A model generated the notes under the pieces. It did not search any database. It saw only the letters and a list, made by a program, of their open reading frames with translations, and was not told the DNA's origin. Positions 1-64,000 of a DNA stretch of 64,000 nt are shown one piece after another; position 1 is the stretch's first letter, and every line of letters begins with the position of its first letter. The DNA is from Blautia sp. An249 (GTDB lineage Bacteria > Bacillota > Clostridia > Lachnospirales > Lachnospiraceae), in NCBI RefSeq assembly GCF_002159835.1, contig NZ_NFJL01000010.1, positions 62,001 through 126,000 of the forward strand. The letters run 5' to 3'. The position numbers and the translations under genes are program-made.

Positions 1-135
1 AGCTTGCAAAATCGAAGCGTCGTTCAAAGAAACACCGCTGTTTTCGATATCGGACAGAATTTTACGGTTGGCGCTGGAAAACTCTGACAATCCGATACGC
101 TGCAGCTGTTCCGACCATGAGGACAGGCTATTCAT
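1..135 (-). CDS. Partial leftward protein, N-terminal 45 residues only
   Basis: Leftward reading frame that runs off the window edge. It starts at an ATG (135 to 133) preceded on the minus strand by an AAGGAGT ribosome binding site about 7 bases upstream. The visible part begins MNSLSSWSEQLQRIG and is hydrophilic, with no helix-turn-helix, signal peptide or membrane segment. I do not recognise the family. Being divergent from a Cro-like gene across a palindromic operator, it sits where a lysogeny-side gene such as a repressor or its partner normally lies. That role is inferred from position only. Confidence 0.6.
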   Translation of the reverse strand, partial: MNSLSSWSEQLQRIGLSEFSSANRKILSDIENSGVSLNDASILQA

Positions 136-197
136 ATGAGTTACTCCTTTCTGTGATTGCTAACGTATACCGTTATTCTAAAGCACTATCAAACAAA

Positions 198-218
198 TGT
201 AAACAACAAATGTTTACA
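198..218. promoter_or_regulatory. Palindromic operator in the divergent early control region
   Basis: Perfect inverted repeat TGTAAAC-N7-GTTTACA. It is overlapped by a 9-base direct repeat AACAAATGT at 192-200 and 205-213. It lies between a leftward gene and a rightward Cro-like HTH gene, ending about 20 bases before the latter's start, as expected of a repressor/Cro operator. The binding protein is inferred. Confidence 0.6.
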
Positions 219-238
219 AATTGACTGGAGGTGAAATT

Positions 239-448
239 GTGAAACGAACTTTGCCGACGTGGTGTAAAGAAGTAAAGAAGTCGATGATTGATGATGATCT
301 CAATGTGACTGAACTCGCAGAGCGTGTAGGGTTAAGCAGGAACTACGTTTCTGGAGTAGTAAACGGCCGTGTATATGCGCCGGAGATCGCAAAGATAATC
401 AGCAAAGATCGCAACATCACAGTTCCTTATACGGAAAATATCGTTTGA
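239..448 (+). CDS. Cro/CI-type helix-turn-helix regulator (69 aa)
   Basis: Small XRE-like DNA-binding protein, first gene of the rightward early operon. The helix-turn-helix is at about residues 22-45 (LNVTELAERVGLSRNYVSGV), followed by a short positively charged tail. I chose the GTG at 239 because GGAGGTG (227-233) sits 5 bases before it; an in-frame TTG at 221 would precede its own ribosome binding site. It probably binds the palindrome just upstream and opposes the lysogeny-side gene, a Cro-like role inferred from size and position. Confidence 0.7.
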   Translation: MKRTLPTWCKEVKKSMIDDDLNVTELAERVGLSRNYVSGVVNGRVYAPEIAKIISKDRNITVPYTENIV

Positions 449-480
449 TTACATTGTATCGGACAGAGGAGGATAGATAA

Positions 481-957
481 ATGGGAAAACATATAACAAA
501 AGCAGCCGGAAATGTCTTCGCTGAAGCACGATACCATGCGGCTGCGTTCAATGACCGCCTGTTCAGCCGGGAAGGGGCATCTGAGGAACTTGGAATAGAC
601 AGGAGCCGGTTGGCAAGGATCGAACTTGGAAGCAAAAATCCGTTTCCTGATGAGGTGCTTATGATGTCGGACATTTACAGTGCCCCGGAGTTAAAAAATT
701 ACTACTGCAAGCATATGTGCCCGCTCGGTAAAGACTTTCCGGAAGTGAAAGCGGAAGGCCTTGACAGGATCAGCGTAAAAGCCCTGTCATCTTTTCGGAA
801 GATCTCGGCCGCAAAGGAGCTGCTTCTGGACATTACCGAAGATGGAATTATTACGGAAGACGAAAAGGGAGATTTAACAAAGGTCATTGAGACACTTGAT
901 GAAGTAAGCAAGATAGCGCAGAGTTTAAGGATTTGGGCAGAGAAAAATCTGGAATAA
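481..957 (+). CDS. XRE-family transcriptional regulator (158 aa)
   Basis: The N-terminal 75 residues form an XRE-like helix-turn-helix domain (SREGASEELGIDRSRLARIE at about 29-48) with the usual continuation KNPFPDEVLMMSDIY. A C-terminal helical segment from about residue 95 is rich in Lys and Glu and may mediate oligomerisation or partner contact. A short Cys pair (YYCKHMC) lies between the two parts. A GGAGG site lies about 6 bases upstream. It is the second regulator of the early operon and likely acts on phage promoters; the target is unknown. Confidence 0.7.
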   Translation: MGKHITKAAGNVFAEARYHAAAFNDRLFSREGASEELGIDRSRLARIELGSKNPFPDEVLMMSDIYSAPELKNYYCKHMCPLGKDFPEVKAEGLDRISVKALSSFRKISAAKELLLDITEDGIITEDEKGDLTKVIETLDEVSKIAQSLRIWAEKNLE

Positions 958-970
958 AGGAGGCGTCGGC

Positions 971-1186
971 ATGCCAAATGGAGTATTAAAGGAAATTACG
1001 CCAGATGACAGGTCTTATTATATGGCAAGCGACATCACAGCGCTGCTCGGCATAAGCAAGTCTAAAGCGTACGACATGATCCGCACAATGAGGAAGGAAT
1101 GTATTGATGCCGGAAAACTTACCAAAGCATATCCGATCGGACGCATTCCCAAGAAGTATTTTGATGAATACTGCATGATCAACTGA
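971..1186 (+). CDS. Small winged-helix, excisionase-like DNA-binding protein (71 aa)
   Basis: Residues 17-45 (YMASDITALLGISKSKAYDM) match the helix-turn-helix of the excisionase/MerR-like group, in which an N-terminal helix-turn-helix is followed by a short strand and a basic wing (GRIPKKYFDEYC). GGAGG ends about 7 bases before the ATG. Such proteins in early phage operons serve as excisionases or small regulators. No integrase is visible, so the excision role cannot be judged. Confidence 0.6.
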   Translation: MPNGVLKEITPDDRSYYMASDITALLGISKSKAYDMIRTMRKECIDAGKLTKAYPIGRIPKKYFDEYCMIN

Positions 1187-1202
1187 GGAGGTGAACAGGA
1201 AG

Positions 1203-1370
1203 ATGTATGCGTATATTTGTCCTGACTGCGGTTGTTACCTTGATCCGGGTGAGAGATGCGACTGTGGAGAGGAAAGAGAGCGCGAAAAGGAAAAATCAGC
1301 AGAAATTTTGAAGATGCTGAAAGTAGAGAAAAGCGGTCAGATGAAGATCGAGTTTAAGGAGGCAATATGA
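1203..1370 (+). CDS. Short zinc-ribbon protein (55 aa)
   Basis: Very short gene beginning MYAYICPDCGCYLDPGERCD. Cys pairs at CPDC and CDC are spaced as in a rubredoxin-like zinc ribbon, followed by a highly charged Glu/Lys helix. It has a strong GAGGAGGTG ribosome binding site 10-17 bases upstream, and its stop overlaps the next start (ATGA). Such proteins are common in Lachnospiraceae phage early operons; the function is unknown. Confidence 0.6.
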   Translation: MYAYICPDCGCYLDPGERCDCGEEREREKEKSAEILKMLKVEKSGQMKIEFKEAI

Positions 1371-1723
1371 AGTATTTAAGACTTTACGATTTAAGAAATG
1401 AAACGGTGACGGTAATCCCGTATTCAAGAACCCCGCTGACAGCTGCACGGACACCACGGGATTCCGAGGCTAAGAAAAGAAAGGTGGGAAGACGTATAAT
1501 CCGGTGGGTAAAACACGCCGCTTTAGCAGTGGCAGAGTTTGCCGTATCACTTGCATCCGGACTGATTTTTCTTCAAATCATATCTGAGCGGTTACGGGAA
1601 ATCAGGGGGTATGATGCCGTTGGAAGTGAATACTTTGCGGCGGCATTCATTTCGGTGTTCGTGTTCTGTATCGTGGACTATATCTTAGAAGTGGTGAGGG
1701 AGTGGTTATGGACAAGAAGATGA
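1367..1723 (+). CDS. Small membrane protein, two predicted helices (118 aa)
   Basis: The N-terminal half is soluble and basic (KKRKVGRRIIRWVKH at about 37-51). It is followed by two hydrophobic segments at about residues 52-75 and 88-110, suggesting a hairpin in the cytoplasmic membrane with basic residues inside. The start overlaps the stop of the preceding zinc-ribbon gene, and the end overlaps the next gene by 16 bases, so the three are co-translated. No family is recognised. A superinfection-exclusion or envelope role is possible but unsupported. Confidence 0.55.
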   Translation: MKYLRLYDLRNETVTVIPYSRTPLTAARTPRDSEAKKRKVGRRIIRWVKHAALAVAEFAVSLASGLIFLQIISERLREIRGYDAVGSEYFAAAFISVFVFCIVDYILEVVREWLWTRR

Positions 1724-1950
1724 TCGAGGAGATGATGGGGCTGGAAATTCCGCAGGAAACTTATGAAAGAGCGGTTGAAGCTGCAAATAGAAAGCTTCAA
1801 TCAATAATCCAGCGTTTTGGCGATTGCAACGGCGTTAGACGGACACCGGGCTATCTGGCTAAATTAGTGATTGAAGCTGTCAAGTCAGAACTTTTAACGA
1901 AATATACACTGGCACGGGCTTTCGCCGATCGTGAGCATACGTTTTATTAA
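1708..1950 (+). CDS. Small soluble early protein (80 aa)
   Basis: Helical protein beginning MDKKMIEEMMGLEIPQETYE. I place the start at the ATG at 1708 behind GAGGGA rather than the in-frame GTG two codons earlier. It overlaps the preceding membrane-protein gene. It is mostly amphipathic helix with no motif I can name. Its position before the recombination module suggests a phage accessory role. Confidence 0.5.
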   Translation: MDKKMIEEMMGLEIPQETYERAVEAANRKLQSIIQRFGDCNGVRRTPGYLAKLVIEAVKSELLTKYTLARAFADREHTFY

Positions 1951-1990
1951 AAGCAACTCTATTTTAGCATGAGAAAGAGAGGAAATCAAT

Positions 1991-3109
1991 ATGAAAGATA
2001 TCATGGCATCATTGCCGGAAGTAATAAATGAGTACAAGGGATATAACCTCCTGATCCCGACAGCAACGGACGTCCAGCTCAATCCGTTCTACAAATTCCA
2101 TGTGGAAGAGGTCGCGGTGGATCTGAGTGAAACCAGCGGGGACATTTTCAAAGTCGGATCCGTAGATACCGGAAGGAAAGATGACAGAGGAAACAAGATC
2201 TATGCGGATGCATTTTCATTGTCAAAGCCGCTGCTCAATAAGATGGCTATGGCGGCAGGGATCCAGTTCAATCCGGAGCAGACGTATGGAGAACGCATTG
2301 ACCGGGTGACATACCGGGCGCATGCACAGGGAGCAATGAGAAAGGCGGATGGAACTTGCCGGACAGAAACAGATCAGAAAGAAATCTGCCTTGAAGATGA
2401 AGAGCAAAAATACAGGATTGAATTTGCGGACAAAGCTGCAAGAGGCATTACGGACGATAAGCAGGCAAAAGCCGCTGCTGAAATTTTCAAGGGAACATGG
2501 ACCAAGGCAACGAATAAATGGGGAAAGACGGTTGATGCTTATGTAATCGATGAATCAGATCGCGAGAAGTACATCGAGCGGTCGGTCATGGTGAACATGG
2601 CTCTCCTTAAAAAGACCTGGGCAGAAAAGGCGATCACCGGAGCAAAGCTCAGAGTGATCAGGGCGTTGCTCGGAGTAAAAGGAACATACACAAAAGAGGA
2701 ACTGAAAAAGAATTTTGCCATCCCGACCGTGGTTTTCTCGCCGGATTATTCTGATCCGACGGTGCGTCAGGCGATGCTTGCACAGGGGATCGGATCCGTG
2801 AACAATATGTTTGGCGCAGCGGCACTCCCTGTCAGGAAGGTTGATTTTGATGACGAAGATACCTTTGATGCCGAGGCATTTGCGAGCAATCCGGCATTTC
2901 AGAGCGATGCTCCAGATGATGATATCCCGGACGTACCGGAAGAAATCCCGAATGAGCCGGATATGAAAGAACCGCCGGCGCCGCAGGAGAATGAAGGATA
3001 TTTTTGTGACGGATGCGGTGTTGGAATCACTGAGAAAGTATATGAATACTCGCTGAATAAATACGGGCGCCCGCTGTGCGTCAAATGCCAGAGAGGGGTG
3101 GGCAGATAA
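1991..3109 (+). CDS. Putative phage single-strand annealing/recombination protein with C-terminal zinc ribbon (372 aa)
   Basis: The protein has a folded core (about residues 1-270), an acidic linker rich in Asp, Pro and Glu (about 285-335), and a C-terminal CxxC...CxxC zinc ribbon (CDGCG and CVKCQ). The core reads like single-strand annealing proteins: an early segment on a fixed set of parameters, then KLRVIRALLGVKGTYTKEEL before the acidic tail. It lies one gene before a fused SbcD-SbcC nuclease, the position in which phages place an annealase with its exonuclease partner. The family is inferred from context; no diagnostic RecT motif was identified. Its stop overlaps the next start (TAATG). 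Confidence 0.45.
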   Translation: MKDIMASLPEVINEYKGYNLLIPTATDVQLNPFYKFHVEEVAVDLSETSGDIFKVGSVDTGRKDDRGNKIYADAFSLSKPLLNKMAMAAGIQFNPEQTYGERIDRVTYRAHAQGAMRKADGTCRTETDQKEICLEDEEQKYRIEFADKAARGITDDKQAKAAAEIFKGTWTKATNKWGKTVDAYVIDESDREKYIERSVMVNMALLKKTWAEKAITGAKLRVIRALLGVKGTYTKEELKKNFAIPTVVFSPDYSDPTVRQAMLAQGIGSVNNMFGAAALPVRKVDFDDEDTFDAEAFASNPAFQSDAPDDDIPDVPEEIPNEPDMKEPPAPQENEGYFCDGCGVGITEKVYEYSLNKYGRPLCVKCQRGVGR

Positions 3110-3525
3110 TGAAACTGATCAAGATTACTACGGAAAACCAGATTTCAGTACATGATTTCCCGGAGGGAAGTTTTATGGAGCGGAATCAGGCGCTGAGAGA
3201 TCACATTGGTCCGAAGTGCGAACTTTATGAGCATGTTATGCCGAAGCGTCTGTATAAAGAGCTTCATGGATCCAGTAAAAGAGGAAACTGCGTAAGTATG
3301 CTGGTAGACGAAGACGGACATTATCATGATCTGCCTGAAAATCTTGTTGCATCATGGCTTTATGAGTCAGACAAGCATGGGTACCCAATTCTGGGGAATG
3401 TCCTGATTGTAGGAGAGAAATGGGAAGGTTCAGGCATCAGCTTTTGCGGGATTCCGGGGGATCAGTTCGACCTGCTCTTCCCGCAGCTTAGAAAATTAAC
3501 AGAGGAAGCGAGGAAAAATAGATGA
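3109..3525 (+). CDS. DUF3846-type phage protein (138 aa)
   Basis: I chose the ATG at 3109, overlapping the preceding stop, instead of a longer frame starting at 3076, because GAGAGGGG lies just upstream. The protein begins MKLIKITTENQISVHDFPEG and carries YEHVMPKRLYKEL, CVSMLVDEDG and HGYPILGNVLIVGE, which I recall as the conserved blocks of DUF3846, a small fold with an N-terminal strand-rich domain found in Firmicute mobile elements. Biochemical role unknown. It overlaps the nuclease gene by 4 bases, so both are probably made together. Confidence 0.65.
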   Translation: MKLIKITTENQISVHDFPEGSFMERNQALRDHIGPKCELYEHVMPKRLYKELHGSSKRGNCVSMLVDEDGHYHDLPENLVASWLYESDKHGYPILGNVLIVGEKWEGSGISFCGIPGDQFDLLFPQLRKLTEEARKNR

Positions 3526-6500
3526 AGATATTACATACAGCGGATTGGCATATAGGCCAGTTTAAAGGGCCGGTTGAGGACGGAGTGAATCTCCGTTCTC
3601 TCGACACGGTGAGATGCCTTGAGTTTATGGTTGAAACGGCAAGAGAGGTTCGCCCTGATCTTGTCTGCGTGAGCGGAGACATTTTCCATCAGGAACAGAT
3701 CGGTCCGGTTCGCTATTCGGATGAAATGGTCACGGCAACAAGGATTATCGAAGATCTTGCAGAATGTGCAAAGTTTGTGATCGTAATGCGAGGAACTCCG
3801 AACCATGACGGCGCCGGACAGTTCCGGGTACTGACGAAGATCCTTGAAAAGAATAAAAAGGTTGCGGTTGTTACTACGCCGCAGGTAATGTCCACTCCAA
3901 TCGCTGATGTTGCATGCATTCCCGGGTTTGATAAGCAGGAGTTCAGAGCACGGTTCCCGGGGTTGTCTTCCGAGGAGGAAAACACGACATGGACACAGTA
4001 TATCAGCAGTATGGTACTGGGGCTTAGGGCTCAGTGCTCACCGGATCGGGAGAAACCATCCATCCTGATGGCACATTACACGGTCCCGGGTTGCAACATG
4101 GAATCCGGACAGACGTCTTTCTTTTCAAATTTTGAACCGGTCATCCCGAGGGAAGCCCTCCAGACGGCGGATTATTCAGCGGTGCTTCTTGGGCATATCC
4201 ACCGGCCGCAGATCATAGATGGCTTAGACGATGTGTTTTACTCCGGAGCCATAAATGCTATGAACTTCAATGATGAAGGGCAGAGCAGGGGGTTCTGGAT
4301 ACATGAATTTGACCGGGGAAGCTTGAAAACTGGACATAGATACGAGACCCCGTACAGGAAGTTTCAGACGATCACGTGGTCACAGGAGGACGTTGAAAGC
4401 TACCTCCTTAACGGGAAAGAGTTTCTTTTCGCAGAAGGCTACCCGTTCATGGTGGCCGATAAGATTGTAAGGATTAAATATAATTGCACGATGGAGCAGA
4501 AAAAGGCTCTTAACATACCGATCCTTCAGTCTGATCTGTACGAAATGGGCGCATTCTATGTGGCAGATATCGAAGCTGAAAGCATGGTTGATGTGGCAAA
4601 TCGAGGGCTGTTATCGGAAGAAAGCGATCCTTTGATGAACTTGAAGAAATGGCTTTCGGAGAAATGCATTAAAGATGCTGATAAAGTTACGGAGCTTGCG
4701 GAGCCGATCATTGCGGCGGCGATGAAATCGGAAGCGACATCGGAGAACCATGGCGTACTCCGGCCGGTATCTATTTCCGTAAAAAACTATCGTAACTACA
4801 AGGAAGAAAGCTTTGATTTTTCAGATGTTTCGTTCTGCTCGATAAATGGAGTGAATGGAGCCGGAAAAAGCAGCCTTTTCATGGATGCGATTGCGGATTG
4901 CCTGTATGAAGAAACAAGAGAAGGAGACAATAAGGCGTGGATCCGGGGGACGGAAGACGCAAGAAGCGGATCGATAGAATTCGTATTCGACATAGGGGAA
5001 AATCGGTTCCGTGTCGTTAGGACCAGGACGAAATCCGGAAGGGCGACACTGAATATATCACAGAAAGATGGGGAAGAGTGGCTGAACCTGTCGGCAGAAC
5101 GCATCCGGGATACGCAGGATGAGATAGAAAAGATCCTCGGTATGGACTCGATGACATTCCGCAGCTGCGCTTTGATCATGCAGGATCAGTACGGATTGTT
5201 CTTGCAGGCGAAAAAAGAAGACAGGATGACCATTCTCGGAAATCTTTTAGGGCTTTCGATATATGGACTGATGGAGCAGGAGGCAAAGAAACTCCTGTCG
5301 GATACAAGGCGCAGCCTTATGGCCAAAAAGGAGGCCGTAAAGGTAAAGACAGAGTTCATCGAGGAGAAAGGGGATCCGGACAGTGAACTTGCCGAACTTG
5401 AAAAAAAGGCCGGCGAGCTGGCACAGATACGCAAGATGACGGATCAGGACATCGAGGTGTGCAAAGCGCAGATCGCAAATTATAAAGAGGCTCTGGCTAA
5501 GAGCGATGAACTTCTTCGGGCAACCGACGCAGCAAAGAAAGAACTTCTTTCGATACAGTCCGAAAAAGAAACCGCAGAGAAGGAGATGGAAACATACGAC
5601 ACATTCCTGTGTAATGCGGAAATGATTATGGCTAAAGCAGAAGAATGCGAGGCTGCGGAAGAAACAATTAAAAGACTGGCGCCGGATGTCACGGAATACG
5701 AGGCGTGTAAGCGCACTCTGGAAGAGAAAGAAAGCCAGATCCAGCGTTACGAAAATATCATAAATACCACCCGCATACAGAACAAATCAATAGAAGACCA
5801 ACTGGCGGCGATCGGTACCGAAGATGAAGATCTTATTTTTGAGAAACTGTATGAGCTTGATGCGAAGCGGCTGGAACTTACAGAAATGCGTAGGAAAAAG
5901 GATAAGTGCGCTGAATTCTCAGCGAAGAGCGCCAAAGCCCATTCGGAAGCGATTCAGAAGATCTCTGAATATTCCACGCAGCTTCGTGTTGCAGAATCAA
6001 GGCTTGAGGAATGCAAAAAGCAGCGGGATTTCATAGCGGACTCCGGATGCCCCGATATCGAGCATGCAACATGCCGTTTCCTCGAAAGCGCAAAAGAAGA
6101 CGCCGGTCGAATTGATGCTTTAGAAGATGAGGTGGCGGGCTTAAAAGGGTCTATACAGGGAGTAAGAGAATCGGATGAAGAGTATACGAAGTTTTGGAAC
6201 GAAGAGATTGCGGCGGTCGGCTACTCTGCAGAAAGGGAAAACGAATTAGTCGCAGAGATCGAATCGCTTAGCGCATACCAGAAAAAGAAATCTGAACTGG
6301 AAGAGAAGAAGGCGCTTAGAGCCCGCTTAGAAGGCGAAAAAGCATCTAACGATAAAACAATAGGCTCATGCGTTGAAAACGTCTCTACGGTCAGATTAGA
6401 AAGCGAGAGACTAACGGAAAAAGTTTTAAAGCTAACGGATACAGTTGAAAAGTATCAGGAAGCAAGGCGCTTGTCTCAGGATCTTCGTACATTCGCCGAT

Positions 6501-7352
6501 CAGAAAACTAACATTCCGGTTTATGCGGAAAGAAAGAAACACGTAGAAGAAAAGCTGAGAGTCCTTAAAGAGCAGGAAGAAAAGAAAAATGCGGAATGGG
6601 TACGGCTTACCGCAGAATATATACGCTTCAGGGATCAGCTCGCCGGTATGCCTTCCGGAAAAGAAGAACATCTTTCGGAACTGGAAAGAAAGAAGGCTGA
6701 TCTGGAGGAAAAGGCGTCATCTATGCAGGTAAGAAAAGGAGTGCTGCTCCAGAGGATTGAGGATACTAAAAAAATCCGAGAGGAGATCGGCAAGCTCAAA
6801 TCCGGTATTTCCTGTGACGCAGAGGATGCGGCGAGATACGAAGTTTTAAAGCAGGCATTCTCACAGGACGGTGTGCCGCATCAGATCGTCAGAAACATTA
6901 TTCCACATATCACAGATACGGCAAACAATATCCTGGGGCAGATGACCGGCGGGACAATGGGCGTTGAGTTTGTGATGGAACGGACCGTAAAGGGTAAGGA
7001 TGGAGACAAAGCAACTTTGGATGTGCTTATCGACGAATATGGAAAAACAACTCTGCCGTACGCTTCCAAAAGCGGCGGAGAGAAGGTTAAGGCGTCGCTG
7101 GCGGTAATCCTTGCTCTTTCGGAGATCAAGGCAACAGCGGCCGGGATCCAGCTCGGAATGTTGTTTATCGATGAGCCCCCGTTTCTTGATGACGACGGGG
7201 CACAGGCATATGTGGACTCGCTGGAAACAATACGCAGTCGCTATCCTGACGTCAAGATCATGGCTATAACACACGATGATGCCATGAAAGCAAGGTTCAG
7301 TCAGAGTATTACAGTCATCAAAACAGACGAAGGATCAAAAGTGATCTGTTAG
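3522..7352 (+). CDS. Fused SbcD-SbcC (Mre11-Rad50-like) exonuclease-ATPase (1276 aa)
   Basis: One polypeptide joins both subunits of the SbcCD nuclease. The N-terminal about 400 residues are the SbcD/Mre11 metallophosphoesterase: LHTADWHIG at 4-12 (metal-binding Asp-x-His), a GDIFH block, an NHD block near residue 90, and LLGHIHRPQ. From about 415 the SbcC/Rad50 ATPase follows: Walker A GVNGAGKSS at 443-451, then a long coiled coil (about 600-1090) interrupted near residue 843 by a hook-like CPDIEHATC. Signature SKSGGEK lies near 1182, Walker B LFIDEPP near 1215, and an ITHDD switch near the end. It probably resects phage DNA ends for recombination with the putative annealing protein. Hosts and most phages encode the two halves separately. 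Confidence 0.9.
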   Translation: MKILHTADWHIGQFKGPVEDGVNLRSLDTVRCLEFMVETAREVRPDLVCVSGDIFHQEQIGPVRYSDEMVTATRIIEDLAECAKFVIVMRGTPNHDGAGQFRVLTKILEKNKKVAVVTTPQVMSTPIADVACIPGFDKQEFRARFPGLSSEEENTTWTQYISSMVLGLRAQCSPDREKPSILMAHYTVPGCNMESGQTSFFSNFEPVIPREALQTADYSAVLLGHIHRPQIIDGLDDVFYSGAINAMNFNDEGQSRGFWIHEFDRGSLKTGHRYETPYRKFQTITWSQEDVESYLLNGKEFLFAEGYPFMVADKIVRIKYNCTMEQKKALNIPILQSDLYEMGAFYVADIEAESMVDVANRGLLSEESDPLMNLKKWLSEKCIKDADKVTELAEPIIAAAMKSEATSENHGVLRPVSISVKNYRNYKEESFDFSDVSFCSINGVNGAGKSSLFMDAIADCLYEETREGDNKAWIRGTEDARSGSIEFVFDIGENRFRVVRTRTKSGRATLNISQKDGEEWLNLSAERIRDTQDEIEKILGMDSMTFRSCALIMQDQYGLFLQAKKEDRMTILGNLLGLSIYGLMEQEAKKLLSDTRRSLMAKKEAVKVKTEFIEEKGDPDSELAELEKKAGELAQIRKMTDQDIEVCKAQIANYKEALAKSDELLRATDAAKKELLSIQSEKETAEKEMETYDTFLCNAEMIMAKAEECEAAEETIKRLAPDVTEYEACKRTLEEKESQIQRYENIINTTRIQNKSIEDQLAAIGTEDEDLIFEKLYELDAKRLELTEMRRKKDKCAEFSAKSAKAHSEAIQKISEYSTQLRVAESRLEECKKQRDFIADSGCPDIEHATCRFLESAKEDAGRIDALEDEVAGLKGSIQGVRESDEEYTKFWNEEIAAVGYSAERENELVAEIESLSAYQKKKSELEEKKALRARLEGEKASNDKTIGSCVENVSTVRLESERLTEKVLKLTDTVEKYQEARRLSQDLRTFADQKTNIPVYAERKKHVEEKLRVLKEQEEKKNAEWVRLTAEYIRFRDQLAGMPSGKEEHLSELERKKADLEEKASSMQVRKGVLLQRIEDTKKIREEIGKLKSGISCDAEDAARYEVLKQAFSQDGVPHQIVRNIIPHITDTANNILGQMTGGTMGVEFVMERTVKGKDGDKATLDVLIDEYGKTTLPYASKSGGEKVKASLAVILALSEIKATAAGIQLGMLFIDEPPFLDDDGAQAYVDSLETIRSRYPDVKIMAITHDDAMKARFSQSITVIKTDEGSKVIC

Positions 7353-7361
7353 GAGGGAACC

Positions 7362-8168
7362 ATGGGAAAACGTTACTATTGGCTGAAACTGCCGGAAGAT
7401 TTCTTCCGGCAGAAGCCGATAAAAAAACTCAGAAAGATCGCCGGCGGCGATACATACACAATCATCTATCTCAAAATGCTCCTGATTGCGATGAAGGAAG
7501 ACGGGAAACTCTATTTCGAGGGTGTGGAAGATGACTTTTACGAAGAACTTTCACTGGAATTGGATGAGGATTCCGAAAATGTAAAGGTTACCGTATTGTT
7601 CTTGATTCGACAAGGCTTAATGGAGTTGATTGATGAAACAGAGTACCGCCTGACAGAATGTGAGAAAATGGTGGGTTCTGAAAGTGCAAGCGCAGAACGT
7701 GTTAGACGTCATAGAGAAAACAAAGCGTTACAATGTAACACCAGTGTAACGGATGTGAAACGCAGCGGTAACGTAGAGAAAGAGATAGAGAAAGAGAAAG
7801 ATATAGAGATAGATAAGAATAATATATGCCCGGAGGTAGAAACCTCCGCGCAGGAGGTGTTCATATCCCTCCCCCTTGTAACGGGATCTGGATCTTTCGA
7901 TGTTACGATCAATTATTTGAATTCGCTCCGCCAACTGTATCCCGCTGTTGATGTGGAACAGGAGTTCCGGAAGATGTACGGATGGCTTGACAGCAATCCA
8001 AGGAACCGGAAAACGGCGAGGGGGATTAAACGGTTCATCACCGGATGGCTTGGACGAGCACAGGATCAGGCACCGGTCACAAGAACGGCTCCGGCCGACA
8101 ACCGGCGGCTGTCTACGGGAGAGTATATGAAGAATACGGCTGATTGGTACGGAGGTGATAACAGGTGA
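7362..8168 (+). CDS. Phage replisome organizer, DnaD-like initiator (268 aa)
   Basis: The N-terminal 120 residues form the phage replisome-organizer winged-helix domain (YYWLKLPEDFFRQKPIKKLR, then GDTYTIIYLKMLLIAM). A low-complexity linker of alternating Lys, Glu and Ile (about 140-165) follows, then a C-terminal DnaD-like domain ending RGIKRFITGWLGRAQ. Such proteins bind repeats inside their own gene, melt the origin and recruit the helicase loader. That fits the repeats at 7727-7906 and the loader gene immediately downstream, which overlaps by 4 bases. GGAGGG lies 5 bases before the ATG. Confidence 0.75.
   Translation: MGKRYYWLKLPEDFFRQKPIKKLRKIAGGDTYTIIYLKMLLIAMKEDGKLYFEGVEDDFYEELSLELDEDSENVKVTVLFLIRQGLMELIDETEYRLTECEKMVGSESASAERVRRHRENKALQCNTSVTDVKRSGNVEKEIEKEKDIEIDKNNICPEVETSAQEVFISLPLVTGSGSFDVTINYLNSLRQLYPAVDVEQEFRKMYGWLDSNPRNRKTARGIKRFITGWLGRAQDQAPVTRTAPADNRRLSTGEYMKNTADWYGGDNR
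7727..7906. other. Putative phage replication origin inside the replisome organizer gene
   Basis: Repeated TGTAAC-type hexamers occur in both orientations: GTTACA 7727-7732, TGTAAC 7734-7739, 7745-7750 and 7877-7882, GGTAAC 7767-7772, and TGTTAC 7901-7906. Between them lie a purine-rich, A-rich stretch (about 7774-7827) and a perfect hairpin CGGAGGT-AGAA-ACCTCCG (7831-7848). Iterons, an easily melted stretch and a stem-loop inside the initiator gene are the usual layout of such phage origins. Activity is inferred. Confidence 0.4.
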
Positions 8169-8773
8169 CGCCGCAGGAATTTGATGTGATAAGAGCCGCA
8201 ATCAAAAGTGCGTATCCAACATTTAACATCATGCCTGACAAATACAGTATTCAGCTTTGGTACCGGATGCTTGGGGATATAGACTTCAAAGTCTGCGAGA
8301 CAGCGCTGCAGGAACTGATCGCAACGCAGACATATCCTCCGCAGATAGCGGAAATAAGGGCGAAATGCGCGGAGTACACAACACCGCAAATGAAAGATGC
8401 CGGGGAAGCATGGGGAGACGTTCAGCGGGCAATCCAGAAATACGGGTATTACCGGGCGGAGGAAGCTATGGCAAGCCTGTCTGGACCGACAAAGGAAGCG
8501 GTAGAAAGGATGGGGTTCCGGGAGCTGTGCCTGGGAGATAATCCGGTTGCGAACAGAGCCCACTTTTTTAAAATTTACGACGCTATCTTACAGCGAAAGA
8601 TCAATGATAGCCGCCTCCCGGAACTTGTCCTGAAAAAGAAAGCGGAGTACATGCTGAACTGTGCAGAGCAGGAGAAGCCGGCCGAAATCGAGGACCATGC
8701 CGAGAAACCAGAAGTCAATGTATCAACTCCAGAGTTTATAGATCGGCTCATGAAGGAGAAGGGATTGAGATGA
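8165..8773 (+). CDS. Replicative helicase loader/inhibitor-like protein (202 aa)
   Basis: It begins with a GTG overlapping the previous stop and has GGAGGTG 6 bases upstream. The N-terminal about 65 residues (IKSAYPTFNI, LWYRMLGDIDFKVCETALQE, TYPPQIAEIRAKC) match the helical domain of SPP1 gp39/G40P-type helicase loaders. The C-terminal half is a second helical region ending FIDRLMKEKGLR. In these phages the loader delivers host or phage DnaB-type helicase to the origin melted by the replisome organizer encoded just upstream. No helicase gene is visible, so the host helicase is probably used. Confidence 0.65.
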   Translation: MTPQEFDVIRAAIKSAYPTFNIMPDKYSIQLWYRMLGDIDFKVCETALQELIATQTYPPQIAEIRAKCAEYTTPQMKDAGEAWGDVQRAIQKYGYYRAEEAMASLSGPTKEAVERMGFRELCLGDNPVANRAHFFKIYDAILQRKINDSRLPELVLKKKAEYMLNCAEQEKPAEIEDHAEKPEVNVSTPEFIDRLMKEKGLR

Positions 8774-9612
8774 ATGCGAAAAAAGAAGCACAGACGATAC
8801 AAGGGACCAAGCAGGAATTCTTAAAGATCTTCCGGGAAATGTGCTACAGCCGGAGTACATGGCAGGTGTGGGCGGACCTCATCAGCATGATAGCGTGTAC
8901 TCTGGCAAATTCCACAGATCCGGACAAGGAGGGGGCTCGATATTTGGATCGGGAGCGGGAGTACCGGCAATGCGCCGAACGTCTCGGCGGAGTAGATAAG
9001 CCGGCGCTATGTATGAGCGTGATTGTCGAAGCACTTGAAAGAAACCCGGAGCAGGACTTTCTCGGAGAATTGTTCATGGAGCTGGAACTCGGGAATCATT
9101 GGAAAGGACAGTTTTTTACACCTTATTGCATATGCAAGGCAATGTCGAAGATTGTCGTGGGCGATGTGGACAAGCAGATAGAACAAAGAGGATACATAAG
9201 TGTTTGCGATCCTGCCTGCGGCGCAGGGGCAACTCTAATTGCCACTGTGAGCGAAATGAAACGGTCAAAGTTTAATTTCCAGAACCACGTATTGTTCGTA
9301 GGTCAGGATATTGATCGGGTGGCAGGAATGATGTGCTACATTCAGCTTTCGCTTCTTGGGTGCGCTGGATATATTTGCATCGGAGATACACTGACAAATC
9401 CCATGGCAGGGCATGTGCTCTTCCCGCAGGAGCGGGAGGGGCAAGAATTGTGGATCATGCCAATGTTCAGGATAGGAGTATGGCAATGGCGTCGGATGTT
9501 TTTCTTGTTAGGAAAAACCGGCCGGGATACGAACAAGGAGAAGGGAAGAGAAAGATTTTACATGTTTTTTGATTTTAACGATAAGGAGGAAAAACGATGG
9601 GAGAAAATGTAA
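8770..9612 (+). CDS. N6-adenine methylase-fold protein lacking a clear catalytic NPP[YF] motif (280 aa)
   Basis: It has a helical N-terminal domain like those of type I-style adenine methylases, then GQFFTPYCICKAMSK at about 114-128 and the SAM-binding DPACGAGATL at about 147-156, followed by GQDIDRVAGMMCYIQLSLLG. The usual motif IV (NPPY/F) that should follow GDTLTNP is not seen: the frame continues GDTLTNPMAGHVLFP and the C-terminal 60 residues are basic and low in similarity. It could bind SAM without methylating, be a decayed methylase, or have a diverged active site. It overlaps the loader gene by 4 bases and the PcfK-like gene by 16. Confidence 0.6.
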   Translation: MNAKKEAQTIQGTKQEFLKIFREMCYSRSTWQVWADLISMIACTLANSTDPDKEGARYLDREREYRQCAERLGGVDKPALCMSVIVEALERNPEQDFLGELFMELELGNHWKGQFFTPYCICKAMSKIVVGDVDKQIEQRGYISVCDPACGAGATLIATVSEMKRSKFNFQNHVLFVGQDIDRVAGMMCYIQLSLLGCAGYICIGDTLTNPMAGHVLFPQEREGQELWIMPMFRIGVWQWRRMFFLLGKTGRDTNKEKGRERFYMFFDFNDKEEKRWEKM

Positions 9613-10475
9613 AGCATTTCACGTCCGAACAGAAAGATGAAAACACCTATGGTTGGCCATGGAATGAAGTGGTGAAAAAGTATCTGGAGAGCGGATATGC
9701 AAGTGAGCAGAAAGAGTGCCAGGTTACGATCCGGGAAAAGGAGTACAAAATTCTCAAACGGGATGCGGTCACAGTATTCTATGACGCTGATGGAAATACG
9801 CTGTTTGATGTGACAAACGATCGGTTGAAGAAAGAGTATGAATCTGATCACGGCGAAGAAAAGGAGACTGAAGATGCCGCTGAGGGGGTGGAGATGGGGA
9901 AAGCTTCTCTTGCTGACATTATAACGGGGAACCTTCCGAATCCGACTCCGGAAGAAATAGAAATCGCAGAAAAAGCGAATGCGGGAGATGTGCAGGCAAA
10001 AGCAAAACAGAAACTGGATGACGAATTAAAGAGCGCTGGAAACAAGGCGTTCGCTATTCCGATAATGACCTATCTGAAAAAGCGGTGTGATGAAGATCCG
10101 GGCATGGCGGAAGATATATTGCAAGAGCACAAAACCTGGAAAAAGTGCTTTGACTACATCCATGAGAAAGCAAGGGGATACGCTTCTGGGATCTTCGTAG
10201 CCGTTCCTGATAATGTCGTATACGAATGGTCCGAAGATTATTTCAGATTAGACGACAAAGCTCTGGAAGAGAAGAAAAAGAAGGAGCGGAAAGAACTGGA
10301 GGATAAAAGAAAAGCGGAAGCGGCAAAGAGAAAATCGGCATCCGGAAAGCAGAAAAAGAAAGCAGCTGCCAAAAAGGATAATGAAGATAAGAAAGCTGCA
10401 GCACCGGATAAGAAAGGCAAGACTCCAAAGAATAAGGAGCCGGAAGGGCAAATGTCGTTGTTTGATTTACTTTAG
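9597..10475 (+). CDS. PcfK-like protein, possibly AcrIIA9-related (292 aa)
   Basis: The PcfK-like core is at about 135-222: NKAFAIPIMTYLKKRCDEDP, KTWKKCFDYIHEKARGYA and VVYEWSEDYFRLDD. The C-terminal 65 residues are a Lys/Ala/Glu-rich tail ending in MSLFDLL, a short hydrophobic terminal motif reminiscent of clamp-binding peptides (QMSLFDLL). PcfK and PcfJ were named from a conjugative plasmid. I recall that the Cas9 inhibitor AcrIIA9 belongs to the PcfK-like group. It is followed directly by a PcfJ-like gene, so the two probably act together. A sliding clamp is encoded downstream. Confidence 0.7.
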   Translation: MGENVKHFTSEQKDENTYGWPWNEVVKKYLESGYASEQKECQVTIREKEYKILKRDAVTVFYDADGNTLFDVTNDRLKKEYESDHGEEKETEDAAEGVEMGKASLADIITGNLPNPTPEEIEIAEKANAGDVQAKAKQKLDDELKSAGNKAFAIPIMTYLKKRCDEDPGMAEDILQEHKTWKKCFDYIHEKARGYASGIFVAVPDNVVYEWSEDYFRLDDKALEEKKKKERKELEDKRKAEAAKRKSASGKQKKKAAAKKDNEDKKAAAPDKKGKTPKNKEPEGQMSLFDLL

Positions 10476-10487
10476 GAGGCATGGAAA

Positions 10488-12680
10488 GTGGATAAGAGAA
10501 AGTTATCAAAGATTTCAAGGCCATGTGCAGCGCCGGATATTCTGGAAATGGGGAGGCGACTTGCAGACTGTGCGACTCACATAGTGACTGCAGAATTGGT
10601 CGAAGATAAAAAAATTCTGCTCCTGAATTTCTTTAAAACAAACAGCTTGGCCAGCGGAAATACAGAAGCAGAGTTTAGGACATTTCTGTCTCACGAGGAT
10701 TATATCACACAAGATCTGAAGACGTCAAAAACAAAGTGGATCACCGGAGCATTTGAAAGAATGCAGAATTTTACACTGTTTGATTATGTGTGGGATAGCC
10801 ATCGTCACAAAGGGGAATACCGGTTGAATGCCGTTATGAGATCGGATGATGATTTGAGAATTGTCGAATTTTTTTTTAAGGAGTACATAGATCGGGAAGA
10901 TAAGTATAGGCCATGGACAGGGATACATAGATTCCAACAAGGGATCCTCGACAGAAAGCTGGCGGCACGACACAAAAAAGAGACTGACAAGATTGACGCA
11001 GTGATGGATCCGATCAAGGCACCGCCGAAACAGTTTGAAGACTGGGTATGGGAGACTGGGATGAGCTTCAGCCGGTACCTGATCTACAAAGAGGAGAAGA
11101 AAGGCGAGGCTGTATGTGAATGTACGCACTGCAGGAAGATCGGGACAGTCAAGAGGAAAGACATCCGTCTCCGGAACAACGAAAAGGGAACATGCCCCTT
11201 TTGCGGAAGCCGTGTGACGATCAAGGCAAGAGGGGTAATGCCGGCCCCGCTGCTTGATGAAAGATGGTTTCTGTATGTGGATCCAACAGAAAAAGGATTT
11301 GTTCTCAGGTATTTCCTGGCATATCGGAGGATACAAAGTGACAAATATGTTGATTTTCTGGTTAATAACAGCCGGATAGAGCAGGGGATGTTCGAATACA
11401 GCAGGGCAATATATACATTCCCAAACGGAAAACCGAAATATGAATCCTATGAGTGGGGTGTATATAAGCAAAGAGGAGATTGTCGGTGGTGTCCGGACAC
11501 GGGAAGCATAGATTGCATGGAATGTATCTTATATCCCGGGAACCTTCCGGCGGCATGGGAGCATACACCAATGAAATATTCGGCATTAGAAGTGCTTTCG
11601 GGGAATATGCCGACGGTAGCGCTGCGGTATGAGGACGCAATTAAAAAATATATAAAGTTTCCGAAGTTAGAGTGGATCTGCAAAATGGGCCTGAACAAGC
11701 TTGCAAAAAACATTATCAATAGCCGGTATTCGGGCGACCTGACAGGGAAAATCAGGGAAAAGGGTTCTACGATATACGAGATTTTGGGACTGAATAAGGT
11801 AAATACAAAGCTGCTTCAGGCGATCGATGGGGATCATTACGAACTCCGGCTTTTGCAGGTGGCGCAGGAAATAGGCCTGCAGTTCAAGGCTGAACAGTTG
11901 AAGGACTATTACGAGACGTTTAGCTGCAATACGGATCTGCTGAAGCAGGCGAACAGGAAGACAACGCTGCACAAGATTGTCAAATACATTACGAGAGAAA
12001 GCGAAAAATATCCGCTCGGAGAAGAAAGCGGATGCTGGCGATATTCCTACATGCGCTATCGAGAGCGGGAAGATCCGAGGATCGAGAGAAAACGCAATAT
12101 GGCAAAGGACTGGCTTGAATACCTGAAATGGTGCAAAGAGCTCAGATACGATCTGGACAATATGTTTATTTATATGCCGAAGAACTTCAAGAAGGTTCAT
12201 GACCGGACCGCAAAGGAATATCGGGAACATTTGGACAAGAAAGCGGCTGCGGAGAAAAAGCGCAGGGAGCGGGAGGCAAAGAAACAGATGGAGGAAGCCA
12301 AACGGGCACTGGAAGAGATCCTGGGAGAGAACAAGGATGTTCAAAACGCCTTTCAGGTCAAAGGAAAAGGGCTTCTGCTTGTTGTTCCTGCCAGTGCAGA
12401 AGATATCAGGGCTGAAGGAGCTGCTCTGCATCATTGCGTGGGAACCTACGTTGACAGAGTAGCAAGAGGGGAAACCAATATTTTCTTCATCCGAAAGGAG
12501 AAAGAACCGGACAAGCCTTATTTTACGATGGAGTGGAGAGACAATGACATCGTGCAGTGCCGGGGATCCAGAAATTGTGGGATGCCGCCGGAAGTGAAAG
12601 CATTCACCGAGGCTTTCAAAAAGAAAATGTTGGAAAGCGCTGAAAAAGATAAAAACAAAGGACTCAGGAGGTGCGGATGA
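10488..12680 (+). CDS. PcfJ-like protein with zinc-finger motifs (730 aa)
   Basis: GTG start behind GGAGGCATGG, 12 bases after the PcfK-like stop. A treble-clef-like Cys set (CECTHC...CPFC) lies at about 205-240 and a second (CRWC...CMEC) at about 325-340. A basic coiled coil covers about 560-610. The C-terminal PcfJ core contains VVPASAEDIRAEGAALHHCV and YVDRVARGETNIFFIRK. The PcfJ core, with a His-His-Cys cluster, recurs with PcfK in plasmids and phages. Its biochemical activity is not known to me; a nucleic-acid-processing role is plausible from the zinc fingers. Confidence 0.7.
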   Translation: MDKRKLSKISRPCAAPDILEMGRRLADCATHIVTAELVEDKKILLLNFFKTNSLASGNTEAEFRTFLSHEDYITQDLKTSKTKWITGAFERMQNFTLFDYVWDSHRHKGEYRLNAVMRSDDDLRIVEFFFKEYIDREDKYRPWTGIHRFQQGILDRKLAARHKKETDKIDAVMDPIKAPPKQFEDWVWETGMSFSRYLIYKEEKKGEAVCECTHCRKIGTVKRKDIRLRNNEKGTCPFCGSRVTIKARGVMPAPLLDERWFLYVDPTEKGFVLRYFLAYRRIQSDKYVDFLVNNSRIEQGMFEYSRAIYTFPNGKPKYESYEWGVYKQRGDCRWCPDTGSIDCMECILYPGNLPAAWEHTPMKYSALEVLSGNMPTVALRYEDAIKKYIKFPKLEWICKMGLNKLAKNIINSRYSGDLTGKIREKGSTIYEILGLNKVNTKLLQAIDGDHYELRLLQVAQEIGLQFKAEQLKDYYETFSCNTDLLKQANRKTTLHKIVKYITRESEKYPLGEESGCWRYSYMRYREREDPRIERKRNMAKDWLEYLKWCKELRYDLDNMFIYMPKNFKKVHDRTAKEYREHLDKKAAAEKKRREREAKKQMEEAKRALEEILGENKDVQNAFQVKGKGLLLVVPASAEDIRAEGAALHHCVGTYVDRVARGETNIFFIRKEKEPDKPYFTMEWRDNDIVQCRGSRNCGMPPEVKAFTEAFKKKMLESAEKDKNKGLRRCG

Positions 12681-12681
12681 T

Positions 12682-12873
12682 ATGGGAACAAACATAATCA
12701 GGAGCTTGCGAAAAGGATCGGTACAGTGGAATGAAGAGGATCGGCTCCAGTTGGTATCAATATTGGCCAAAGCCGGATATGCCGTAAAGATTGGGAGACG
12801 TATCGTTCGCGGAACAGAAGATAAGGCAAAACCGCAGTTTGAATACACAGTGGAATATTGGGAGGCGGAATAG
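12682..12873 (+). CDS. Small basic early protein (63 aa)
   Basis: Starts 1 base after the PcfJ-like stop, with GGAGGTG about 10 bases upstream inside the previous gene. It begins MGTNIIRSLRKGSVQWNEED and contains a strand-rich YAVKIGRRIVRG segment. It resembles short phage proteins with a single winged or strand-rich domain, but I recognise no family. Translational coupling to the PcfJ-like gene suggests joint expression. Confidence 0.5.
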   Translation: MGTNIIRSLRKGSVQWNEEDRLQLVSILAKAGYAVKIGRRIVRGTEDKAKPQFEYTVEYWEAE

Positions 12874-13029
12874 ATGAAGATTGGAGAAATTGTTGAAATC
12901 CTGATAAGGGTGAAAGATGACTACAGCTATACGGATTATCGCAAACAGGCGATCGAGGAAGCGTGCAATCTGCTTGACAAGCTGCCTCGCATGGAGGAGG
13001 CGAGAGAGTATGAACCGGTCAAAAATTGA
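12874..13029 (+). CDS. Very short acidic protein (51 aa)
   Basis: The ATG immediately follows the previous stop (TAGATG), with GGAGGCGG 5-12 bases upstream. The sequence, beginning MKIGEIVEILIRVKDDYS, is predicted as two short helices and ends by overlapping the next gene by 20 bases. It is too short for a family assignment. Coding support comes from the tight coupling, the ribosome binding site and typical codon use. Confidence 0.5.
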   Translation: MKIGEIVEILIRVKDDYSYTDYRKQAIEEACNLLDKLPRMEEAREYEPVKN

Positions 13030-14008
13030 GTGGTGTGATCACACGCTGAATATCGTGACTGGGTGTCGGCACGGATGCGAGTATTGCTACGCCAGAACGA
13101 TGAGCCTTAGATTTTCCGGGAATGTAAAGCTGAACATAAGGAGAACCGACAAATACCGGAAAGATGAAGGCGGTTATGTATTGGACGAGCCTTTCATAGG
13201 GGAAAACGGAAAACAGATCATATATCCTTTTGGGTTTGAACCGACGATGCACAGATATCGCTTCGGCACTCTGGATAAATTGAAGATGGGCCAGAACATT
13301 TTCGTTGGAGCCATGGCGGATCTGTTCGGAGACTGGGTGCCGGATGCCTGGATCAACGATGTGTTCCGGTGCTGTGCGGAGCATCCACAGCATAACTATC
13401 TGTTCCTCACGAAAAACACAGAGAGGTATGCGGATTTGGATATGCTTCCCGGCGGGGCGAATATGTTTTACGGAACATCGATCACACGGGAAGAGGAAAT
13501 GCATAGGTTTAACTTCCTGCCGGCGCGGCGCAACACATTTGTGAGCATAGAACCGATTCTGGAAGACGTTCTTCCTGAGAAGCATAACATTTTGTTCCGT
13601 CAGGTGGATTGGGTAATCATCGGCGCAGAGACGGGGCGGAGAAAAGGGAAGGTCATTCCGAACCTGGAGTGGATCCGGAAGATCGTTGAAGCGGCAGAGA
13701 AGGAAAAGACACCGGTATTTATGAAAGACAGCCTTATCGATATTGTTGGAGAAGATTCCATGAAGCGGGAGTTCCCTGATCAGCTCCTTGTAAGGAAAAA
13801 GAGCGAGAAAATCCTTGCAAAGCTGATGGGAGAATGTGCGGAATGCCACAAACAGCAGGAGAAAAACAGGATGGTATCCATTACGGCACGAACCAAAAGA
13901 GGTGGAAAGACAAACGCCTTTGCATATATGTGCAAACCGTGTTTCGTAAAGTGGTGCAAAGAACATGGAGTAAAAGTTCCTCCGCTCGAAGGGCTGGAGG
14001 ACGAATAG
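13010..14008 (+). CDS. DUF5131 (phage Gp37/Gp68-like) radical-SAM-type protein (332 aa)
   Basis: I chose the ATG at 13010 behind GGAGGCGAG rather than a long upstream extension. The N-terminus MNRSKIEWCDHTLN leads into CRHGCEYC at 19-26, the CX3CX2C cluster of radical SAM enzymes, followed by YA. Later blocks (FVGAMADLFGDWVPDAWIND, YLFLTKNTERY, VSIEPILED, WVIIGAETGRRKG) are those I recall for DUF5131. A C-terminal CxxC...CxxC zinc ribbon lies at about 272-315. Substrate unknown. The family is widespread in phages and mobile elements, so an RNA or nucleotide modification is possible. Confidence 0.75.
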   Translation: MNRSKIEWCDHTLNIVTGCRHGCEYCYARTMSLRFSGNVKLNIRRTDKYRKDEGGYVLDEPFIGENGKQIIYPFGFEPTMHRYRFGTLDKLKMGQNIFVGAMADLFGDWVPDAWINDVFRCCAEHPQHNYLFLTKNTERYADLDMLPGGANMFYGTSITREEEMHRFNFLPARRNTFVSIEPILEDVLPEKHNILFRQVDWVIIGAETGRRKGKVIPNLEWIRKIVEAAEKEKTPVFMKDSLIDIVGEDSMKREFPDQLLVRKKSEKILAKLMGECAECHKQQEKNRMVSITARTKRGGKTNAFAYMCKPCFVKWCKEHGVKVPPLEGLEDE

Positions 14009-14020
14009 AAAGGAGCAGAC

Positions 14021-14308
14021 ATGGGGAAGAGTAAACGGAACTGCAGAAGAACAGAAGATGAAGTTCGTATCCACGAAAAGGCAGTAAAGATGCGGAAGAT
14101 GACGGATGAACAGCTCGTACACTATGTGGAGGATCGGGTTGAGAAAGCCAGAAGCGAGGGCTTTAACATCGGCAAGAAGTCGGTCCGCAGCGGGAAAAGT
14201 ACAAATGATTTCCTTGCAGAACTGCAGACATCCAAAATCCCGGGGATAGGAGCTGTTACGATCAATAAATTACTGAAGGTGGCAAAAGAGAATGGATACA
14301 TACAGTAG
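14021..14308 (+). CDS. Small protein with helix-hairpin-helix-like C-terminus (95 aa)
   Basis: The N-terminal half is charged and helical. The C-terminal IPGIGAVTINKLLKVAKENG (about 74-93) has the GxG hairpin of helix-hairpin-helix DNA-binding elements. AAAGGAG lies 6-12 bases before the ATG, and the gene overlaps the RecU-like gene by 17 bases. A DNA-binding accessory role in recombination is inferred from the motif and from co-translation with the Holliday-junction resolvase. Confidence 0.5.
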   Translation: MGKSKRNCRRTEDEVRIHEKAVKMRKMTDEQLVHYVEDRVEKARSEGFNIGKKSVRSGKSTNDFLAELQTSKIPGIGAVTINKLLKVAKENGYIQ

Positions 14309-14828
14309 GGCATTGGTCGGGAGCCGGTCCAGAGTATCAGGAGAATATTTTGAGGGCATGATCAGCGCAGCTTGCCAATTTTATGAGGAAAAGGGGATTT
14401 CCGTCATAGAGAAAACCCCGGAGCCGATGAGAGTGCTGAAACCGTATGACCGGAAAAGAGGACAATTTATCTGTTGCTTTGCGAAACAGGCACAGCCGGA
14501 CTTCAAAGGGATCCTGATGGATGCAACTATGGTGCTGTTCGACGCAAAGCATACGGATAAAGAGAAGATCATGAGAGACGTAGTTACAGAAGAACAGGAG
14601 AGCTGCTTTGAGAGATACATGAAACTTGGAGCGATGTGCTTTCTGGTAGTTTCAATAGGCCTGGATGATTTTTACCGTGTTCCATGGGTGGTGTTCCGTG
14701 ACATGAAAAAGATCTACGGGCACAAGTACATGAACAGGGAGGATCTCGAAGCATATAAAATCAAGTATTCAAATGGAGTTCTACGATTTTTAGACGGGAT
14801 AGAACTTCGGGAAGGAGACAGATCATGA
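14292..14828 (+). CDS. RecU-like Holliday junction resolvase (178 aa)
   Basis: The pattern resembles RecU and other restriction-fold resolvases: N-terminal YFEGMISAACQFYEEKGISV, then QPDFKGIL (68-75) and VLFDAKHTDK (81-90), which supply the Asp and Asp-x-Lys active-site residues, followed by EEQESCFERYMKLGAMCFLVV. It probably resolves branched replication or recombination intermediates before packaging. It lies between the helix-hairpin-helix gene and the sliding-clamp gene, overlapping both, in a recombination-repair operon. Confidence 0.75.
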   Translation: MDTYSRALVGSRSRVSGEYFEGMISAACQFYEEKGISVIEKTPEPMRVLKPYDRKRGQFICCFAKQAQPDFKGILMDATMVLFDAKHTDKEKIMRDVVTEEQESCFERYMKLGAMCFLVVSIGLDDFYRVPWVVFRDMKKIYGHKYMNREDLEAYKIKYSNGVLRFLDGIELREGDRS

Positions 14829-15901
14829 AGTTAAAAAAGTATGAACTGGTCAGAGCTATTGACAAAGTAAAGAGTGTTGTGCAGAAAAATCCACAGATTC
14901 CCGCCCTGGGAGGCGTTTTGATCAAAGAAGGTTATGCAATAGCTGCAAATGGAGAAATGACGATACAGGTCAAATTAGAGGGCACAGAGGACGAATCATT
15001 CATCATTCCAATGAAAGCGTTTGACCTGATAAAAAATCTTCCGGAGGGTGATGTGGAGATCACCTGTGATGATAAAGATGTGGTGACCATCCAGATGGAG
15101 AAGATTAAAAACAGTTACCAGTCATTCCCGGCGGAAAGCTTTATGTACGATAAAACAGAAACCGGCAAAGAGGAGGGGATTGTCCTTCCGGGAGCGCTTT
15201 TGATGGAGGCAGTATCGCATGCGCTTTATGCAGCTGCCGACAAGTCGCCGGGGCGGCCGGAGCTTGAAGGAATATATCTCGAAGGAGAAAATGACAATCT
15301 GAACCTTGCGGCCACAGACGGACATGTTATGTGTTGGGATCAGGTTAATTCTGTATCCGGTGTTTCCGGACTTAAGCTGATCGTTCCAAAAACAGCCGCA
15401 AAGAAACTTACTTCAATGGGGATGGATGATGATATAACACTTTCGCACGATGCAAACAGTGCGATTTTCAAGACCGATGCATATTTGATTCGTACCCGGA
15501 TCCGTGACGGTAAATTTGTTCCGTATCAGAAGATGTTCGTAAATATGGAGAATTACGCTATTGTGAACAGGGAGGAGCTTATAGGGGCCATGACCAGGGC
15601 GAAGATGTGTACGGATGAAAGCGTTCCTGCCGAGTTCGATATTGAAGGAGAGGAGATCAATGTGATTCTGCAAGACAAAGTAACAAATTATCGTGAAAAG
15701 ATAATGCTCAAGAGCCCGATCGAAAAGCCGATCCGCATTGGATTTGATTCCAGGTTGGTGTTGGAAACGATAAAGGCATTTACTTGCGAAAATATTACAT
15801 TGAATTTTTCGTCGCCTTCTACGCCGATGATTGTTCAGGCGGAGGATTCAGATATGAAAGCGCTGGTTCTTCCGGTAAGGTTGAAAGGAGCAACAAAATG
15901 A
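14825..15901 (+). CDS. Phage-encoded DNA polymerase III beta sliding clamp homologue (358 aa)
   Basis: The length and three-domain layout match bacterial beta clamps. MKLKKYELVRAIDKVKSVVQ starts domain 1. LPGALLMEAVSHALYAAAD, LEGIYLEGENDNLNLAATDG and HVMCW mark domain 2. The domain 3 end TPMIVQAEDSDMKALVLPVR is close to the usual clamp C-terminus. A phage clamp would tether a polymerase or repair partners; no phage polymerase is visible. Clamp-binding-like QMSLFDLL at the end of the PcfK-like protein is notable. It overlaps RecU by 4 bases. Confidence 0.85.
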   Translation: MKLKKYELVRAIDKVKSVVQKNPQIPALGGVLIKEGYAIAANGEMTIQVKLEGTEDESFIIPMKAFDLIKNLPEGDVEITCDDKDVVTIQMEKIKNSYQSFPAESFMYDKTETGKEEGIVLPGALLMEAVSHALYAAADKSPGRPELEGIYLEGENDNLNLAATDGHVMCWDQVNSVSGVSGLKLIVPKTAAKKLTSMGMDDDITLSHDANSAIFKTDAYLIRTRIRDGKFVPYQKMFVNMENYAIVNREELIGAMTRAKMCTDESVPAEFDIEGEEINVILQDKVTNYREKIMLKSPIEKPIRIGFDSRLVLETIKAFTCENITLNFSSPSTPMIVQAEDSDMKALVLPVRLKGATK

Positions 15902-16386
15902 GAAAAATAGATGATCTGGTAATAAAGCTTTTGGAATATGATCTGCGTCCCACGCCGCAGGGCGGTTGGGAGATTACGGAGGAAATGCGTGCGTTAATCC
16001 ACGAAATTGCTGAGGAGTGCAATGGTCTGGAAATAGTCCAAAGAGTAACAGAAGGTAAAGAGGAGTGGATTGAACAGGCCGCTCCGGAAGAAATCTACAT
16101 ACATATGCTTAAAAAAATAGTGGAAGCTCCGACAAGGATGCATATGATTTGCGTTCCTCGCGTCTTGATACCGCTCATAGACCAAAAGCTCCGCGAAAAC
16201 GAGGAAATCTTTCCGCATGTTGTTGGACAGGAAGCAGAGATGTTTATCGACGGAGAATGGAAAAGAGGGAGAGTTGTTGAGGGCTACCGGTTTAAAGACG
16301 GGATCGTGACGCTTGAAACTCCAGAAGGGGAACGGATATGGTGCGGAGAAGATAGAAAGGATCTATACCGACCGACGAAAGATTAG
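15898..16386 (+). CDS. Hypothetical phage protein with C-terminal strand-rich domain (162 aa)
   Basis: I chose the ATG at 15898, overlapping the clamp stop (ATGA), with AAAGGAGC upstream; the frame extends further upstream only inside the clamp gene. The N-terminal about 100 residues are helical and acidic. The last 55 (AEMFIDGEWKRGRVVEGYRF, then GIVTLETPEGERIWCGE) look like a small beta-barrel (SH3-like). I do not recognise a family. It is co-translated with the clamp. Confidence 0.5.
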   Translation: MRKIDDLVIKLLEYDLRPTPQGGWEITEEMRALIHEIAEECNGLEIVQRVTEGKEEWIEQAAPEEIYIHMLKKIVEAPTRMHMICVPRVLIPLIDQKLRENEEIFPHVVGQEAEMFIDGEWKRGRVVEGYRFKDGIVTLETPEGERIWCGEDRKDLYRPTKD

Positions 16387-16402
16387 GCGCGAGGATGATG
16401 GC

Positions 16403-16843
16403 ATGGAAGGCAAAGAACAAAGGTTGTGGTTTCTTTTCCAGTTTCTCCATGAGGTCGAGGAAGAAATGTCGAAGGAAGAGCAAAAGCAGGTGATGATAGA
16501 GAAAGCGATAAATCTAAAGCTCATGTGCGATTATGCTGTAAGCTGCTCCTATCTCGACATAGTGCTGATCATCTGTATGTTAAGGGATTACGTCCAAATT
16601 GTTGACGAAATAAGAGCGGACGATATTCAATGGTCAGCATATTACCGAGATAAATTCCTTAAAATGGCAGATCGGCTTTCGGAACAGATCGAATATGACT
16701 ATGATGCGGCGAAAGAGAGATGCCTGACGAAGAGACAGAGAGAAGAAAACGCAGGAGATATAGGCGAAGATGCAATGGCAATGGCCGTTAAGTATGGAAA
16801 AGGAAAGAAAAAGAAAGAAAAGGAGAAGAGCAATGAAAATTAG
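16403..16843 (+). CDS. Helical hypothetical protein (146 aa)
   Basis: I place the start at the ATG at 16403 (MEGKEQRLWFLFQFLHEVEE) behind GCGAGGATG. The protein is nearly all helix, with an acidic first half, IVLIICMLRDYVQIVDEIRA in the centre and a Lys-rich tail (GKGKKKKEKEKSNEN). It overlaps the next gene by 11 bases. It contains no recognised motif. It belongs to the cassette of small genes between the clamp and the late regulator. Confidence 0.45.
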   Translation: MEGKEQRLWFLFQFLHEVEEEMSKEEQKQVMIEKAINLKLMCDYAVSCSYLDIVLIICMLRDYVQIVDEIRADDIQWSAYYRDKFLKMADRLSEQIEYDYDAAKERCLTKRQREENAGDIGEDAMAMAVKYGKGKKKKEKEKSNEN

Positions 16844-17282
16844 TGTTTCAACGGATGGAAAAGATGTAGTTGTGGAAATGTCGAAGGAGAAGGGGGAAAG
16901 GATTTTTAATAAGATTGTCGCCATGTTATTGCAACCAGATACTGAGGATAACAATCCGGAATCACATATAGCGCCAAAGCAAGAAAAAAAGGCAGAGAAA
17001 CCGGAAGAGGAATATAAAGGATTTATTTATATGAAATGCCCAAAGTGCGGTAAGGTTAAAGGATTTTGCACGAAAGGGATAAGAGAATACCGGTGCGGGT
17101 GTGGGCACATAACACCATTACATGATTTAAAACCGCTCTATGTGAATTGTCAATGTGGTCAAAAATTTAAGTACATGACAAATATGGATGAAGATATGTT
17201 CGATGTAAAATGCATAGAATGCGGGAATCCAGTCGCGGTGTTATGGAATTCGAAGAAAATGATATATCAGACGATTATGTAA
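16833..17282 (+). CDS. Protein with two zinc ribbons (149 aa)
   Basis: The ATG at 16833 has AAGGAGAAG upstream. After a helical N-terminus and a Glu/Lys-rich linker, two zinc ribbons follow: KCPKCGKVKGFCTKGIREYR with CGCG (about 67-90), and NCQCGQKFKY with CIECGNPVAV (about 106-140). The double-ribbon layout suggests nucleic-acid or protein binding. Similar proteins occur in Lachnospiraceae phage early regions; exact function unknown. Confidence 0.55.
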   Translation: MKISVSTDGKDVVVEMSKEKGERIFNKIVAMLLQPDTEDNNPESHIAPKQEKKAEKPEEEYKGFIYMKCPKCGKVKGFCTKGIREYRCGCGHITPLHDLKPLYVNCQCGQKFKYMTNMDEDMFDVKCIECGNPVAVLWNSKKMIYQTIM

Positions 17283-17307
17283 TGGATCGAATGAAAGGAG
17301 AGCGGAG

Positions 17308-17550
17308 ATGAAAGTAAAAGAAGCAAAAGAAAAAATAAACCATTTAAAACAGTTGTACGACAATGCTGTTAAAATTCAAAATTGTTGCCTGAATAATAAA
17401 ATATCGGAAGGCACTGTTGATGATTTGGAAGAAAAATCAGGCATAAATACATCTCTGAGAATATTCGCAACATGCGTGGGTACTTTAGCAGCAGGCGAAA
17501 TGAAGCGGATATCAAATATTATTGATAATGCAGACGTAAATATTGATTAG
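17308..17550 (+). CDS. Small helical protein (80 aa)
   Basis: The ATG follows AAAGGAGAGCGGAG. The protein is mainly alpha-helical (VKEAKEKINHLKQLYDNAVK) with no Cys cluster beyond one CC pair. It is more AT-rich than its neighbours. No family recognised. It lies in the small-gene cassette, in the same direction and with short gaps on both sides. Confidence 0.45.
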   Translation: MKVKEAKEKINHLKQLYDNAVKIQNCCLNNKISEGTVDDLEEKSGINTSLRIFATCVGTLAAGEMKRISNIIDNADVNID

Positions 17551-17560
17551 GAGAGCGGAG

Positions 17561-17935
17561 ATGGAGAGGTTAACGGTAATATATGGCGGAATGATGGTCC
17601 CTCGGAAAGCATGTACATTCGACAGAGAAGGAGGGGCGGACGATTGCAAAGAATGCACAGAAATATGCGAAGACGAAGGAGGAGTGTGCCGCACATGCAT
17701 TCTTCAGGAGTGCTTGACAAGACTGGGGGAGTACGAGGATACAGGACTTGAACCAGATGAGGTCATGGAACTGAAGGAGCGAGATACGGCGAAAGAGCCA
17801 ACAAAAGTCTCGGATTCTGAAGTGAGGTATACGGACGATTATATTTGTCCGAATTGCGGAAAACACTTTATTGGAACTGGAATAGCAGAGTTTTGCTATC
17901 ATTGTGGACAGCGATTGAAGTGGGAGGAGTTATGA
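17561..17935 (+). CDS. Cys-rich phage protein with C-terminal zinc ribbon (124 aa)
   Basis: The start ATG at 17561 is 10 bases after the previous stop, with GGAGAGCGGAG upstream. The N-terminal half contains six Cys (CTFD, CKECTEIC, CRTC). A LGEYEDTGLEPDEVMEL segment (about 56-72), a hallmark of many Lachnospiraceae phage proteins, follows. The end carries CPNCGKHF...CYHCGQRLKW, a complete zinc ribbon. Function unknown. Its stop overlaps the next start. Confidence 0.6.
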   Translation: MERLTVIYGGMMVPRKACTFDREGGADDCKECTEICEDEGGVCRTCILQECLTRLGEYEDTGLEPDEVMELKERDTAKEPTKVSDSEVRYTDDYICPNCGKHFIGTGIAEFCYHCGQRLKWEEL

Positions 17936-18117
17936 TGCTTACAGTAGGAGAATGGGTAGACAAAGTCCATGAGATCACAGACACACTTGAACATAAAGCT
18001 ACGGAAAGCTGCGACGAATATATCAGAAAAGCGCAGTCATATCGAGATGGATATATTCAGGCATGCGAAGATTTTGGGCGGGAAATGAGACGCGCGATAA
18101 GCAAAGAACAGGGATAA
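17932..18117 (+). CDS. Small helical protein (61 aa)
   Basis: Starts at the first of two tandem ATGs behind GGGAGGAG and overlaps the preceding stop (ATGA). It is an amphipathic helical protein (MMLTVGEWVDKVHEITDTLE), with IQACEDFGREMRRA near the end. No recognised family. Typical of co-translated phage cassette genes. Confidence 0.45.
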   Translation: MMLTVGEWVDKVHEITDTLEHKATESCDEYIRKAQSYRDGYIQACEDFGREMRRAISKEQG

Positions 18118-18126
18118 GGAGGGGCA

Positions 18127-18381
18127 ATGATGAGATTGATTGATGCGGATGAACTGATAAATGCAATAGAGAAGTCGAGAAACAATAATCCTCATAAAGA
18201 TCGCTGTGCTATGAGAAACCACGACACAGAACATGCGCATTTTGCGAAAATGGTATCGGATCAGCCGACGGCGTTTGACAAGGAAAAAGTGATTGAAGCG
18301 CTGAAAGAGGAAGGATGCATTATCGACAATGATGCGGGGAATAGAGCAGTTGAAATTATCGAGAAGGGCGGGTGTAAATGA
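18127..18381 (+). CDS. Small phage protein with N-terminal RLIDADELI motif (84 aa)
   Basis: It begins MMRLIDADELINAIEKSRNN, the opening of a very common Clostridia phage protein family, and has KVIEALKEEGCI near the C-terminus. AAGGAGGGG lies 6-14 bases before the ATG. The role is unknown to me; it is usually found in clusters of short early genes like this one. Confidence 0.55.
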   Translation: MMRLIDADELINAIEKSRNNNPHKDRCAMRNHDTEHAHFAKMVSDQPTAFDKEKVIEALKEEGCIIDNDAGNRAVEIIEKGGCK

Positions 18382-18382
18382 C

Positions 18383-18643
18383 ATGAAATATCCAGAGGAA
18401 ATGTATTTAAATAGCGGGTTTTATGATGGGGACATGGACGACAGTGTAGAAAATCATAAAGAAAAAATAGTGAAATGCAGAAAAGACCATAAGTGTTCAG
18501 CGTGTCAGAATACAATAAAGAAAGGCGATCAAGCATTATACGAAAGCGGATTTATGGACGGAGCACCGGTAAGCTGCTATACATGCCTGAAATGCATAGA
18601 AGACTGGTTAGAAGAAAGTGGACAAATAGAGTCGGAGGACTAG
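18383..18643 (+). CDS. Small Cys-rich, treble-clef-like protein (86 aa)
   Basis: I chose the ATG at 18383, one base after the preceding stop. After an acidic N-terminus, two CxxC pairs (CSAC near 38-41 and CLKC near 71-74) flank a strand-rich segment (IKKGDQALYESGFMDG, then VSCYTCLKC), as in small zinc-binding proteins that recognise a ligand or protein. No family named. It is part of the small-gene cassette. Confidence 0.5.
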   Translation: MKYPEEMYLNSGFYDGDMDDSVENHKEKIVKCRKDHKCSACQNTIKKGDQALYESGFMDGAPVSCYTCLKCIEDWLEESGQIESED

Positions 18644-18645
18644 AA

Positions 18646-18891
18646 ATGAAGTGCAAGATAAATAATGCAGTGCAGTTGATTCGGAGCCAGGGAGAACAGA
18701 TATTAAGAGGGGAGGAAGGAAAAAATGCCAGACAACATGGGAAAAAACGGGGAAGGATATCCGGATCCTACAGCCGGATCGGCATGGAGAAATATCCGAA
18801 AAGAAGAGAATCGGCGGGAGATGGAGAGAACAGCAGTGATCAGCAACCTTATTCCGATTATGAAACAGACTGCGGAGCTGGCAGGCTTTGA
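18646..18891 (+). CDS. Doubtful small open frame overlapping the next gene
   Basis: An ATG at 18646 with GGAGG six bases upstream opens a frame beginning MKCKINNAVQLIRSQGEQIL, a plausible amphipathic helix. From 18725 it runs in a different frame under a better-supported gene, and its C-terminal half is low-complexity, as expected of an out-of-frame shadow. Either only the first part was once coding or the frame is a real short gene with an overlapping tail. Confidence 0.2.
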   Translation: MKCKINNAVQLIRSQGEQILRGEEGKNARQHGKKRGRISGSYSRIGMEKYPKRRESAGDGENSSDQQPYSDYETDCGAGRL

Positions 18892-18946
18892 GGTTGTTGG
18901 CCGGATTGTCCTGAAGGACAAGCAAACAGGAAAAGAATACAGATAG
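18725..18946 (+). CDS. Small conserved phage protein (73 aa)
   Basis: It begins MPDNMGKNGEGYPDPTAGSA and ends VVGRIVLKDKQTGKEYR, a layout I recall from many Lachnospiraceae phages. The first part is disordered and rich in Gly/Asp/Pro; the middle is a helix (EMERTAVISNLIPIMKQTAE) and the end a beta-hairpin. GGGAGGAAGGAA precedes the ATG. Function unknown. Confidence 0.55.
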   Translation: MPDNMGKNGEGYPDPTAGSAWRNIRKEENRREMERTAVISNLIPIMKQTAELAGFEVVGRIVLKDKQTGKEYR

Positions 18947-18958
18947 GAGCGTGGTATT

Positions 18959-19345
18959 GTGAATGCAAGATATCCGAATTTGGAACTTCTTGAGTACAAA
19001 GCAAGAGTAGCATTATCTCAAGATGAGGAGTTTTTGAAGCTCTTCGAAGAGAAGAAAAGGAATAATAAGTATGCATATGCGGAAATAGATGCCGTAATGT
19101 TCCCTCAAATCTGGGGAAGTACATGCACCGGGTTTGATGTTACTGAAGATGGAAGTCCTGCGATAGGTGGCTGCTCGATGACAAAAGAATACACAACGGT
19201 GCTCCATGAACTTGGCACCGATACATACATCATATTCTTCGGCGAGAAGATATGCTATAAAGTGACCAATGCTAATGCAGAGTTCTATGAAGATCTTCAG
19301 GCAAGGAGAATGGCAAGCCTGAGCGAAGCAAAGAAACGGTATTAG
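18959..19345 (+). CDS. Hypothetical phage protein (128 aa)
   Basis: GTG start with AGGAGCG about 6 bases upstream. A mixed alpha/beta protein starting MNARYPNLELLEYKARVALS, with an internal strand-rich section (STCTGFDVTEDGSPAIGGCS, then TYIIFFGEKICYKV). No known motif. The low hydrophobicity and lack of a signal peptide suggest a cytoplasmic protein. Confidence 0.5.
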   Translation: MNARYPNLELLEYKARVALSQDEEFLKLFEEKKRNNKYAYAEIDAVMFPQIWGSTCTGFDVTEDGSPAIGGCSMTKEYTTVLHELGTDTYIIFFGEKICYKVTNANAEFYEDLQARRMASLSEAKKRY

Positions 19346-19359
19346 TGAAAGGGGCAAAG

Positions 19360-19563
19360 ATGTATACAGTATGTCAGAAATGCGGAAAGAAACTGACGGA
19401 TCCGGAGAGCATGCGAAGAGGATATGGACCGGAGTGCTGGTCGCAGATCAGCGGTATTTCCACGGCTGATTCCGGCGGGGTGGGAAACGAAGCAGATCTT
19501 CCAGGGCAAATGACCATATTTGATTTCCCTGATGCTATTCCAAGAGGTGAGCAGAATGAGTGA
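19360..19563 (+). CDS. Zinc-ribbon protein with SLF-like tail motif, DUF6011-like (67 aa)
   Basis: ATG at 19360 behind GAAAGGGG. The N-terminus MYTVCQKCGKKLTDPESMRR then GYGPECW reads like the DUF6011 zinc-binding domain, in which CxxC and a distal Cys bind zinc. The C-terminus QMTIFDFPDA resembles the short hydrophobic peptides that dock on sliding clamps. With a clamp gene in the same phage, clamp binding is possible but inferred. Confidence 0.5.
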   Translation: MYTVCQKCGKKLTDPESMRRGYGPECWSQISGISTADSGGVGNEADLPGQMTIFDFPDAIPRGEQNE

Positions 19564-19738
19564 AATTATTTTGTTCCCTACCTGCAAAGATTATTGCGGT
19601 AAATGCGAATACCATGGGGAGAAGGGAGAATGCACAAACGAGAAGTATATACAAAACATGTACATGGTGTGCTGCGTATGGCACAGATGCCCATACAGAA
19701 AGGAGAGAACGCATGAACAAAGAGCGGGAAGTAGATAA
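19556..19738 (+). CDS. Small Cys-rich protein (60 aa)
   Basis: ATG at 19556 with AAGAGGTGAG upstream, overlapping the previous gene by 8 bases. Eight Cys (CKDYCGKCEYHGEKGEC, then CCVWHRCPY) in 60 residues imply metal binding. The tail is basic. Overlap with both neighbours indicates co-translation. Function unknown. Confidence 0.5.
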   Translation: MSEIILFPTCKDYCGKCEYHGEKGECTNEKYIQNMYMVCCVWHRCPYRKERTHEQRAGSR

Positions 19739-19925
19739 AATTACGATACACTATGACGATGGCACCGAGAAAACTGTCGAAAAGGGAATTGTTTTAAATA
19801 TAAAAGAGGAAAACGGAGAAAGGGTTTGCGTATTTACTATGTGCCATATTCAGGGAAGAGAGCGCACGCTTGCCATTGAGGGATGTCTGCACCTTGGATT
19901 TATGCTTGTTAAAGAGGAGGAGTGA
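19713..19925 (+). CDS. Small strand-rich protein (70 aa)
   Basis: ATG at 19713 behind AAAGGAGAG, overlapping the previous gene by 26 bases. It begins MNKEREVDKITIHYDDGTEK and continues as alternating strands (GIVLNIKEENGERVCVFTMC), consistent with a single small beta-sheet domain. No recognised family. Member of the co-translated small-gene cassette. Confidence 0.45.
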   Translation: MNKEREVDKITIHYDDGTEKTVEKGIVLNIKEENGERVCVFTMCHIQGRERTLAIEGCLHLGFMLVKEEE

Positions 19926-19929
19926 TTCT

Positions 19930-20166
19930 GTGGAGGAGCATTGTGTGATATGTGGGGAAGTGATACCAGAGGGGCGTCAAGTGTGTCCGATCTGTAATCG
20001 GGAGTATGAGGGGGTGCCGGCGCTGTCGAGAACTGATAACGAAACATTGATCTGCCCGGAGTGCGGCACCGCCCAAGCGTTAGATGACGCATTAAGGGGA
20101 TCTGATATGCCGGAGGAAGAAAAGCAGGCATATAAAGAAGGGATCCTGAAGGCAATATATCGATAG
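19930..20166 (+). CDS. Double zinc-ribbon protein (78 aa)
   Basis: GTG at 19930 with GAGGAGGAG upstream. Two zinc ribbons: CVICGEVIPEGRQVCPIC (about 5-22) and CPECGTAQALDD (about 43-54). The second is a signature of a common phage protein in Clostridia (a CPECG-T-x-ALDDAL pattern). The C-terminal helix begins MPEEEKQAYKEGI. It sits immediately before the late-regulator gene. The role is unknown; nucleic-acid binding is likely from the ribbons. Confidence 0.55.
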   Translation: MEEHCVICGEVIPEGRQVCPICNREYEGVPALSRTDNETLICPECGTAQALDDALRGSDMPEEEKQAYKEGILKAIYR

Positions 20167-20181
20167 TCGGAGGTAAAAAAC

Positions 20182-20763
20182 ATGGATATGAAAGATCACG
20201 TTGAATTCGTTGCTCTCACAAAAGAAGAAGTAGAGCAAATGATCGCCAAGGCAGCTCTTGCGGGTGCATCTGTCGCGGCTGAAACACTTGAAAAGGCACA
20301 TCAAAAAGAGCAGAAAGAGCTGAAGGATCGCAGACTGCATAATACGAGACTGCTTCTCAGGAATTACAGAATGTTGAGAGAAAGCTGCTCCAAAGCAATT
20401 TATCAGAAAGAGCATTCTGAAAAATCTACAGAAGAAGTCATAGAAGATCTTATGAGCATGAGGGCAAGTGACGGGGTGATTGTGAATTCGATCAAGGAGT
20501 CTGCAGAGAGGACGGGGATTATCATATCTCATGTTGACCGAATGCTTGATGTCTTCCGGATGTATTGCGGAAAATGCGGAGAGAAGGAAAAACGCCAGTA
20601 TAAGGTTATAAAATCAATGTATATCACTAAAGAGGGATCTTCTGCGGCGGAATTGGCAAAGAAATTCGGCGTCAGCAAGGTAACCATATACGATGATATC
20701 AAGACAGCGGAGGAAAGACTTTCTGCTTTGTTTTTTGGAATTAACGGACTCCGTTTTTATTGA
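20182..20763 (+). CDS. Sigma-like late transcription regulator, ArpU/RinA type (193 aa)
   Basis: The protein is helical throughout, with a C-terminal sigma region-4-like helix-turn-helix (SAAELAKKFGVSKVTIYDDIKT at about 155-176) and the preceding YKVIKSMYI that often introduces it. It is the last gene before the packaging and structural region, as RinA/ArpU-type regulators are in other Firmicute phages, where they activate the late operon. The promoter beginning 45 bases after its stop is the obvious target (inferred). AGGAGGTAAAAA-type spacing precedes the ATG. Confidence 0.7.
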   Translation: MDMKDHVEFVALTKEEVEQMIAKAALAGASVAAETLEKAHQKEQKELKDRRLHNTRLLLRNYRMLRESCSKAIYQKEHSEKSTEEVIEDLMSMRASDGVIVNSIKESAERTGIIISHVDRMLDVFRMYCGKCGEKEKRQYKVIKSMYITKEGSSAAELAKKFGVSKVTIYDDIKTAEERLSALFFGINGLRFY

Positions 20764-20807
20764 TTTTAAAGGCTTGAGGGATATTAACGGAAATCGTTAA
20801 CTTAAAC

Positions 20808-20836
20808 TTGACTTAATAACGGAAAATGAGTATGAT
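20808..20836 (+). promoter_or_regulatory. Strong vegetative-type promoter, likely late-operon start
   Basis: TTGACT (20808-20813) and TATGAT (20831-20836) are separated by exactly 17 bases, close to the sigma-A consensus. Upstream lie an inverted repeat TTAACG-N5-CGTTAA (20784-20800) and an A/T-rich tract. Transcription would start near 20843, just after the late-regulator gene and about 125 bases before the symporter ATG. Confidence 0.7.
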
Positions 20837-20858
20837 AAGGGAGTAAAATCTTATCATA
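20831..20858 (+). promoter_or_regulatory. Palindromic operator overlapping the -10 and start
   Basis: Perfect 9-base arms TATGATAAG-N10-CTTATCATA. The left arm includes the -10 hexamer and the right arm lies in the initial transcript. The position suggests repressor or activator binding, or an RNA hairpin at the start of the transcript. The binding protein is unknown. Confidence 0.45.
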
Positions 20859-20862
20859 AGCC

Positions 20863-20893
20863 AAGAGCCACCGGGTGTCCGGTGGCTCTTTCA
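20863..20893 (+). terminator. Rho-independent terminator or attenuator right after the promoter
   Basis: Perfect 12-base-pair stem AAGAGCCACCGG / CCGGTGGCTCTT with a 4-base GTGT loop, then TTC. It lies about 20 bases after the predicted start site of the upstream promoter and about 75 bases before the symporter start. Readthrough would be needed for late expression, in the manner of antiterminated phage late promoters. Confidence 0.65.
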
Positions 20894-20967
20894 GTATAGT
20901 CTGGGGAGGAGGAAGAGAAAAAGAAAGATACAGGATGCTCCTTTAATACATAAAAGGAGAATTTGGA

Positions 20968-22356
20968 ATGAAAGGGTTAGTAATTCTGGCGGTTTACGCA
21001 GCGATCATGATCACTGCCACGCTGATATTTACTAAAAAAGAAAAGAATGTAGAGCGGTTCTGCGTTGGGAATCGAAAGGAAAATTGGATAATGTCTGCTT
21101 TGAGCATAGCAGCTACATGGATCTGGGCGCCGGCACTATTTGTATCGACAGAGAAAGCGTATACAAATGGGTTTGTCGGTCTTTTTTGGTTCTTGGTGCC
21201 AAATGTGTTATGTCTGATCATTTTCATACCATTCGCAAAGCGGATACGGAAGGAAATGCCGGAGGGCATCACACTATCCGGATATATGAGGGATAAGTAT
21301 CATTCTGAAGGCGTTAAGCGGGTGTATCTCTTTCAGCTTATGGGGCTTTCGGTATTATCGACCGGGGTTCAGCTTCTGGCCGGCAGCCAGGTGTTGAGCA
21401 CTGCGACCGGAATATCATTTGAGCTTGTCACTGTTCTGTTGGCGGTCATCGCTTTATCGTATTCTTTGTTTTCGGGGATAAAAGCGTCCATGTTGACAGA
21501 TGCAATACAGATGATCTTTATGCTGGCGGCAAGCGCAGCATTCTTGATCATGACGATAAAGTCCGGCGGAACTTCTGGAATACTGGAAGGAATACATGGA
21601 ATATCCGGGAATTACACGTCATTTTGGTCGAAAGACGGGATAGAGGTGTTTCTTGCTTTCGGATTGCCAACGACAATCGGATTGCTTTCCGGGCCATTTG
21701 GAGATCAATCGTTCTGGCAGAGAGCGTTCGCAGTGAAGAGCAATCGGATCGGCCATGCCTTTTTGGTTGGGGCGATATTGTTTGGGATGGTTCCTTTTTC
21801 AATGGGGATCCTCGGGTTTGCCGGAGCTGGGATTGGATATCAGGCGAAAGATCTTGGAGTTATCAATTTTGAACTGATTCGTGAGATGTTCCCTGCGTGG
21901 GTGGTGCTTCCGTTCCTGTTCATGATCATATCGGGGCTTTTATCAACGGTAGACAGCAATTTATGCGCTGCTTCATCTCTTGTAACGGACATGTGCGGAG
22001 GGAAGGAACTCAAAAAGACGAAGACGGCCATGGTCGTCCTGCTTTTGGCGGGGATCCTGATTGCCAATATACCGGGGATGACGGTCACGCACCTGTTTCT
22101 CTTTTACGGGACACTGAGGGCATCGACGCTGTTGCCGACTGTTATGACGCTGAAGGGAGTGAGGTTTACTCCGAGAGGAATACAGTATGGAGTCGTCTCT
22201 GCTTTGGCCGTAGGGCTTCCTATTTTTGCCTACGGGACGGTTTTGAACAGTGGACCATATAAAACCCTCGGCAGCCTTACAACAGTGCTGTTAAGTGGAA
22301 TTGTGGGGGTGATAGTTACAAAAGCGGAGGTGCGGCATGGAAAGAGTGCTCGGTAA
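20968..22356 (+). CDS. Sodium:solute symporter (SSS) family transporter in a phage operon (462 aa)
   Basis: Multi-spanning membrane protein with about 12 predicted helices and no signal peptide. Typical SSS features are visible: a first helix with conserved small residues, WIMSALSIAATWIWAPALFV, FAKRIRKEMPEGITLSGYM, and the TALLxVIALSYSLFSGIKA-like central region followed by the Gly-Ser-rich helices near 340-350 (FMIISGLLSTVDSNL). Substrate unknown. A full-length transporter is odd in a phage. It overlaps the first PAPS-reductase-fold gene by 20 bases, so the genes are translationally coupled and probably share a pathway. AAAGGAG lies 9 bases before the ATG. Confidence 0.8.
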   Translation: MKGLVILAVYAAIMITATLIFTKKEKNVERFCVGNRKENWIMSALSIAATWIWAPALFVSTEKAYTNGFVGLFWFLVPNVLCLIIFIPFAKRIRKEMPEGITLSGYMRDKYHSEGVKRVYLFQLMGLSVLSTGVQLLAGSQVLSTATGISFELVTVLLAVIALSYSLFSGIKASMLTDAIQMIFMLAASAAFLIMTIKSGGTSGILEGIHGISGNYTSFWSKDGIEVFLAFGLPTTIGLLSGPFGDQSFWQRAFAVKSNRIGHAFLVGAILFGMVPFSMGILGFAGAGIGYQAKDLGVINFELIREMFPAWVVLPFLFMIISGLLSTVDSNLCAASSLVTDMCGGKELKKTKTAMVVLLLAGILIANIPGMTVTHLFLFYGTLRASTLLPTVMTLKGVRFTPRGIQYGVVSALAVGLPIFAYGTVLNSGPYKTLGSLTTVLLSGIVGVIVTKAEVRHGKSAR

Positions 22357-23119
22357 AAAACAGTCAATACGGAATGAGGACTGGCTGAAAGCCGTGAAAC
22401 GTATTGAAGAGTTGGTTTCAAGAGAGGAACTGGATGAAAAGGTCCGCTCGACCATTGATGAGATCCGGCATACGACCGGCGGGAAAAAAGCAGCATACGC
22501 ATGGTCCGCCGGGAAAGACAGCCTTGTGCTCGGAAAAATATGCCGCAGAGCGGGAATTGTGGATTGCATGATGGGGATCTGCAACTTGGAATACCCGGCA
22601 TTTATGAAATGGGTGGATAAGCACAAACCAAAAGAACTGGAGATAATAAACACAGGACAGGATTTGGAATGGCTATCCAAACACCCTTCTATGCTTTTTC
22701 CGCAGGACAGCGCAACCGCAGCGAAATGGTTCTCCATTGTGCAGCATAGGGCGCAGGCGAAGTATTACAAAGAGAATAACCTGGACGTGATACTTCTTGG
22801 GCGCCGGCGCGCAGACGGGAATTACTGCGGAAAAGGCTCCAATATATACAGTAACGGGAACGGCGTTACCAGATACAGCCCTTTGGCTTCGTGGAGCCAC
22901 GAAGAAATACTTGCCTTTATCCATTATCATAAAGTCAGCATGCCGCCGATATATCGGTGGAAGAATGGCTATTTATGCGGGACCCACCCGTGGCCGGCCA
23001 GACAATGGACCGGATCAGAGGAAAATGGATGGCGAGAAGTATATGAAATTGATCAAAGCATTGTTTGTGATGCGGCGAAGTGGATTGACGGCGCCGCAAA
23101 ATTCCTTAATTCGCTATAA
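22337..23119 (+). CDS. PAPS-reductase-fold ATP-pyrophosphatase-type protein (260 aa)
   Basis: ATG inside the symporter's last 20 bases with GCGGAGG upstream. The nucleotide-binding SAGKDS (57-62) is the PP-loop of the adenine nucleotide alpha-hydrolase/PAPS reductase superfamily. The later GRRRADGNYCGKGSN and SPLASWSHEEILAFIHYHKV match the conserved end of that fold. The catalytic ECGLH-type C-terminal motif of true sulfate-assimilating PAPS reductases is absent, so it likely adenylates or thiolates another substrate. It acts with the second homologue and the ParB proteins (inferred from gene order). Confidence 0.75.
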   Translation: MERVLGKKQSIRNEDWLKAVKRIEELVSREELDEKVRSTIDEIRHTTGGKKAAYAWSAGKDSLVLGKICRRAGIVDCMMGICNLEYPAFMKWVDKHKPKELEIINTGQDLEWLSKHPSMLFPQDSATAAKWFSIVQHRAQAKYYKENNLDVILLGRRRADGNYCGKGSNIYSNGNGVTRYSPLASWSHEEILAFIHYHKVSMPPIYRWKNGYLCGTHPWPARQWTGSEENGWREVYEIDQSIVCDAAKWIDGAAKFLNSL

Positions 23120-23143
23120 AGCTATTTGCAGATAGCCATAATG

Positions 23144-23167
23144 CTCCTTCAAATACAGCATTTGGAG
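23144..23167 (+). promoter_or_regulatory. Small hairpin that can sequester the ribosome binding site
   Basis: CTCC-TTC-AAAT pairs with ATTT-GGAG (4+4 base pairs with a 3-base bulge, loop ACAGC). The right arm covers the GGAGG used by the ParB gene starting at 23175. A separate small hairpin GCTAT-TTGCAG-ATAGC (23121-23136) lies just upstream. This could tune translation; energy is low, so support is weak. Confidence 0.25.
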
Positions 23168-23174
23168 GAAAAGT

Positions 23175-23810
23175 ATGAAGCAATTAACCATGAAACTGAA
23201 AGATCTGGTCCGGCCGGAGCGTAACATCAGAATCCACACGGAAAAGCAACTGGCGGAATTTGAACGCAGTGTTCGCATGTTTGGACAGATCAGACCGATC
23301 GTCGTAGATGAGAACAATATCATTCTGGCGGGGAATGGATTATATGAGACGCTTCTGCGAATGAACAGAGAAGAGGCGTTGGTCTATAAGTACGAAGATC
23401 TTACAGAAGCGCAGAAGAAAAAGCTGATGATCGCCGACAATAAGATCTTCTCCCTTGGTATCGAAAACCTTGATACGTTAAATGAGTTCCTGGAAGAATT
23501 GGAAGGAGATCTGGATATCCCGGGATTCGACGAGGATATTTTAAGGCAAATGGTCGCCGATGCGGATGAAATCACGGAAAAGATTTCGGAGTACGGAACC
23601 CTTGACGAAGAAGAAGTCCGCAAGATAAAAGAGGCGAACGAAAAGAGGGAACAGGCAGAAGCCACAGATAATGGAGCGGATCAGGAAACAGATCTTCCAT
23701 TGCAGGCACCAGAGCGTCAAAGCGGGAGCGATGCGGGCGTCGGGCAGGAACCGGCGGAGACTGGGAGGTTTGTAATTTGTCCGAAGTGTGGTGAGCGCAT
23801 ATGGCTGTAA
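23175..23810 (+). CDS. ParB N-terminal-domain protein with C-terminal zinc ribbon (211 aa)
   Basis: Residues 5-95 match a ParB/Srx-type nuclease-fold domain: VRPERNIRIHTEKQLAEFER, RPIVVDENNIILAGNGLYET and LTEAQKKKLMIADNKI. An acidic linker follows, and the C-terminus is a short CPKCGERIWL, half of a zinc ribbon. ParB-domain proteins paired with PAPS-reductase-fold enzymes occur in phages and plasmids and have been linked to DNA modification. The exact role is not established. It overlaps the next gene by 10 bases. Confidence 0.75.
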   Translation: MKQLTMKLKDLVRPERNIRIHTEKQLAEFERSVRMFGQIRPIVVDENNIILAGNGLYETLLRMNREEALVYKYEDLTEAQKKKLMIADNKIFSLGIENLDTLNEFLEELEGDLDIPGFDEDILRQMVADADEITEKISEYGTLDEEEVRKIKEANEKREQAEATDNGADQETDLPLQAPERQSGSDAGVGQEPAETGRFVICPKCGERIWL

Positions 23811-24952
23811 AAAGAAAGGAAGCCAGCATCAACGTGGTGAAGGCCGCAGAGATCCGGATCAAGAATGTGTTCCGGAATGGACTCCCGGTATTCTTTTCGT
23901 TCAGCGGCGGAAAGGACAGCTTGTGCGTAGCGCAGCTTCTTATGAACCTTGCAAATCGGGGAGAAATAGACATGAAGCAGCTTACCGTCCAATTCATAGA
24001 CGAAGAAGCGATTTTCCCATGCATGGAGGAGACCACAAAAGCGTGGAGAAGAAAGTTCATGATGATGGGGGCAAAGTTCGAATGGTTCTGCGTAGAGGTG
24101 AAACATTTCAACTGTTTCAACGCCTTGTCGAATGACGAAACATTTATCTGCTGGGATTCTACAAAGCAAGATGTATGGGTAAGGCGCCCGCCGAGCTTTG
24201 CGATCCGGAATCATAAATTGTTGCGGCCGAGGATTGACGCATACCAAGATTTCCTCCCAAGAACCTGCGTGTCAGGGATTACGATGGTAGGGATCCGGAC
24301 GGCAGAGTCGCTGCAGCGTTTGCAGAATATCGCCGCAATGACAAAGGCCGGAAAGACCATGACCAACAAAAAGCAGATCTTCCCGATATACGACTGGACA
24401 AATAATGATGTCTGGCTTTATCTGAAGCAAGAAAAAGTCGATATCCCGGAGATATATCTGTTTTTGTGGCAATCCGGAAGTTCAAAGCCGCAGCTTAGGG
24501 TTTCGCAGTTCTTTTCCGTAGACACGGCGAGATCGCTGGTAAAGATGAATGAATATTATCCGGACCTTATGGAACGGATAATCCGGAGAGAGCCAAATGC
24601 ATATCTTGCGGCGCTTTATTGGGACAGCGAGATGTTTGGACGTAGCAGCAGAAAACGTCGTGAAATGGAAGGAGATGCACCGGAAAAGGATTATAAAACC
24701 GAACTCGTGCGGATGTTTGGAAACATGGATGTATATTTCGATACGCCGCATAAGAGGCAAATTGCGGAACGGTACAGGAATTTCTTCCTGCAAGTGTCGG
24801 CGATTGCGACTCCAGAGGATTTCAAACATATTTACGAAGGTCTTATATCCGGGGATCCCAAAATGAGGACCTTCCGGGCTCTTTATCACCGGATTTATGG
24901 GAAATATATTGCAGAAGCGAAGAAAACGGAGGAAAGCAGACATGGACAATAA
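23801..24952 (+). CDS. Second PAPS-reductase-fold protein, DUF3440-like (383 aa)
   Basis: PP-loop SGGKDS at 35-40, preceded by FFSF. It continues TVQFIDEEAIFPCMEETTKA and an HFNCFNALSNDETFICWDST block, then an extended C-terminal domain of about 150 residues (QFFSVDTARSLVKMNEYYPD, then RIIRREPNAYLAALYWDSEM). It lacks the ECGLH redox motif of classical PAPS reductases. The larger size and C-terminal domain distinguish it from the first homologue, so the pair are probably not redundant. It overlaps both flanking ParB-domain genes, a strong sign of a functional unit. Confidence 0.75.
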   Translation: MAVKRKEASINVVKAAEIRIKNVFRNGLPVFFSFSGGKDSLCVAQLLMNLANRGEIDMKQLTVQFIDEEAIFPCMEETTKAWRRKFMMMGAKFEWFCVEVKHFNCFNALSNDETFICWDSTKQDVWVRRPPSFAIRNHKLLRPRIDAYQDFLPRTCVSGITMVGIRTAESLQRLQNIAAMTKAGKTMTNKKQIFPIYDWTNNDVWLYLKQEKVDIPEIYLFLWQSGSSKPQLRVSQFFSVDTARSLVKMNEYYPDLMERIIRREPNAYLAALYWDSEMFGRSSRKRREMEGDAPEKDYKTELVRMFGNMDVYFDTPHKRQIAERYRNFFLQVSAIATPEDFKHIYEGLISGDPKMRTFRALYHRIYGKYIAEAKKTEESRHGQ

Positions 24953-25463
24953 ATTGGCCGCACCGCTGAGTACGCTGCAATGGGTACCGCGGGAATGGCT
25001 TAAACCAAATGATTACAACCCGAACAAAGTATCGAAAGAGAATTTGAAGCTCTTAACGCAGTCGATTTTGACAAATGGCTGGACGCTCCCTATTGTGGTC
25101 CGGCCGGATTACACGATTATCGACGGTTTCCACAGGTGGACCGTGGCGGGAGAAGATCCGCTGATGTCTATGCTTGACGGGAAAGTGCCGATCGTTGTTG
25201 TCAAACATTCGGAGCGATCAGAAGACATATATGGAACTGTAACACACAACAGGGCAAGGGGTACCCATCTTTTGGAACCCATGAAAGCTATTGTAAAAGA
25301 GCTGATGGGCGAAGGGAAAAGCGTAGAAGAGATCGGAAAACAGCTCGGTATGAAACCGGAGGAAGTTTTCCGGTTATCGGACTTCTCGAAGGAGGATTTT
25401 CTTGACATGATGACCAAGGGAGTCACAGGATTTTCAAAAGCAGAATATGTTACTAAAATTTGA
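24942..25463 (+). CDS. Second ParB N-terminal-domain protein (173 aa)
   Basis: The start at 24942 is behind CGGAGGAAAG, overlapping the PAPS-reductase-fold gene by 11 bases. The ParB-like core is LSTLQWVPREWLKPNDYNPN, then GWTLPIVVRPDYTIIDGFHR (nuclease-fold loop), VVVKHSERSEDIYGTVTHNR and a helix-turn-helix-like GKSVEEIGKQLGMKPEEVFR. Compact and without a zinc ribbon, unlike the first. It is the last gene of the symporter/PAPS-reductase/ParB unit, before the terminase hairpin. Confidence 0.75.
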   Translation: MDNKLAAPLSTLQWVPREWLKPNDYNPNKVSKENLKLLTQSILTNGWTLPIVVRPDYTIIDGFHRWTVAGEDPLMSMLDGKVPIVVVKHSERSEDIYGTVTHNRARGTHLLEPMKAIVKELMGEGKSVEEIGKQLGMKPEEVFRLSDFSKEDFLDMMTKGVTGFSKAEYVTKI

Positions 25464-25480
25464 TGTTATTCTGTTATAGC

Positions 25481-25536
25481 ATATGTAGAACACTGACCGG
25501 CGGCGCGAGAGGAAGTGCCTGCCGGTTGTTCTATAT
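25481..25536 (+). ncRNA. Strong 56-base hairpin between the ParB gene and the small terminase gene
   Basis: A long stem is formed by TAGAACA / TGTTCTA, ACCGGC / GCCGGT and GGCGC / GTGCC, with an 8-base loop GAGAGGAA and a 3-base bulge. It lies 31 bases before the terminase small subunit start, with no U-tract, so it is not an ordinary terminator. It could be a structured RNA, an RNA-processing site or a packaging-associated element. Confidence 0.45.
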
Positions 25537-25568
25537 CCGAAAAAAATACGATATAGGAGGTGATGGCG

Positions 25569-26387
25569 GTGCCGAGAGCAAGAAGCCCTGACAGCATAGA
25601 GGCGGAGAAGTTGTATAAATCTGGCATGGCTCTTGTTGATATCGCAAAGAAACTCGGCAAGCCAGAGGGAACCGTCCGAAGATGGAAATCGACCCAAAAG
25701 TGGGATGAAAACGGTAAAAAAAAACAAGGCGAGCGTTCGCAAAAGAAAAATGCTTCAGAAAAAGCGAGCGTTCGTAAACGAGGCGGACAGCCCGGGAACC
25801 AGAATTGCAAGGGCAAACAGAATGCAAAGGGGCATGGAGCGCCGAAGGGAACGCAAAATGCGCTAAAGCATGGAGGGTATTCTGCTGTTTACTGGGATAC
25901 GCTTGACGAAGATGAAAAAGAACTCATCGAGACGATGCCGCAGGATGAGGAAGAAATCCTGATAAATCAGATCATGCTGTTTACGGTGAGAGAGCGACGG
26001 ATCATGAAGGCGATCAACAAGTACCGTGAAGCAAAGGGCGGCGTCTATGTGGCCGGAGTCACGAAGTTTGAGGAAAAGAGGACATTCAAAGACGATGCGG
26101 AAAGAGAGCTTTATGAGAACCGTGTCCGGGAAAAGGTGGAGAAAGGAGATCGCCTGCCGGGAGAGCATTACAGCCTCCAGACGATGACAGCATCCACGGC
26201 GGATCTGGTCGCTCGCCTTGAAAAAGAGCTTACCTCTGTTCAAAGCCAAAAAACAAAGGCTGTAGATGCGCTTGCCAAACTCCGATTTGAGAAGGAGAAG
26301 ATCGCAGGAGAGTCAAAAGGCAACGAACTTGTGCGAACTTGGGCGGAGAGCGTCATAAAGGCAAGGAGGGAGAAAGATGGACAATAA
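25569..26387 (+). CDS. terS: Terminase small subunit (272 aa)
   Basis: I chose the GTG at 25569 (MPRARSPDSIEAEKLYKSGM) because ATAGGAGG ends 8 bases upstream; an in-frame ATG at 25563 is too close. The helix-turn-helix ALVDIAKKLGKPEGTVRRWK (about 22-41) fits DNA recognition, and a Lys/Arg/Gly-rich linker (RKRGGQPGNQNCKGKQNAKG) then leads into a long helical oligomerisation region. The layout matches PBSX XtmA-like terminases that recognise packaging sites. The gene overlaps the large subunit by 11 bases. Confidence 0.85.
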   Translation: MPRARSPDSIEAEKLYKSGMALVDIAKKLGKPEGTVRRWKSTQKWDENGKKKQGERSQKKNASEKASVRKRGGQPGNQNCKGKQNAKGHGAPKGTQNALKHGGYSAVYWDTLDEDEKELIETMPQDEEEILINQIMLFTVRERRIMKAINKYREAKGGVYVAGVTKFEEKRTFKDDAERELYENRVREKVEKGDRLPGEHYSLQTMTASTADLVARLEKELTSVQSQKTKAVDALAKLRFEKEKIAGESKGNELVRTWAESVIKARREKDGQ

Positions 26388-27855
26388 TATGGATTGGCTA
26401 TCAGATTTCCTAGATGAAAGCATACCGCTTTGGCGAGATGATCCCGTGATGTTCTTCCGGGAGGTTCTGGTGTTTGAACCGGATGAGTGGCAAAAGGAAG
26501 CTGCCGAAGATCTGGCGCATAGCCCGAAAGTCAGCATCAAGTCCGGACAGGGCGTAGGAAAGACTGCTTTCGAGGCTGCCGTGTTCCTGTGGTTTATCAC
26601 CTGTTTTCCTTATCCACGTATAGTAGCAACTGCGCCGACAAAGCAGCAGCTACATGATGTTCTGTGGTCTGAAATTTCAAAATGGATGAGCCACTCTCCT
26701 TTGCTCTCCAGGCTTCTAAAATGGACGAAGACATATGTTTATATGGTCGGCAATGAAAAGCGTTGGTTTGGTGTAGCGAGGACCGCTACAAAGCCAGAAA
26801 ACATGCAGGGATTTCACGAGGACAATATGCTGTTCATTGTTGATGAGGCGTCCGGCGTAGCCGATCCGATCATGGAGGCTGTTCTTGGTACCTTGTCAGG
26901 AGAGAACAATAAGCTTCTCATGTGCGGGAACCCGACAAAGACAACGGGGACATTCTATGACAGCCATACACGAGATCGGGCACTATATAAGTGTCATACC
27001 GTGTCATCGGCAGACAGCAAGCGGACCAATAAAGAGAACATTGATTCGTTGGTCAGAAAGTATGGGTGGGATTCCAACGTGGTGCGGGTTCGTGTCCGTG
27101 GCGAATTTCCAAATCAGGAAGATGATGTGTTTATAGCCCTGTCTACGATCGAACAGTGTGGAAGCCGCCTGTTTGAGCTGCCGGAGGACGGTCAGTTACC
27201 GTACATCATATTCGGAGTCGATGTTGCGAGGTTCGGAGATGATGAGACGGTAATATACCGGAACTCGAGGGGGAAGCTGCAGATAGTTGCAACCCGAAGG
27301 GGGCAGGATCTCATGAGAACAGTCGGCGATATTGTTCGCCAGTACAAGAAAGCGATCAAAGAATTCCCGGATTATCGAGGCAGAATCTATGTGAACATAG
27401 ATGACACTGGTCTTGGCGGCGGGGTGACAGACCGCTTACGGGAGGTCAAAAGGGAGCAAAAGCTGAACAGGCTGTACGTTGTTCCCATTAACGCAGCTGA
27501 AAAGATCGAGACGGATACTAAAGCAGGGAAAGATGCCGCAGAGCATTACAATAACCTGACAACGCATATGTGGGCGACATTGAAGGACCTCATGGAGAAT
27601 AAAGAGGTTGAGATCGAGGAGGATCAAGAGACATTCGCACAACTTTCTTCCAGAAAGTATTTCCTTGCGAGTAACGGGAAGCTGGAGGTTGAAAGCAAGA
27701 AAGAAATGAAAAAGCGAGGGCTCGACTCTCCGGACCGTGCGGATGCGTTGGCATTATCTGTATATCTTGGAAAAATCAAGAAGTACACCGGAAGCGCTCC
27801 GAATCAAGAAAGCTCTGCTGGTCTTGGTAAGAGCAGTTACTGGAGAAACAAATAG
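26377..27855 (+). CDS. terL: Terminase large subunit (492 aa)
   Basis: The packaging motor ATPase has Walker A SGQGVGKT (about 53-60), a TAPTKQQLHDVLW adenine block and Walker B LFIVDEASG. The nuclease domain shows FGVDVARFGDDETV, NIDDTGLGGGVTDRL and DSPDRADALALSVYL, whose acidic residues would bind metal and cut the concatemer. The length is normal for the PBSX-like group. It cuts and translocates phage DNA into preformed heads with the small subunit. Confidence 0.95.
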   Translation: MDNNMDWLSDFLDESIPLWRDDPVMFFREVLVFEPDEWQKEAAEDLAHSPKVSIKSGQGVGKTAFEAAVFLWFITCFPYPRIVATAPTKQQLHDVLWSEISKWMSHSPLLSRLLKWTKTYVYMVGNEKRWFGVARTATKPENMQGFHEDNMLFIVDEASGVADPIMEAVLGTLSGENNKLLMCGNPTKTTGTFYDSHTRDRALYKCHTVSSADSKRTNKENIDSLVRKYGWDSNVVRVRVRGEFPNQEDDVFIALSTIEQCGSRLFELPEDGQLPYIIFGVDVARFGDDETVIYRNSRGKLQIVATRRGQDLMRTVGDIVRQYKKAIKEFPDYRGRIYVNIDDTGLGGGVTDRLREVKREQKLNRLYVVPINAAEKIETDTKAGKDAAEHYNNLTTHMWATLKDLMENKEVEIEEDQETFAQLSSRKYFLASNGKLEVESKKEMKKRGLDSPDRADALALSVYLGKIKKYTGSAPNQESSAGLGKSSYWRNK

Positions 27856-27868
27856 GAGGTAGATATCT

Positions 27869-28177
27869 GTGGGCATAATGAAAAAGAAAGAGGCATATGT
27901 CACGAAAGGGACTCGGCTGATCGAGGAAAAGAAGCTTCCAGAGGCGACAGAAGTTGTGGTGGAAGGGCTGAATTTTTACCAGAACAAGATCATAAAGGCT
28001 TTGAATGGGCATCCCGTTGCGGATACCGCATTGGTCGTTGTGGCTTTGAGGAATACGGCCGATATGCTTGAAAAGCAGGAGCCGAGTTGCCGAGGATTGG
28101 TCGAGTGGCTCGACAAGAAAACTACGAAACCAGAACTGCGGGCGCAGAGAAGGGTAGAAAAAACAAGAAAACGATGA
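27869..28177 (+). CDS. Small head-region protein (102 aa)
   Basis: GTG start behind TAGGAGGTAG, 13 bases after the large terminase. Entirely helical, with VVVEGLNFYQNKIIKALNGH and an Arg/Lys-rich C-terminus (ELRAQRRVEKTRKR) suited to nucleic-acid or capsid contact. I do not recognise the family. Its position between terminase and portal suggests a packaging accessory or head protein. Confidence 0.5.
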   Translation: MGIMKKKEAYVTKGTRLIEEKKLPEATEVVVEGLNFYQNKIIKALNGHPVADTALVVVALRNTADMLEKQEPSCRGLVEWLDKKTTKPELRAQRRVEKTRKR

Positions 28178-28196
28178 AAGAAAGGAGGAGATGGCT

Positions 28197-29579
28197 ATGG
28201 CAGAGATCGGCCGGATAGGTCAGAAACGATGGAATGGCGTATTTTACGAAGAATTTCTTCGGGATCTGCAGGGAATACGTGGAGTCGAGGTTTACCGGGA
28301 AATGGCAAACAATGACGATACGATCGGCGCCATTCTTTTCGCCATAAAGATGTTGATCCGCCACACGGTATGGAACATTGAACCCGGCGGAGACTCGGCG
28401 AAGGATCGTGAGGCTGCTGAGTTTGTTGAATCCTGCATGGATGATATGCAGAGCACATGGACCGATACAATTTCGGAAATCCTATCGTTTTTGGTTTATG
28501 GCTGGAGCCTGCATGAGATCGTATATAAACGGCGCATGGGGAAAACACGGAGCCCACGGACGAAAAGCAAATACTCCGATGGGTTGATAGGCTGGCAGAA
28601 ACTCCCGATCCGCAGCCAGGACACGCTTTACAAATGGGAATATGACAGGCATGACAACCTGATTGGCATGACACAGATGCCGCCGCCGGATTATGGCTTT
28701 ATTACAATCCCGATGAAAAAAGCTATGCTTTTTCGCACGGAGAGCGCTAAAGACAATCCGGAGGGGCGCAGTATACTGAGAAATGCATACCGACCGTGGT
28801 ACTTTAAGCGCCGCATTCAGGAGATCGAGGCGATAGGTATTGAACGGGATCTGGCAGGACTCCCGGTATTTCATACTCCTGAAGGAACCGATATCTGGGA
28901 CGACACTGATCCGGAAATGATCAAGATAAACGCAGCTCTTACCAGAATGGTAAAATCGGTCCGCCGTGATGAATACGAAGGGCTTGTATTGCCGCATGGA
29001 TTTGAATTTGAGCTTGTCAGTACCGGCGGGGCCAGACAGTTTGACACAAATGCAATTATCAACAGGTATGATACGAAGATAGCCATGACGGTTTTGGCAG
29101 ACTTTCTCATGCTTGGGCACAATAAGGTTGGAAGTTTTGCGCTCAGCTCCGATAAGACGGAGCTTTTTTCTGTTGCGATCTCTTCGTTCCTGGATGTCAT
29201 TTGTGAGACGTTCAATAACCAGAGCATACCGGCCCTTATCGATATCAACGGAGATCATTTCAATGGGATCACAGATTATCCTAAGATGACTCACGGAGAG
29301 ATCGAAGACGTTGATATAAAATCAGCAGGACAGTTTATCAAGGATATGACTGGCATCGGAATCATCGTGCCGGATGACGGTTTGGAAGATTATGTTCGCG
29401 AGATCGGACATCTTCCGGAAAGAACTACGGACAACCGAAGAGAGGATCCTGCAAGGACAGCGCAGCAAAATCAAAATCAGCCGCCGGAGGATGATCTGGA
29501 AGATCCGGAAGAGATAGACGACGATCAGGACGAAAAGAACGCCAAAGCTGCAAAGAGGAGGCTCGGAAGGGAGAGATAG
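28197..29579 (+). CDS. Phage portal protein, Mu gp29/DUF935-like (460 aa)
   Basis: I place the start at 28197 (MAEIGRIGQ), about 10 bases after AAGGAGG; an earlier ATG at 28191 is too close. The protein has the portal clip and wing blocks: GVEVYREMANNDDTIGAILF, FVESCMDDM, EILSFLVYGWSLHEIVYKRR, WYFKRRIQEIEAIGIERDLA and LADFLMLGHNKVGSFALSSD, then an acidic C-terminal tail. It forms the dodecameric ring at one capsid vertex. Confidence 0.85.
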   Translation: MAEIGRIGQKRWNGVFYEEFLRDLQGIRGVEVYREMANNDDTIGAILFAIKMLIRHTVWNIEPGGDSAKDREAAEFVESCMDDMQSTWTDTISEILSFLVYGWSLHEIVYKRRMGKTRSPRTKSKYSDGLIGWQKLPIRSQDTLYKWEYDRHDNLIGMTQMPPPDYGFITIPMKKAMLFRTESAKDNPEGRSILRNAYRPWYFKRRIQEIEAIGIERDLAGLPVFHTPEGTDIWDDTDPEMIKINAALTRMVKSVRRDEYEGLVLPHGFEFELVSTGGARQFDTNAIINRYDTKIAMTVLADFLMLGHNKVGSFALSSDKTELFSVAISSFLDVICETFNNQSIPALIDINGDHFNGITDYPKMTHGEIEDVDIKSAGQFIKDMTGIGIIVPDDGLEDYVREIGHLPERTTDNRREDPARTAQQNQNQPPEDDLEDPEEIDDDQDEKNAKAAKRRLGRER

Positions 29580-29582
29580 CGT

Positions 29583-30524
29583 ATGTATATCTTCAAAAAA
29601 CCCCAACCATTGGGAAAGGCAAAGAAAAGAAGCAAAGAAAATCTTCGCCTGCTCAATATGCTGAATCGATATATTACGGATACGGCGGCGGTCCCGGTAT
29701 CTATCCTCACAAGGTTTTGGGCTGATCAGGCGGCGGCAATTACATACAAGGAAATACGGAAATTGATTGAGGATGAAGATATATCCAAAGAGGATCTTGA
29801 AAACTGGTCCAAAGATTACTCTTCATTTGTTTCTGAAACCCTTGAGCCCATGTGGTTAGAAGCGATTGTGGCCGGCCAACTCAGCAATGCGATCATGGAT
29901 GAGATCAGAGGCAAAGAATTTGAGTTCGATGCTACTGATGAAGGGATAAGAAACTGGATCAAGGATCGTGGAAGCGAATTCGTGACAAATGCCGTGCAAG
30001 AGCAGAAAAAGGCAATACAGCGGCTTACCATGAAGGCGGTACGGGAAGATCTTTCGCCAAATGAATTGGCAAGGGTTATTCGTCCGTGTATTGGGCTTAC
30101 CGAGAGACAGGCGCAGGCGAACTTGAGATATTACAACCACATTAAGGAGCAGTTGCGAAAAGACCATCCACGGATGAAGGAGGAAACCATCGTCAGGAGG
30201 GCGAGAGACAAGGCGTTAAAGTATGCCGAAAAGCAACATCGATATCGAGCCGAAACAATAGCACAAACAGAGCTTGCGGAGGCGTATAACGCCGGCGCCC
30301 ATCAGGGGATCAAGCAAGCACAGGAAAGAGGATACATAGGGCATGTTAAAAAAGTATGGGTGACAGCCCGGCAGGATAATGTGTGCAAACATTGCGAAGC
30401 AGTAGAGGGCGTCAGCAAAGAAATGGACGAATATTTCGATGTTGGGAAATGTGGAAGGGTCCTTATCCCTCCGGCGCATCCGAGATGCCGCTGCGTTGTT
30501 AAGTATGTAGAAGTGGAGGAATGA
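29583..30524 (+). CDS. Minor head protein, Mu gpF/SPP1 gp7-like (313 aa)
   Basis: A helical N-terminal domain is followed by the minor-head module TIAQTELAEAYNAGAHQGIK and a C-terminal Cys/His cluster (WVTARQDNVCKHCEAVEGVS then PPAHPRCRCVVKYVEV), the metal-binding F-like domain of Mu gpF-type proteins. Starts 4 bases after the portal stop. It likely binds the portal inside the procapsid and may guide DNA ejection. Confidence 0.85.
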   Translation: MYIFKKPQPLGKAKKRSKENLRLLNMLNRYITDTAAVPVSILTRFWADQAAAITYKEIRKLIEDEDISKEDLENWSKDYSSFVSETLEPMWLEAIVAGQLSNAIMDEIRGKEFEFDATDEGIRNWIKDRGSEFVTNAVQEQKKAIQRLTMKAVREDLSPNELARVIRPCIGLTERQAQANLRYYNHIKEQLRKDHPRMKEETIVRRARDKALKYAEKQHRYRAETIAQTELAEAYNAGAHQGIKQAQERGYIGHVKKVWVTARQDNVCKHCEAVEGVSKEMDEYFDVGKCGRVLIPPAHPRCRCVVKYVEVEE

Positions 30525-30525
30525 C

Positions 30526-31032
30526 ATGGAAAGCATGTATAAGCTGCTTGGAATCCACAAACCATCGGAGAAAACTAAGGATAATGTGGATAAATCCAAG
30601 AAAACAGACCATGAAGTGTTGAAAGGTCGATTTAAAATACAGAAATCGGACAATGATAAGCATCTGGCGTTCGGGTGGGCGTCAATCGCCATAGATGAGG
30701 CTGGAGAACAGCTTGTGGACTGGCAGGAAGATATGATTGATCCGGAAGATCTTGAAAATGCAGCATACGCCTTTGTTCGTATATATCGAGAGGGCGGAGA
30801 GATGCATGAACGTGGAGATTGCGCTGTATTGATAGAGAGTGTGGTGTTCACGGAAGAAAAAATGGAGGCGATGGGAATACCCGTCGGAACAATTCCTGTC
30901 GGTTGGTGGATCGGCTTCCTTGTTACAGACGAAGAGGTCTGGGAAAAGGTAAAAGATGGGACATACACCATGTTTTCAATCGAAGGAGAGGCCGAAAGAG
31001 TGGAGGTTGAGGAAGATGGAGATTCTGATTGA
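30526..31032 (+). CDS. XkdF-like prohead protease (168 aa)
   Basis: The core starts near residue 42: HLAFGWASIAIDEAGEQLVD, then the catalytic His in GGEMHERG (about 91-98) and the Ser block GTYTMFSIEGEAERVEV (about 144-160). The His-Ser arrangement and order fit the XkdF/Mu-I-like capsid maturation protease group, which trims scaffold and capsid proteins. It overlaps the tiny membrane protein gene by 17 bases. Confidence 0.75.
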   Translation: MESMYKLLGIHKPSEKTKDNVDKSKKTDHEVLKGRFKIQKSDNDKHLAFGWASIAIDEAGEQLVDWQEDMIDPEDLENAAYAFVRIYREGGEMHERGDCAVLIESVVFTEEKMEAMGIPVGTIPVGWWIGFLVTDEEVWEKVKDGTYTMFSIEGEAERVEVEEDGDSD

Positions 31033-31108
31033 CGTTGGAATATTCTTTCTCGGAGCGTTGGCGGGCATTGCTCTGACATGCATAGCCGTAGCCGGGAGAG
31101 ATGAATAA
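31016..31108 (+). CDS. Tiny single-span membrane protein, DUF3789-like (30 aa)
   Basis: Thirty-residue protein with a single hydrophobic helix (VGIFFLGALAGIALTCIAVA) and a GRDE tail. GTTGAGGAAG precedes the ATG and the end of the protease gene overlaps it. Short proteins of this shape are recurrent in Clostridia phages (DUF3789-type, from memory). Location in the head region is curious; function unknown. Confidence 0.5.
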   Translation: MEILIDVGIFFLGALAGIALTCIAVAGRDE

Positions 31109-31119
31109 TGGTAATTCAG

Positions 31120-31145
31120 AAAGCGGGCAACCCCGCTTTTTGTTT
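31120..31145 (+). terminator. Rho-independent terminator inside the head operon
   Basis: Perfect 8-base-pair stem AAAGCGGG / CCCGCTTT with a CAAC loop, followed by TTTTGTTTTAT. It lies between the protease/small-protein genes and the scaffold-like gene (TTG start at 31177), so the latter half of the head operon depends on readthrough or its own promoter. Confidence 0.6.
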
Positions 31146-31176
31146 TATAAAAAAACGATGGAAGGAGGTAAAAAAA

Positions 31177-32391
31177 TTGGCAACAAAACTTAAAAACTTG
31201 CACATCCGAAAAGTTGATTTCGTAGACGAGGGAGCTAACCAGCGGGCAGATATCAAGATCGCAAAGAAAAAAGATGCAGATCCTGAAGCAGATATTCCTG
31301 TCCGTGAGTCCACGATGAAGAAATTCATGCGTGCGATAGGAAAGGCGGTTGGCATTACCGACGATTATCTTGATGCCTTGGAAGATGTGCAGAAAGGGAA
31401 CTCGCAGACATTCGGCGAAAAAATGACAGAGGTAAAGCGTCAGAAAGTGGCCGATGAAATGTGGAGCATCTGCTATGCGCTGCAGTCTTCGCTTCAATCA
31501 ATCCTGTATGATGAGGATCTCGATGGAGCCACGGCACAATCCATGATGGAGAAAAGTGTATCAGAATTTGACGAAATTATCGGCGAATCGATCAGCAGTT
31601 GGTCCGCAGGAAAGATCAGCGGGATCAAGAAAGACATCGGTATTAACGATATCGAGTCATTAAAGAAGTTCAGGGATCACCTGGATGAAAACATTGAAAA
31701 AGCACTGAACAGCGAGAAAGGAGAAAATGAAGAAATGGCAACAATCGACAAATCCAAAATGTCCCCGGAAGACAGGGCTGCTTACGAAGATATCCTGAAG
31801 AAGTACGGTATCAATGAGGAGGAAGACCCTGTTGCAAAATCCAATGTGAAGCCCGGAGAGAACAAAGAGGGCGAGGAAGAAGAGGAAGATCTTGACAAAG
31901 GCTGCGGAAAACAGACAACAAAGAAATCCATTTCCGGACAGGCTGATCCGGAGGAAGATATCTACAAAGGCCTGCATCCGGCGGTTAAAGCAGAGATTGA
32001 ATCTCTTAGAAAGTATCGCGAGGCTGCGGAGAACAGAGAGTTTATGGAGGTGGCCAAGAAGTATGAGGTCATCGGAAAGAAACCGGAGGAGCTGGCGTCT
32101 GTTCTGAAAAGCCTGAAAGCTGCCGGTGGAACAGCGTACGATGATATGATCTCTACGCTTGACTCCATGATTGCGATGGCTGACAGCTCTGGAATCTTTT
32201 CTGAGATCGGAAAATCAGGAAGAGGAAGTCACGCATCCGTTGCGAAAGGGAAATCCGAGGCGCAGGTAGAGTCTATCGCCAAGGCGTACATGGAAAAAGA
32301 TCCTGATCTGAATTATGCAGATGCCCTTGCAAAAGCATGGGAAAGCAACCCCGAGTTACTGGCTTCTTATGACGAAGAAGCAGGATTTTAA
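31177..32391 (+). CDS. Putative scaffold/prohead-assembly protein (404 aa)
   Basis: The start is the TTG at 31177, with GGAAGGAGGT 8-17 bases upstream. It begins MATKLKNLHIRKVDFVDEGA, a block also seen at the start of XkdF-type proteins, then has a long acidic helical middle and ends SIAKAYMEKDPDLNYADALA, a helical pattern typical of phage scaffolds. It lies directly before the decoration and capsid genes. A scaffold or protease-scaffold role is inferred from order and composition. Confidence 0.55.
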   Translation: MATKLKNLHIRKVDFVDEGANQRADIKIAKKKDADPEADIPVRESTMKKFMRAIGKAVGITDDYLDALEDVQKGNSQTFGEKMTEVKRQKVADEMWSICYALQSSLQSILYDEDLDGATAQSMMEKSVSEFDEIIGESISSWSAGKISGIKKDIGINDIESLKKFRDHLDENIEKALNSEKGENEEMATIDKSKMSPEDRAAYEDILKKYGINEEEDPVAKSNVKPGENKEGEEEEEDLDKGCGKQTTKKSISGQADPEEDIYKGLHPAVKAEIESLRKYREAAENREFMEVAKKYEVIGKKPEELASVLKSLKAAGGTAYDDMISTLDSMIAMADSSGIFSEIGKSGRGSHASVAKGKSEAQVESIAKAYMEKDPDLNYADALAKAWESNPELLASYDEEAGF

Positions 32392-32408
32392 GGAAGGAGG
32401 AAACACTC

Positions 32409-32855
32409 ATGGGAAAGAATTTCAATGGAACACAGATCAATAACTCCGCAACGATCGTTGAAAAAGCCGGCGCAGCAATTACCGACTGCAGGAACAAGAT
32501 CCTAAAATACGATGAAAACGGCGATGTGGTTCTTGCTACATCTGGAAAAGACATCCCGATCGGCGTCGCCCTTATTGAGGCAGGGTGCAACGATATTACA
32601 GGAGCAGAGTCCGGCAAGGTGTCCGTTGGAGACGATGTGGATATTCTTGTGAAGGATATCGGATTTGTTCTCGCTGGAGCCGCAATCACGAAGGGGCAGG
32701 AGATCGCAGCTGGGGCAAATGGACTTGCCGCAGTAGCGACGGACGGAGATTATGTTCTGGGCGTTGCCCTGTCAAGCGTTAAAGCGAATGAATACTGCCG
32801 TGTTCAGATCGCAAGGTATCAGAAAGCCGCCGCAGCTGCAGGCGGAGAAGGTTAA
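32409..32855 (+). CDS. Head decoration/stabilisation protein, DUF2190-like (148 aa)
   Basis: GAAGGAGGAAA lies 6 bases before the ATG. A beta-rich protein with NSATIVEKAGAAITDCRNKI, VVLATSGKDIPIGVALIEAG and GLAAVATDGDYVLGVALSSV, reminiscent of DUF2190, capsid decoration proteins that bind the outer shell. It sits between the scaffold-like and major capsid genes, the normal place. Confidence 0.65.
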   Translation: MGKNFNGTQINNSATIVEKAGAAITDCRNKILKYDENGDVVLATSGKDIPIGVALIEAGCNDITGAESGKVSVGDDVDILVKDIGFVLAGAAITKGQEIAAGANGLAAVATDGDYVLGVALSSVKANEYCRVQIARYQKAAAAAGGEG

Positions 32856-32877
32856 GAAGAAAGAGGAGGAATAACAC

Positions 32878-33903
32878 ATGAGAACTACAACAAAGGGAAT
32901 TGCGGCAGAAATTGCAAAGGGAGCATTCAGACCGCATACGGCACTGACCAACATGGCACTGTCATACTATCAGAATTCTGCAAATTATTTTGCAAAATCC
33001 CTGTTTCCGATTTGCCCGGTGGATCTGTCATCTGATAATTTCTACATTTTCGATAAGGAGGATCTCCTGAGAGACAGCTGGCAGAGAAAACCGGCATATG
33101 GCAAGGTCAACCCGGCGGTTGTATCTGAGCACACAGATACATACAACTGCGGCGTGGATCAGATGATCATGGGAATCGACCAGATCCGGCAGACAGATCT
33201 CCAGCGTCGTCAGGGACCGGCAACAAGAGATCCGAGAGTGCAGAGGACCAAGACGATTGCTGAACAGGCAAACATCCATCAGGACGTTAAGTTTGCCGGC
33301 AGCTTCTTCAAGAAGGGTGTTTGGACAAATGAATACACCGGTATCGATTCAACGAGCGTATCCGGCAAGCAGTTCATCAAATTCAGCAATGACAACTCGG
33401 ATCCGGTTAAGTTTTTCGATGAAAAAGCGACGGAGATGCAGGAGGTAACCGGCCGCAGACCAAACCGCATTGGTCTTGGAGCGAACGTGTTTACAACGCT
33501 GAAGAACCACCCGGGCATCCTTGAAAGGGTAAAATATGGCGGCTCTACCGCAAATCCCGCAAGCGTTACCCTGAACGTGCTTTCACAGCTTTTCAGCACG
33601 GAAAGAGTCGTTGTTATGCAGTCCATCATGAACAAGGCGGATATGGGCGGTGAGGCAGATATGGGATTCATCGGCGATCCGAATGCAATTCTTCTTTGCT
33701 ACGCAACAAACAGCCCGTCTATCGACGAGCCCTCCGCCGGATACATCTTCACATGGGATATGCTCGGAGATGGGCAGCTTCTTCCGATTCTGAACTACCT
33801 CGGTGAAAATGGTACGCATACAGAATATGTGGAAGGTCTTATGGCGAGCGACATGAAGAAAACCGCTGATGATCTCGGAATGTTCTTCGCAGACGCTGTT
33901 TAA
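32878..33903 (+). CDS. Major capsid protein, HK97-fold (341 aa)
   Basis: Abundant-protein features: GAGGAGG ribosome binding site, size of 341 residues, no extended signal. It begins MRTTTKGIAAEIAKGAFRPH, with RPNRIGLGANVFTTLKNHPG and NAILLCYATNSPSIDEPSAG, then ends VEGLMASDMKKTADDLGMFF. The gene order scaffold-decoration-capsid and similarity in layout to gpE-like capsid proteins support this. It builds the icosahedral shell. Confidence 0.8.
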   Translation: MRTTTKGIAAEIAKGAFRPHTALTNMALSYYQNSANYFAKSLFPICPVDLSSDNFYIFDKEDLLRDSWQRKPAYGKVNPAVVSEHTDTYNCGVDQMIMGIDQIRQTDLQRRQGPATRDPRVQRTKTIAEQANIHQDVKFAGSFFKKGVWTNEYTGIDSTSVSGKQFIKFSNDNSDPVKFFDEKATEMQEVTGRRPNRIGLGANVFTTLKNHPGILERVKYGGSTANPASVTLNVLSQLFSTERVVVMQSIMNKADMGGEADMGFIGDPNAILLCYATNSPSIDEPSAGYIFTWDMLGDGQLLPILNYLGENGTHTEYVEGLMASDMKKTADDLGMFFADAV

Positions 33904-33914
33904 GGAGGGATCTT

Positions 33915-34361
33915 ATGAGGCTGATAGCAAAAAAACCCTGCTCGTTTAACGGTCAGGTCTTTTACATCGGCGATGAAATTCCTTCTGAATTTGTCATCAA
34001 CCCAAAAGCGCAGGAGAAACTTGGCGTTATTGCCATTGCTGCAGGCGGAGAAATGTATGCTGAATCACCCTCTTCGGATGAACGTGTCGGACAGGTAGAG
34101 TTTGCAGTTCCGATCAAACAGAAAGATGGGGACGAGACTATGCATTTCACAGAAGAGCAGATAAGCAAAGCTGCAGAGGTAATGCAGATGACGACGGCAT
34201 ACGCCAAAGATGCGATCAAGGAAATCTCAGATGAGAAGACGCTGATCCTGATCAATGCCTGCGACTCGAGAAAAGCAATTAAGGAAGCGACAGAAGAGGC
34301 GGCATCCAAACTCTTTGATGGAGAGGCAAACGGACAGGAGGAAAGCGAAGGTGATGAGTAA
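33915..34361 (+). CDS. Head protein of unknown function (148 aa)
   Basis: AAGGAGGGATC precedes the ATG. A short beta-rich N-terminal domain (MRLIAKKPCSFNGQVFYIGD) is followed by an alpha-helical acidic C-terminal region (ISKAAEVMQMTTAYAKDAIK). It lies between capsid and connector genes and its stop overlaps the next start (TAATG). It may be a connector or capsid accessory; I do not recognise the family. Confidence 0.45.
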   Translation: MRLIAKKPCSFNGQVFYIGDEIPSEFVINPKAQEKLGVIAIAAGGEMYAESPSSDERVGQVEFAVPIKQKDGDETMHFTEEQISKAAEVMQMTTAYAKDAIKEISDEKTLILINACDSRKAIKEATEEAASKLFDGEANGQEESEGDE

Positions 34362-34768
34362 TGGCTGGGATGTACAATTACGATCCCGGGAAATTATCTG
34401 AGCGCGGAAAAGATCTTATGCGTTTTGAGCTTGGAGACACGATGGTAGAGGGCAAGGAGAAGACCTGCGCCCTTACCGATGAAGAATATGATGCCATACT
34501 TAAAATGCATAAGTCATGGAAACGTGCAAAGTTAGCCTGTTTGGAGGCTATATTCAGGCGATTTTCCTATGAGGTCGATACACAGACTGGTCCGTTATCG
34601 TTACAGTTCGGAAACCGGGCAAAGCTGTGGCAGGAAGAATACGAGAAGCTTAAAGCATCGGTATCTCAGAACTGCCTTTCTGCTGCGGCTATTTCGGCCC
34701 AGGGAGATGAATGTGGGAAACCATACTTCTATACCGGAATGATGTCAACTGAGAGAGAAGGTGGTTGA
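34361..34768 (+). CDS. Head-tail connector-like protein (135 aa)
   Basis: Start overlaps the previous stop. All-helical protein with ILKMHKSWKRAKLACLEAIF and LQFGNRAKLWQEEYEKLKAS, matching helical connectors (gp6/SPP1 gp15-like) that bind under the portal. Order between capsid and closure protein supports this. The end overlaps the putative closure gene's ribosome binding site. Confidence 0.55.
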   Translation: MAGMYNYDPGKLSERGKDLMRFELGDTMVEGKEKTCALTDEEYDAILKMHKSWKRAKLACLEAIFRRFSYEVDTQTGPLSLQFGNRAKLWQEEYEKLKASVSQNCLSAAAISAQGDECGKPYFYTGMMSTEREGG

Positions 34769-34769
34769 T

Positions 34770-35123
34770 ATGCAGATGTATCTGCGCCCGGGAAACCTTT
34801 TTAAAGAGTTCATTGTAAAGAGCAAAGAGGCTGATGTATCAGACATCGGCCTTCCTGTTGCGAAATACAAGGATACCGGGATTCTTGTCAATGGTGTGTT
34901 GGCTGAGGCGAGTACTGATGATCGCGAGAAGACCAAACACATGTGGGATCAGGATCAGCATTCACTCACTCACACTATTGTAAGCTGGACCGGACCGGAA
35001 GCAAAAAAAGGAGATGTTCTTTCGATGGGAAGTAGATATTTCCTCATTCTCGCAATAGATGATGCCGGATCATTGGGCGTGGCGACAATTTATTATGCAG
35101 AAGAAAGGAATGATTTGAGATGA
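34770..35123 (+). CDS. Head closure-like protein (117 aa)
   Basis: I chose the ATG at 34770 behind GAAGGTGG, one base after the previous stop. A beta-rich protein (MQMYLRPGNLFKEFIVKSKE and KKGDVLSMGSRYFLILAIDD) of the size and position of SPP1 gp16/HK97 gp7-like stoppers that close the head after packaging. Its end overlaps the next start by 4 bases. Family inferred from order. Confidence 0.5.
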   Translation: MQMYLRPGNLFKEFIVKSKEADVSDIGLPVAKYKDTGILVNGVLAEASTDDREKTKHMWDQDQHSLTHTIVSWTGPEAKKGDVLSMGSRYFLILAIDDAGSLGVATIYYAEERNDLR

Positions 35124-35509
35124 CGCCGGGAGGAGCATCAGAAGCAATCCGCCGGGCCGTCCGTGAGGCGGTCAGGGAAGTGAATCAAAAGACGATGTCA
35201 AAGGCATTTCGTGTATCAAATGCCATGAGGAACAGCGCTATTGAAGTCCTTACGAATCCGAGCCCATCATCCCCGGGAAATCCTCCCGGGGTCAGAACAG
35301 GCTTTTTACGGAGAGCGTGGAAGACTGGCGTCCGAATGAACGGCGGAAATTCAAATTCCAGCATTTCAATAACAGCGTATGCCGACTCTAAAGCTCCTTA
35401 CGCCGGATACTTGGAAGATGGAACAAGTAAGATGGCGGCAAGGCCGTTCGTGGATCCTATATTGGATGATGTAGAGCCGGAAGTTGATTCGATTTTTTCT
35501 GATTTTTAG
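35120..35509 (+). CDS. HK97 gp10-like neck/tail completion protein (129 aa)
   Basis: Starts MTPGGASEAIRRAVREAVRE. NPSPSSPGNPPGVRTGFLRR and KAPYAGYLEDGTSKMAARPF form the conserved pattern of HK97 gp10-type tail-completion proteins (a Pro-rich loop followed by the GT...RPF signature). It joins head and tail. Overlaps the stopper gene by 4 bases. Confidence 0.75.
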   Translation: MTPGGASEAIRRAVREAVREVNQKTMSKAFRVSNAMRNSAIEVLTNPSPSSPGNPPGVRTGFLRRAWKTGVRMNGGNSNSSISITAYADSKAPYAGYLEDGTSKMAARPFVDPILDDVEPEVDSIFSDF

Positions 35510-35518
35510 GAGGTTTAT

Positions 35519-35821
35519 ATGCTGATTATTAGGAATCCGACCAATGTATTTGATACAGATGAAATACAGCGAGGTACCTTGATCTACGCCAAGCATAAAA
35601 GCTGGAGCGTTGGGGAGCAAGGGTTCGTGGTTTCTGTTGTGAAGGACAAGGTAACTGTGCAATACCCGCCGCAGATCGGGAATGTCACAAACCATTTCTT
35701 CATTTATGCCGATGAAGTGGCAAATGGAGATTGGGAAATTCGTTACAGCAAGGATATGCAGACTATCGAGCGGTATCCGGAGGAAGGAGCAGAGGATGAA
35801 CCTGATAAGTCTGATTTATAG
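35519..35821 (+). CDS. Small beta-rich neck-region protein (100 aa)
   Basis: GGAGGTT lies 7 bases before the ATG. Strand-rich (FVVSVVKDKVTVQYPPQIGN, then FFIYADEVANGDWEIRYSKD), with an acidic tail. It overlaps the next gene by 26 bases. I recognise no family; the position suggests a neck or tail accessory protein. Confidence 0.45.
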   Translation: MLIIRNPTNVFDTDEIQRGTLIYAKHKSWSVGEQGFVVSVVKDKVTVQYPPQIGNVTNHFFIYADEVANGDWEIRYSKDMQTIERYPEEGAEDEPDKSDL

Positions 35822-36665
35822 GCGATTGTTGGATTCGGAAAAGCTAAGGTCGCTATGTGCGACTTATGCAGGGAAGCCGGCTATATTTAACACGGAAGCC
35901 CCTGACGACAAGCAGGAGGGATGGGAAGGGAAAAGCCAGTACCCTCGCATCAATTTTACGTGCGATATGCAGGCAAATGAGGAAAGATCCAGCGTAGGCA
36001 CTCTGAATATCGTCGCTTATACGGAAGGCACCTCCTTGGTCATATTAGAGATCGAGGCGGCTATTAAGGAGTGCTTTAGAGACATCCTGCTCTGTCCGGA
36101 TGACGGTGGGCCGTACAGCTTTGCGTGGGCGAGAACGGACCCGTTCTTGCTTGAAGGAAATGTGATAGGTCAGGAGATATCCATAGACATGGTGGAGTAT
36201 TCTCCGCAGGAGACGACAGATCCGGATCCTATTATCGCCCTGAACCAATATATCAAAGAACTGTATCCTGATTCCACGGTCGTTGGAATCGATCGGCTGA
36301 ATGAGGTGACGGATACATCGAAGACGCCGGTGTTTTACTGCCGGCTGATCACGTTGAACAAGGTAAATGGAAACAATATGAATACCGTTGCATGGATGGA
36401 CTGCAGAATAGCGGTCCATCTTTTATGCCCGGATAAATCAAAAAACATCAAAATGATTGCGGCAGTCGCTCAAAGAATTGCCGTGGATGAAAGAATAATC
36501 CTGTTAGATAACTCGCCAATGAATATATCCGAAGTTCAGGTGGATCGTCAGGCAGATTACCTGAAATCGGGGCAATTATATGTAGCGGGCAAATATGGAG
36601 TTTTGAAATACAGGGCAAAAGAACACGCAATCATGAAAAATGTAATTTTAAGCAAGGAGGAGTAA
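35796..36665 (+). CDS. Tandem tail-terminator-like protein, two domains fused (289 aa)
   Basis: I place the start at 35796 behind GGAAGGAGC, not the long upstream frame. Two similar alpha/beta domains appear: about 1-140 (YPRINFTCDMQANEERSSVG then EIEAAIKECFRD) and about 150-289 (FYCRLITLNKVNGNNMNTVA then VHLLCPDKSKNIKMIAAVAQ and KYGVLKYRAKEHAI). Each resembles a tail-terminator unit that ends tube/sheath growth. Terminators normally have one such domain, so this is a fusion or duplication (inference). Confidence 0.5.
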   Translation: MNLISLIYRRLLDSEKLRSLCATYAGKPAIFNTEAPDDKQEGWEGKSQYPRINFTCDMQANEERSSVGTLNIVAYTEGTSLVILEIEAAIKECFRDILLCPDDGGPYSFAWARTDPFLLEGNVIGQEISIDMVEYSPQETTDPDPIIALNQYIKELYPDSTVVGIDRLNEVTDTSKTPVFYCRLITLNKVNGNNMNTVAWMDCRIAVHLLCPDKSKNIKMIAAVAQRIAVDERIILLDNSPMNISEVQVDRQADYLKSGQLYVAGKYGVLKYRAKEHAIMKNVILSKEE

Positions 36666-36670
36666 AAACC

Positions 36671-36898
36671 ATGGCAGAAGCAAAGACATCTGGTGCCAAT
36701 ACTTCGCAGAAAGAAAAGGCATCAAAGAAAAATGCTGAACCGGTTTACAGCGCAGAAGAACTTTCTAATGCTGCGAGTCGGTTTGGAACACGCAAGGAAT
36801 GCGTTGCTGCGGCTCTGAAATACTACGGTAAAGACAGGGCAACAGTAAAGGAAACAAAAGAGCTTGTCAGCAAATTTATGAGCAAGGAGGTTAAGTGA
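36671..36898 (+). CDS. Small protein before the tail sheath (75 aa)
   Basis: AAGGAGG lies about 8 bases before the ATG. The N-terminal half is disordered and Lys/Ala-rich; the C-terminal about 45 residues are helical (AEELSNAASRFGTRKECVAA). Short genes in this position precede the sheath in PBSX-like phages. Its stop overlaps the sheath start region. Function unknown. Confidence 0.5.
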   Translation: MAEAKTSGANTSQKEKASKKNAEPVYSAEELSNAASRFGTRKECVAAALKYYGKDRATVKETKELVSKFMSKEVK

Positions 36899-38307
36899 TG
36901 GCAGGAACATTTATTGTTGGCGAAACAAAAATTCGCCCGGGAACATATTTCAACATCCAGAAGGTTGGAGAAAATCAGATCGTAGGAGCTTCAGACGGAG
37001 TAGTGGCGATCTTCTTTAAATCTGATTTTGGACCGCTTGCGGAGGCAGTGGAAATCACTCCCGAGGAAGGGTATGAAAAGATGTACGGAACTGCGGGTTC
37101 AACTAACGCAATCCGTGAAGTAATCAGGGCTGGTGCAACGAAATGCGTTTGTGTCCGTGTTGGAAAAGGCGGTACCGCAGCTACGGTCACTCTGGACAAA
37201 GAGGGAGATACAGAGGCGTTAAAGATCACCGCCAAATACCCGGGAGCGAAAGATTTCGCAGTCACTGTAAGAGAGAAGCTGTCAGATTCTTCCCTGAAAG
37301 AGTGCGTGATCTATTCCGGAGCAAAAGAGTTTGAGAAGATCGAGTTTGCGGCCGGAGATGACGAAGTAAAGGCGCTGAATGAAGCGTTTGTCAATTCAAA
37401 ATGCTTTACATCGGAGATCATCGCAAGCGCTACCGGAGTTCTCGCAGATGTGAGCGAAGAGGCATTTACCCCGGGAACGGATCCTACTGCAAGCAATACT
37501 GAATACAGCGAAGCGTTTGTGGCGGCAGAGGCATACCGGTTCAATGTGGCATGCGTTGACACGGAAGAGACGGCCGTTCATCAGCTTCTTGCTTCGTTCA
37601 TCGATCGGATTTTCGATGCCGGACAGCTTGCAATGGCTGTTGTGGCAGAGAAAAAGACGGTTGCGCTTACTGACCGTATGGCGCATGCGGCAGCTTTCAA
37701 CAGTGAAAAGATGCATTACGTAGTCAATGCATCCGCTGAGATCTCCGGAGAAACCGTGGAGGGCTATCTTGTGGCGGCAAGAATCGCAGGAATGATTGCT
37801 GCGTGTGCGTCGAATAAGTCTCTTACTCACACGGTTGTGGAAGGATACACGAAGCTGAACGATGCCCTCACTCCGACGGATATTTCTGCGGCGGAGCAGA
37901 AGGGTTGCATCGTGCTCAGCACAAACACGAATGGACAGATCTGGATCGACAGTGCAATCAATACGCTGGTAAGTCCGTCGGATAACCAGGATGACGGATG
38001 GAAAAAGATCAGAAGAACCAAAACGAGATACGAGCTGATCACGAGGTGCAACGATCAGGCGGACGCCCTGATCGGCAAAGTAGATAACGATGTAAACGGG
38101 CGGGCTACGGTAGTTAGCCAGCTGCAGGGCGTTATCAATGCGATGATCAACGAAGGAAAACTTGTATCTGGTACCGCATCCGAGAACACGACGTATCAGG
38201 CTGATGGAGACTATGCATATGTGGACATCCAGGTGATCGACAAGGATTCCATTGAGCATCTGTATCTGACATACAAATTCCAGTTCTCAAGCAGGACGAC
38301 TGAATAA
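36898..38307 (+). CDS. Contractile tail sheath protein, XkdK-like (469 aa)
   Basis: I chose the ATG at 36898, about 8 bases after GGAGG. N-terminal MAGTFIVGETKIRPGTYFNI is followed by GVVAIFFKSDFGPLAEAVEI. The C-terminal part (GWKKIRRTKTRYELITRCND then SIEHLYLTYKFQFS) is the conserved sheath domain. Size and position before the tube match XkdK-type sheaths, proving the phage has a contractile tail. Confidence 0.9.
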   Translation: MAGTFIVGETKIRPGTYFNIQKVGENQIVGASDGVVAIFFKSDFGPLAEAVEITPEEGYEKMYGTAGSTNAIREVIRAGATKCVCVRVGKGGTAATVTLDKEGDTEALKITAKYPGAKDFAVTVREKLSDSSLKECVIYSGAKEFEKIEFAAGDDEVKALNEAFVNSKCFTSEIIASATGVLADVSEEAFTPGTDPTASNTEYSEAFVAAEAYRFNVACVDTEETAVHQLLASFIDRIFDAGQLAMAVVAEKKTVALTDRMAHAAAFNSEKMHYVVNASAEISGETVEGYLVAARIAGMIAACASNKSLTHTVVEGYTKLNDALTPTDISAAEQKGCIVLSTNTNGQIWIDSAINTLVSPSDNQDDGWKKIRRTKTRYELITRCNDQADALIGKVDNDVNGRATVVSQLQGVINAMINEGKLVSGTASENTTYQADGDYAYVDIQVIDKDSIEHLYLTYKFQFSSRTTE

Positions 38308-38321
38308 AGGAGGGAAAATAA

Positions 38322-38780
38322 ATGGCTATTAACGAAAGAGCATCATCTGATGCACGTCATGCACGCACCGGTAAGGACGCTGGTCTCTACAATGGAACCG
38401 GCGATCTTCTTGCGTCTATGGAGTCTTTTCAGGCGAAGGCTACATACAACAACGTAAAGTACAAACCTATGGGAGATCCGCAGGAGCATGAGACAAGTGA
38501 CTCTTACGGAATTACGATCACCGTCACGGAAATCGTGATCGAGGATATCGATATGTTCCGTGAACTCATGGCATCCATGAAGTCCGGAACGACACCGCAG
38601 TTTGTGTTCCAGGGAGTCCTTCTTGGACTTAATGGCTCCGAAGAGCGTGTTGTATACAGAGAGTGTATCCCGTCTGGAGACATCGATCTTCAGAATGTAG
38701 CGAATGGAGATGTCATTAAGCGTAATTGGAACTTCTTCGTCAACGGAAAACCGGATCTTCAGAAGGAACTCACAATTTAA
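38322..38780 (+). CDS. Tail tube protein, XkdM-like (152 aa)
   Basis: AAAGGAGGG precedes the ATG. It begins MAINERASSDARHARTGKDA and contains SYGITITVTEIVIEDIDMFR and VANGDVIKRNWNFFVNGKPD, a beta-rich single-domain tube pattern. It lies directly after the sheath, and a hairpin follows before the assembly chaperone, consistent with high expression of the tube. Confidence 0.8.
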   Translation: MAINERASSDARHARTGKDAGLYNGTGDLLASMESFQAKATYNNVKYKPMGDPQEHETSDSYGITITVTEIVIEDIDMFRELMASMKSGTTPQFVFQGVLLGLNGSEERVVYRECIPSGDIDLQNVANGDVIKRNWNFFVNGKPDLQKELTI

Positions 38781-38797
38781 GTCGGATATTTTATCGG

Positions 38798-38819
38798 AGG
38801 GCGGCCATGGAGCTGCCCT
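38798..38819 (+). terminator. GC-rich hairpin between tail tube and assembly chaperone genes
   Basis: AGGGCGGC pairs with GCTGCCCT (8 base pairs, one G-U) around a CATGGA loop, 20 bases after the tube stop. It is followed by only a weak T-rich run, so partial termination or mRNA stabilisation is possible. It would lower chaperone expression relative to tube. Confidence 0.4.
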
Positions 38820-38843
38820 TCGACATTTTAAGGAGGATATGGA

Positions 38844-39410
38844 ATGGCAAATTTAGCAAAAACAGCAGGAAAGATGGAAAATACGCAGGAAGTTCGCGAG
38901 GAAGAATTTTCTGAAAAGGAAACACAGGGGCAGCTTTTAACGGTTGAAAGCGATTTTATTGCCGGTATGCTGGCGGCGGCCGCTTATAAAAACGATGAGC
39001 TCCGGCAGATTGACATCGTTCGTGATGGAAAGCTGTATTTCTCCTTCCGGGTTCATGCGCTCGGAGAAGAAGAGGCGAACAAATGCCGCAAGAAGTATAC
39101 GAAGTACGTGAGGAACAAGCAGATCGGCATCAAGTTTGCAGAAGAAACAGACAATGCAAAGTTCCGTTCTTCGCTGATCTACCACGCAACGGTCGAAGAG
39201 GACCGTACAAAGCTCTGGGATAATCAGCAGGTGTGGGAAGGTCTCAGAAAACAGGGCGTTCTTGTTGTTACGGCCCTTGACGTTATCGAATCAGTGCTTC
39301 TTGGAGGAGAAAAAGACAGGGTTATTGACGAAATCAATAAACTGAGTGGGTTCGATTCTGAAAACCTCGAAGAAGTTGAAAACAAGATGGAGGAAACAGC
39401 AAAAAACTGA
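38844..39410 (+). CDS. Tail assembly chaperone, short form, XkdN-like (188 aa)
   Basis: Zero-frame product of a gene whose 3' end carries a -1 frameshift signal. Begins MANLAKTAGKMENTQEVREE after GGAGG. Helical core (LRQIDIVRDGKLYFSFRVHA then EEEANKCRKKYTKYVRNKQI, ending LEEVENKMEETAKN). It helps load tube subunits on the tape measure, as lambda G-like proteins do. Family assigned from position and size. Confidence 0.75.
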   Translation: MANLAKTAGKMENTQEVREEEFSEKETQGQLLTVESDFIAGMLAAAAYKNDELRQIDIVRDGKLYFSFRVHALGEEEANKCRKKYTKYVRNKQIGIKFAEETDNAKFRSSLIYHATVEEDRTKLWDNQQVWEGLRKQGVLVVTALDVIESVLLGGEKDRVIDEINKLSGFDSENLEEVENKMEETAKN

Positions 39411-39577
39411 TCCGGGCAGGAGGAAAAACTACCCTCTTGCATCAAATATTTCAGCGGCTCGGCATAACGCCGGATGAAGTTTATGCAAAGCCTGCTGGAG
39501 TGCGGGCGTTCATGTTCGCATCAATGAGAATACGTCTTGAAGATGACGAGAAAGGAGGAAGAGCGGGTGGCGACTAA
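38844..39577 (+). CDS. Tail assembly chaperone, frameshifted long form (244 aa)
   Basis: Ribosomes slipping back one base on AAAAAAC (39401-39407) continue past the TGA at 39408-39410 and add 56 residues: LIRAGGKTTLLHQIFQRLGI, then a tail ending RIRLEDDEKGGRAGGD, stopping at 39575-39577. The long-form stop overlaps the tape measure start region. Long and short forms together parallel the lambda G/GT pair. The fused product was read by eye from the sequence. Confidence 0.65.
39401..39440 (+). promoter_or_regulatory. Programmed -1 frameshift signal
   Basis: The slippery heptamer A-AAA-AAC lies at 39401-39407, immediately before the zero-frame stop. After an 8-base spacer comes a hairpin GCAGGAGG / CCTCTTGC (39416-39423 with 39433-39440, one G-U pair, loop AAAAACTAC). 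Heptamer, spacer and stimulatory stem fit canonical -1 sites. Confidence 0.75.
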
Positions 39578-42500
39578 GGTTATTAAGATCGAGATCCCCA
39601 TAGAGACTAAAGACAACACTGGTCAGGTTGTCGATAGTATATCAGAGAAGATGGAAGGCCTTGACTCTGCGGCGAAAAAGGCGCAGAAGAGTATGGAAAA
39701 TACTGTGAACAGCGCAAATAAAGCTGCGAAAGGTTTTGAAAATGCCTCTAAGAGCGTCTCCGGGTTTGAGAAATCGGTCGGGAGTGGTTTTGATGCGGCT
39801 TCTAAAAAGGCGTCTGGTTTTGAGAAGTCTGTAAATCAGACGAAGAAATCACTTCTTGCGATGCTCAAAGAGAAGTATCAGATTCTTCTTGAAGCGAAGG
39901 ATCGGATTACACCGACTGTGAAGCAAGCAATAACCTATGTGAAAAGCCTGACCTCAAAAGCGTGGAAGGTTACGCTTAAAGCGGTAGACCTCGTGACATC
40001 CCCCGTCAGGAGGGTGTTCGGGTTACTGCAAAGCCCGCTTGTGGCGGCCGGAGTCACGATATCTGCCGGCGCCGGTATTGCGGATACGGTTAAGACATAT
40101 GCGGATTTTGAAGCTGCAATGTCAGAAGTCAAGGCAATATCAGGCGCTACAAGCGAGGAATTTGCTCAGCTGACTGAAAAGGCGAATCAGATGGGAGCTG
40201 TCACGAAGTTTACTGCTTCTGAATCGGCAGAAGCTTTTAAGTACATGGCTCAGGCAGGCTGGGACGCAAAAGAGATGATGGACGGTATCGAAGGTCTTAT
40301 GTCCCTGGCGGCCGCCTCTGGAGAAGATCTTGGAACTACGTCCGATATTGTAACGGACGCATTGACGGCATTTGGAATGGCGGCGAAGGACAGCGGACGG
40401 TTTGCTGATGTTATGGCTATGGCTGCCAATGCAACGAATACCGATGTCGCAAAAATGGGCGACACGTTCAAATACGTTGCACCGGTTGCCGGAGCCCTCG
40501 GATACAGCATAGAGGACACGGCGGTAGCGATCGGTCTTATGGCAAACAACGGTATCAAGGCATCTCAGGCAGGAACGAGCCTCCGGAGCTTGCTTACGAA
40601 CTTAACGCACCCCGTTGGACAAGCGGCTGACGCCATAGAAGAACTGGATATCAGTATCACAAATGCTGATGGATCAGTTAAGCCGTTATCACAGACCCTT
40701 CAGGAATTAAGATCGAAATTCAGCGCATTATCTGAGGCGGAGAGAGCCCAGTACGCTGCGATGCTGGCCGGTCAGGAAGGTATGAGTGGTCTTCTTGCTA
40801 TCGTAAATGCATCCGAGCAGGATTTCGCAAGCCTTACAGATCAGATAAACAACAGCTCCGGAGCAGCGGAGGAAATGGCAGATATCATGATGGATAATCT
40901 GGCCGGAAAATTTGAGCTGTTCACGGGATCGCTTGACTCGATGAAGCTATCGCTCGGAGAAAAATTTAAGCCTTATCTGATTGAAGCTCTTGACTGGCTT
41001 ACAAATAAGGTTCCAGATGTTGAAAATGCCCTTCTTACGGCCATGAACTCATTTGATCGTTTTGTTGAGAAAACAAAAGCGAAGATAGATGAATTTACGG
41101 CAACAGATGAATGGCAGAATGCGGATTTGTTCGGAAAAATTGGTATTGCATGGGATGAATTGGTGGCAGAACCGTTTTCTGACTGGTGGAACGGGTCCGG
41201 GAAGACGAAGGTTGCCGGTGTTGCCCGTGATATAGGGTTAGGCATTGGAACAGCGATTTCTACCGGGATAATGGCTTTGATGGGAATAGACGTTTCGTCC
41301 GTCGTTGACGAAGGGAGCAGCATAGGGCGCCAGTTTGCCGAAGGCTTTGCTGAAGGTATGAACGGTGTCAGCATTGCGGGAGCTCTCGGAACACTTTTGA
41401 CGGGGGCGTTCTCAAGTGCGGCAAAGCTTCTTCCGGGAGGTGAGTCTCCGGATATAACATCATTGTTATCGGCCACAGCTATTGCAAAGGTAGCCGGTCC
41501 GATGCTGAGTCTTGGATCCGGCGTGTTCAAAGTCGGAAAAGGGATATATAAAAGTGCGACCGGAGGAGTTCTGAACAAGGCGATTGGAAGCTTTTCGGTG
41601 GCAGATGAACTGGCCGGAGTCGGCAATGTAACTGGAAGCGGGCTTCTGGGATTGGCCGGAAAGACTGGAATGGCGCTTGGATCTGGAGCGTCTACAAGTG
41701 CAGGACTTGCAGCTGCCGGAGGCGGTGCAATACTTGGCGGTGTTGTTGGAGGCGCAACGCTGATAAGCGGCGGTATGGATGCCTTCGATGCGTACAATTC
41801 CTACAAATCCGGAAACAAGGAAGCTGCCAAGGCGCAGGGCACGTCTGCTGGGTTGAAGGTTGGAGGCGTAGCGGCTGGAGCTGCGGCCGGAGCAGCGATA
41901 GGATCGGTAGTTCCGGTTCTCGGAACTGCGGTTGGAGCTTTGATCGGAGCTGGTATCGGAGGACTTGCTGGTTGGTTTGCCGGAGACAAGGTAAAAGAGG
42001 ATTACGAGGAAGCTGCGGCAGCGGCGGAAAATCTGGAGCAGAAAAGCAGATATGCCCTAGAAGGTGCAAAATTTGACAGTCAAGAACTGAAAGAAGCTTT
42101 TGACGATACGAATGTATCTGCAGAGCAGTTCGGCGCCATGATGCAGGAAGCGACATCGAATAAGATCCGGGATAGCTTCGGGGATATAAAGCTGTCTATG
42201 CAGGAAATCCAGGAAGCTGCGAAACAGATCGTGTTTGCGGATCAGGCAGAGGCGCTGAACAAATTCTCCGCAGCAGCAGAGACCGCAGACAGTTCTCTTG
42301 CTACTCTGCAAAGTTCGTTCCAGACGATGGACAAGTTGAACTGGAAGGCATCGCTCGGCATGAAGCTTGATGAAGGCGATATATCGGAATATATTTCGGC
42401 TGTTGATTCCATGATCGAAAGCTCGAAGCAGTACCTCGAAGACAAGCACTATGAGGCGACAGCGGCTATAGATCTTCTGGTTGAGCCGGGAAATGAAACT

Positions 42501-44543
42501 GATATGACAACAGGGCTAAATCAGATGTATTCGGATCTGCAGTCTAAGATTGAGACTCTTGGCGGCGATCTGAAAGCAAAGGTCAATGTAGCGCTGGAAG
42601 ATGGAGTGATCACGCTTGATGAGCAGGCAGAAATCACGAATTTGCAGAACCAGATTGCCGACATCACGAACCAGATCAGCCAGGCGGAAACGGAAGCGAG
42701 TTTCCAGAGCTTAAAAATTAAATACTCCGGAGCATCGCTGGACGCTGACTCTTTCGCTTCTTTGGTATCTGAAATTCAGGCAAACGTGGAGGAAGCGGCA
42801 TCACAATATGATGAGGCTTTGCAGGTTTCGCTGACAAACCTAAATCTCCAGCTTCAGAATGGAGCGATTTCTCAGGAACAGTTTGATGAACAATTGCAGG
42901 CGCTCACCGAAGGGTATCAGGCAAAGATCACGGATCTGTCTGTCAGAGTTGAAAGTTTTGAACTGCAGTCGATTGCAGATGCATTCGGTAGCGAATTGGA
43001 TGGGATACTTCCGGATCTTGAAGGATCCGTTGCGGAACGGCTCGGAACTGCAATGCATAATGCGATGTCAAACGGTGTAGATGTGGAAAACTGGGATTTG
43101 GCCACGGCAACAGAGTGGCTTGATCTGGATGGACTTTCGGCAGAGACACAGGCAGCCATCACCGAAATGATGAGTCAGGTCGCGGCGTCAATGCCGGATC
43201 AGATGACGTCGGCACTGGAGGGAACCAGCGTAGATATGAGCGAAGGCGTAAATAATATGTTGAACTCGTCCATAGAAAATGTGGACTTATCTCCGACAAG
43301 CGAAACTCTGGTGAATCAGCTTAACAAGAGCCTTGGAGAGGTGGATATGTCTGAATCGGGTGCAGGGTTGCAGACAGGCATACAGAATTCGTTAACTTCA
43401 TCTATTGAGAACGTGGATCTTACGGAAGCTGGAAGCCTTATGAACCAGAAACTCGGAGAGGCGATGTCGTCCGTGGATATGTCTGAAACTGATGCCGGAC
43501 TTCAAGAGGGATTGCAGAGTTCTCTGACCGCATCGTTGGAAAACATTGATCTTACAGAGGTCGGCGGGATGATGAATCAGAAGCTTGGAGAAGCCATGGC
43601 ATCGGTAGATATGGCCGAATCGGGAGCTGGACTGCAGGAGGGGATCCAGAACTCATTAACTGCTGCGCTCGAAGGAATAGACCTTTCAGAAAGCGCACAG
43701 ATGATCAATACGTCTATTGTAACGGCCCTGTCATCGACTGAAGGCATCGATATGAGTGGTTTTACCGCCGCTTTGCAGAGCAGTATAACGTCATCGATTG
43801 ATGGTTTGGATTATTCCGGCGTCACAACCGCTGTTGGAACCGGCATCTCAAATGCAATTACCGCAACCATGGGAACAATTCAAGGATCGATCACGAGCTT
43901 ATATTCGTCGGTCGGGGCTGCGATCAACAGCGCATTTGCCGCAGGGTTTACTACCACGACCACGGTAACGATCACTGTTAATTATAAGCTTGCGAACCCA
44001 TCTGCGACAATCAGTTTCAGCGGCGGCGGAAGTGGAACGGCCACGGTGAGCGGAAGCATATCATCCAATGCAAACGGCGGCTTTGCTTATGGCCCGGAGC
44101 TTACATGGTGGGGCGAGGACGGACCAGAGGTGATCATCCCGCTCGGAAGCAAGAGAAGACAAAGAGGTTTGGAACTGTGGGCACAGGCCGGAGAAATGCT
44201 TGGAGTTGGAAAGCATGCTGATGGCGGCTTTATCGGTTCGGGGGCGTCTTCCAATAAAAATATATGGGAGAACACAGAAATACCCGCAGAGCCGATATCA
44301 GAAAGCGACAGAGGCACTTCCGATATTTCAACTGTAATTGACAGCGAGAAAAATACGGACACGAAAGAGGTTAGCCTTAGCGTTACTGTAAATCCGCAGT
44401 TCGTGATCTCATCAACAAGTCAAAGGGAAGATGATATCCTTCAAATCATTAAGACACATATGAAAGAGCTGGCAGACGATCTCGGAGGCGAGCTTGCTGA
44501 CCGCCTTGGCGAGGTCTTTTCAAATATGCCGGTAAGTAGTTAA
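39567..44543 (+). CDS. Tail tape measure protein, TP901 core type (1658 aa)
   Basis: I chose the GTG at 39567 (MATKVIKIEIPIETKDN) behind AAAGGAGGA. The TP901-type core lies about residues 180-420 (DFEAAMSEVKAISGATSEEF, GAVTKFTASESAEAFKYMAQ, NNGIKASQAGTSLRSLL). A long Gly/Ala-rich hydrophobic stretch (about 700-815) fits membrane insertion or pore formation. Later the sequence is coiled coil, then 44-residue repeats and a beta-rich end. It sets tail length and is ejected into the host envelope during infection. It is large for a PBSX-like phage, implying a long tail. Confidence 0.9.
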   Translation: MATKVIKIEIPIETKDNTGQVVDSISEKMEGLDSAAKKAQKSMENTVNSANKAAKGFENASKSVSGFEKSVGSGFDAASKKASGFEKSVNQTKKSLLAMLKEKYQILLEAKDRITPTVKQAITYVKSLTSKAWKVTLKAVDLVTSPVRRVFGLLQSPLVAAGVTISAGAGIADTVKTYADFEAAMSEVKAISGATSEEFAQLTEKANQMGAVTKFTASESAEAFKYMAQAGWDAKEMMDGIEGLMSLAAASGEDLGTTSDIVTDALTAFGMAAKDSGRFADVMAMAANATNTDVAKMGDTFKYVAPVAGALGYSIEDTAVAIGLMANNGIKASQAGTSLRSLLTNLTHPVGQAADAIEELDISITNADGSVKPLSQTLQELRSKFSALSEAERAQYAAMLAGQEGMSGLLAIVNASEQDFASLTDQINNSSGAAEEMADIMMDNLAGKFELFTGSLDSMKLSLGEKFKPYLIEALDWLTNKVPDVENALLTAMNSFDRFVEKTKAKIDEFTATDEWQNADLFGKIGIAWDELVAEPFSDWWNGSGKTKVAGVARDIGLGIGTAISTGIMALMGIDVSSVVDEGSSIGRQFAEGFAEGMNGVSIAGALGTLLTGAFSSAAKLLPGGESPDITSLLSATAIAKVAGPMLSLGSGVFKVGKGIYKSATGGVLNKAIGSFSVADELAGVGNVTGSGLLGLAGKTGMALGSGASTSAGLAAAGGGAILGGVVGGATLISGGMDAFDAYNSYKSGNKEAAKAQGTSAGLKVGGVAAGAAAGAAIGSVVPVLGTAVGALIGAGIGGLAGWFAGDKVKEDYEEAAAAAENLEQKSRYALEGAKFDSQELKEAFDDTNVSAEQFGAMMQEATSNKIRDSFGDIKLSMQEIQEAAKQIVFADQAEALNKFSAAAETADSSLATLQSSFQTMDKLNWKASLGMKLDEGDISEYISAVDSMIESSKQYLEDKHYEATAAIDLLVEPGNETDMTTGLNQMYSDLQSKIETLGGDLKAKVNVALEDGVITLDEQAEITNLQNQIADITNQISQAETEASFQSLKIKYSGASLDADSFASLVSEIQANVEEAASQYDEALQVSLTNLNLQLQNGAISQEQFDEQLQALTEGYQAKITDLSVRVESFELQSIADAFGSELDGILPDLEGSVAERLGTAMHNAMSNGVDVENWDLATATEWLDLDGLSAETQAAITEMMSQVAASMPDQMTSALEGTSVDMSEGVNNMLNSSIENVDLSPTSETLVNQLNKSLGEVDMSESGAGLQTGIQNSLTSSIENVDLTEAGSLMNQKLGEAMSSVDMSETDAGLQEGLQSSLTASLENIDLTEVGGMMNQKLGEAMASVDMAESGAGLQEGIQNSLTAALEGIDLSESAQMINTSIVTALSSTEGIDMSGFTAALQSSITSSIDGLDYSGVTTAVGTGISNAITATMGTIQGSITSLYSSVGAAINSAFAAGFTTTTTVTITVNYKLANPSATISFSGGGSGTATVSGSISSNANGGFAYGPELTWWGEDGPEVIIPLGSKRRQRGLELWAQAGEMLGVGKHADGGFIGSGASSNKNIWENTEIPAEPISESDRGTSDISTVIDSEKNTDTKEVSLSVTVNPQFVISSTSQREDDILQIIKTHMKELADDLGGELADRLGEVFSNMPVSS
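43269..43664 (+). repeat. Tandem 44-residue repeats in the tape measure protein
   Basis: Three in-frame units of 132 bases: 43269-43400, 43401-43532 and 43533-43664. Each follows S-[IL]-E-N-[VI]-D-L then N-Q-[LK]-x4-G-E and VDM-x-E-x2-AGLQ-x-G. A decayed fourth copy follows to about 43800. Units are well diverged at the third base, so the duplication is not recent. They may adjust tail length. Confidence 0.7.
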
Positions 44544-44555
44544 GGGAGGCGCTTT

Positions 44556-45245
44556 ATGGATGTTAGTTTAACTGAAGTTGAAAACGGTAAGAGTAAATTT
44601 ATCTTTCCGAGCCTCCCTGAGGAGGTAAGCGGAAGAAATCGGACGAATTATCAGTCCTACGATATCCTGTCTTATGGAGAGGTGAAAATCCCCAAAGGAA
44701 TGAAGCTTACAGAGATTTCGTTCGAGGGGATTTTTTTCGGAGAGGCGAAAAAAAACGAGTCCATTGTGAAACAATGGATTAAGCCGGCAGAATGCGAAAA
44801 AATTCTGAAAAACTGGCAGGAAAAAGGGACCGTGCTACGGTTGATGGTTACTGAAACCAACATCAATATTGATGTTACTATCAGTGATTTTGAATGTACA
44901 GATTATGGCGGTTACGGAAACAAGAAGTATTCGCTGGAGTTTGTGCAGTACCGGTCCCTGAAGGTTTATACAACGGACGAACTCAAGATTGTAAAGTTCG
45001 TTAAGAAGACGGTGACAAGGCCTGCGGCCGCAGCTCCCAAAAACAAGGGCAGCTATACCGTGAAATCAGGCGACAATCTATGGTCGATCGCAAGGAAGTT
45101 CTATGGCGGCTCCGGATCCACTTGGACAAAAATATATAGTGCGAACAAGTCAACGATAGAATCCACTGCGAGAAGATACGGGAGATCAAGTAGCGATAAT
45201 GGACACTGGATTTACCCGGGGACCGTGTTGGTTATCCCGAATTAG
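44556..45245 (+). CDS. LysM-containing tail/baseplate protein, XkdP-like (229 aa)
   Basis: AGGGAGGCG precedes the ATG. An N-terminal baseplate domain (about 1-150, VENGKSKFIFPSLPEEVSGR) leads through an Ala/Pro linker to a LysM domain at about 166-229: YTVKSGDNLWSIARKFYGGS then WIYPGTVLVIPN. LysM binds peptidoglycan. Order after the tape measure matches XkdP, a protein that positions the baseplate hub. Confidence 0.8.
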   Translation: MDVSLTEVENGKSKFIFPSLPEEVSGRNRTNYQSYDILSYGEVKIPKGMKLTEISFEGIFFGEAKKNESIVKQWIKPAECEKILKNWQEKGTVLRLMVTETNINIDVTISDFECTDYGGYGNKKYSLEFVQYRSLKVYTTDELKIVKFVKKTVTRPAAAAPKNKGSYTVKSGDNLWSIARKFYGGSGSTWTKIYSANKSTIESTARRYGRSSSDNGHWIYPGTVLVIPN

Positions 45246-45260
45246 GAAGGGGGCGGTATA

Positions 45261-46505
45261 ATGATAGATCTATCTAAAGTGCAATACCGCTTCGTTATTA
45301 TGGACGAAAAGGGAAACCAATACAATATAAAAGATTATGTAGAAAATCTCGGGTGGGAGCAAGGTGAAGACGAACTCTCCACCCGAATTTCATTTACAAC
45401 AAAAAACGAAAAGTCATCAAAGGAAGTGTTTTCGGATATAGCGAAGCTTGGGTGCTTAGTCGGGATATTCGCTTCTGACGGAGTCACCGACGACGAAGTG
45501 GCAAGAGGAAACATTATAGACTGGAAGCCATCGTATTCTTCGGATTCATATAAGTTTGACGGCAAATGCTATGACAATTTATATAATCTGCAGGAAAGCC
45601 AGGACAATATATACTATCCCGCCGGTACCGGTACAAAATCTGCTGTAACGAAGATCTTTGATGATTGGGAGATTCCCCTTGGATCCTATGAAGGGCCGAA
45701 TGAGACGCACGCAAAGCTGACTTTCAAATCGCAGGACCTTGCAAACGTCATTACGGAAATTCTGGATGACGCTTATAAAAAGGGTGGCGTAAAATGCGTC
45801 GTGCAGGACAGGAAGGGCAAAGCGTATGTTGTCCCCTATGCGAACAACAAGACGGTCTATCATTTTGCGGCTGAAAACGTGGTCACGGCCACGCATAAGA
45901 GAAGCACTGCCGGGATGATCACCCGTGTAAAGGTGATTGGGCAGGAAGATGATGATGGGAAAAGCTCGGTCGAGGCTGTGTTAAATGGCAACACAAAATA
46001 TGGCGTTCGCCAGAAAATTGTTCGCAGAGGCACTGATGAGAGCCTTGAGGATGCGAAAACATCGGCGCAGACAATTCTCGATGAAGATGGAGAGATCCAG
46101 GAAGAAATGACTGTGAAAGCGCCGGACATCCCATGGGTGAGGAAAGGGGATCTGGTCCATGTAACGGTTGGAACCATGAATGCCTATTACTATGTTATCG
46201 GTATAAGGCATGATGTGGATAGCCGCAGCATGACATTAGATCTTCATGTTCCGTTCAAAGAATATGAAAAGAAAGCACAGCAGACGGTTCAGAAAAAAAC
46301 TTATAATGTGGGCGATATCGTGAATTTCCACGGAGGAACCCACTACGTCAGCTCTTATGCGGGATCCCGCGGATACAACGCAAGAGCTGGACGGGCAAAA
46401 ATAACGATCAAGAATGGATCAGGAAAAGCACATCCATGGCATCTGATACACGTTGACAGTTCAAGCAATGTGTATGGATGGGTGGATAACGGCACATTTG
46501 ATTAA
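45261..46505 (+). CDS. Baseplate hub protein, XkdQ-like, with extra C-terminal domain (414 aa)
   Basis: The XkdQ-type hub core covers about 1-330: YRFVIMDEKGNQYNIKDYVE, NIIDWKPSYSSDSYKFDGKC and VRKGDLVHVTVGTMNAYYYV. The last about 70 residues (KKTYNVGDIVNFHGGTHYVS, then HPWHLIHVDSSSNVYGWVDN) form a separate SH3-like unit suited to cell-wall contact. Hub and SH3 in one chain is a usual Clostridia variant. Confidence 0.75.
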   Translation: MIDLSKVQYRFVIMDEKGNQYNIKDYVENLGWEQGEDELSTRISFTTKNEKSSKEVFSDIAKLGCLVGIFASDGVTDDEVARGNIIDWKPSYSSDSYKFDGKCYDNLYNLQESQDNIYYPAGTGTKSAVTKIFDDWEIPLGSYEGPNETHAKLTFKSQDLANVITEILDDAYKKGGVKCVVQDRKGKAYVVPYANNKTVYHFAAENVVTATHKRSTAGMITRVKVIGQEDDDGKSSVEAVLNGNTKYGVRQKIVRRGTDESLEDAKTSAQTILDEDGEIQEEMTVKAPDIPWVRKGDLVHVTVGTMNAYYYVIGIRHDVDSRSMTLDLHVPFKEYEKKAQQTVQKKTYNVGDIVNFHGGTHYVSSYAGSRGYNARAGRAKITIKNGSGKAHPWHLIHVDSSSNVYGWVDNGTFD

Positions 46506-46517
46506 GGAGGGATGAAG

Positions 46518-46862
46518 ATGGCGTTTGATGCACATGCCGGAACGAACAAACTGGCAAGGACGCTTCACAAAAGGATAAAAAGCATGTCAGACAGCCCACT
46601 TGTTCTCGACTTTGGAAAGATAGAGTCTGACTACGGGCTGGTTACAAATACTTTTCCGGTAAAAATACCGCAAGGCGATTATACGGTGTGCCGGCATGTG
46701 ACAGGCATATCCCTCGGGACTTCCGGAGGTAGTCACGGCGGGCACGAATACGGCGATGGATCGCATTCGCATTCTATACCGGTTCCGGGGCTGTCTCCCG
46801 GGAACCACGTTCTTGTTGCGTGGGTGCAGAATGAAGCAGTGGTTATCGATGTGATCAGTTAG
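46518..46862 (+). CDS. Baseplate protein, XkdR/DUF2577-like (114 aa)
   Basis: I chose the ATG at 46518, 7 bases after AAGGAGG. Begins MAFDAHAGTNKLARTLHKRI and carries PLVLDFGKIESDYGLVTNTF then a Gly/His-rich segment (GGSHGGHEYGDGSHSHSIPV) and GNHVLVAWVQNEAVVIDVIS. This order and size match DUF2577. The His-rich loop may bind metal in the baseplate spike (inferred). Confidence 0.75.
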   Translation: MAFDAHAGTNKLARTLHKRIKSMSDSPLVLDFGKIESDYGLVTNTFPVKIPQGDYTVCRHVTGISLGTSGGSHGGHEYGDGSHSHSIPVPGLSPGNHVLVAWVQNEAVVIDVIS

Positions 46863-46873
46863 GGGGTGGGAAT

Positions 46874-47314
46874 ATGGATGAAGAGAACACGTTATTTCCT
46901 GTGGAAGAGTCCCCTGAATTTATCGATGACGGAGATCAGTTGGACAGGGATTACCACTATACAGTTGCGTGGGACGTTGAAAAACAGGACTTCGTCTTGA
47001 ATGGGAAGGGCCAAATGGAGCAGTGCGATGGCGTGGAAGGCTATAAAGTATGGTGTTGTAAAATGGCCCTCACACAGCGATATGCTTGTGCAGCTTATCA
47101 GGACGAAATTGGCACCGAACTGGACGAAGCTCTGGCAGAGGACAGTGAAAAGGCAGTTGAGTCCGCAATAGAAAGAACAATATCAGAGGCGTTACTGGTG
47201 AATCCGAGGACTGAATATGTAAGAAACTTTGAGTTTTCGTGGTATGGAGAAGCGGTAAGCGTCTCGTTTACTGTAAAGGGAGTAGACACGGATGAATTCA
47301 AAGTGTCTATTTGA
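46874..47314 (+). CDS. Baseplate protein, XkdS/DUF2634-like (146 aa)
   Basis: GGGGGTGGG precedes the ATG. Begins with an acidic region (MDEENTLFPVEESPEFIDDG), then TVAWDVEKQDFVLNGKGQME, YKVWCCKMALTQRYACAAYQ and VRNFEFSWYGEAVSVSFTVK, the layout of DUF2634/gp25-like wedge proteins. Its role is to connect the hub to the wedge. Confidence 0.75.
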   Translation: MDEENTLFPVEESPEFIDDGDQLDRDYHYTVAWDVEKQDFVLNGKGQMEQCDGVEGYKVWCCKMALTQRYACAAYQDEIGTELDEALAEDSEKAVESAIERTISEALLVNPRTEYVRNFEFSWYGEAVSVSFTVKGVDTDEFKVSI

Positions 47315-47332
47315 TGACTGGAGGTGAGAAGT

Positions 47333-48457
47333 GTGAGTTATGAATTTACTCCGCCGGAATTTGTCGATGGAGCTGAGCCGGAAGAAATACAGCAGCGCAT
47401 GATGGATGCGCTTCCGGATGGGATTGACGATATGCCCGGAGGATTCCCGTATGATTTTACGATGCCAACAGCAATAGAAAAATCAGAATTGATCCAGTTT
47501 CATCTCGTGCGCACCTTGATGTTAATGTATCCGCAATATGCATGGGATGAATGGCTTGATCTCCACGCAGCGGCGGCAGGCGTGGAGCGCCGGCCGGCGG
47601 GACATGCAAGCGGATCGGTGACGGTTTCCGGAGACGCAGGAACTGTCATACCAGAGGGGGCAATATTCTGTACAGAAGCAACAGACTCTTCTCCGGCTCT
47701 CGAATATGCCGCTGACTCAATGGCTGTTATACCAGAGTCCGGAAGCGTGGTCGTTGAGGTTACGGCTGTTGAGGCCGGAAAAGAGTCGAATACCAAAAAG
47801 AATACGGTAGTATTCTCTCTTACAAGCATAAAAGGGCTGTCAACAGTGAACAATCCGGCAGACATTACCGGCGGGACGGATGTGGAAGGCGACGAAGATC
47901 TTCGGGAGCGTATCGAAGAAGAGAATTTTAGAGATGGAGCAACATTTGTCGGAAACGATGCGGACTATATCCGATGGGCAAAAGAGGTAGTTGGCGTTGG
48001 CGACTGTATTGTCGTGCCAACATGGGATGGTCCGGGCACTGTAAAGCTGATAATCGTAGACTCAAATGGTGAGCCGGCAAATGAACGGCTGACAAAGGCG
48101 GTTTATGATCACATTGTGTCTCCGGACGATAGGTCACGAAGGCTTCTTCCTACCGCATGTGCAAAGCTGACCGTCGTAGCTGCGGCCACAAAGAAAATTT
48201 CTTATGTTTGTACGGGACTTGTATATGACGATACTACCGATATACCGACAATCGTGAGTCAGTTCAAAGAACTTGTAATGCAGGAATATTCGGAAGCGAA
48301 AGCAGAAGGCGTCCTTGTTTACAATCAGGTCCGTCCTCTTATCACGGATATACCGGGAGTATCCGATTTCGACACATTTTTAATGAATGGGGCAGAGGAA
48401 AACATCCTGCTTTCTAATGATGAATATGCGGCAACAGATCAGGTTGATTTTAGTTAA
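47333..48457 (+). CDS. Baseplate J-like wedge protein, XkdT-like (374 aa)
   Basis: GTG at 47333 is the best start; a GTG at 47324 lies inside its own ribosome binding site (GGAGGTGAG). Blocks MYPQYAWDEWLDLHAAAAGV, GSVTVSGDAGTVIPEGAIFC, TGGTDVEGDEDLRERIEEEN and DADYIRWAKEVVGVGDCIVV are those of baseplate J proteins. It drives sheath contraction on host contact. Confidence 0.85.
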   Translation: MSYEFTPPEFVDGAEPEEIQQRMMDALPDGIDDMPGGFPYDFTMPTAIEKSELIQFHLVRTLMLMYPQYAWDEWLDLHAAAAGVERRPAGHASGSVTVSGDAGTVIPEGAIFCTEATDSSPALEYAADSMAVIPESGSVVVEVTAVEAGKESNTKKNTVVFSLTSIKGLSTVNNPADITGGTDVEGDEDLRERIEEENFRDGATFVGNDADYIRWAKEVVGVGDCIVVPTWDGPGTVKLIIVDSNGEPANERLTKAVYDHIVSPDDRSRRLLPTACAKLTVVAAATKKISYVCTGLVYDDTTDIPTIVSQFKELVMQEYSEAKAEGVLVYNQVRPLITDIPGVSDFDTFLMNGAEENILLSNDEYAATDQVDFS

Positions 48458-48471
48458 GGGGAGGGAATGCG

Positions 48472-49689
48472 ATGAATATTGAAAACTTTCCCACATCTGA
48501 AGCGGCAAAAAGAATGATGGGATACATTACCGGCAATGGATTTTATGACAGATCCTATGTTGGGAAGTGGATATTCCAGGTTATGGGAGTGGAGATGGAC
48601 GAGGCCCGCCGGATCATTGAGGATGAACTGCCGTATCAGGCGTTTCCGGAAACAGCAACATGGGGGCTCCGATATCATGAAGAGAAGTTCGGGCTCCCGA
48701 TCAGGGAGAACCTTAGCCCGGAAGAGCGACGAAAGCTTATCTTAGACAGAAGAGACACAAAAGCACCTATAACCCCATGGCGATTGGAAAAGATGGTAAA
48801 CAGTATCCTCGGATGCGATGTAAAGGTTGTGGATATCCATGAACCTGACAACAAGATATCTCACCCAAACACTTTTATTGTTTACCTCGAAGGCGAAGGG
48901 GAATTTAGTCTGCAAAAAGGCATTGACAAGATCAACGACGCAAAGCAATCGCATACGTCGTATGAGCTGCATGTTCGCCTTGCAGTCTTTGTTCTGGTCG
49001 AGAACATCCTGTTTAATCGCATGACGGTACGAATGCCAATCACATGGTGGGGTGCTACGTGGGATGGAGAATATCCTTTTGATGGTAGCATTTATTTCAA
49101 TGCTCGGCAACCTCCATATTTCTATATGGCAGTTCCGTTTAGCATCCCGAATATTATCAAAATTGAAAATCTTCGGGTATCGCACCGGGTTACAAAAATA
49201 AGCGAATACGGCGATCTTTTGATAAAAATAGTTCATCGGATCCCAATCACATGGTGGGGAGCATCTTTTGACGGAAGATACCTTTTTGATGGAGAGGCGC
49301 TTCTAAATGCAGCGAGACCTCCGGAATTCGGGAGGGTCGCATACAATTTTGATTCTTTCAATGCAGAAGAGGTGTTATTCGGGCATGCGGAGCTTGCTGC
49401 CGCTGAAATAAAAAATGAGAACACATGCAATGTTAGGGATGTCCACAGGGCATCCTTTTTGTGGCCCGACTATGTAATTACTTTTGATGGAGAACTATCG
49501 TTTGATGGGGAAGAGACATTTTCGCAGGAGTCTCCACCGAAGGTAACATCAATCACGCATCGCATAAATGCTGAGATCGACGAAGATTTTGGCATTGCGA
49601 TATATATACCGTCAAAAGCGATTCTCTTTAACGGAGCGTGCGCTTTTGATGGAGCAAATGATTTCAATTCAGGAAGGGAGGACCTGTAA
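48472..49689 (+). CDS. XkdU/DUF2313-like baseplate protein with repeated WWG/FDG C-terminal domain (405 aa)
   Basis: The N-terminal about 185 residues match DUF2313 (NFPTSEAAKRMMGYITGNGF, YQAFPETATWGLRYHEEKFG, TPWRLEKMVNSILGCDVKVV). The C-terminal 220 residues hold two WWGA-x2-DG-x3-FDG repeats (about 188 and 259) and two shorter FDG/FNG repeats (about 339 and 385), separated by YxVPFSI-like strands. XkdU proteins normally end near 200 residues, so the extra domain may be a host-contact module (inference). Confidence 0.75.
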   Translation: MNIENFPTSEAAKRMMGYITGNGFYDRSYVGKWIFQVMGVEMDEARRIIEDELPYQAFPETATWGLRYHEEKFGLPIRENLSPEERRKLILDRRDTKAPITPWRLEKMVNSILGCDVKVVDIHEPDNKISHPNTFIVYLEGEGEFSLQKGIDKINDAKQSHTSYELHVRLAVFVLVENILFNRMTVRMPITWWGATWDGEYPFDGSIYFNARQPPYFYMAVPFSIPNIIKIENLRVSHRVTKISEYGDLLIKIVHRIPITWWGASFDGRYLFDGEALLNAARPPEFGRVAYNFDSFNAEEVLFGHAELAAAEIKNENTCNVRDVHRASFLWPDYVITFDGELSFDGEETFSQESPPKVTSITHRINAEIDEDFGIAIYIPSKAILFNGACAFDGANDFNSGREDL

Positions 49690-50069
49690 TGGCAGGAACG
49701 ACAGTTACAACAAAGGCAAAGAAAAAAATGTTAGAGGCGAGAGCTGGCATAGCACCGCTCAGCAAGATCGTAGGCATGGCATTTGGTACCGGCGGGGTGA
49801 ATGGATCCGATGAGATTGTTCCGCATTCCCCGGATCAGAACGCATTGCACAATGAAGCGTTCAGGAAAGAAGTGGATGGGTATGAAGTGATCTCTGATAC
49901 CTGTATCCGGTATAAATGCACCCTGGAGGAAACAGAGCTGGCAAACACATACATTTCCGAAATTGGCATTTACGATGCTGATGGAGATATGGTGGCCATG
50001 AAAGCGTTCATGAAAAAAGGCAAGGATGCAGACATGGAAGTTGTGTTTGAGTGCGATGATACTTTCTAA
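49689..50069 (+). CDS. Tail fibre base protein (126 aa)
   Basis: ATG overlaps the previous stop (TAATGG), with GGGAGG upstream. It begins MAGTTVTTKAKKKMLEARAG and contains KIVGMAFGTGGVNGSDEIVP and NTYISEIGIYDADGDMVAMK, the layout of the N-terminal attachment module of phage tail fibres. It likely links the baseplate to the DGR-variable tip protein downstream. Confidence 0.65.
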   Translation: MAGTTVTTKAKKKMLEARAGIAPLSKIVGMAFGTGGVNGSDEIVPHSPDQNALHNEAFRKEVDGYEVISDTCIRYKCTLEETELANTYISEIGIYDADGDMVAMKAFMKKGKDADMEVVFECDDTF

Positions 50070-50137
50070 CGCATTTCGATATTTTGCAACATGTTAAACA
50101 CTTTTTTGAGATAAATATTATCATATGGAGGTAGATT

Positions 50138-51826
50138 ATGGCGAATTTTGATATATCTGGCGCCAGATTCAATGAGCAGCTTCGCATGCTCGAAACAACG
50201 GATCCGGTACATGCGGATCTCATGAATGCCATGTTCGGGCAGCTCATTAAGAATGACGTGGCTATGCGTGATGCGGTAAGTGTTTTTGCCAAATCAAAAA
50301 ATGAACAGGCGTTGTTCCTGCTCAATCTTAGGAGGACCGGCAAGCGGTATGGTGTGCATTTCGATGCATATGGCGTAAGCCCTGCATCAACAGGAACGAG
50401 GCTTTATGACGCTGTTGGGAAAGTGGCCACTCCGTCTACAGATTCGGTGCGTGGAATAAATGATTTTGAAGGAGAAAGCGTATTCTATGGACTGGAAGTA
50501 AATGGATACGTGGACACGGATGGCGAATTCGTCGTGGAGTACATCAAGGGAATTGACAATGAATTCTCCCGGGAAGACGAAGATAAGGATGTTTATATTC
50601 TTTTCCTTACGCAGTGGATTGAGATGGAAGTGACTGCGAACGGAGAGAATATTATTCTTTCAGATGAAAATCATCCCGGATCCTTCCCGGAAGCGGCAGC
50701 TATCCGGCCGGACGGAACAGTAAGACCCTTCGTTCCTATTGCGAAGTATCTGGCATGGGATGATGAGTCCGGCATACCGCATTCTGTAAGCGGAAAAACA
50801 GTAAATCACAATCAGAGTCACAACAACATGATCACTCGCTTCCGGAAGAAGGGGAACCAGTATTGCGGAACCACTGCACAGGACAAAGCACATTTGGATA
50901 ACCTGTTTCTTGTGGCTTTTGCAACAAGAAATACCCAGTCTATCATGTATGGATGTACAAGCTATTCCGCACAGTACGCAGCTACGGTGCAGGAGTCTGG
51001 AGTGGAGCGGATTATCGTATCAAAGACGCAGGCAGCGTATTTTATCGTTGGATCCGTTGTTTCTATTGGAAATCCTACGATTCTTTCAGATGAAGGAACG
51101 CCAATCTTAGATAGAGGGTATTCCGGCATGCACGCAAAAGCGGATCGTGTTCTGATCACAGCGATCGAGGAATACGATGAGTCGAACAGCGCAATCTATG
51201 TTGATAACGGAGGAACCACATTCTCAACAGCATCATCTATGATCAACGATAGCGTTGAGGCGAAGACGTACATTTCAACCATGCCATGGAGAACGGGAAC
51301 GTGCGACGCCGTTCTTGGCTCATGCGGATCACCTGTCAGCAACACAAACGGTAAATATCCGTATATCCTGTTCGGCGTTGAAATGTTCCTTGGATTTTAT
51401 GAAGTTATCAGCAACGTGATCATGAAGATTACAGATCACGTGATGACTCCGCAGATCTGCTATGACTGTACGAAACTGGCTACGTCTGTCACGGAGGATT
51501 ACGAGGCGGTCGGGTACGCCGTTGCTAATACGGAGGATTCATGGAAGTATATCAGCAAACTCGGATACGACCCGGAAAATCCGTGCGTCCGACATGGCGT
51601 GGAAGTAAATGCGTCAAGTTCGACAGGATATGCGGACGGGCAGTACACCAATGATCTTGACGAAACTTCCGATGCAACGAGAGAGTGGCTTTCCGGCGGC
51701 GCCCTGTACAACGGGGCTTTCGCGGGCCGGTTCTACGCGTTCCTGGCCGACGCCCTCTCCATCGCGTACTGGTACTACGCCGCCCGCCTTTCTGCTTCTG
51801 GACGGTGCGCCCAGAGCGCAGCGTAG
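50138..51826 (+). CDS. DGR target tail-tip protein with C-type-lectin-like variable end (562 aa)
   Basis: GGAGGT precedes the ATG. The N-terminal region (residues 1-60) is helical and polymerisation-like; the middle is beta-rich. The C-terminal portion (about 370-562) has the Gly/Trp/Tyr-rich pattern of formylglycine-type C-type-lectin folds, ending WLSGGALYNGAFAGRFYAF and beyond. Variable residues are 522, 524, 525, 528, 535, 537, 538, 542, 544 and 546, set by the variable repeat at 51687-51786. The protein is the likely host-receptor binder, and its variability changes host range. Confidence 0.85.
   Translation: MANFDISGARFNEQLRMLETTDPVHADLMNAMFGQLIKNDVAMRDAVSVFAKSKNEQALFLLNLRRTGKRYGVHFDAYGVSPASTGTRLYDAVGKVATPSTDSVRGINDFEGESVFYGLEVNGYVDTDGEFVVEYIKGIDNEFSREDEDKDVYILFLTQWIEMEVTANGENIILSDENHPGSFPEAAAIRPDGTVRPFVPIAKYLAWDDESGIPHSVSGKTVNHNQSHNNMITRFRKKGNQYCGTTAQDKAHLDNLFLVAFATRNTQSIMYGCTSYSAQYAATVQESGVERIIVSKTQAAYFIVGSVVSIGNPTILSDEGTPILDRGYSGMHAKADRVLITAIEEYDESNSAIYVDNGGTTFSTASSMINDSVEAKTYISTMPWRTGTCDAVLGSCGSPVSNTNGKYPYILFGVEMFLGFYEVISNVIMKITDHVMTPQICYDCTKLATSVTEDYEAVGYAVANTEDSWKYISKLGYDPENPCVRHGVEVNASSSTGYADGQYTNDLDETSDATREWLSGGALYNGAFAGRFYAFLADALSIAYWYYAARLSASGRCAQSAA
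51687..51786 (+). repeat. Variable repeat (VR) of the diversity-generating retroelement
   Basis: 100 bases, aligned without gaps to the template repeat at 51914-52013 (offset 227). Thirteen positions differ, and at every one the template has A. No mismatch occurs at G, C or T. The 3' end CGCCGCCCG is invariant and is the likely initiation of mutagenic homing; similarity ends immediately after it. Confidence 0.95.
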
Positions 51827-51856
51827 GCGTGCCGTTGGGGGTGAATTGCGAAGCAA

Positions 51857-51872
51857 GAGGGGATCTCCCCTC
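51857..51872 (+). other. Small GC hairpin downstream of the VR
   Basis: GAGGGG-ATCT-CCCCTC, a 6-base-pair stem with a 4-base loop, 70 bases after the VR and 31 bases after the target stop. Known DGRs often have a short stem with a tetraloop just downstream of the VR that aids homing. A terminator role is unlikely because no T-run follows. Confidence 0.45.
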
Positions 51873-51913
51873 ATAACTACATATAGAATAAGGACTCACA
51901 CTGCTATTGGCTA

Positions 51914-52013
51914 GGCTTTCCGGCGGCAACCTGAACAACGGGGCTAACGCGGGCCGGTTCTACGCGAACCTGAACAACGCCCTCTCCAACGCGAACTGGA
52001 ACTACGCCGCCCG
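51914..52013 (+). repeat. Template repeat (TR) of the diversity-generating retroelement
   Basis: Non-coding template containing ten AAC codons in the frame equivalent to the target; nine of those ten are altered in the VR. Each AAC allows 15 amino acids and no stop codon. The two TAC adenines are unchanged. It lies between target gene and reverse transcriptase, on the same strand, and is transcribed into template RNA. Confidence 0.95.
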
Positions 52014-52220
52014 TATTTCTGATATGGTGTTTTGCAGTGTGTTTCGCCGCCCATTGAGGTGGCTCGATTTTCGACTTGGGCGGAATGCCCGAAATTTCTT
52101 GCACCAGCATCGGGCGCCGGGTAAAACCGGCGTCCGGCCATGCGACGGAAGTGGGCGCATGTGGGGGTTAGTAGTAAAACCGAAAGCCTTTGAATACAGA
52201 AAGAAAGAGGACTGGATTTT
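52014..52220 (+). ncRNA. DGR template RNA 3' spacer between TR and RT gene
   Basis: 207 bases with no plausible gene. It contains a stable hairpin GGCGCCGG / CCGGCGTC with loop GTAAAA (52113-52134) and GC-rich inverted pieces such as GGGC-GGAAT-GCCC nearby. In studied DGRs the spacer downstream of the TR is part of the RNA that primes cDNA synthesis, so structure here is expected. Confidence 0.5.
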
Positions 52221-53576
52221 TTGAAAACTTATTGTAAGAGAAAAGACATATCGAATATCGATTTTGTCAAGAACTGCATAACACCTTTCCTGTATGAGCG
52301 TTTGGACAAAAGCAATGTTGCTAAACTCTTTGCTTATTACAATGGAATCAGCAATACAAAATCAAGGAAGAATATTGATTCATCTCCGGAATACACAACT
52401 GATACTATTGAAAAAATAGCCGGCAGTATCTCTGAAAACTTAAAAAGCAGAACCGTTGTTGAGCATGTAATCGCTGTGACGCCAAATGAGGCTATTGTTA
52501 CTTATAGAGAAATTGTGGACGGGATCAGTGGTAAACGTCGAGAACTCGGGCTCGAAAAGCTCATATTTCAGCTTTATGAGGTGATCGCAAGGGATGCCTG
52601 TCAGGAAATGTTCGATGCAAAAATAGGAGAATTCCAAGTTTCTTCAATAAAAGGAAAGGGGCAATCTTACGGGAAAAAGTATATAAAAAAATGGATTTCG
52701 ATGGATCCGGAAGGCACAAAGTTTTGTGCGAAAGCGGATGTCAGAAAATGCTATCCAAGCATACCGCACAACCGGCTGAAGGAGCTTCTGCATAGGGATC
52801 TCCGGAAATCAGGAGATTTATTGTATCTGCTTGACTCAATCATATATTTATATGATTGTGCGAACCTGCAGCTTGGTCGGCCGGAGCTTTGTGGCAAAGG
52901 AATACTGATCGGATCCCCTCTGTCAAAAGATCTGAACAACTATTACATGTCGTACTTGTATCATTACATTTACGAGCAGCTTGCCATAACAACTGTGCGC
53001 CGTGGAAAAGAGAAGCGGACTCGTCTTGTATCACATGCGATGATTTATGCGGACGATATTGTTGTATTTGGCGGGAATAAAAAACATCTGCACCAGGCAA
53101 TGAAGCTTATTATTGATTTTACAAGAAAGTTCCTCGGTCTTGAAATTAAAAAGACATGGGAAAAATTCCTTGTGAGTTATAATGATTCCTCAGGAAAGTC
53201 CAAAGGCAGAAATCTTGACTTTATGGGATTTGTTTTCCGTGGCTGCGAAGCGTTTTATCGTGATTATGGAAAGGTGAAAAAACGGCTGAAAAAGGTCATT
53301 GTTACTGTGAGAGACTCTATCTTTCTTAGGGCAAGACGGAAATTTTACCTTTTCATAAAGCTTATCCGCTCAAAAACCGTGGTGACAAAGCACAAGGCAA
53401 TGTCACTGCTTGCGTATAATGGATGGATAAAGAACAGCGACTCGCATAAGTTTCAGTCCAAAGAGCATTGGAAAGAAATCATAAATATTGCAAAACGAAT
53501 GGTCAGCAGATATGAGAAAGGGCAACCTTATGAAACCGAAAAATATTATAAGAAAGTGAGGAAGATGTATGCATAA
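52221..53576 (+). CDS. DGR reverse transcriptase (451 aa)
   Basis: The TTG at 52221 is the only good start near the preceding AGAGGAC; no internal Met is close. RT motifs: KADVRKCYPSIPHNRLKELL (motif A-like, about 173-192), the IGSPLSKDLNNYYMSYLYHY block near 233 (position of the DGR-typical SQ motif, here SPLSK), catalytic YADD at 276-279, and RRGKEKRTRLVSH before it. The extended N-terminus and thumb-like C-terminus fit non-LTR-type DGR RTs. It copies the template RNA with A-directed errors. An Avd-type accessory gene is not seen beside it. Confidence 0.9.
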   Translation: MKTYCKRKDISNIDFVKNCITPFLYERLDKSNVAKLFAYYNGISNTKSRKNIDSSPEYTTDTIEKIAGSISENLKSRTVVEHVIAVTPNEAIVTYREIVDGISGKRRELGLEKLIFQLYEVIARDACQEMFDAKIGEFQVSSIKGKGQSYGKKYIKKWISMDPEGTKFCAKADVRKCYPSIPHNRLKELLHRDLRKSGDLLYLLDSIIYLYDCANLQLGRPELCGKGILIGSPLSKDLNNYYMSYLYHYIYEQLAITTVRRGKEKRTRLVSHAMIYADDIVVFGGNKKHLHQAMKLIIDFTRKFLGLEIKKTWEKFLVSYNDSSGKSKGRNLDFMGFVFRGCEAFYRDYGKVKKRLKKVIVTVRDSIFLRARRKFYLFIKLIRSKTVVTKHKAMSLLAYNGWIKNSDSHKFQSKEHWKEIINIAKRMVSRYEKGQPYETEKYYKKVRKMYA

Positions 53577-54246
53577 AACAAACAGTCCTGCAACGCAGGG
53601 GAAAATCACATATGTAACTCTGCCGGATGGATCCGTGGATGTCTGGATCCGAAGAAATGAACAGGAGCTGCCGGAAACAGAAGAGGGACCGGCAGGGGTT
53701 GAGGCGGATGAAATCTATTTCAAGCTGTCATCTGCAGATGTGGCATCCAAGGAGGAAATAGAAGCGGACATTGACTTCTGGTTTGATAAACTTGAAACCA
53801 GCGAGGAAGGCGGGATTGCAGATGCGTATTCAAAAGAGAATTACCGCACAGCTACCAGAGCGTTATTATCCGCAACGTGTGAACAGATTATTACATCCGG
53901 AGTGGATGTCGAACTTAGCATTGGAACCGAACATTTCAGCCTTACGGAAAAAGATCAGATCAACCTTTTCGGGAAACAGGCACAGCTGGCGGCAGGGGAA
54001 GAAAAACTGGAATACCACCAGGACGGGCAGCCCTGCAAGTATTACAGTGCGGCCGATATGCAGAAAATCATTGATGCTGCGTTTTCCTATGTATCCTACA
54101 ATACCACATACTGCAACAGTGCGTTTACATGGCTGGAGGCTTGCAATAAAGCATCGGAAATGGACGCTGTGCAGTACGGCGCCGAAATACCAGAAGAATA
54201 TTGTTCCGAGGTGTACAAGGACTACAAGGAAATGATGGTGAAATAA
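53569..54246 (+). CDS. Tail-fibre-associated protein, DUF4376-like (225 aa)
   Basis: Start overlaps the RT stop by 8 bases. The second half includes EDLWEKDQINLFGKQAQLAA-like sequence (actual: TEKDQINLFGKQAQLAAGEE), then CKYYSAADMQKIIDAAFSYV, resembling the helical DUF4376 domain found at tail fibre ends. It is not an Avd-like four-helix protein of about 120 residues. It may be a fibre chaperone. Confidence 0.55.
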   Translation: MHKTNSPATQGKITYVTLPDGSVDVWIRRNEQELPETEEGPAGVEADEIYFKLSSADVASKEEIEADIDFWFDKLETSEEGGIADAYSKENYRTATRALLSATCEQIITSGVDVELSIGTEHFSLTEKDQINLFGKQAQLAAGEEKLEYHQDGQPCKYYSAADMQKIIDAAFSYVSYNTTYCNSAFTWLEACNKASEMDAVQYGAEIPEEYCSEVYKDYKEMMVK

Positions 54247-54247
54247 G

Positions 54248-54718
54248 ATGAAGACGGTTTTAAAGATATTTTTTAAATACCTCTTCCTTTTTCTTGTTGG
54301 TGGTGCTATCTATGTGATCATTGAGCTTGTCTGCCGAGGCAGAAGTCATTGGACCATGGCCGTTGTCGGAGGCATATGCTTTGTCCTTTGTGGCATTCTT
54401 AATGAGATTTTCACATGGAAGTCCACGATATGGTTCCAGATGCTGATCTGCAGCTTGATTATTACGGCGGTAGAATTTATAAGCGGGCTGATCCTGAATA
54501 TCCATTACGGACTTGCCATATGGGATTACAGCAATATTCCATTTAACATTCTGGGGCAGATCTGCCTGCCGTTTACGGTGCTTTGGTTTTTTATATCGGC
54601 GCCGGCTATTGTTCTGGATGATTATTTGCGGTATTGGTTCTTTGGAGAAGAAAAACCACATTATATAATCAAAATTGGAGGGAAACCAAATGCAGATCAC
54701 AGATCAAGGATTTCTTGA
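54248..54718 (+). CDS. Multi-span membrane protein (156 aa)
   Basis: Four hydrophobic segments (about 10-28, 33-50, 62-85 and 96-120), the second followed by NEIFTWKSTIWFQMLICSLI. It resembles ABC-transporter type IV-like (PF06541-type) membrane proteins common in Clostridia. Starts 2 bases after the previous stop; overlaps the following gene by 29 bases. Envelope modification or superinfection role possible. Confidence 0.55.
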   Translation: MKTVLKIFFKYLFLFLVGGAIYVIIELVCRGRSHWTMAVVGGICFVLCGILNEIFTWKSTIWFQMLICSLIITAVEFISGLILNIHYGLAIWDYSNIPFNILGQICLPFTVLWFFISAPAIVLDDYLRYWFFGEEKPHYIIKIGGKPNADHRSRIS

Positions 54719-54926
54719 GGTTCTTGATACATATATGGATATGGTCGAGAAACAGGAAGAAATCATATACCGCTTATCGAAGATTGTGAAAAGGCAGGCG
54801 TATGAAATTGCCCACATGAAAAATGTATGTGGGTTTTCAGAAGAAAAGGCACAAGGGGAAATCGAGGAGGACCGGCTTGCACAAGAAGCCTTGTCAAAAT
54901 ATGAAGAACTGAAAAATATGGATTAA
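54690..54926 (+). CDS. Small helical protein (78 aa)
   Basis: ATG at 54690 after GGAGGGA, inside the end of the membrane protein gene. Heptad-like pattern (FLEVLDTYMDMVEKQEEIIY, then LSKIVKRQAYEIAHMKNVCG) suggests a coiled coil. A terminator follows its stop by about 30 bases, so it ends the fibre-accessory transcription unit. Function unknown. Confidence 0.5.
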   Translation: MQITDQGFLEVLDTYMDMVEKQEEIIYRLSKIVKRQAYEIAHMKNVCGFSEEKAQGEIEEDRLAQEALSKYEELKNMD

Positions 54927-54954
54927 AGAGCCTCCGGCTCTCGTTATCCAGCGC

Positions 54955-54982
54955 AAAAGATCGGGAAACCGGTCTTTTTTTT
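54955..54982 (+). terminator. Rho-independent terminator ending the fibre/accessory unit
   Basis: AAAAGATCGG / CCGGTCTTTT (10 base pairs, one T-G) around a GAAA loop, followed by TTTT. A smaller hairpin AGAGCC-TCC-GGCTCT lies just upstream. It separates the DGR/fibre region from the lysis genes. Confidence 0.8.
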
Positions 54983-55002
54983 GTTGGAAAGAGGTGCGAA
55001 CT

Positions 55003-55059
55003 ATGAACCCAATAAGAGCAGAACCGAGCAAAATATCAACCGGAACATGCAAACCCTGA
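55003..55059 (+). CDS. Possible short leader peptide (18 aa)
   Basis: ATG behind AAAGAGGTG opens a short frame MNPIRAEPSKISTGTCKP ending TGA, just before the lysis genes. No family. It could be a leader or chance; support is only its ribosome binding site. Confidence 0.2.
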   Translation: MNPIRAEPSKISTGTCKP

Positions 55060-55073
55060 CAGGAGAAAGAGTG

Positions 55074-55586
55074 ATGATAGAACATTTTATACAGTCTTTC
55101 GGGGATATCACTGTTGGACAGGCAGTAATTGTCATTTCGGCAATTGTTTTTCTGGTGATGGTATACAAAAAAGTAACATCTTATATATCGAAAAAGGCAC
55201 TTGATGAAAAGGAAAAAAATGACCGGATCCAGGAGGTTATTGATCAGGCAAAGCAGTATCCGGTATGGCATCAGCAGAGCGTCGATATACAGGAAAAATT
55301 CAATACGATGTTCAGCAACCTGGATAAAAAGATTGACAAATTGCAATGCTCATCCGACCAAGGTATGGCTTATACATGGCGGTATAGGATCTTGCGGTTT
55401 AACGACGAGATCTTGCACGGCCAAAAGCACAGCAAAGAGCATTTTGATCAGATCCTCGAGGATGTCCAGAACTATGAGAATTATTGCATAGAAAACCCGA
55501 AATTCCCGAACAATAAGGCGGTTTTCGCCATTCGTAACATTAAGAACGTGTACCAAAAATGCACGGATGAAGGATCTTTTCTATAA
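55074..55586 (+). CDS. Lysis-region membrane protein with coiled coil (170 aa)
   Basis: I chose the ATG at 55074 (MIEHFIQSFGDITVGQAVIV) after AGGAGAAAG. A single N-terminal span (about 14-33, VGQAVIVISAIVFLVMVYKK) and a long charged coiled coil (KVTSYISKKALDEKEKNDRI then IQEVIDQAKQYPVWHQQSVD) follow. The shape resembles spanin-like or minor lysis proteins found before the holin in Clostridia phages. Confidence 0.55.
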   Translation: MIEHFIQSFGDITVGQAVIVISAIVFLVMVYKKVTSYISKKALDEKEKNDRIQEVIDQAKQYPVWHQQSVDIQEKFNTMFSNLDKKIDKLQCSSDQGMAYTWRYRILRFNDEILHGQKHSKEHFDQILEDVQNYENYCIENPKFPNNKAVFAIRNIKNVYQKCTDEGSFL

Positions 55587-55598
55587 GGAGGAATAAGT

Positions 55599-55964
55599 AT
55601 GAAGTTATTAGAAATTTTAAAACAGGTTCCAGTACCGGTATTGCTGATTGTGCTTGCGCTCCTTCTGATCGTAACAATCGTGATTGCGGTTCAGTACATC
55701 CGCCAGAAAGGGCTTGATGGGATCAGAGCTGACGTGTATCAGCTGATTCTCACGGCCGAGCATATGTACAATGAATCAGGCGCCGGGAAACAGAAATTTG
55801 AATGGGTGATCCAGCAGGCAAGAGGTCTTTTGCCGAAATGGTTGCAGGCGATCGTGACCACGGAATTATTAAGAAATACAATCCAGAAATGGTTTGTTGG
55901 AGTAAAAGACCTTCTTGACGATGGAAAAGTAAATGGATCCCAGGGAGAGGATCAGGATGAATAA
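55599..55964 (+). CDS. Putative holin (121 aa)
   Basis: GGAGGA 10 bases before the ATG. One strong N-terminal membrane span (PVPVLLIVLALLLIVTIVIA at about 11-30) and an amphipathic C-terminal part with YQLILTAEHMYNESGAGKQK, similar to LLH-type phage holins. It sits directly before the endolysin gene pair. Pore formation is inferred. Confidence 0.6.
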   Translation: MKLLEILKQVPVPVLLIVLALLLIVTIVIAVQYIRQKGLDGIRADVYQLILTAEHMYNESGAGKQKFEWVIQQARGLLPKWLQAIVTTELLRNTIQKWFVGVKDLLDDGKVNGSQGEDQDE

Positions 55965-56337
55965 AAGAAAGGGCCCGGCAGAACACCGGGCCCTTAAAAT
56001 TCCCCCTAAAAGCGCCCGCTTCAAAGTTCTTCTTGCGCTGTTTATAGCGCTGGTAGTTTTTGCTTCGGCATTCGTGATTTATGCAGGAACGAAAAGTTAT
56101 ACAGAAGAACAGGAGGAAAACGATTTTGAACCGGAGCCGTTGGAGATCAGCGAGACTGATCCGTGCGACTACGGGATGGTAAGCGTTTACGATGGAGACG
56201 TGCTCATATATCAGTACCTTGGAGAAATTTACATATACAACGATGGAACGAACGGGAAAACCATTGATGTAAGAATTGTATATCCAGATGATACATGGCC
56301 ATGCTCCTGTAATGAAGAAATGGATGGGAAAGAATGA
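55957..56337 (+). CDS. Single-span envelope protein of the lysis cassette (126 aa)
   Basis: ATG at 55957 with GGAGAGG upstream, overlapping the holin gene by 8 bases. Basic N-terminus (MNKRKGPAEHRALKIPPKSA), one membrane helix (VLLALFIALVVFASAFVIYA), then an acidic extracellular domain with two Cys near the end. Overlaps the endolysin start. It may help or delay lysis. Its first codons coincide with a strong hairpin. Confidence 0.5.
   Translation: MNKRKGPAEHRALKIPPKSARFKVLLALFIALVVFASAFVIYAGTKSYTEEQEENDFEPEPLEISETDPCDYGMVSVYDGDVLIYQYLGEIYIYNDGTNGKTIDVRIVYPDDTWPCSCNEEMDGKE
55969..55995. terminator. Very strong hairpin inside the start of the small envelope-protein gene
   Basis: Perfect 10-base-pair stem AAGGGCCCGG / CCGGGCCCTT with a 7-base loop CAGAACA. 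The T-run expected after a terminator is on the minus-strand side (CTTTCTTTTAT), so it may stop leftward transcription or regulate translation of this gene. Confidence 0.5.
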
Positions 56338-58112
56338 ACGAGAAAGAATTCATTGAAATGATAGGGCCTATGGCTATGTCAGATATGCAGCAAAGCGGAA
56401 TTCTCGCTTCCATTACAACGGCTCAGGCATGTCTTGAATCTGGATATGGAAGCACAGAGCTTGCTGTCAATGCAAATAATCTGTTCGGCATGAAATGCTC
56501 CCTGTCCGGGAATACATGGGATTCCGTATGGGATGGAGTGAGCAAATATACAAAACAGACTAAAGAGCAGGATAAGAACGGGAATGAGTACACTGTAACA
56601 GCGGATTTCCGGAAATATCCGGATATTCTCACAAGTATCAAAGATCATTCGTGCTATCTGAATGGTGCAATGAACGGAAGCAGAAAACGATACGAAGGGC
56701 TTTCCGGTGAAAAAGATTACCGGAAGGCGGCAGAACTGATCAAGGCCGGGGGATATGCCACAGACGTTGCGTATGTGGACAAACTTTGCAGCCTGATCGA
56801 AAGATGGAATTTAATTCAGTATGACAAGGAGGACACAGGTATGAGTAATAGTAGTTTGGTGAATTGCGTGGTGAAGAGTCCGAACCATAGTGGAGCAAGG
56901 ACGCATTCAATCGATAGAATTACGCCGCACTGTGTAGTTGGGCAGCTTTCGGCAGAAGGGATTGGATCGTGCTTTCCTGCAGGGAGAGGCGCATCCTGCA
57001 ATTATGGTATTGGAAAAGATGGAAGGGTTGTTCTGGTAGTGGATGAGTGCAACAGAAGCTGGTGTTCTTCCAGTAACCCAAATGACCAGAGAGCGGTGAC
57101 TATCGAGTGTGCCAGCGATATGTCGGAACCGTATGCCATGACAAATGCGGTGTATGAGAAGCTGATTGCACTGTGTGTTGATATCTGCCGGAGAAACGGA
57201 AAGACAAAGCTGATCTGGTTCGGAGACAAGAATAAGACACTGAATTATAGTCCGAAGTCAAATGAGATGGTGCTGACGGTACATAGGTGGTTCGCAAATA
57301 AGAGCTGCCCTGGAGATTGGCTGTATTCCAGACTTGGAGATGTGGCGAACCGTGTAACCGCACAGCTCAGTGGGAGTTCCGGAGGAGGAACAGCCAGTGG
57401 CGGAAACACAGGAGGCGGGAGTGCAGGAAATTACAAGACCGGACTCTACAAAGTCAATGTCGGGGATCTCAACATCCGAAAAGGACCAGGAACAAACTAC
57501 GGAACCAACGGAGTTATTACTGACAAGGGAACTTACACAATTACTGAAATTCAGAACGGTTCATGGGGTAAACTCAAATCTGGAGCTGGTTGGATTAACG
57601 TCAGCACGGCCTATTGCTCCTATGTGGGAGCCGCATCAGGGGGAACAAGTTCTTCTGGCGGCGGCTCTGCTTCTGGCACTGCTTATAAGACCGGAACGTA
57701 CAAGGTCAATGTGTCGGAACTCAATATTCGGAAAGGCCCTGGAACTAATTACGGCACGAATGGTTCCATCAAAGACAAAGGCGTGTACACGATCACGGAG
57801 ATTCAGAACGGTTCATGGGGCAAACTGAAGTCCGGAGCAGGATGGATCAATGTTGATAAGGCATACTGCACCTACAAAGGAGCGGCGGCATCCTCCGGTG
57901 GCGGTTCTTCCTCCACCGGAAGCTTCAAGGTACAGGTCAGCATTTCGGATCTTTATATCAGGAAAGGACCGGGAACGAACTACGAGAAGAACGGATTCTG
58001 TCCGAAAGGCGTTTACACCATCGTCGAGACAAAAAGTGCTGGAGGATATACATGGGGTCGCCTGAAGAGCGGCGCCGGATGGATTGCATTGGAATATGCA
58101 AAAAGAGTATAA
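56334..58112 (+). CDS. Bifunctional endolysin: glucosaminidase, amidase and three SH3 repeats (592 aa)
   Basis: Residues 1-155 are a FlgJ/glucosaminidase-type domain (GILASITTAQACLESGYGST, NNLFGMKCSLSGNTW, RKYPDILTSIKDHSCYL). A second catalytic domain of the Amidase_2 type follows, with zinc ligands H199 (ITPHCVVG), H317 and C325 (SCPGDWL). Three SH3-like repeats (about 370-590), each with NIRKGPGTNYG or YIRKGPGTNYE and a G/S-rich linker, bind the wall. The amidase part has its own internal start. The gene ends the lysis cassette. Confidence 0.9.
   Translation: MNEKEFIEMIGPMAMSDMQQSGILASITTAQACLESGYGSTELAVNANNLFGMKCSLSGNTWDSVWDGVSKYTKQTKEQDKNGNEYTVTADFRKYPDILTSIKDHSCYLNGAMNGSRKRYEGLSGEKDYRKAAELIKAGGYATDVAYVDKLCSLIERWNLIQYDKEDTGMSNSSLVNCVVKSPNHSGARTHSIDRITPHCVVGQLSAEGIGSCFPAGRGASCNYGIGKDGRVVLVVDECNRSWCSSSNPNDQRAVTIECASDMSEPYAMTNAVYEKLIALCVDICRRNGKTKLIWFGDKNKTLNYSPKSNEMVLTVHRWFANKSCPGDWLYSRLGDVANRVTAQLSGSSGGGTASGGNTGGGSAGNYKTGLYKVNVGDLNIRKGPGTNYGTNGVITDKGTYTITEIQNGSWGKLKSGAGWINVSTAYCSYVGAASGGTSSSGGGSASGTAYKTGTYKVNVSELNIRKGPGTNYGTNGSIKDKGVYTITEIQNGSWGKLKSGAGWINVDKAYCTYKGAAASSGGGSSSTGSFKVQVSISDLYIRKGPGTNYEKNGFCPKGVYTIVETKSAGGYTWGRLKSGAGWIALEYAKRV
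56826..56843 (+). promoter_or_regulatory. Internal ribosome binding site and start for an amidase-only lysin product
   Basis: AAGGAGG at 56826-56832 and ATG at 56841-56843 (8-base spacing) lie between the glucosaminidase and amidase domains, at residue 170, in frame. Translation here would give a 423-residue amidase-plus-SH3 protein starting MSNSSLVNCVVKSPNHSG, which looks like a native amidase N-terminus. Confidence 0.6.
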
Positions 58113-58176
58113 ATCATTTTCTCGCCAAAATTCCAATAACCTAATTTGATATAATCTATCATTTTCCACTATGAAC

Positions 58177-58191
58177 TACCATTATATGGTA
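58177..58191 (+). promoter_or_regulatory. Palindrome before the second HTH gene
   Basis: TACCAT-TAT-ATGGTA, 6-base arms, about 27 bases before the start. A TATAAT sequence lies at 58150-58155. A repressor operator is plausible; the -35 sequence is poor. Confidence 0.4.
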
Positions 58192-58217
58192 ATTTATAGC
58201 GGAAGGAGCAATGGCGA

Positions 58218-58469
58218 ATGATAAAGATTTTACTGTCGAAAAAGCTTGGCGAGTTGCGGCTGACGCAGGCAGATCTTGCTCGAGCTACCGGCATACGTCC
58301 GAATACGATCAATGAGTTGTACCACGAACTTGCGGACAGGGTGAACTTGGAGCATTTAGATCTGATATGCGAAGCACTTGACTGTGAGTTAGACGAATTG
58401 ATCGTGCGGATACCGAACAGGGAATCTAACATTACTCACACGAGGCGTGGAAATCAAAAAAACGCTTGA
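58218..58469 (+). CDS. XRE-family regulator (83 aa)
   Basis: Cro/CI-type DNA-binding protein: TQADLARATGIRPNTINELY (about 16-35) is the helix-turn-helix, followed by HLDLICEALDCELDELIV, the dimerisation/ending pattern of small XRE proteins. GGAAGGAGC is 12 bases upstream. It stands alone after the lysis genes with its own upstream palindrome, a moron-like arrangement. Confidence 0.75.
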   Translation: MIKILLSKKLGELRLTQADLARATGIRPNTINELYHELADRVNLEHLDLICEALDCELDELIVRIPNRESNITHTRRGNQKNA

Positions 58470-58512
58470 AAAGTGCCGCTGCAACGGCGCTAAGGAATGA
58501 GAAAGAGAGGGG

Positions 58513-58968
58513 TTATTCCCTCTCTTTTCCCGTTTCTTGTTGGCTTTGAAGAATAGACCTGATCAGATAGCTTTCATCAAGCCCGAAATCAGCATATCCA
58601 CGCAATATAGTACGAAGATACTGTTTTGATGGTGTTCCCGGAGAAGCATCGGATCGCATAATATATACCATCGCCTTAACCCTTGAACCATCTCCGAGGT
58701 GGACAAATATATTTTTCTTCTGATAAAAGATCGGATACCCCTCATATCTATCAAGGAACCTTTCGTCATGTTTGGTAATTTCCCATAATCCAACGGGAAC
58801 ACGGCATCCTTTTTTGTAACGTATAGATGCGTACGCCCCGGTCTTGCTCCCGCGATATATTAATTGCCAGTTATCCAGATATCCGGATTGGACCGGACGT
58901 GCAGAAGGACATCTATATTTCATTTGCTCCTTATCTAAATTACTACCATATGCCACATATAATTTCAT
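58513..58968 (-). CDS. Gamma-glutamylcyclotransferase (GGCT/AIG2-like) family protein (151 aa)
   Basis: I chose the ATG at 58968 behind AGGGAGATTATC. Begins MKLYVAYGSNLDKEQMKYRC: the YGSNL motif (7-11) binds substrate in the GGCT fold; GYLDNWQLIYRGSKTGAYAS and VPVGLWEITKHDERFLDRYE complete it, with the catalytic Glu expected in the DRYEGYP segment. GGCT proteins release 5-oxoproline from gamma-glutamyl amides. It is 20 bases downstream of the amidoligase gene in the same leftward operon, a pairing I recall from amidoligase systems. Confidence 0.75.
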   Translation of the reverse strand: MKLYVAYGSNLDKEQMKYRCPSARPVQSGYLDNWQLIYRGSKTGAYASIRYKKGCRVPVGLWEITKHDERFLDRYEGYPIFYQKKNIFVHLGDGSRVKAMVYIMRSDASPGTPSKQYLRTILRGYADFGLDESYLIRSILQSQQETGKERE

Positions 58969-58988
58969 GATAATCTCCCTTCTATGAA

Positions 58989-59915
58989 TCATGCAGCTAC
59001 AACGACCGCTGCGTTTTCTTTGAGTCTCTTCATTAAATGATATCTGCAGGTCTTAAATTCATCCCCGTATAATCCGAGCCTGTTTGTTAATATATGATAC
59101 ATCAGCGTTGGTTTTTTTCTGGATGAGTATCCGGAAGCGCTTTTAAAAATGGTGCGTCCTTTGGACTCGATGGACCATGCTGACAGTGCCAGACAAAACT
59201 GCACATACGCCTTTATTCTTCCTGCATGCAACGTACTATTGAACAGCCTGAATTCGACCGTGCCTTTGGAGAAAAAACTGTGGAGGTTAAGAGCGTGATA
59301 TCTTGTCTGATTGTAATGCTCGTGATTGACGCCGCCATAGTAATCATCATTCGAATCACTATACCAAATTTTCTCGATATCATTTTTACTGGGATCTCTT
59401 TGGCTTTTCATGGCGGTATTCAGTTCTTGGCATATTGGCTTGCACCAACTGTATTTTCTATCTTCAACCCCCAAAGCTTCATATATTATATCCTGCCTTG
59501 AATACATGAAACTTACCATACGTCTCAGGGAATCTGCTGTATGGTTTGCTCCGTCAATATGGATATGGATTCCGCAGCTACTATGAGGAACGCCTCCGAT
59601 TTCTTTGAATTTCCTTATTATAGCCTGTAAAATTTCAAGATCTGAATAATGTAGCGGCGGGGTAACAAACTCCACTCTGTATTCGTCCATGGCCTCGTGT
59701 CCGGATTTCCGGATCGGCGAGATAGACGAATCTCTCATAACCTTCCATTTCCTTCCGAGATCATCCCTTATTATCCTCGTATAATACGCATCACTCCGAG
59801 GGCCGGAAATAGATCCGCCGACAACGCTTTGCACCGCTTTTGCCGCCATGGATCGTGTGATTCCGGTAAATTCAACCTCAACACCAAATTTCTGATTTCT
59901 TAAAAGTTCTGACAT
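58989..59915 (-). CDS. Amidoligase family enzyme (308 aa)
   Basis: ATG at 59915 has AAAGGAGGAAA upstream on the minus strand. The amidoligase core reads FGVEVEFTGITRSMAAKAVQ, WKVMRDSSISPI and EYRVEFVTPPLHYSDLEILQ, then CGIHIHIDGANHTADSLRRM and KGTVEFRLFNSTLHAGRIKA. These match the Glu/Arg/His pattern of PF12224-type amidoligases, which use ATP to join carboxylate and amine groups. With the downstream GGCT it could make and remove a peptide-like or gamma-glutamyl modification. Substrate unknown. Confidence 0.8.
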   Translation of the reverse strand: MSELLRNQKFGVEVEFTGITRSMAAKAVQSVVGGSISGPRSDAYYTRIIRDDLGRKWKVMRDSSISPIRKSGHEAMDEYRVEFVTPPLHYSDLEILQAIIRKFKEIGGVPHSSCGIHIHIDGANHTADSLRRMVSFMYSRQDIIYEALGVEDRKYSWCKPICQELNTAMKSQRDPSKNDIEKIWYSDSNDDYYGGVNHEHYNQTRYHALNLHSFFSKGTVEFRLFNSTLHAGRIKAYVQFCLALSAWSIESKGRTIFKSASGYSSRKKPTLMYHILTNRLGLYGDEFKTCRYHLMKRLKENAAVVVAA

Positions 59916-59972
59916 GATTTTCCTCCTTTTCATTCGCCGTCTACGAATGTATGTTCTTGCTTTTGTGGTTGT

Positions 59973-60000
59973 ATATTAACATATGTACACGGTACGTCAA
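59973..60000 (-). promoter_or_regulatory. Promoter for the amidoligase/GGCT operon
   Basis: On the minus strand TTGACG (60000 to 59995) and TAATAT (59978 to 59973) are 16 bases apart, about 60 bases before the amidoligase start. A GTAC-CGT-GTAC palindrome overlaps the spacer. Confidence 0.55.
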
Positions 60001-60017
60001 TAGGAAAAATGCAAAAA

Positions 60018-60036
60018 GTTAGAAAAATTATCTAAC
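60018..60036. promoter_or_regulatory. Inverted repeat between divergent moron promoters
   Basis: GTTAGA-N7-TCTAAC lies between the leftward amidoligase promoter and the rightward HTH promoter. It is well placed to be the operator for the HTH protein encoded at 60104. Confidence 0.4.
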
Positions 60037-60051
60037 ATAGTAGATATAATA

Positions 60052-60080
60052 TTGACAATAGTAAACGGATGGTGTATTGT
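60052..60080 (+). promoter_or_regulatory. Promoter for the rightward HTH gene
   Basis: TTGACA (60052-60057) and TATTGT (60075-60080) with a 17-base spacer, 24 bases before the ATG at 60104. It diverges from the amidoligase promoter. Confidence 0.5.
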
Positions 60081-60103
60081 GATAGATGCAAAGGAGGGAT
60101 TTT

Positions 60104-60316
60104 ATGATTTCGTACAAACCATTGTGGAAAACTCTTATCGAAAAAGGTATAAATAAAACGGAATTACGGAATATGGTCGGTTTCAGCAGCGGTACTCTGG
60201 CGAGAATGGGGAAAGACCAGTATATTGAGATGAAGCATATCGATAAGATATGCCAGGTTCTGAATTGCAAGATATCGGATGTGATCGAGGTTGACAGTAG
60301 CCCCAAAATAGAATAG
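60104..60316 (+). CDS. Small XRE/HTH regulator (70 aa)
   Basis: ATG at 60104 after AAAGGAGGG. The sequence MISYKPLWKTLIEKGINKTE, FSSGTLARMGKDQYIEMKHI and ICQVLNCKISDVIEV matches a widespread YozG-like group of small HTH proteins. It stands divergent to the amidoligase operon with an inverted repeat between, so it probably regulates it. It is the last plausible phage-associated gene on the right. Confidence 0.75.
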   Translation: MISYKPLWKTLIEKGINKTELRNMVGFSSGTLARMGKDQYIEMKHIDKICQVLNCKISDVIEVDSSPKIE

Positions 60317-60625
60317 TGTATGAATACAGGAAGATATGTTGGTCGCCTCTGAGAAAAAAGATATTTGACCGTGATGTTATTATGATGTTAATATTGGAAC
60401 GAAATAAAAGTAATAGAAGAAATAAGAGGAAAATAACTTATAAATTCGTAGTGCAGAGATAAGAAATTACAGAAAATACTCTGCTAAATCTTGAGTTTGA
60501 GTGATGAAATGACTTTTGAAAACTTAGTGTTTATGCGGGTTACAAGCAAATTTGTTTAATTGCTGGCAACGATTTGGCAACATTTTGGGTATCACTCATT
60601 AGATAATAGAATACTTCAATAATAG
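60317..60625. other. AT-rich non-coding stretch, likely near the phage/chromosome junction
   Basis: No plausible gene. It contains a direct repeat TGGCAAC at 60564-60570 and 60575-60581 (11-base period), the sort of helically phased pair seen as integrase arm sites. A true attachment core cannot be named without the other phage end. The strong terminator to the right appears to belong to chromosomal sequence. Confidence 0.35.
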
Positions 60626-60676
60626 AAAAACCTTACTGATTTTCGGAAATGAAGCTGAAAGTCGGTAAGGTTTTTT
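60626..60676. terminator. Long rho-independent terminator
   Basis: Stem of 19 pairs (AAAAACCTTACTGATTTTC / GAAAGTCGGTAAGGTTTTT, two G-U or U-G pairs) with a 12-base loop, followed by TTTTG on the plus strand and T-rich sequence on the other, so it may work in both directions. It marks the change from phage to chromosomal-looking DNA. Confidence 0.75.
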
Positions 60677-60886
60677 GCGTTTATAATGAGACAGAGATTA
60701 TTCGGAGTCTCTCCGTGCTCTAATCTGGCAGCCTGTTCCTGCCATGCGTGGAACATCGTGTCAGTGCGGATGTAGTCAGCAGTACCTGCGGGCAGAACAT
60801 CAGCTATGGAGGTGTCTGGAATCTGCTCCAACAGCTGGGGGAGAGGATCATTTTGCCAGGATGGGATAAAAAATTTAGAAAAAGTT

Positions 60887-62174
60887 ATGGTGGATTATTC
60901 TACTGACATGACAAAGATAGTAGAGATGGTACAGGGAGTGACAAAAAGTGTGGTTGACCTGGGTCTCTCCATGATCGCGAAGGAATGGGAAAACTATGAC
61001 AAACTGCTACGCACCAGAAAAGAATTGCGTTCCGGATGGTATATCGTGAGGCGGGATGAAAGCACCCTGCTGACCAGCCTTGGAAGTGTGACCTACCATA
61101 AAACCTTATTTCAGAATCAATCCACCGGTGAGTATGAATATCTCCTTAACCGTATCATGGGGATAGAAAAACATACCCGGATGACGGAAAACGCAGAAGC
61201 AAAGCTGCTGGAAGAGGCCGTGCAGACCAGCTACCGCAAAGGTGGAGAACAGGTATGCATTACGGAAGAGGCAGTGAGCAAAGAAACCGTCATGAATAAG
61301 ATCCATACGCTCCGTTTTCCAAAGACAGGATCGCCGTCCCCAAAGAAAGCCCTGAAATACCTTTACATTGACGCAGATGAAGACCATGTATCCCTGCAGT
61401 ATATTAATGAAAAGGGCGATATTAAAAAACCCCGGAGGCACACTATCATGCCGAAACTCATTTATGTGTATGAGGGGATCACCTGTGAAAATGGGCGCAA
61501 TGAGTTGCTCAACAAAAAGCATTTCGGTAGGGTGTATGAGGGTGGGAAAGCCATCGAGCAGCTATGGAAGGAAGTATCCGAATACATTGAGGCCTCCTAT
61601 GATACAGAAGAACTGAAAAAAATCTATATCAATGGGGATGGGTGTCATGATCAAGAGCGGCCAGAGAATCCTAAAATATGAGGTAGAAGAAATCTTTGAA
61701 AAGATACTTGCCGTAACGGAAGAGGAACCCAAAAGGAAGACGGTAGAAGCGGCAAAGGAGTATATATTGGGAAACTGGGCGGGGATCACGCAATGGGTGA
61801 GAGATAAAAATAAAGAAGTCAGGTGCAGCGCAGAAGGGCACATCAGCCATGTGTTTGCAGACCGGATGAGTTCCAGACCATTAGGGTGGAGCAGATAAAA
61901 TGTCGCGGCTCCGGATCTATGATAAAAGTATGCTGGAATTGGTACGTTTTCAAAGAGAGGAGATGCCGATGGCGGCGGGGTGTGAAGAAGTGATATACAG
62001 CAGCAGCTAGATGTTTTCAGCGGAAAGAAACAGGAGACATTGGGAAGAATGGCGGATATGCCAGTATACAGCATCCCTAACCGCAGATAAAGAAGATAAC
62101 GGCATTGAAGAATCACATCTGGGGATTGTAAAAATGTGGGAATCTGATATAGTAAAGACAGGAAACCAAATCTG
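60887..62174 (+). pseudogene. Degraded ISLre2-family transposase
   Basis: The first frame (60887-61681) matches ISLre2 transposases: SGWYIVRRDESTLLTSLGSV, KLLEEAVQTSYRKGGEQVCI and YLYIDADEDHVSLQYINEKG. It then shifts frame after KKIYINGDG. A second frame (to 61898) resumes after an apparent loss of about 100 codons: EEEPKRKTVEAAKEYILGNW, then VRCSAEGHISHVFADRMSSR. A third frame from about 61888 holds MSRLRIYDKSMLELVRFQRE. Two shifts and a deletion make it inactive. The terminal repeats were not found. Confidence 0.7.
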
Positions 62175-62351
62175 AAACACATCTTAGGTGTAGTCTGTCT
62201 TTTATTTTCCTACAGTAACTTTACGCTATCTTATTATACTAGGAGGCTTGATTTGAAACAATATTTTTGTTAATATATCTGTATAATGTAAGCAGAATTT
62301 GAGGCTGTTGGGCTCAGACTCTTATATATTATTAAAAAAGGAGGAAAAGGT

Positions 62352-62453
62352 ATGAAGTATACTAAACCGGTTATTTTAAAATCTGACAAGGTAAATATGG
62401 CAAAATGTGGTGACGGACCTTGCGGAAGACCTTGTAGCAAAAATCAGGCCTAA
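62352..62453 (+). CDS. RiPP precursor peptide with Cys-containing core (33 aa)
   Basis: ATG behind AAAGGAGGAAAAGG. Leader MKYTKPVILKSDKVNMA, core KCGDGPCGRPCSKNQA with three Cys and three Gly/Pro. It is encoded 97 bases before a SPASM radical SAM maturase carrying a RRE-like N-terminus, the standard arrangement for radical-SAM-made RiPPs such as sactipeptides and ranthipeptides. The final product (thioether or other crosslink) is not determinable from sequence. Confidence 0.75.
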   Translation: MKYTKPVILKSDKVNMAKCGDGPCGRPCSKNQA

Positions 62454-62481
62454 GGTAGATTATATGTAATGAGGTGTCATG

Positions 62482-62511
62482 AGGTGCAGGCTCGATTGCC
62501 TGCGCCTTTTT
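62482..62511 (+). terminator. Terminator/attenuator between precursor and maturase
   Basis: AGGTGCAGGC / GCCTGCGCCT (10 base pairs, one T-G) around TCGATT, followed by TTTT. It would make the precursor more abundant than the maturase, a usual design for RiPP operons. Confidence 0.75.
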
Positions 62512-62550
62512 CAATATTAAAAATATTTATTTTTATGTAGAGGTAAAAAG

Positions 62551-63981
62551 GTGTTTTATAAAATCAAGAATAATATTTTGTTTAGACAGTACGAAGGTCA
62601 TGGATACATTACAGATAATTGTGAGTTTGGATATAGACTTTTAAATGATAATCAGCGTTATCCTGGAGAAAACTTTGTTTCAGAAAGTGGAGCAGTTATG
62701 CTTTCCAGGTTGACAAAGAGTCCACGAAATATTGATGAAATTATTTTGGAATTAATGCAGATATTTGTTGATGTAGACTATGATGTTTTAAAAGAAGATA
62801 CTATGAAGTTTTTTCAATACTTTGTTGATCTGGGATACTTAAGCTCAGGTGAGACTTATCAAATTTGTGAGGAGCAAGAACGAGTACATGAGTCTGATGA
62901 TATTTCCGAGACAGGGGCAATTGTTAAAGAGGAGAATTGCGAAAAAAGTTGGGTTAGTGAAAATGACTTTTTAAGGAGTATCCATTTCGATATTACAAGC
63001 ATTTGTAATGAAAGATGTGTTCATTGTTATATTCCACATAAATGTAAAACTAAGGCTATAGAGTCAAAACTATTCTATAGGATCTTGGAAGAAGGCCGAA
63101 AGATGAATATTATTCATGTAACTTTATCCGGTGGAGAACCATTGTTACATAAAGATATAATAGGATTTCTTAGAAAATGTAGAGAATTTGATTTATCAGT
63201 GAATGTTTTGTCGAATTTGACATTGTTGAACGATAAAATTATTTCGGAAATGAAAAAAAATTCACTTCTTTCAGTTCAAACATCATTATATTCTATGGAT
63301 CCAGTAATACATGATTCTATTACAAAGTTGAAAGGAAGTTTCGAAAAAACAAAAAATGGTATTTTACAATTACTTTCCGCAGGCATACCGGTACAAATTT
63401 CATGTCCTATTATGAAATTAAATAAAGATGCTTTTCGGGATGTTATTATATGGGGGAGAGAATTGAATATTGCTGTTGCAGTTGAACCGGTAATATTTGC
63501 TTCATATGATCATACGGGAAGTAACTTATCAAATCGGTTATCTTTAGAAGAACTTGAAGATGCATTGGAGCAAGAGTTTTCGGAAGGCTACGCAAAAATT
63601 TTACAGGACGCTGCAAAAGAAAAGGGATCATTTACTGAAGAAAGCCCTATTTGTTCTGTGTGTAGATATAGCTTTTGTGTTTCGGTTGAAGGAAATGTTT
63701 TCCCTTGTGCTGGGTGGCAAACAAATATTGTTGGGGATTTGAAGCGGCAAACAGTAGAGGAGATTTGGATAAATTCTAAAAAAATTAAAGAATTACGAAA
63801 AATAAAAAGGAAAGAGTTTATTAAATGTGTGTCATGTGAAGATAAAGAATATTGTACAGTATGTATGATGAGAAACGCAAATGAAAATCCAGAGGGAAAT
63901 GTTTTTTTGATTAATGATTTCAATTGCAAAGTAGCATCCATAGTTCATAGAAAAGTGGAAGAATTTTCTCGTTATAAGTAG
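62551..63981 (+). CDS. SPASM radical SAM RiPP maturase with N-terminal recognition domain (476 aa)
   Basis: GTG start behind AGAGGTAAAAAG. N-terminal about 110 residues look like a PqqD/RRE leader-peptide-binding domain (SGAVMLSRLTKSPRNIDEII). The radical SAM cluster is C152-x3-C156-x2-C159 (ICNERCVHC), followed by VTLSGGEPLLHKDIIGFLRK. The C-terminal SPASM region carries CSVCRYSFC, FPC and CVSCEDKEYCTVC for extra iron-sulfur clusters. The gene is markedly AT-rich relative to the phage. It probably crosslinks the Cys residues of the upstream precursor. Confidence 0.85.
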   Translation: MFYKIKNNILFRQYEGHGYITDNCEFGYRLLNDNQRYPGENFVSESGAVMLSRLTKSPRNIDEIILELMQIFVDVDYDVLKEDTMKFFQYFVDLGYLSSGETYQICEEQERVHESDDISETGAIVKEENCEKSWVSENDFLRSIHFDITSICNERCVHCYIPHKCKTKAIESKLFYRILEEGRKMNIIHVTLSGGEPLLHKDIIGFLRKCREFDLSVNVLSNLTLLNDKIISEMKKNSLLSVQTSLYSMDPVIHDSITKLKGSFEKTKNGILQLLSAGIPVQISCPIMKLNKDAFRDVIIWGRELNIAVAVEPVIFASYDHTGSNLSNRLSLEELEDALEQEFSEGYAKILQDAAKEKGSFTEESPICSVCRYSFCVSVEGNVFPCAGWQTNIVGDLKRQTVEEIWINSKKIKELRKIKRKEFIKCVSCEDKEYCTVCMMRNANENPEGNVFLINDFNCKVASIVHRKVEEFSRYK

Positions 63982-64000
63982 TATTACTGTTATATGATTT

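Follow-up and report, generated by a model that had tools for sequence, protein, structure and literature searches.

A diversity-generating retroelement with a non-canonical reverse transcriptase and no Avd match in a contractile-tailed Blautia prophage

We analysed a 64,000-nucleotide stretch of Blautia sp. An249 DNA (the window), which holds a contractile-tailed prophage with terminase, portal, major head protein, tail sheath and baseplate genes. Just downstream of its Phage_Mu_Gp48 (Mu gp48-like) and tail-collar-fibre genes lies a diversity-generating retroelement (DGR), whose features are collected in Table 1. The core of the variable repeat (VR) spans codons 517–550 of the 562-residue target frame, while the template repeat (TR) is placed between the target and reverse transcriptase (RT) genes, outside coding sequence, with the RT gene beginning 207 nt after the TR core. 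An earlier note, made from the sequence alone, had already read this locus as a DGR; our analysis supports that reading and adds what it overlooked, namely a non-canonical RT, the absence of Avd, a hairpin element and a structured spacer. A gene overlapping the end of the RT gene (53569–54246) directly follows the DGR and matches DUF4376 and, weakly, the tail-fibre family phrog_1348; in a relative described below (L105), the matching place is taken by a frame of 227 aa. Further downstream are an endolysin gene (56334–58112), whose product combines glucosaminidase and amidase with three SH3 stretches, and, downstream of the prophage genes, a UPF0236 frame of 291 aa (60806–61681), beyond which a radical SAM/SPASM/PqqD protein is encoded (62551–63981).

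Table 1. Features of the retroelement, in window coordinates.
Feature	Position	Strand	Basis or detail
DGR target gene; phage tail protein, 562 aa, variable region C-terminal	50138–51826	+	phrog matches, gene neighbours
VR core; repeat runs on to 51794	51687–51786	+	ungapped alignment, repeat finder
Putative IMH: GC-only run GCCGCCCGC (51779–51787) and CTTTCTG	51779–51794	+	51787 and 51788 differ in the TR copy
GC-rich hairpin up to the stop codon, ACGGTGCGC/GCGCAGCGT, one mismatch	51802–51824	+	hairpin search
Paired-stem element	51839–51872	+	GGGTGAA (51839–51845); stem 1 TTGC-GAA-GCAA (51846–51856); stem 2 GAGGGG-ATCT-CCCCTC (51857–51872)
TR core, intergenic; repeat runs on to 52021	51914–52013	+	ungapped alignment
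Structured TR–RT spacer; putative part of the TR RNA for RT binding and priming	52014–52220	+	conservation, consensus fold
DGR RT gene, 451 aa, TTG start	52221–53576	+	RVT_1, phrog_1423, alignments, tree

The target sequence matched phrog_17147, a family of unknown function (E = 1e-177), and more weakly phrog_5302, annotated 'tail protein' (E = 2e-17), and gave no sequence match in Pfam, NCBIfam or PDB. Since the AlphaFold2 model built from a 4-row alignment was unusable (pLDDT 28.9), a C-type-lectin fold of the variable domain is a tentative proposal from register and sequence pattern: all 10 AAC (Asn) codons of the window TR stand in the register of the AAC codons in the TR of BPP-1 (Mtd).

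Exact ungapped alignment at an offset of 227 nt showed the proposed repeat pair to be real, with 13 mismatches over 100 core sites, every one at an A of the TR core, which contains 22 (A to T 8, A to G 3, A to C 2). The clustering at AAC codons was likewise borne out: 9 of the 10 are altered, at target residues 522, 524, 528, 535, 537, 538, 542, 544 and 546, with residue 525 unaltered as claimed, and the remaining two adenines lie in two TAC codons, both unaltered. An AAC codon in which only the adenines change reads NNC and so never becomes a stop, which is the usual DGR design. The repeat extends 8 nt past the core to a length of 108 nt and gains two further mismatches, at 51787 (VR C, TR T) and 51788 (VR C, TR A), bringing the total to 14 of 15 at TR A. 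The ends of VR and TR in a DGR are expected to differ in the IMH/IMH* zone, and the repeat end with 51787 and 51788 is the putative counterpart here, named IMH by analogy with BPP-1. In the window and in two relatives (L104 and L105, below), the VR ends in CGCCTTTCTG, and the TR copies differ there.

A repeat arising by chance or gene conversion, with no DGR involved, is an extremely unlikely source of this pair. Other repeats do occur in the surveyed loci, which is all that speaks for it, but the long ones lack the A bias: 7 of 41 mismatches at A in a direct repeat inside the endolysin gene (57431–57595 and 57683–57847), 5 of 16 in locus L087 and 4 of 10 in locus L102. The probability that all core mismatches fall on A by chance is 7e-11. 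A repeat finder blind to base identity ranked the VR/TR pair as the best repeat of window positions 45001–58000, where the endolysin repeat was the other one listed. An RT gene and hairpins adjoin the repeats, and the comparison of each VR with its own TR, given below, also contradicts such an origin.

RT relatives came from three kinds of source: phage records, of which 34 matched; genomes at one per species, drawn from the family (299 and 397), the genus (64) and the class (391); and contig scans. When the single protein was searched at E 1e-10, 9 of the 299 family genomes had a match, among them the source genome. No near-identical DNA relatives were found in viral contigs using a DNA pattern, and peptide patterns found no close relatives of the RT or target in viral or genome contigs. 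We then surveyed 47 locus entries, with flanks as the contigs allowed, using the ungapped base-blind repeat finder and calling a pair A-biased when it had at least 4 mismatches with at least 70% at A of the downstream copy; one locus lacking an RT (L090) and one on the same contig as L104 (L071) were left out before the count. An A-biased pair was present in 41 of the 47 entries, including the BPP-1 control (17 of 18), which, with the RT beside the repeats and the target/TR anatomy, bears out the DGR identity. The six entries without such a pair were L018, whose RT lies at the start of the record, four on contigs of 3.2 to 6 kb (L083, L085, L096 and L101) and L103, a group II-type RT. In L074 and L102, the A-biased pair ranked second, that of L102 being 49 nt with 4/4 mismatches at A. 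One locus, L077, holds three copies (3211–3325, 3460–3542 and 3631–3745): the first and third differ at 15 sites, all at A of the third, whereas the second departs from the first at 16 sites and has A at none of them, an arrangement that looks like two VRs and one TR.

Two relatives were close enough for their repeats to be compared with those of the window: L104, from a metagenome-assembled Blautia sp. of sheep abomasum (JAFVGK010000194.1), and L105, from the uncultured Lachnospiraceae RUG13037 (CACZXG010000017.1). Their targets are 65% identical to that of the window (for L104, over the last 142 aa only) and their own pairs are A-only (14/14 and 17/17). In the three pairings among the window, L104 and L105, the TRs differ at 13, 16 and 8 of 99 sites, none involving A in either TR; the two VRs of a pairing both follow their own TR at 12/13, 15/16 and 8/8 of these positions. 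The two exceptions are one shared IMH base, 51787; inside the core there is none. VRs differ from each other at 17/22, 17/22 and 18/22 shared TR-A sites, compared with 0/64, 0/61 and 0/69 shared non-A sites, so that the A-linked variation across related prophages that the earlier note had looked for is present in both. Because neither random change nor a one-off event gives a pattern in which VR follows TR, these comparisons argue for repeated overwriting of the VR by the TR with adenine errors. They support retrohoming that continued while the lineages parted. In that sense the suggested 'activity in recent history' is supported, as activity after divergence.

The RT matched RVT_1 (E = 1.5e-10) and phrog_1423, Reverse transcriptase (E = 4.6e-49), and a PDB sequence search returned seven matches at E up to 1, the best at 8e-4. 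Its frame is open and D173, D278 and D279 are in place. Motif 5 reads YADD, fitting the YxDD active-site pattern, but motif 4 reads GILIGSPLSK, that is, GxxxSK instead of the DGR form (I/V/L)GxxxSQ, with K236 (codon 52926–52928) in place of Q. The combination of SK and YADD is shared with L104 and L105, even though identity between the window RT and theirs does not exceed 49% (L104 being the closer) and those two are 79% identical to each other.

We placed the window RT in a quick tree (SH-aLRT only, no bootstrap) from which the motif 4 and 5 columns, L071 and L015 were excluded and in which the group II-type RT of L103 served as outgroup. It nests among RTs with A-biased pairs. The three SK enzymes group together (SH-aLRT 100) inside a 14-row clade (SH-aLRT 100) on a long stem, comprising seven SQ rows and seven non-SQ rows (SK in three, SC in two, SS and DA). 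Beside the SK trio, the non-SQ members are L010 and L106 (SC, YMDN), L075 (SS, FADD) and L087 (DA, FMDD), the last two being long branches whose joint placement is unsure. Among the 24 of 46 rows listed, the 14 clade members have 40–47 residues between motifs 4 and 5, compared with 31 in eight of the ten others, 62 in L078 and 29 in L103, and a stretch near the RT end that otherwise counts 10 residues is 27 long in the SK trio only.

L010 (4130–5491) and L106 (6001–7371), on phage contigs from human faeces and IMG/VR, encode DGR RTs with GSYLSC in motif 4 and YMDN instead of YxDD; they are 66% identical (dN 0.265, dS 1.42, NG86) and in each 14/14 VR/TR mismatches fall at A. Judged by these repeats, both RTs apparently work without the second catalytic aspartate. 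L087 (G169), its near-duplicate L015 (MT836832) and L075 (G736) have GGYLDAW or GGFWSSW in motif 4 and FMDD or FADD in motif 5, with A-only pairs (14/14, 7/7 and 19/19, respectively). A literature search for DGR papers mentioning YMDN found none, although the rest of the literature may hold SK or YMDN cases.

SK and YADD could instead be marks of a decaying RT, in a DGR that was active until recently and is now dead, leaving the VR as its frozen last product. PMC3521204 describes DGRs with broken RTs that keep A-only repeats and allows that non-SQ motifs could be sequencing errors or recent inactivations, and PMC4244168 suspects errors or inactivation in the 5 of 62 RTs that are off SQ (AQ, AN or lost). 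Against decay here stand the open frame with its three aspartates and the retention of SK and YADD across the divergence given above, each SK DGR having an A-type pair (14/15 over the 108-nt repeat of the window, 14/14 and 17/17). The L104 and L105 RTs have diverged to a dN of 0.149 (NG86; dS not computable), and the dN of the SC/YMDN pair lies well below its dS. Error or recent death is disfavoured because SK is kept over three loci and SC with YMDN over two, and we judge it unlikely compared with a DGR whose unusual RT is the working enzyme.

Avd is common in DGRs, although some DGRs lack it. The bAvd profile (PF22296) found the Avd of BPP-1 as a positive control (E = 7e-36) and gave no match in the source genome of the window. 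Across the RT subclade, 0 of 7 genomes, the source genome included, were matched, whereas all 5 genomes chosen from more distant relatives were, three of these (G325, G320 and G104) having SQ in motif 4. The BPP-1 DGR, by contrast, requires Avd (PMC12875486).

A different, canonical DGR RT might also have diversified the VR in trans. The RT mRNA and the template RNA need not be the same molecule (PMC3521204), which makes trans action conceivable, and an earlier host or a co-infecting phage may have supplied such an enzyme. The source genome, however, has only one other RVT_1 match, L103 (G000:C12 399–1841), a group II-like RT with QGGNLSP (QGxxxSP) and YADD, for which no repeat pair was present in the 4500 bases read. 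A profile of the subclade matches the genome once at E 1e-10, and all seven non-SQ loci of the subclade have the RT adjoining its own TR. Diversification in trans is thus very unlikely, and we attribute the changes in the VR to the RT encoded beside the TR.

Hairpins are present downstream of the VR (z −1.8). The one reaching the stop codon has a perfect 9–10 bp form at the matching place in L105 and does not figure in the L104 list, which is capped at three hairpins. The paired-stem element was followed through the survey using the anchored pattern GGGTGAA-stem-GAGGGG-N4-CCCCTC, which 13 of 41 loci carry 3' of the VR. These are L015, L092 and 11 of the 14 clade members, L010, L106 and L073 being the clade members without it. 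Despite changed stem letters, 49 of 52 anchor-read base pairs are retained; of the three misses, one is in L013 and two are in L105, the pattern there having ended at an inner GAGGG. The sole background occurrence pairs 1 of 4. In L012, 647 nt separate VR and TR and the element accompanies the VR, which suggests a target-site role. PMC3240598 describes a single hairpin of 7–10 bp with a GRNA loop, 4–34 bp after the VR. The window loops depart from that consensus, and the paired stems appear to be a variation on the hairpin described there. In 51600–52300 the two Rfam matches at E up to 1 fell far short of their gathering scores.

The spacer between TR and RT shows 83% mean column identity across the window, L104 and L105. 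Its consensus fold, from these three sequences only, has 46 pairs, of which 8 are kept through two-sided changes and 8 are broken in one sequence, and its closing helix places the 3' end of the TR beside the sequence that precedes the RT gene; folded by itself, the window spacer is unexceptional (z −1.5).

We compared adenine specificity with and without SQ, pooling mismatches as sites rather than independent events and leaving out L015, the non-SQ near-duplicate of L087. TR adenines account for 106 of 107 mismatches in the seven non-SQ clade members, 104 of 109 in the seven SQ members, 320 of 334 in 24 SQ loci outside the clade and 30 of 32 in two SP loci outside it (L081 and L088). The share of TR adenines that is mutated is 59% in the non-SQ members and 57% in the 31 SQ loci, and the non-SQ and SQ loci show no difference in mismatches off A (p = 0.15) or in substitution spectra (p = 0.11). 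The rule for selecting pairs favours A, yet all seven non-SQ pairs are the top repeat of the base-blind finder. On these sequences, the SQ pair of motif 4 appears to have been given up in several lines of the subclade with adenine specificity retained. Two residues of the BPP-1 RT (Brt) that we take to affect adenine mutagenesis, R74 and I181 (numbered on the BPP-1 sequence), align with R107 and I230 of the window RT and are invariant in a seven-row alignment; a literature search for DGR papers naming them found none.

According to PMC3521204, motif 4 (I/V/L)GxxxSQ is kept in 90% of DGRs, 15 of 155 DGR RTs varying at its last two residues (SP, SH, NQ, PA, AQ and VQ) with A exchanges still present. 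We treat the motif as a signature rather than a strict requirement. The enzymes described here resemble the non-SQ RTs of that study and of PMC4244168 in combining departure from SQ with A exchanges, while SK and SC are unnamed in the available text of either. Adenine bias is nearly universal across six DGR clades (PMC8144416).

Taken together, the locus is very probably a DGR of a contractile-tailed prophage in which the RT acts without Avd and diversifies the VR of a tail gene from the TR. TR and downstream spacer would be transcribed, and the RT, without Avd, would bind the folded spacer and copy the TR into cDNA, misreading adenines. The cDNA would then replace the VR, presumably guided by the GC-rich VR end, acting as IMH, and by the hairpins after the VR. 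The resulting tail-tip proteins would differ at up to ten variable residues, which may change the receptor that the phage can bind.

The DGR of BPP-1 (mtd-avd-TR-brt, NC_005357) is similar in having a C-terminal VR in its target, a hairpin after the VR, a TR–RT spacer, A-biased differences and ten AAC codons in identical register. The window differs from it in lacking Avd, in having SK for SQ and YADD for YMDD, in the 45 instead of 31 residues between motifs 4 and 5, in a 17-aa insert near the RT end and, after the VR, in a stem at 8–30 nt and a stem pair at 45–78 nt with loops other than GAAA. L104 and L105 have the same insert, stem element and spacer. Butyrivibrio phage Arawn (L017) and Faecalibacterium phage FP_Epona (L020) share the target–VR–TR–RT order after tail genes, A-only pairs (9/9 and 13/13) and hairpins after the VR, but their RTs keep SQ and YMDD and fall outside the 14-row clade.

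As a DGR the locus is ordinary; what sets it apart is an RT from a conserved branch that, as read from these sequences, does without Avd and the SQ pair and has kept its adenine specificity. We lean towards the view that phage-borne DGR RTs include such a branch, with SK and its SC, SS and DA sisters and one line with YMDN (L010 and L106), whose adenine specificity, mutational load and spectrum are those of SQ enzymes. If so, adenine misreading cannot reside in the SQ pair, contrary to the proposal in PMC3521204 that SQ sets fidelity and is the seat of adenine-specific infidelity, and the function of Avd must fall to the RT, perhaps to its longer stretch between motifs 4 and 5, or to the spacer RNA. 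The SQ motif serves to recognise DGR RTs, and finders demanding it would miss such DGRs. The subclade offers a natural comparison in which this motif changes across several related enzymes while the outcome stays constant, narrowing the seat of adenine specificity. A DGR that needs no Avd and has only a short, conserved spacer would also be simpler to reconstitute than that of BPP-1.
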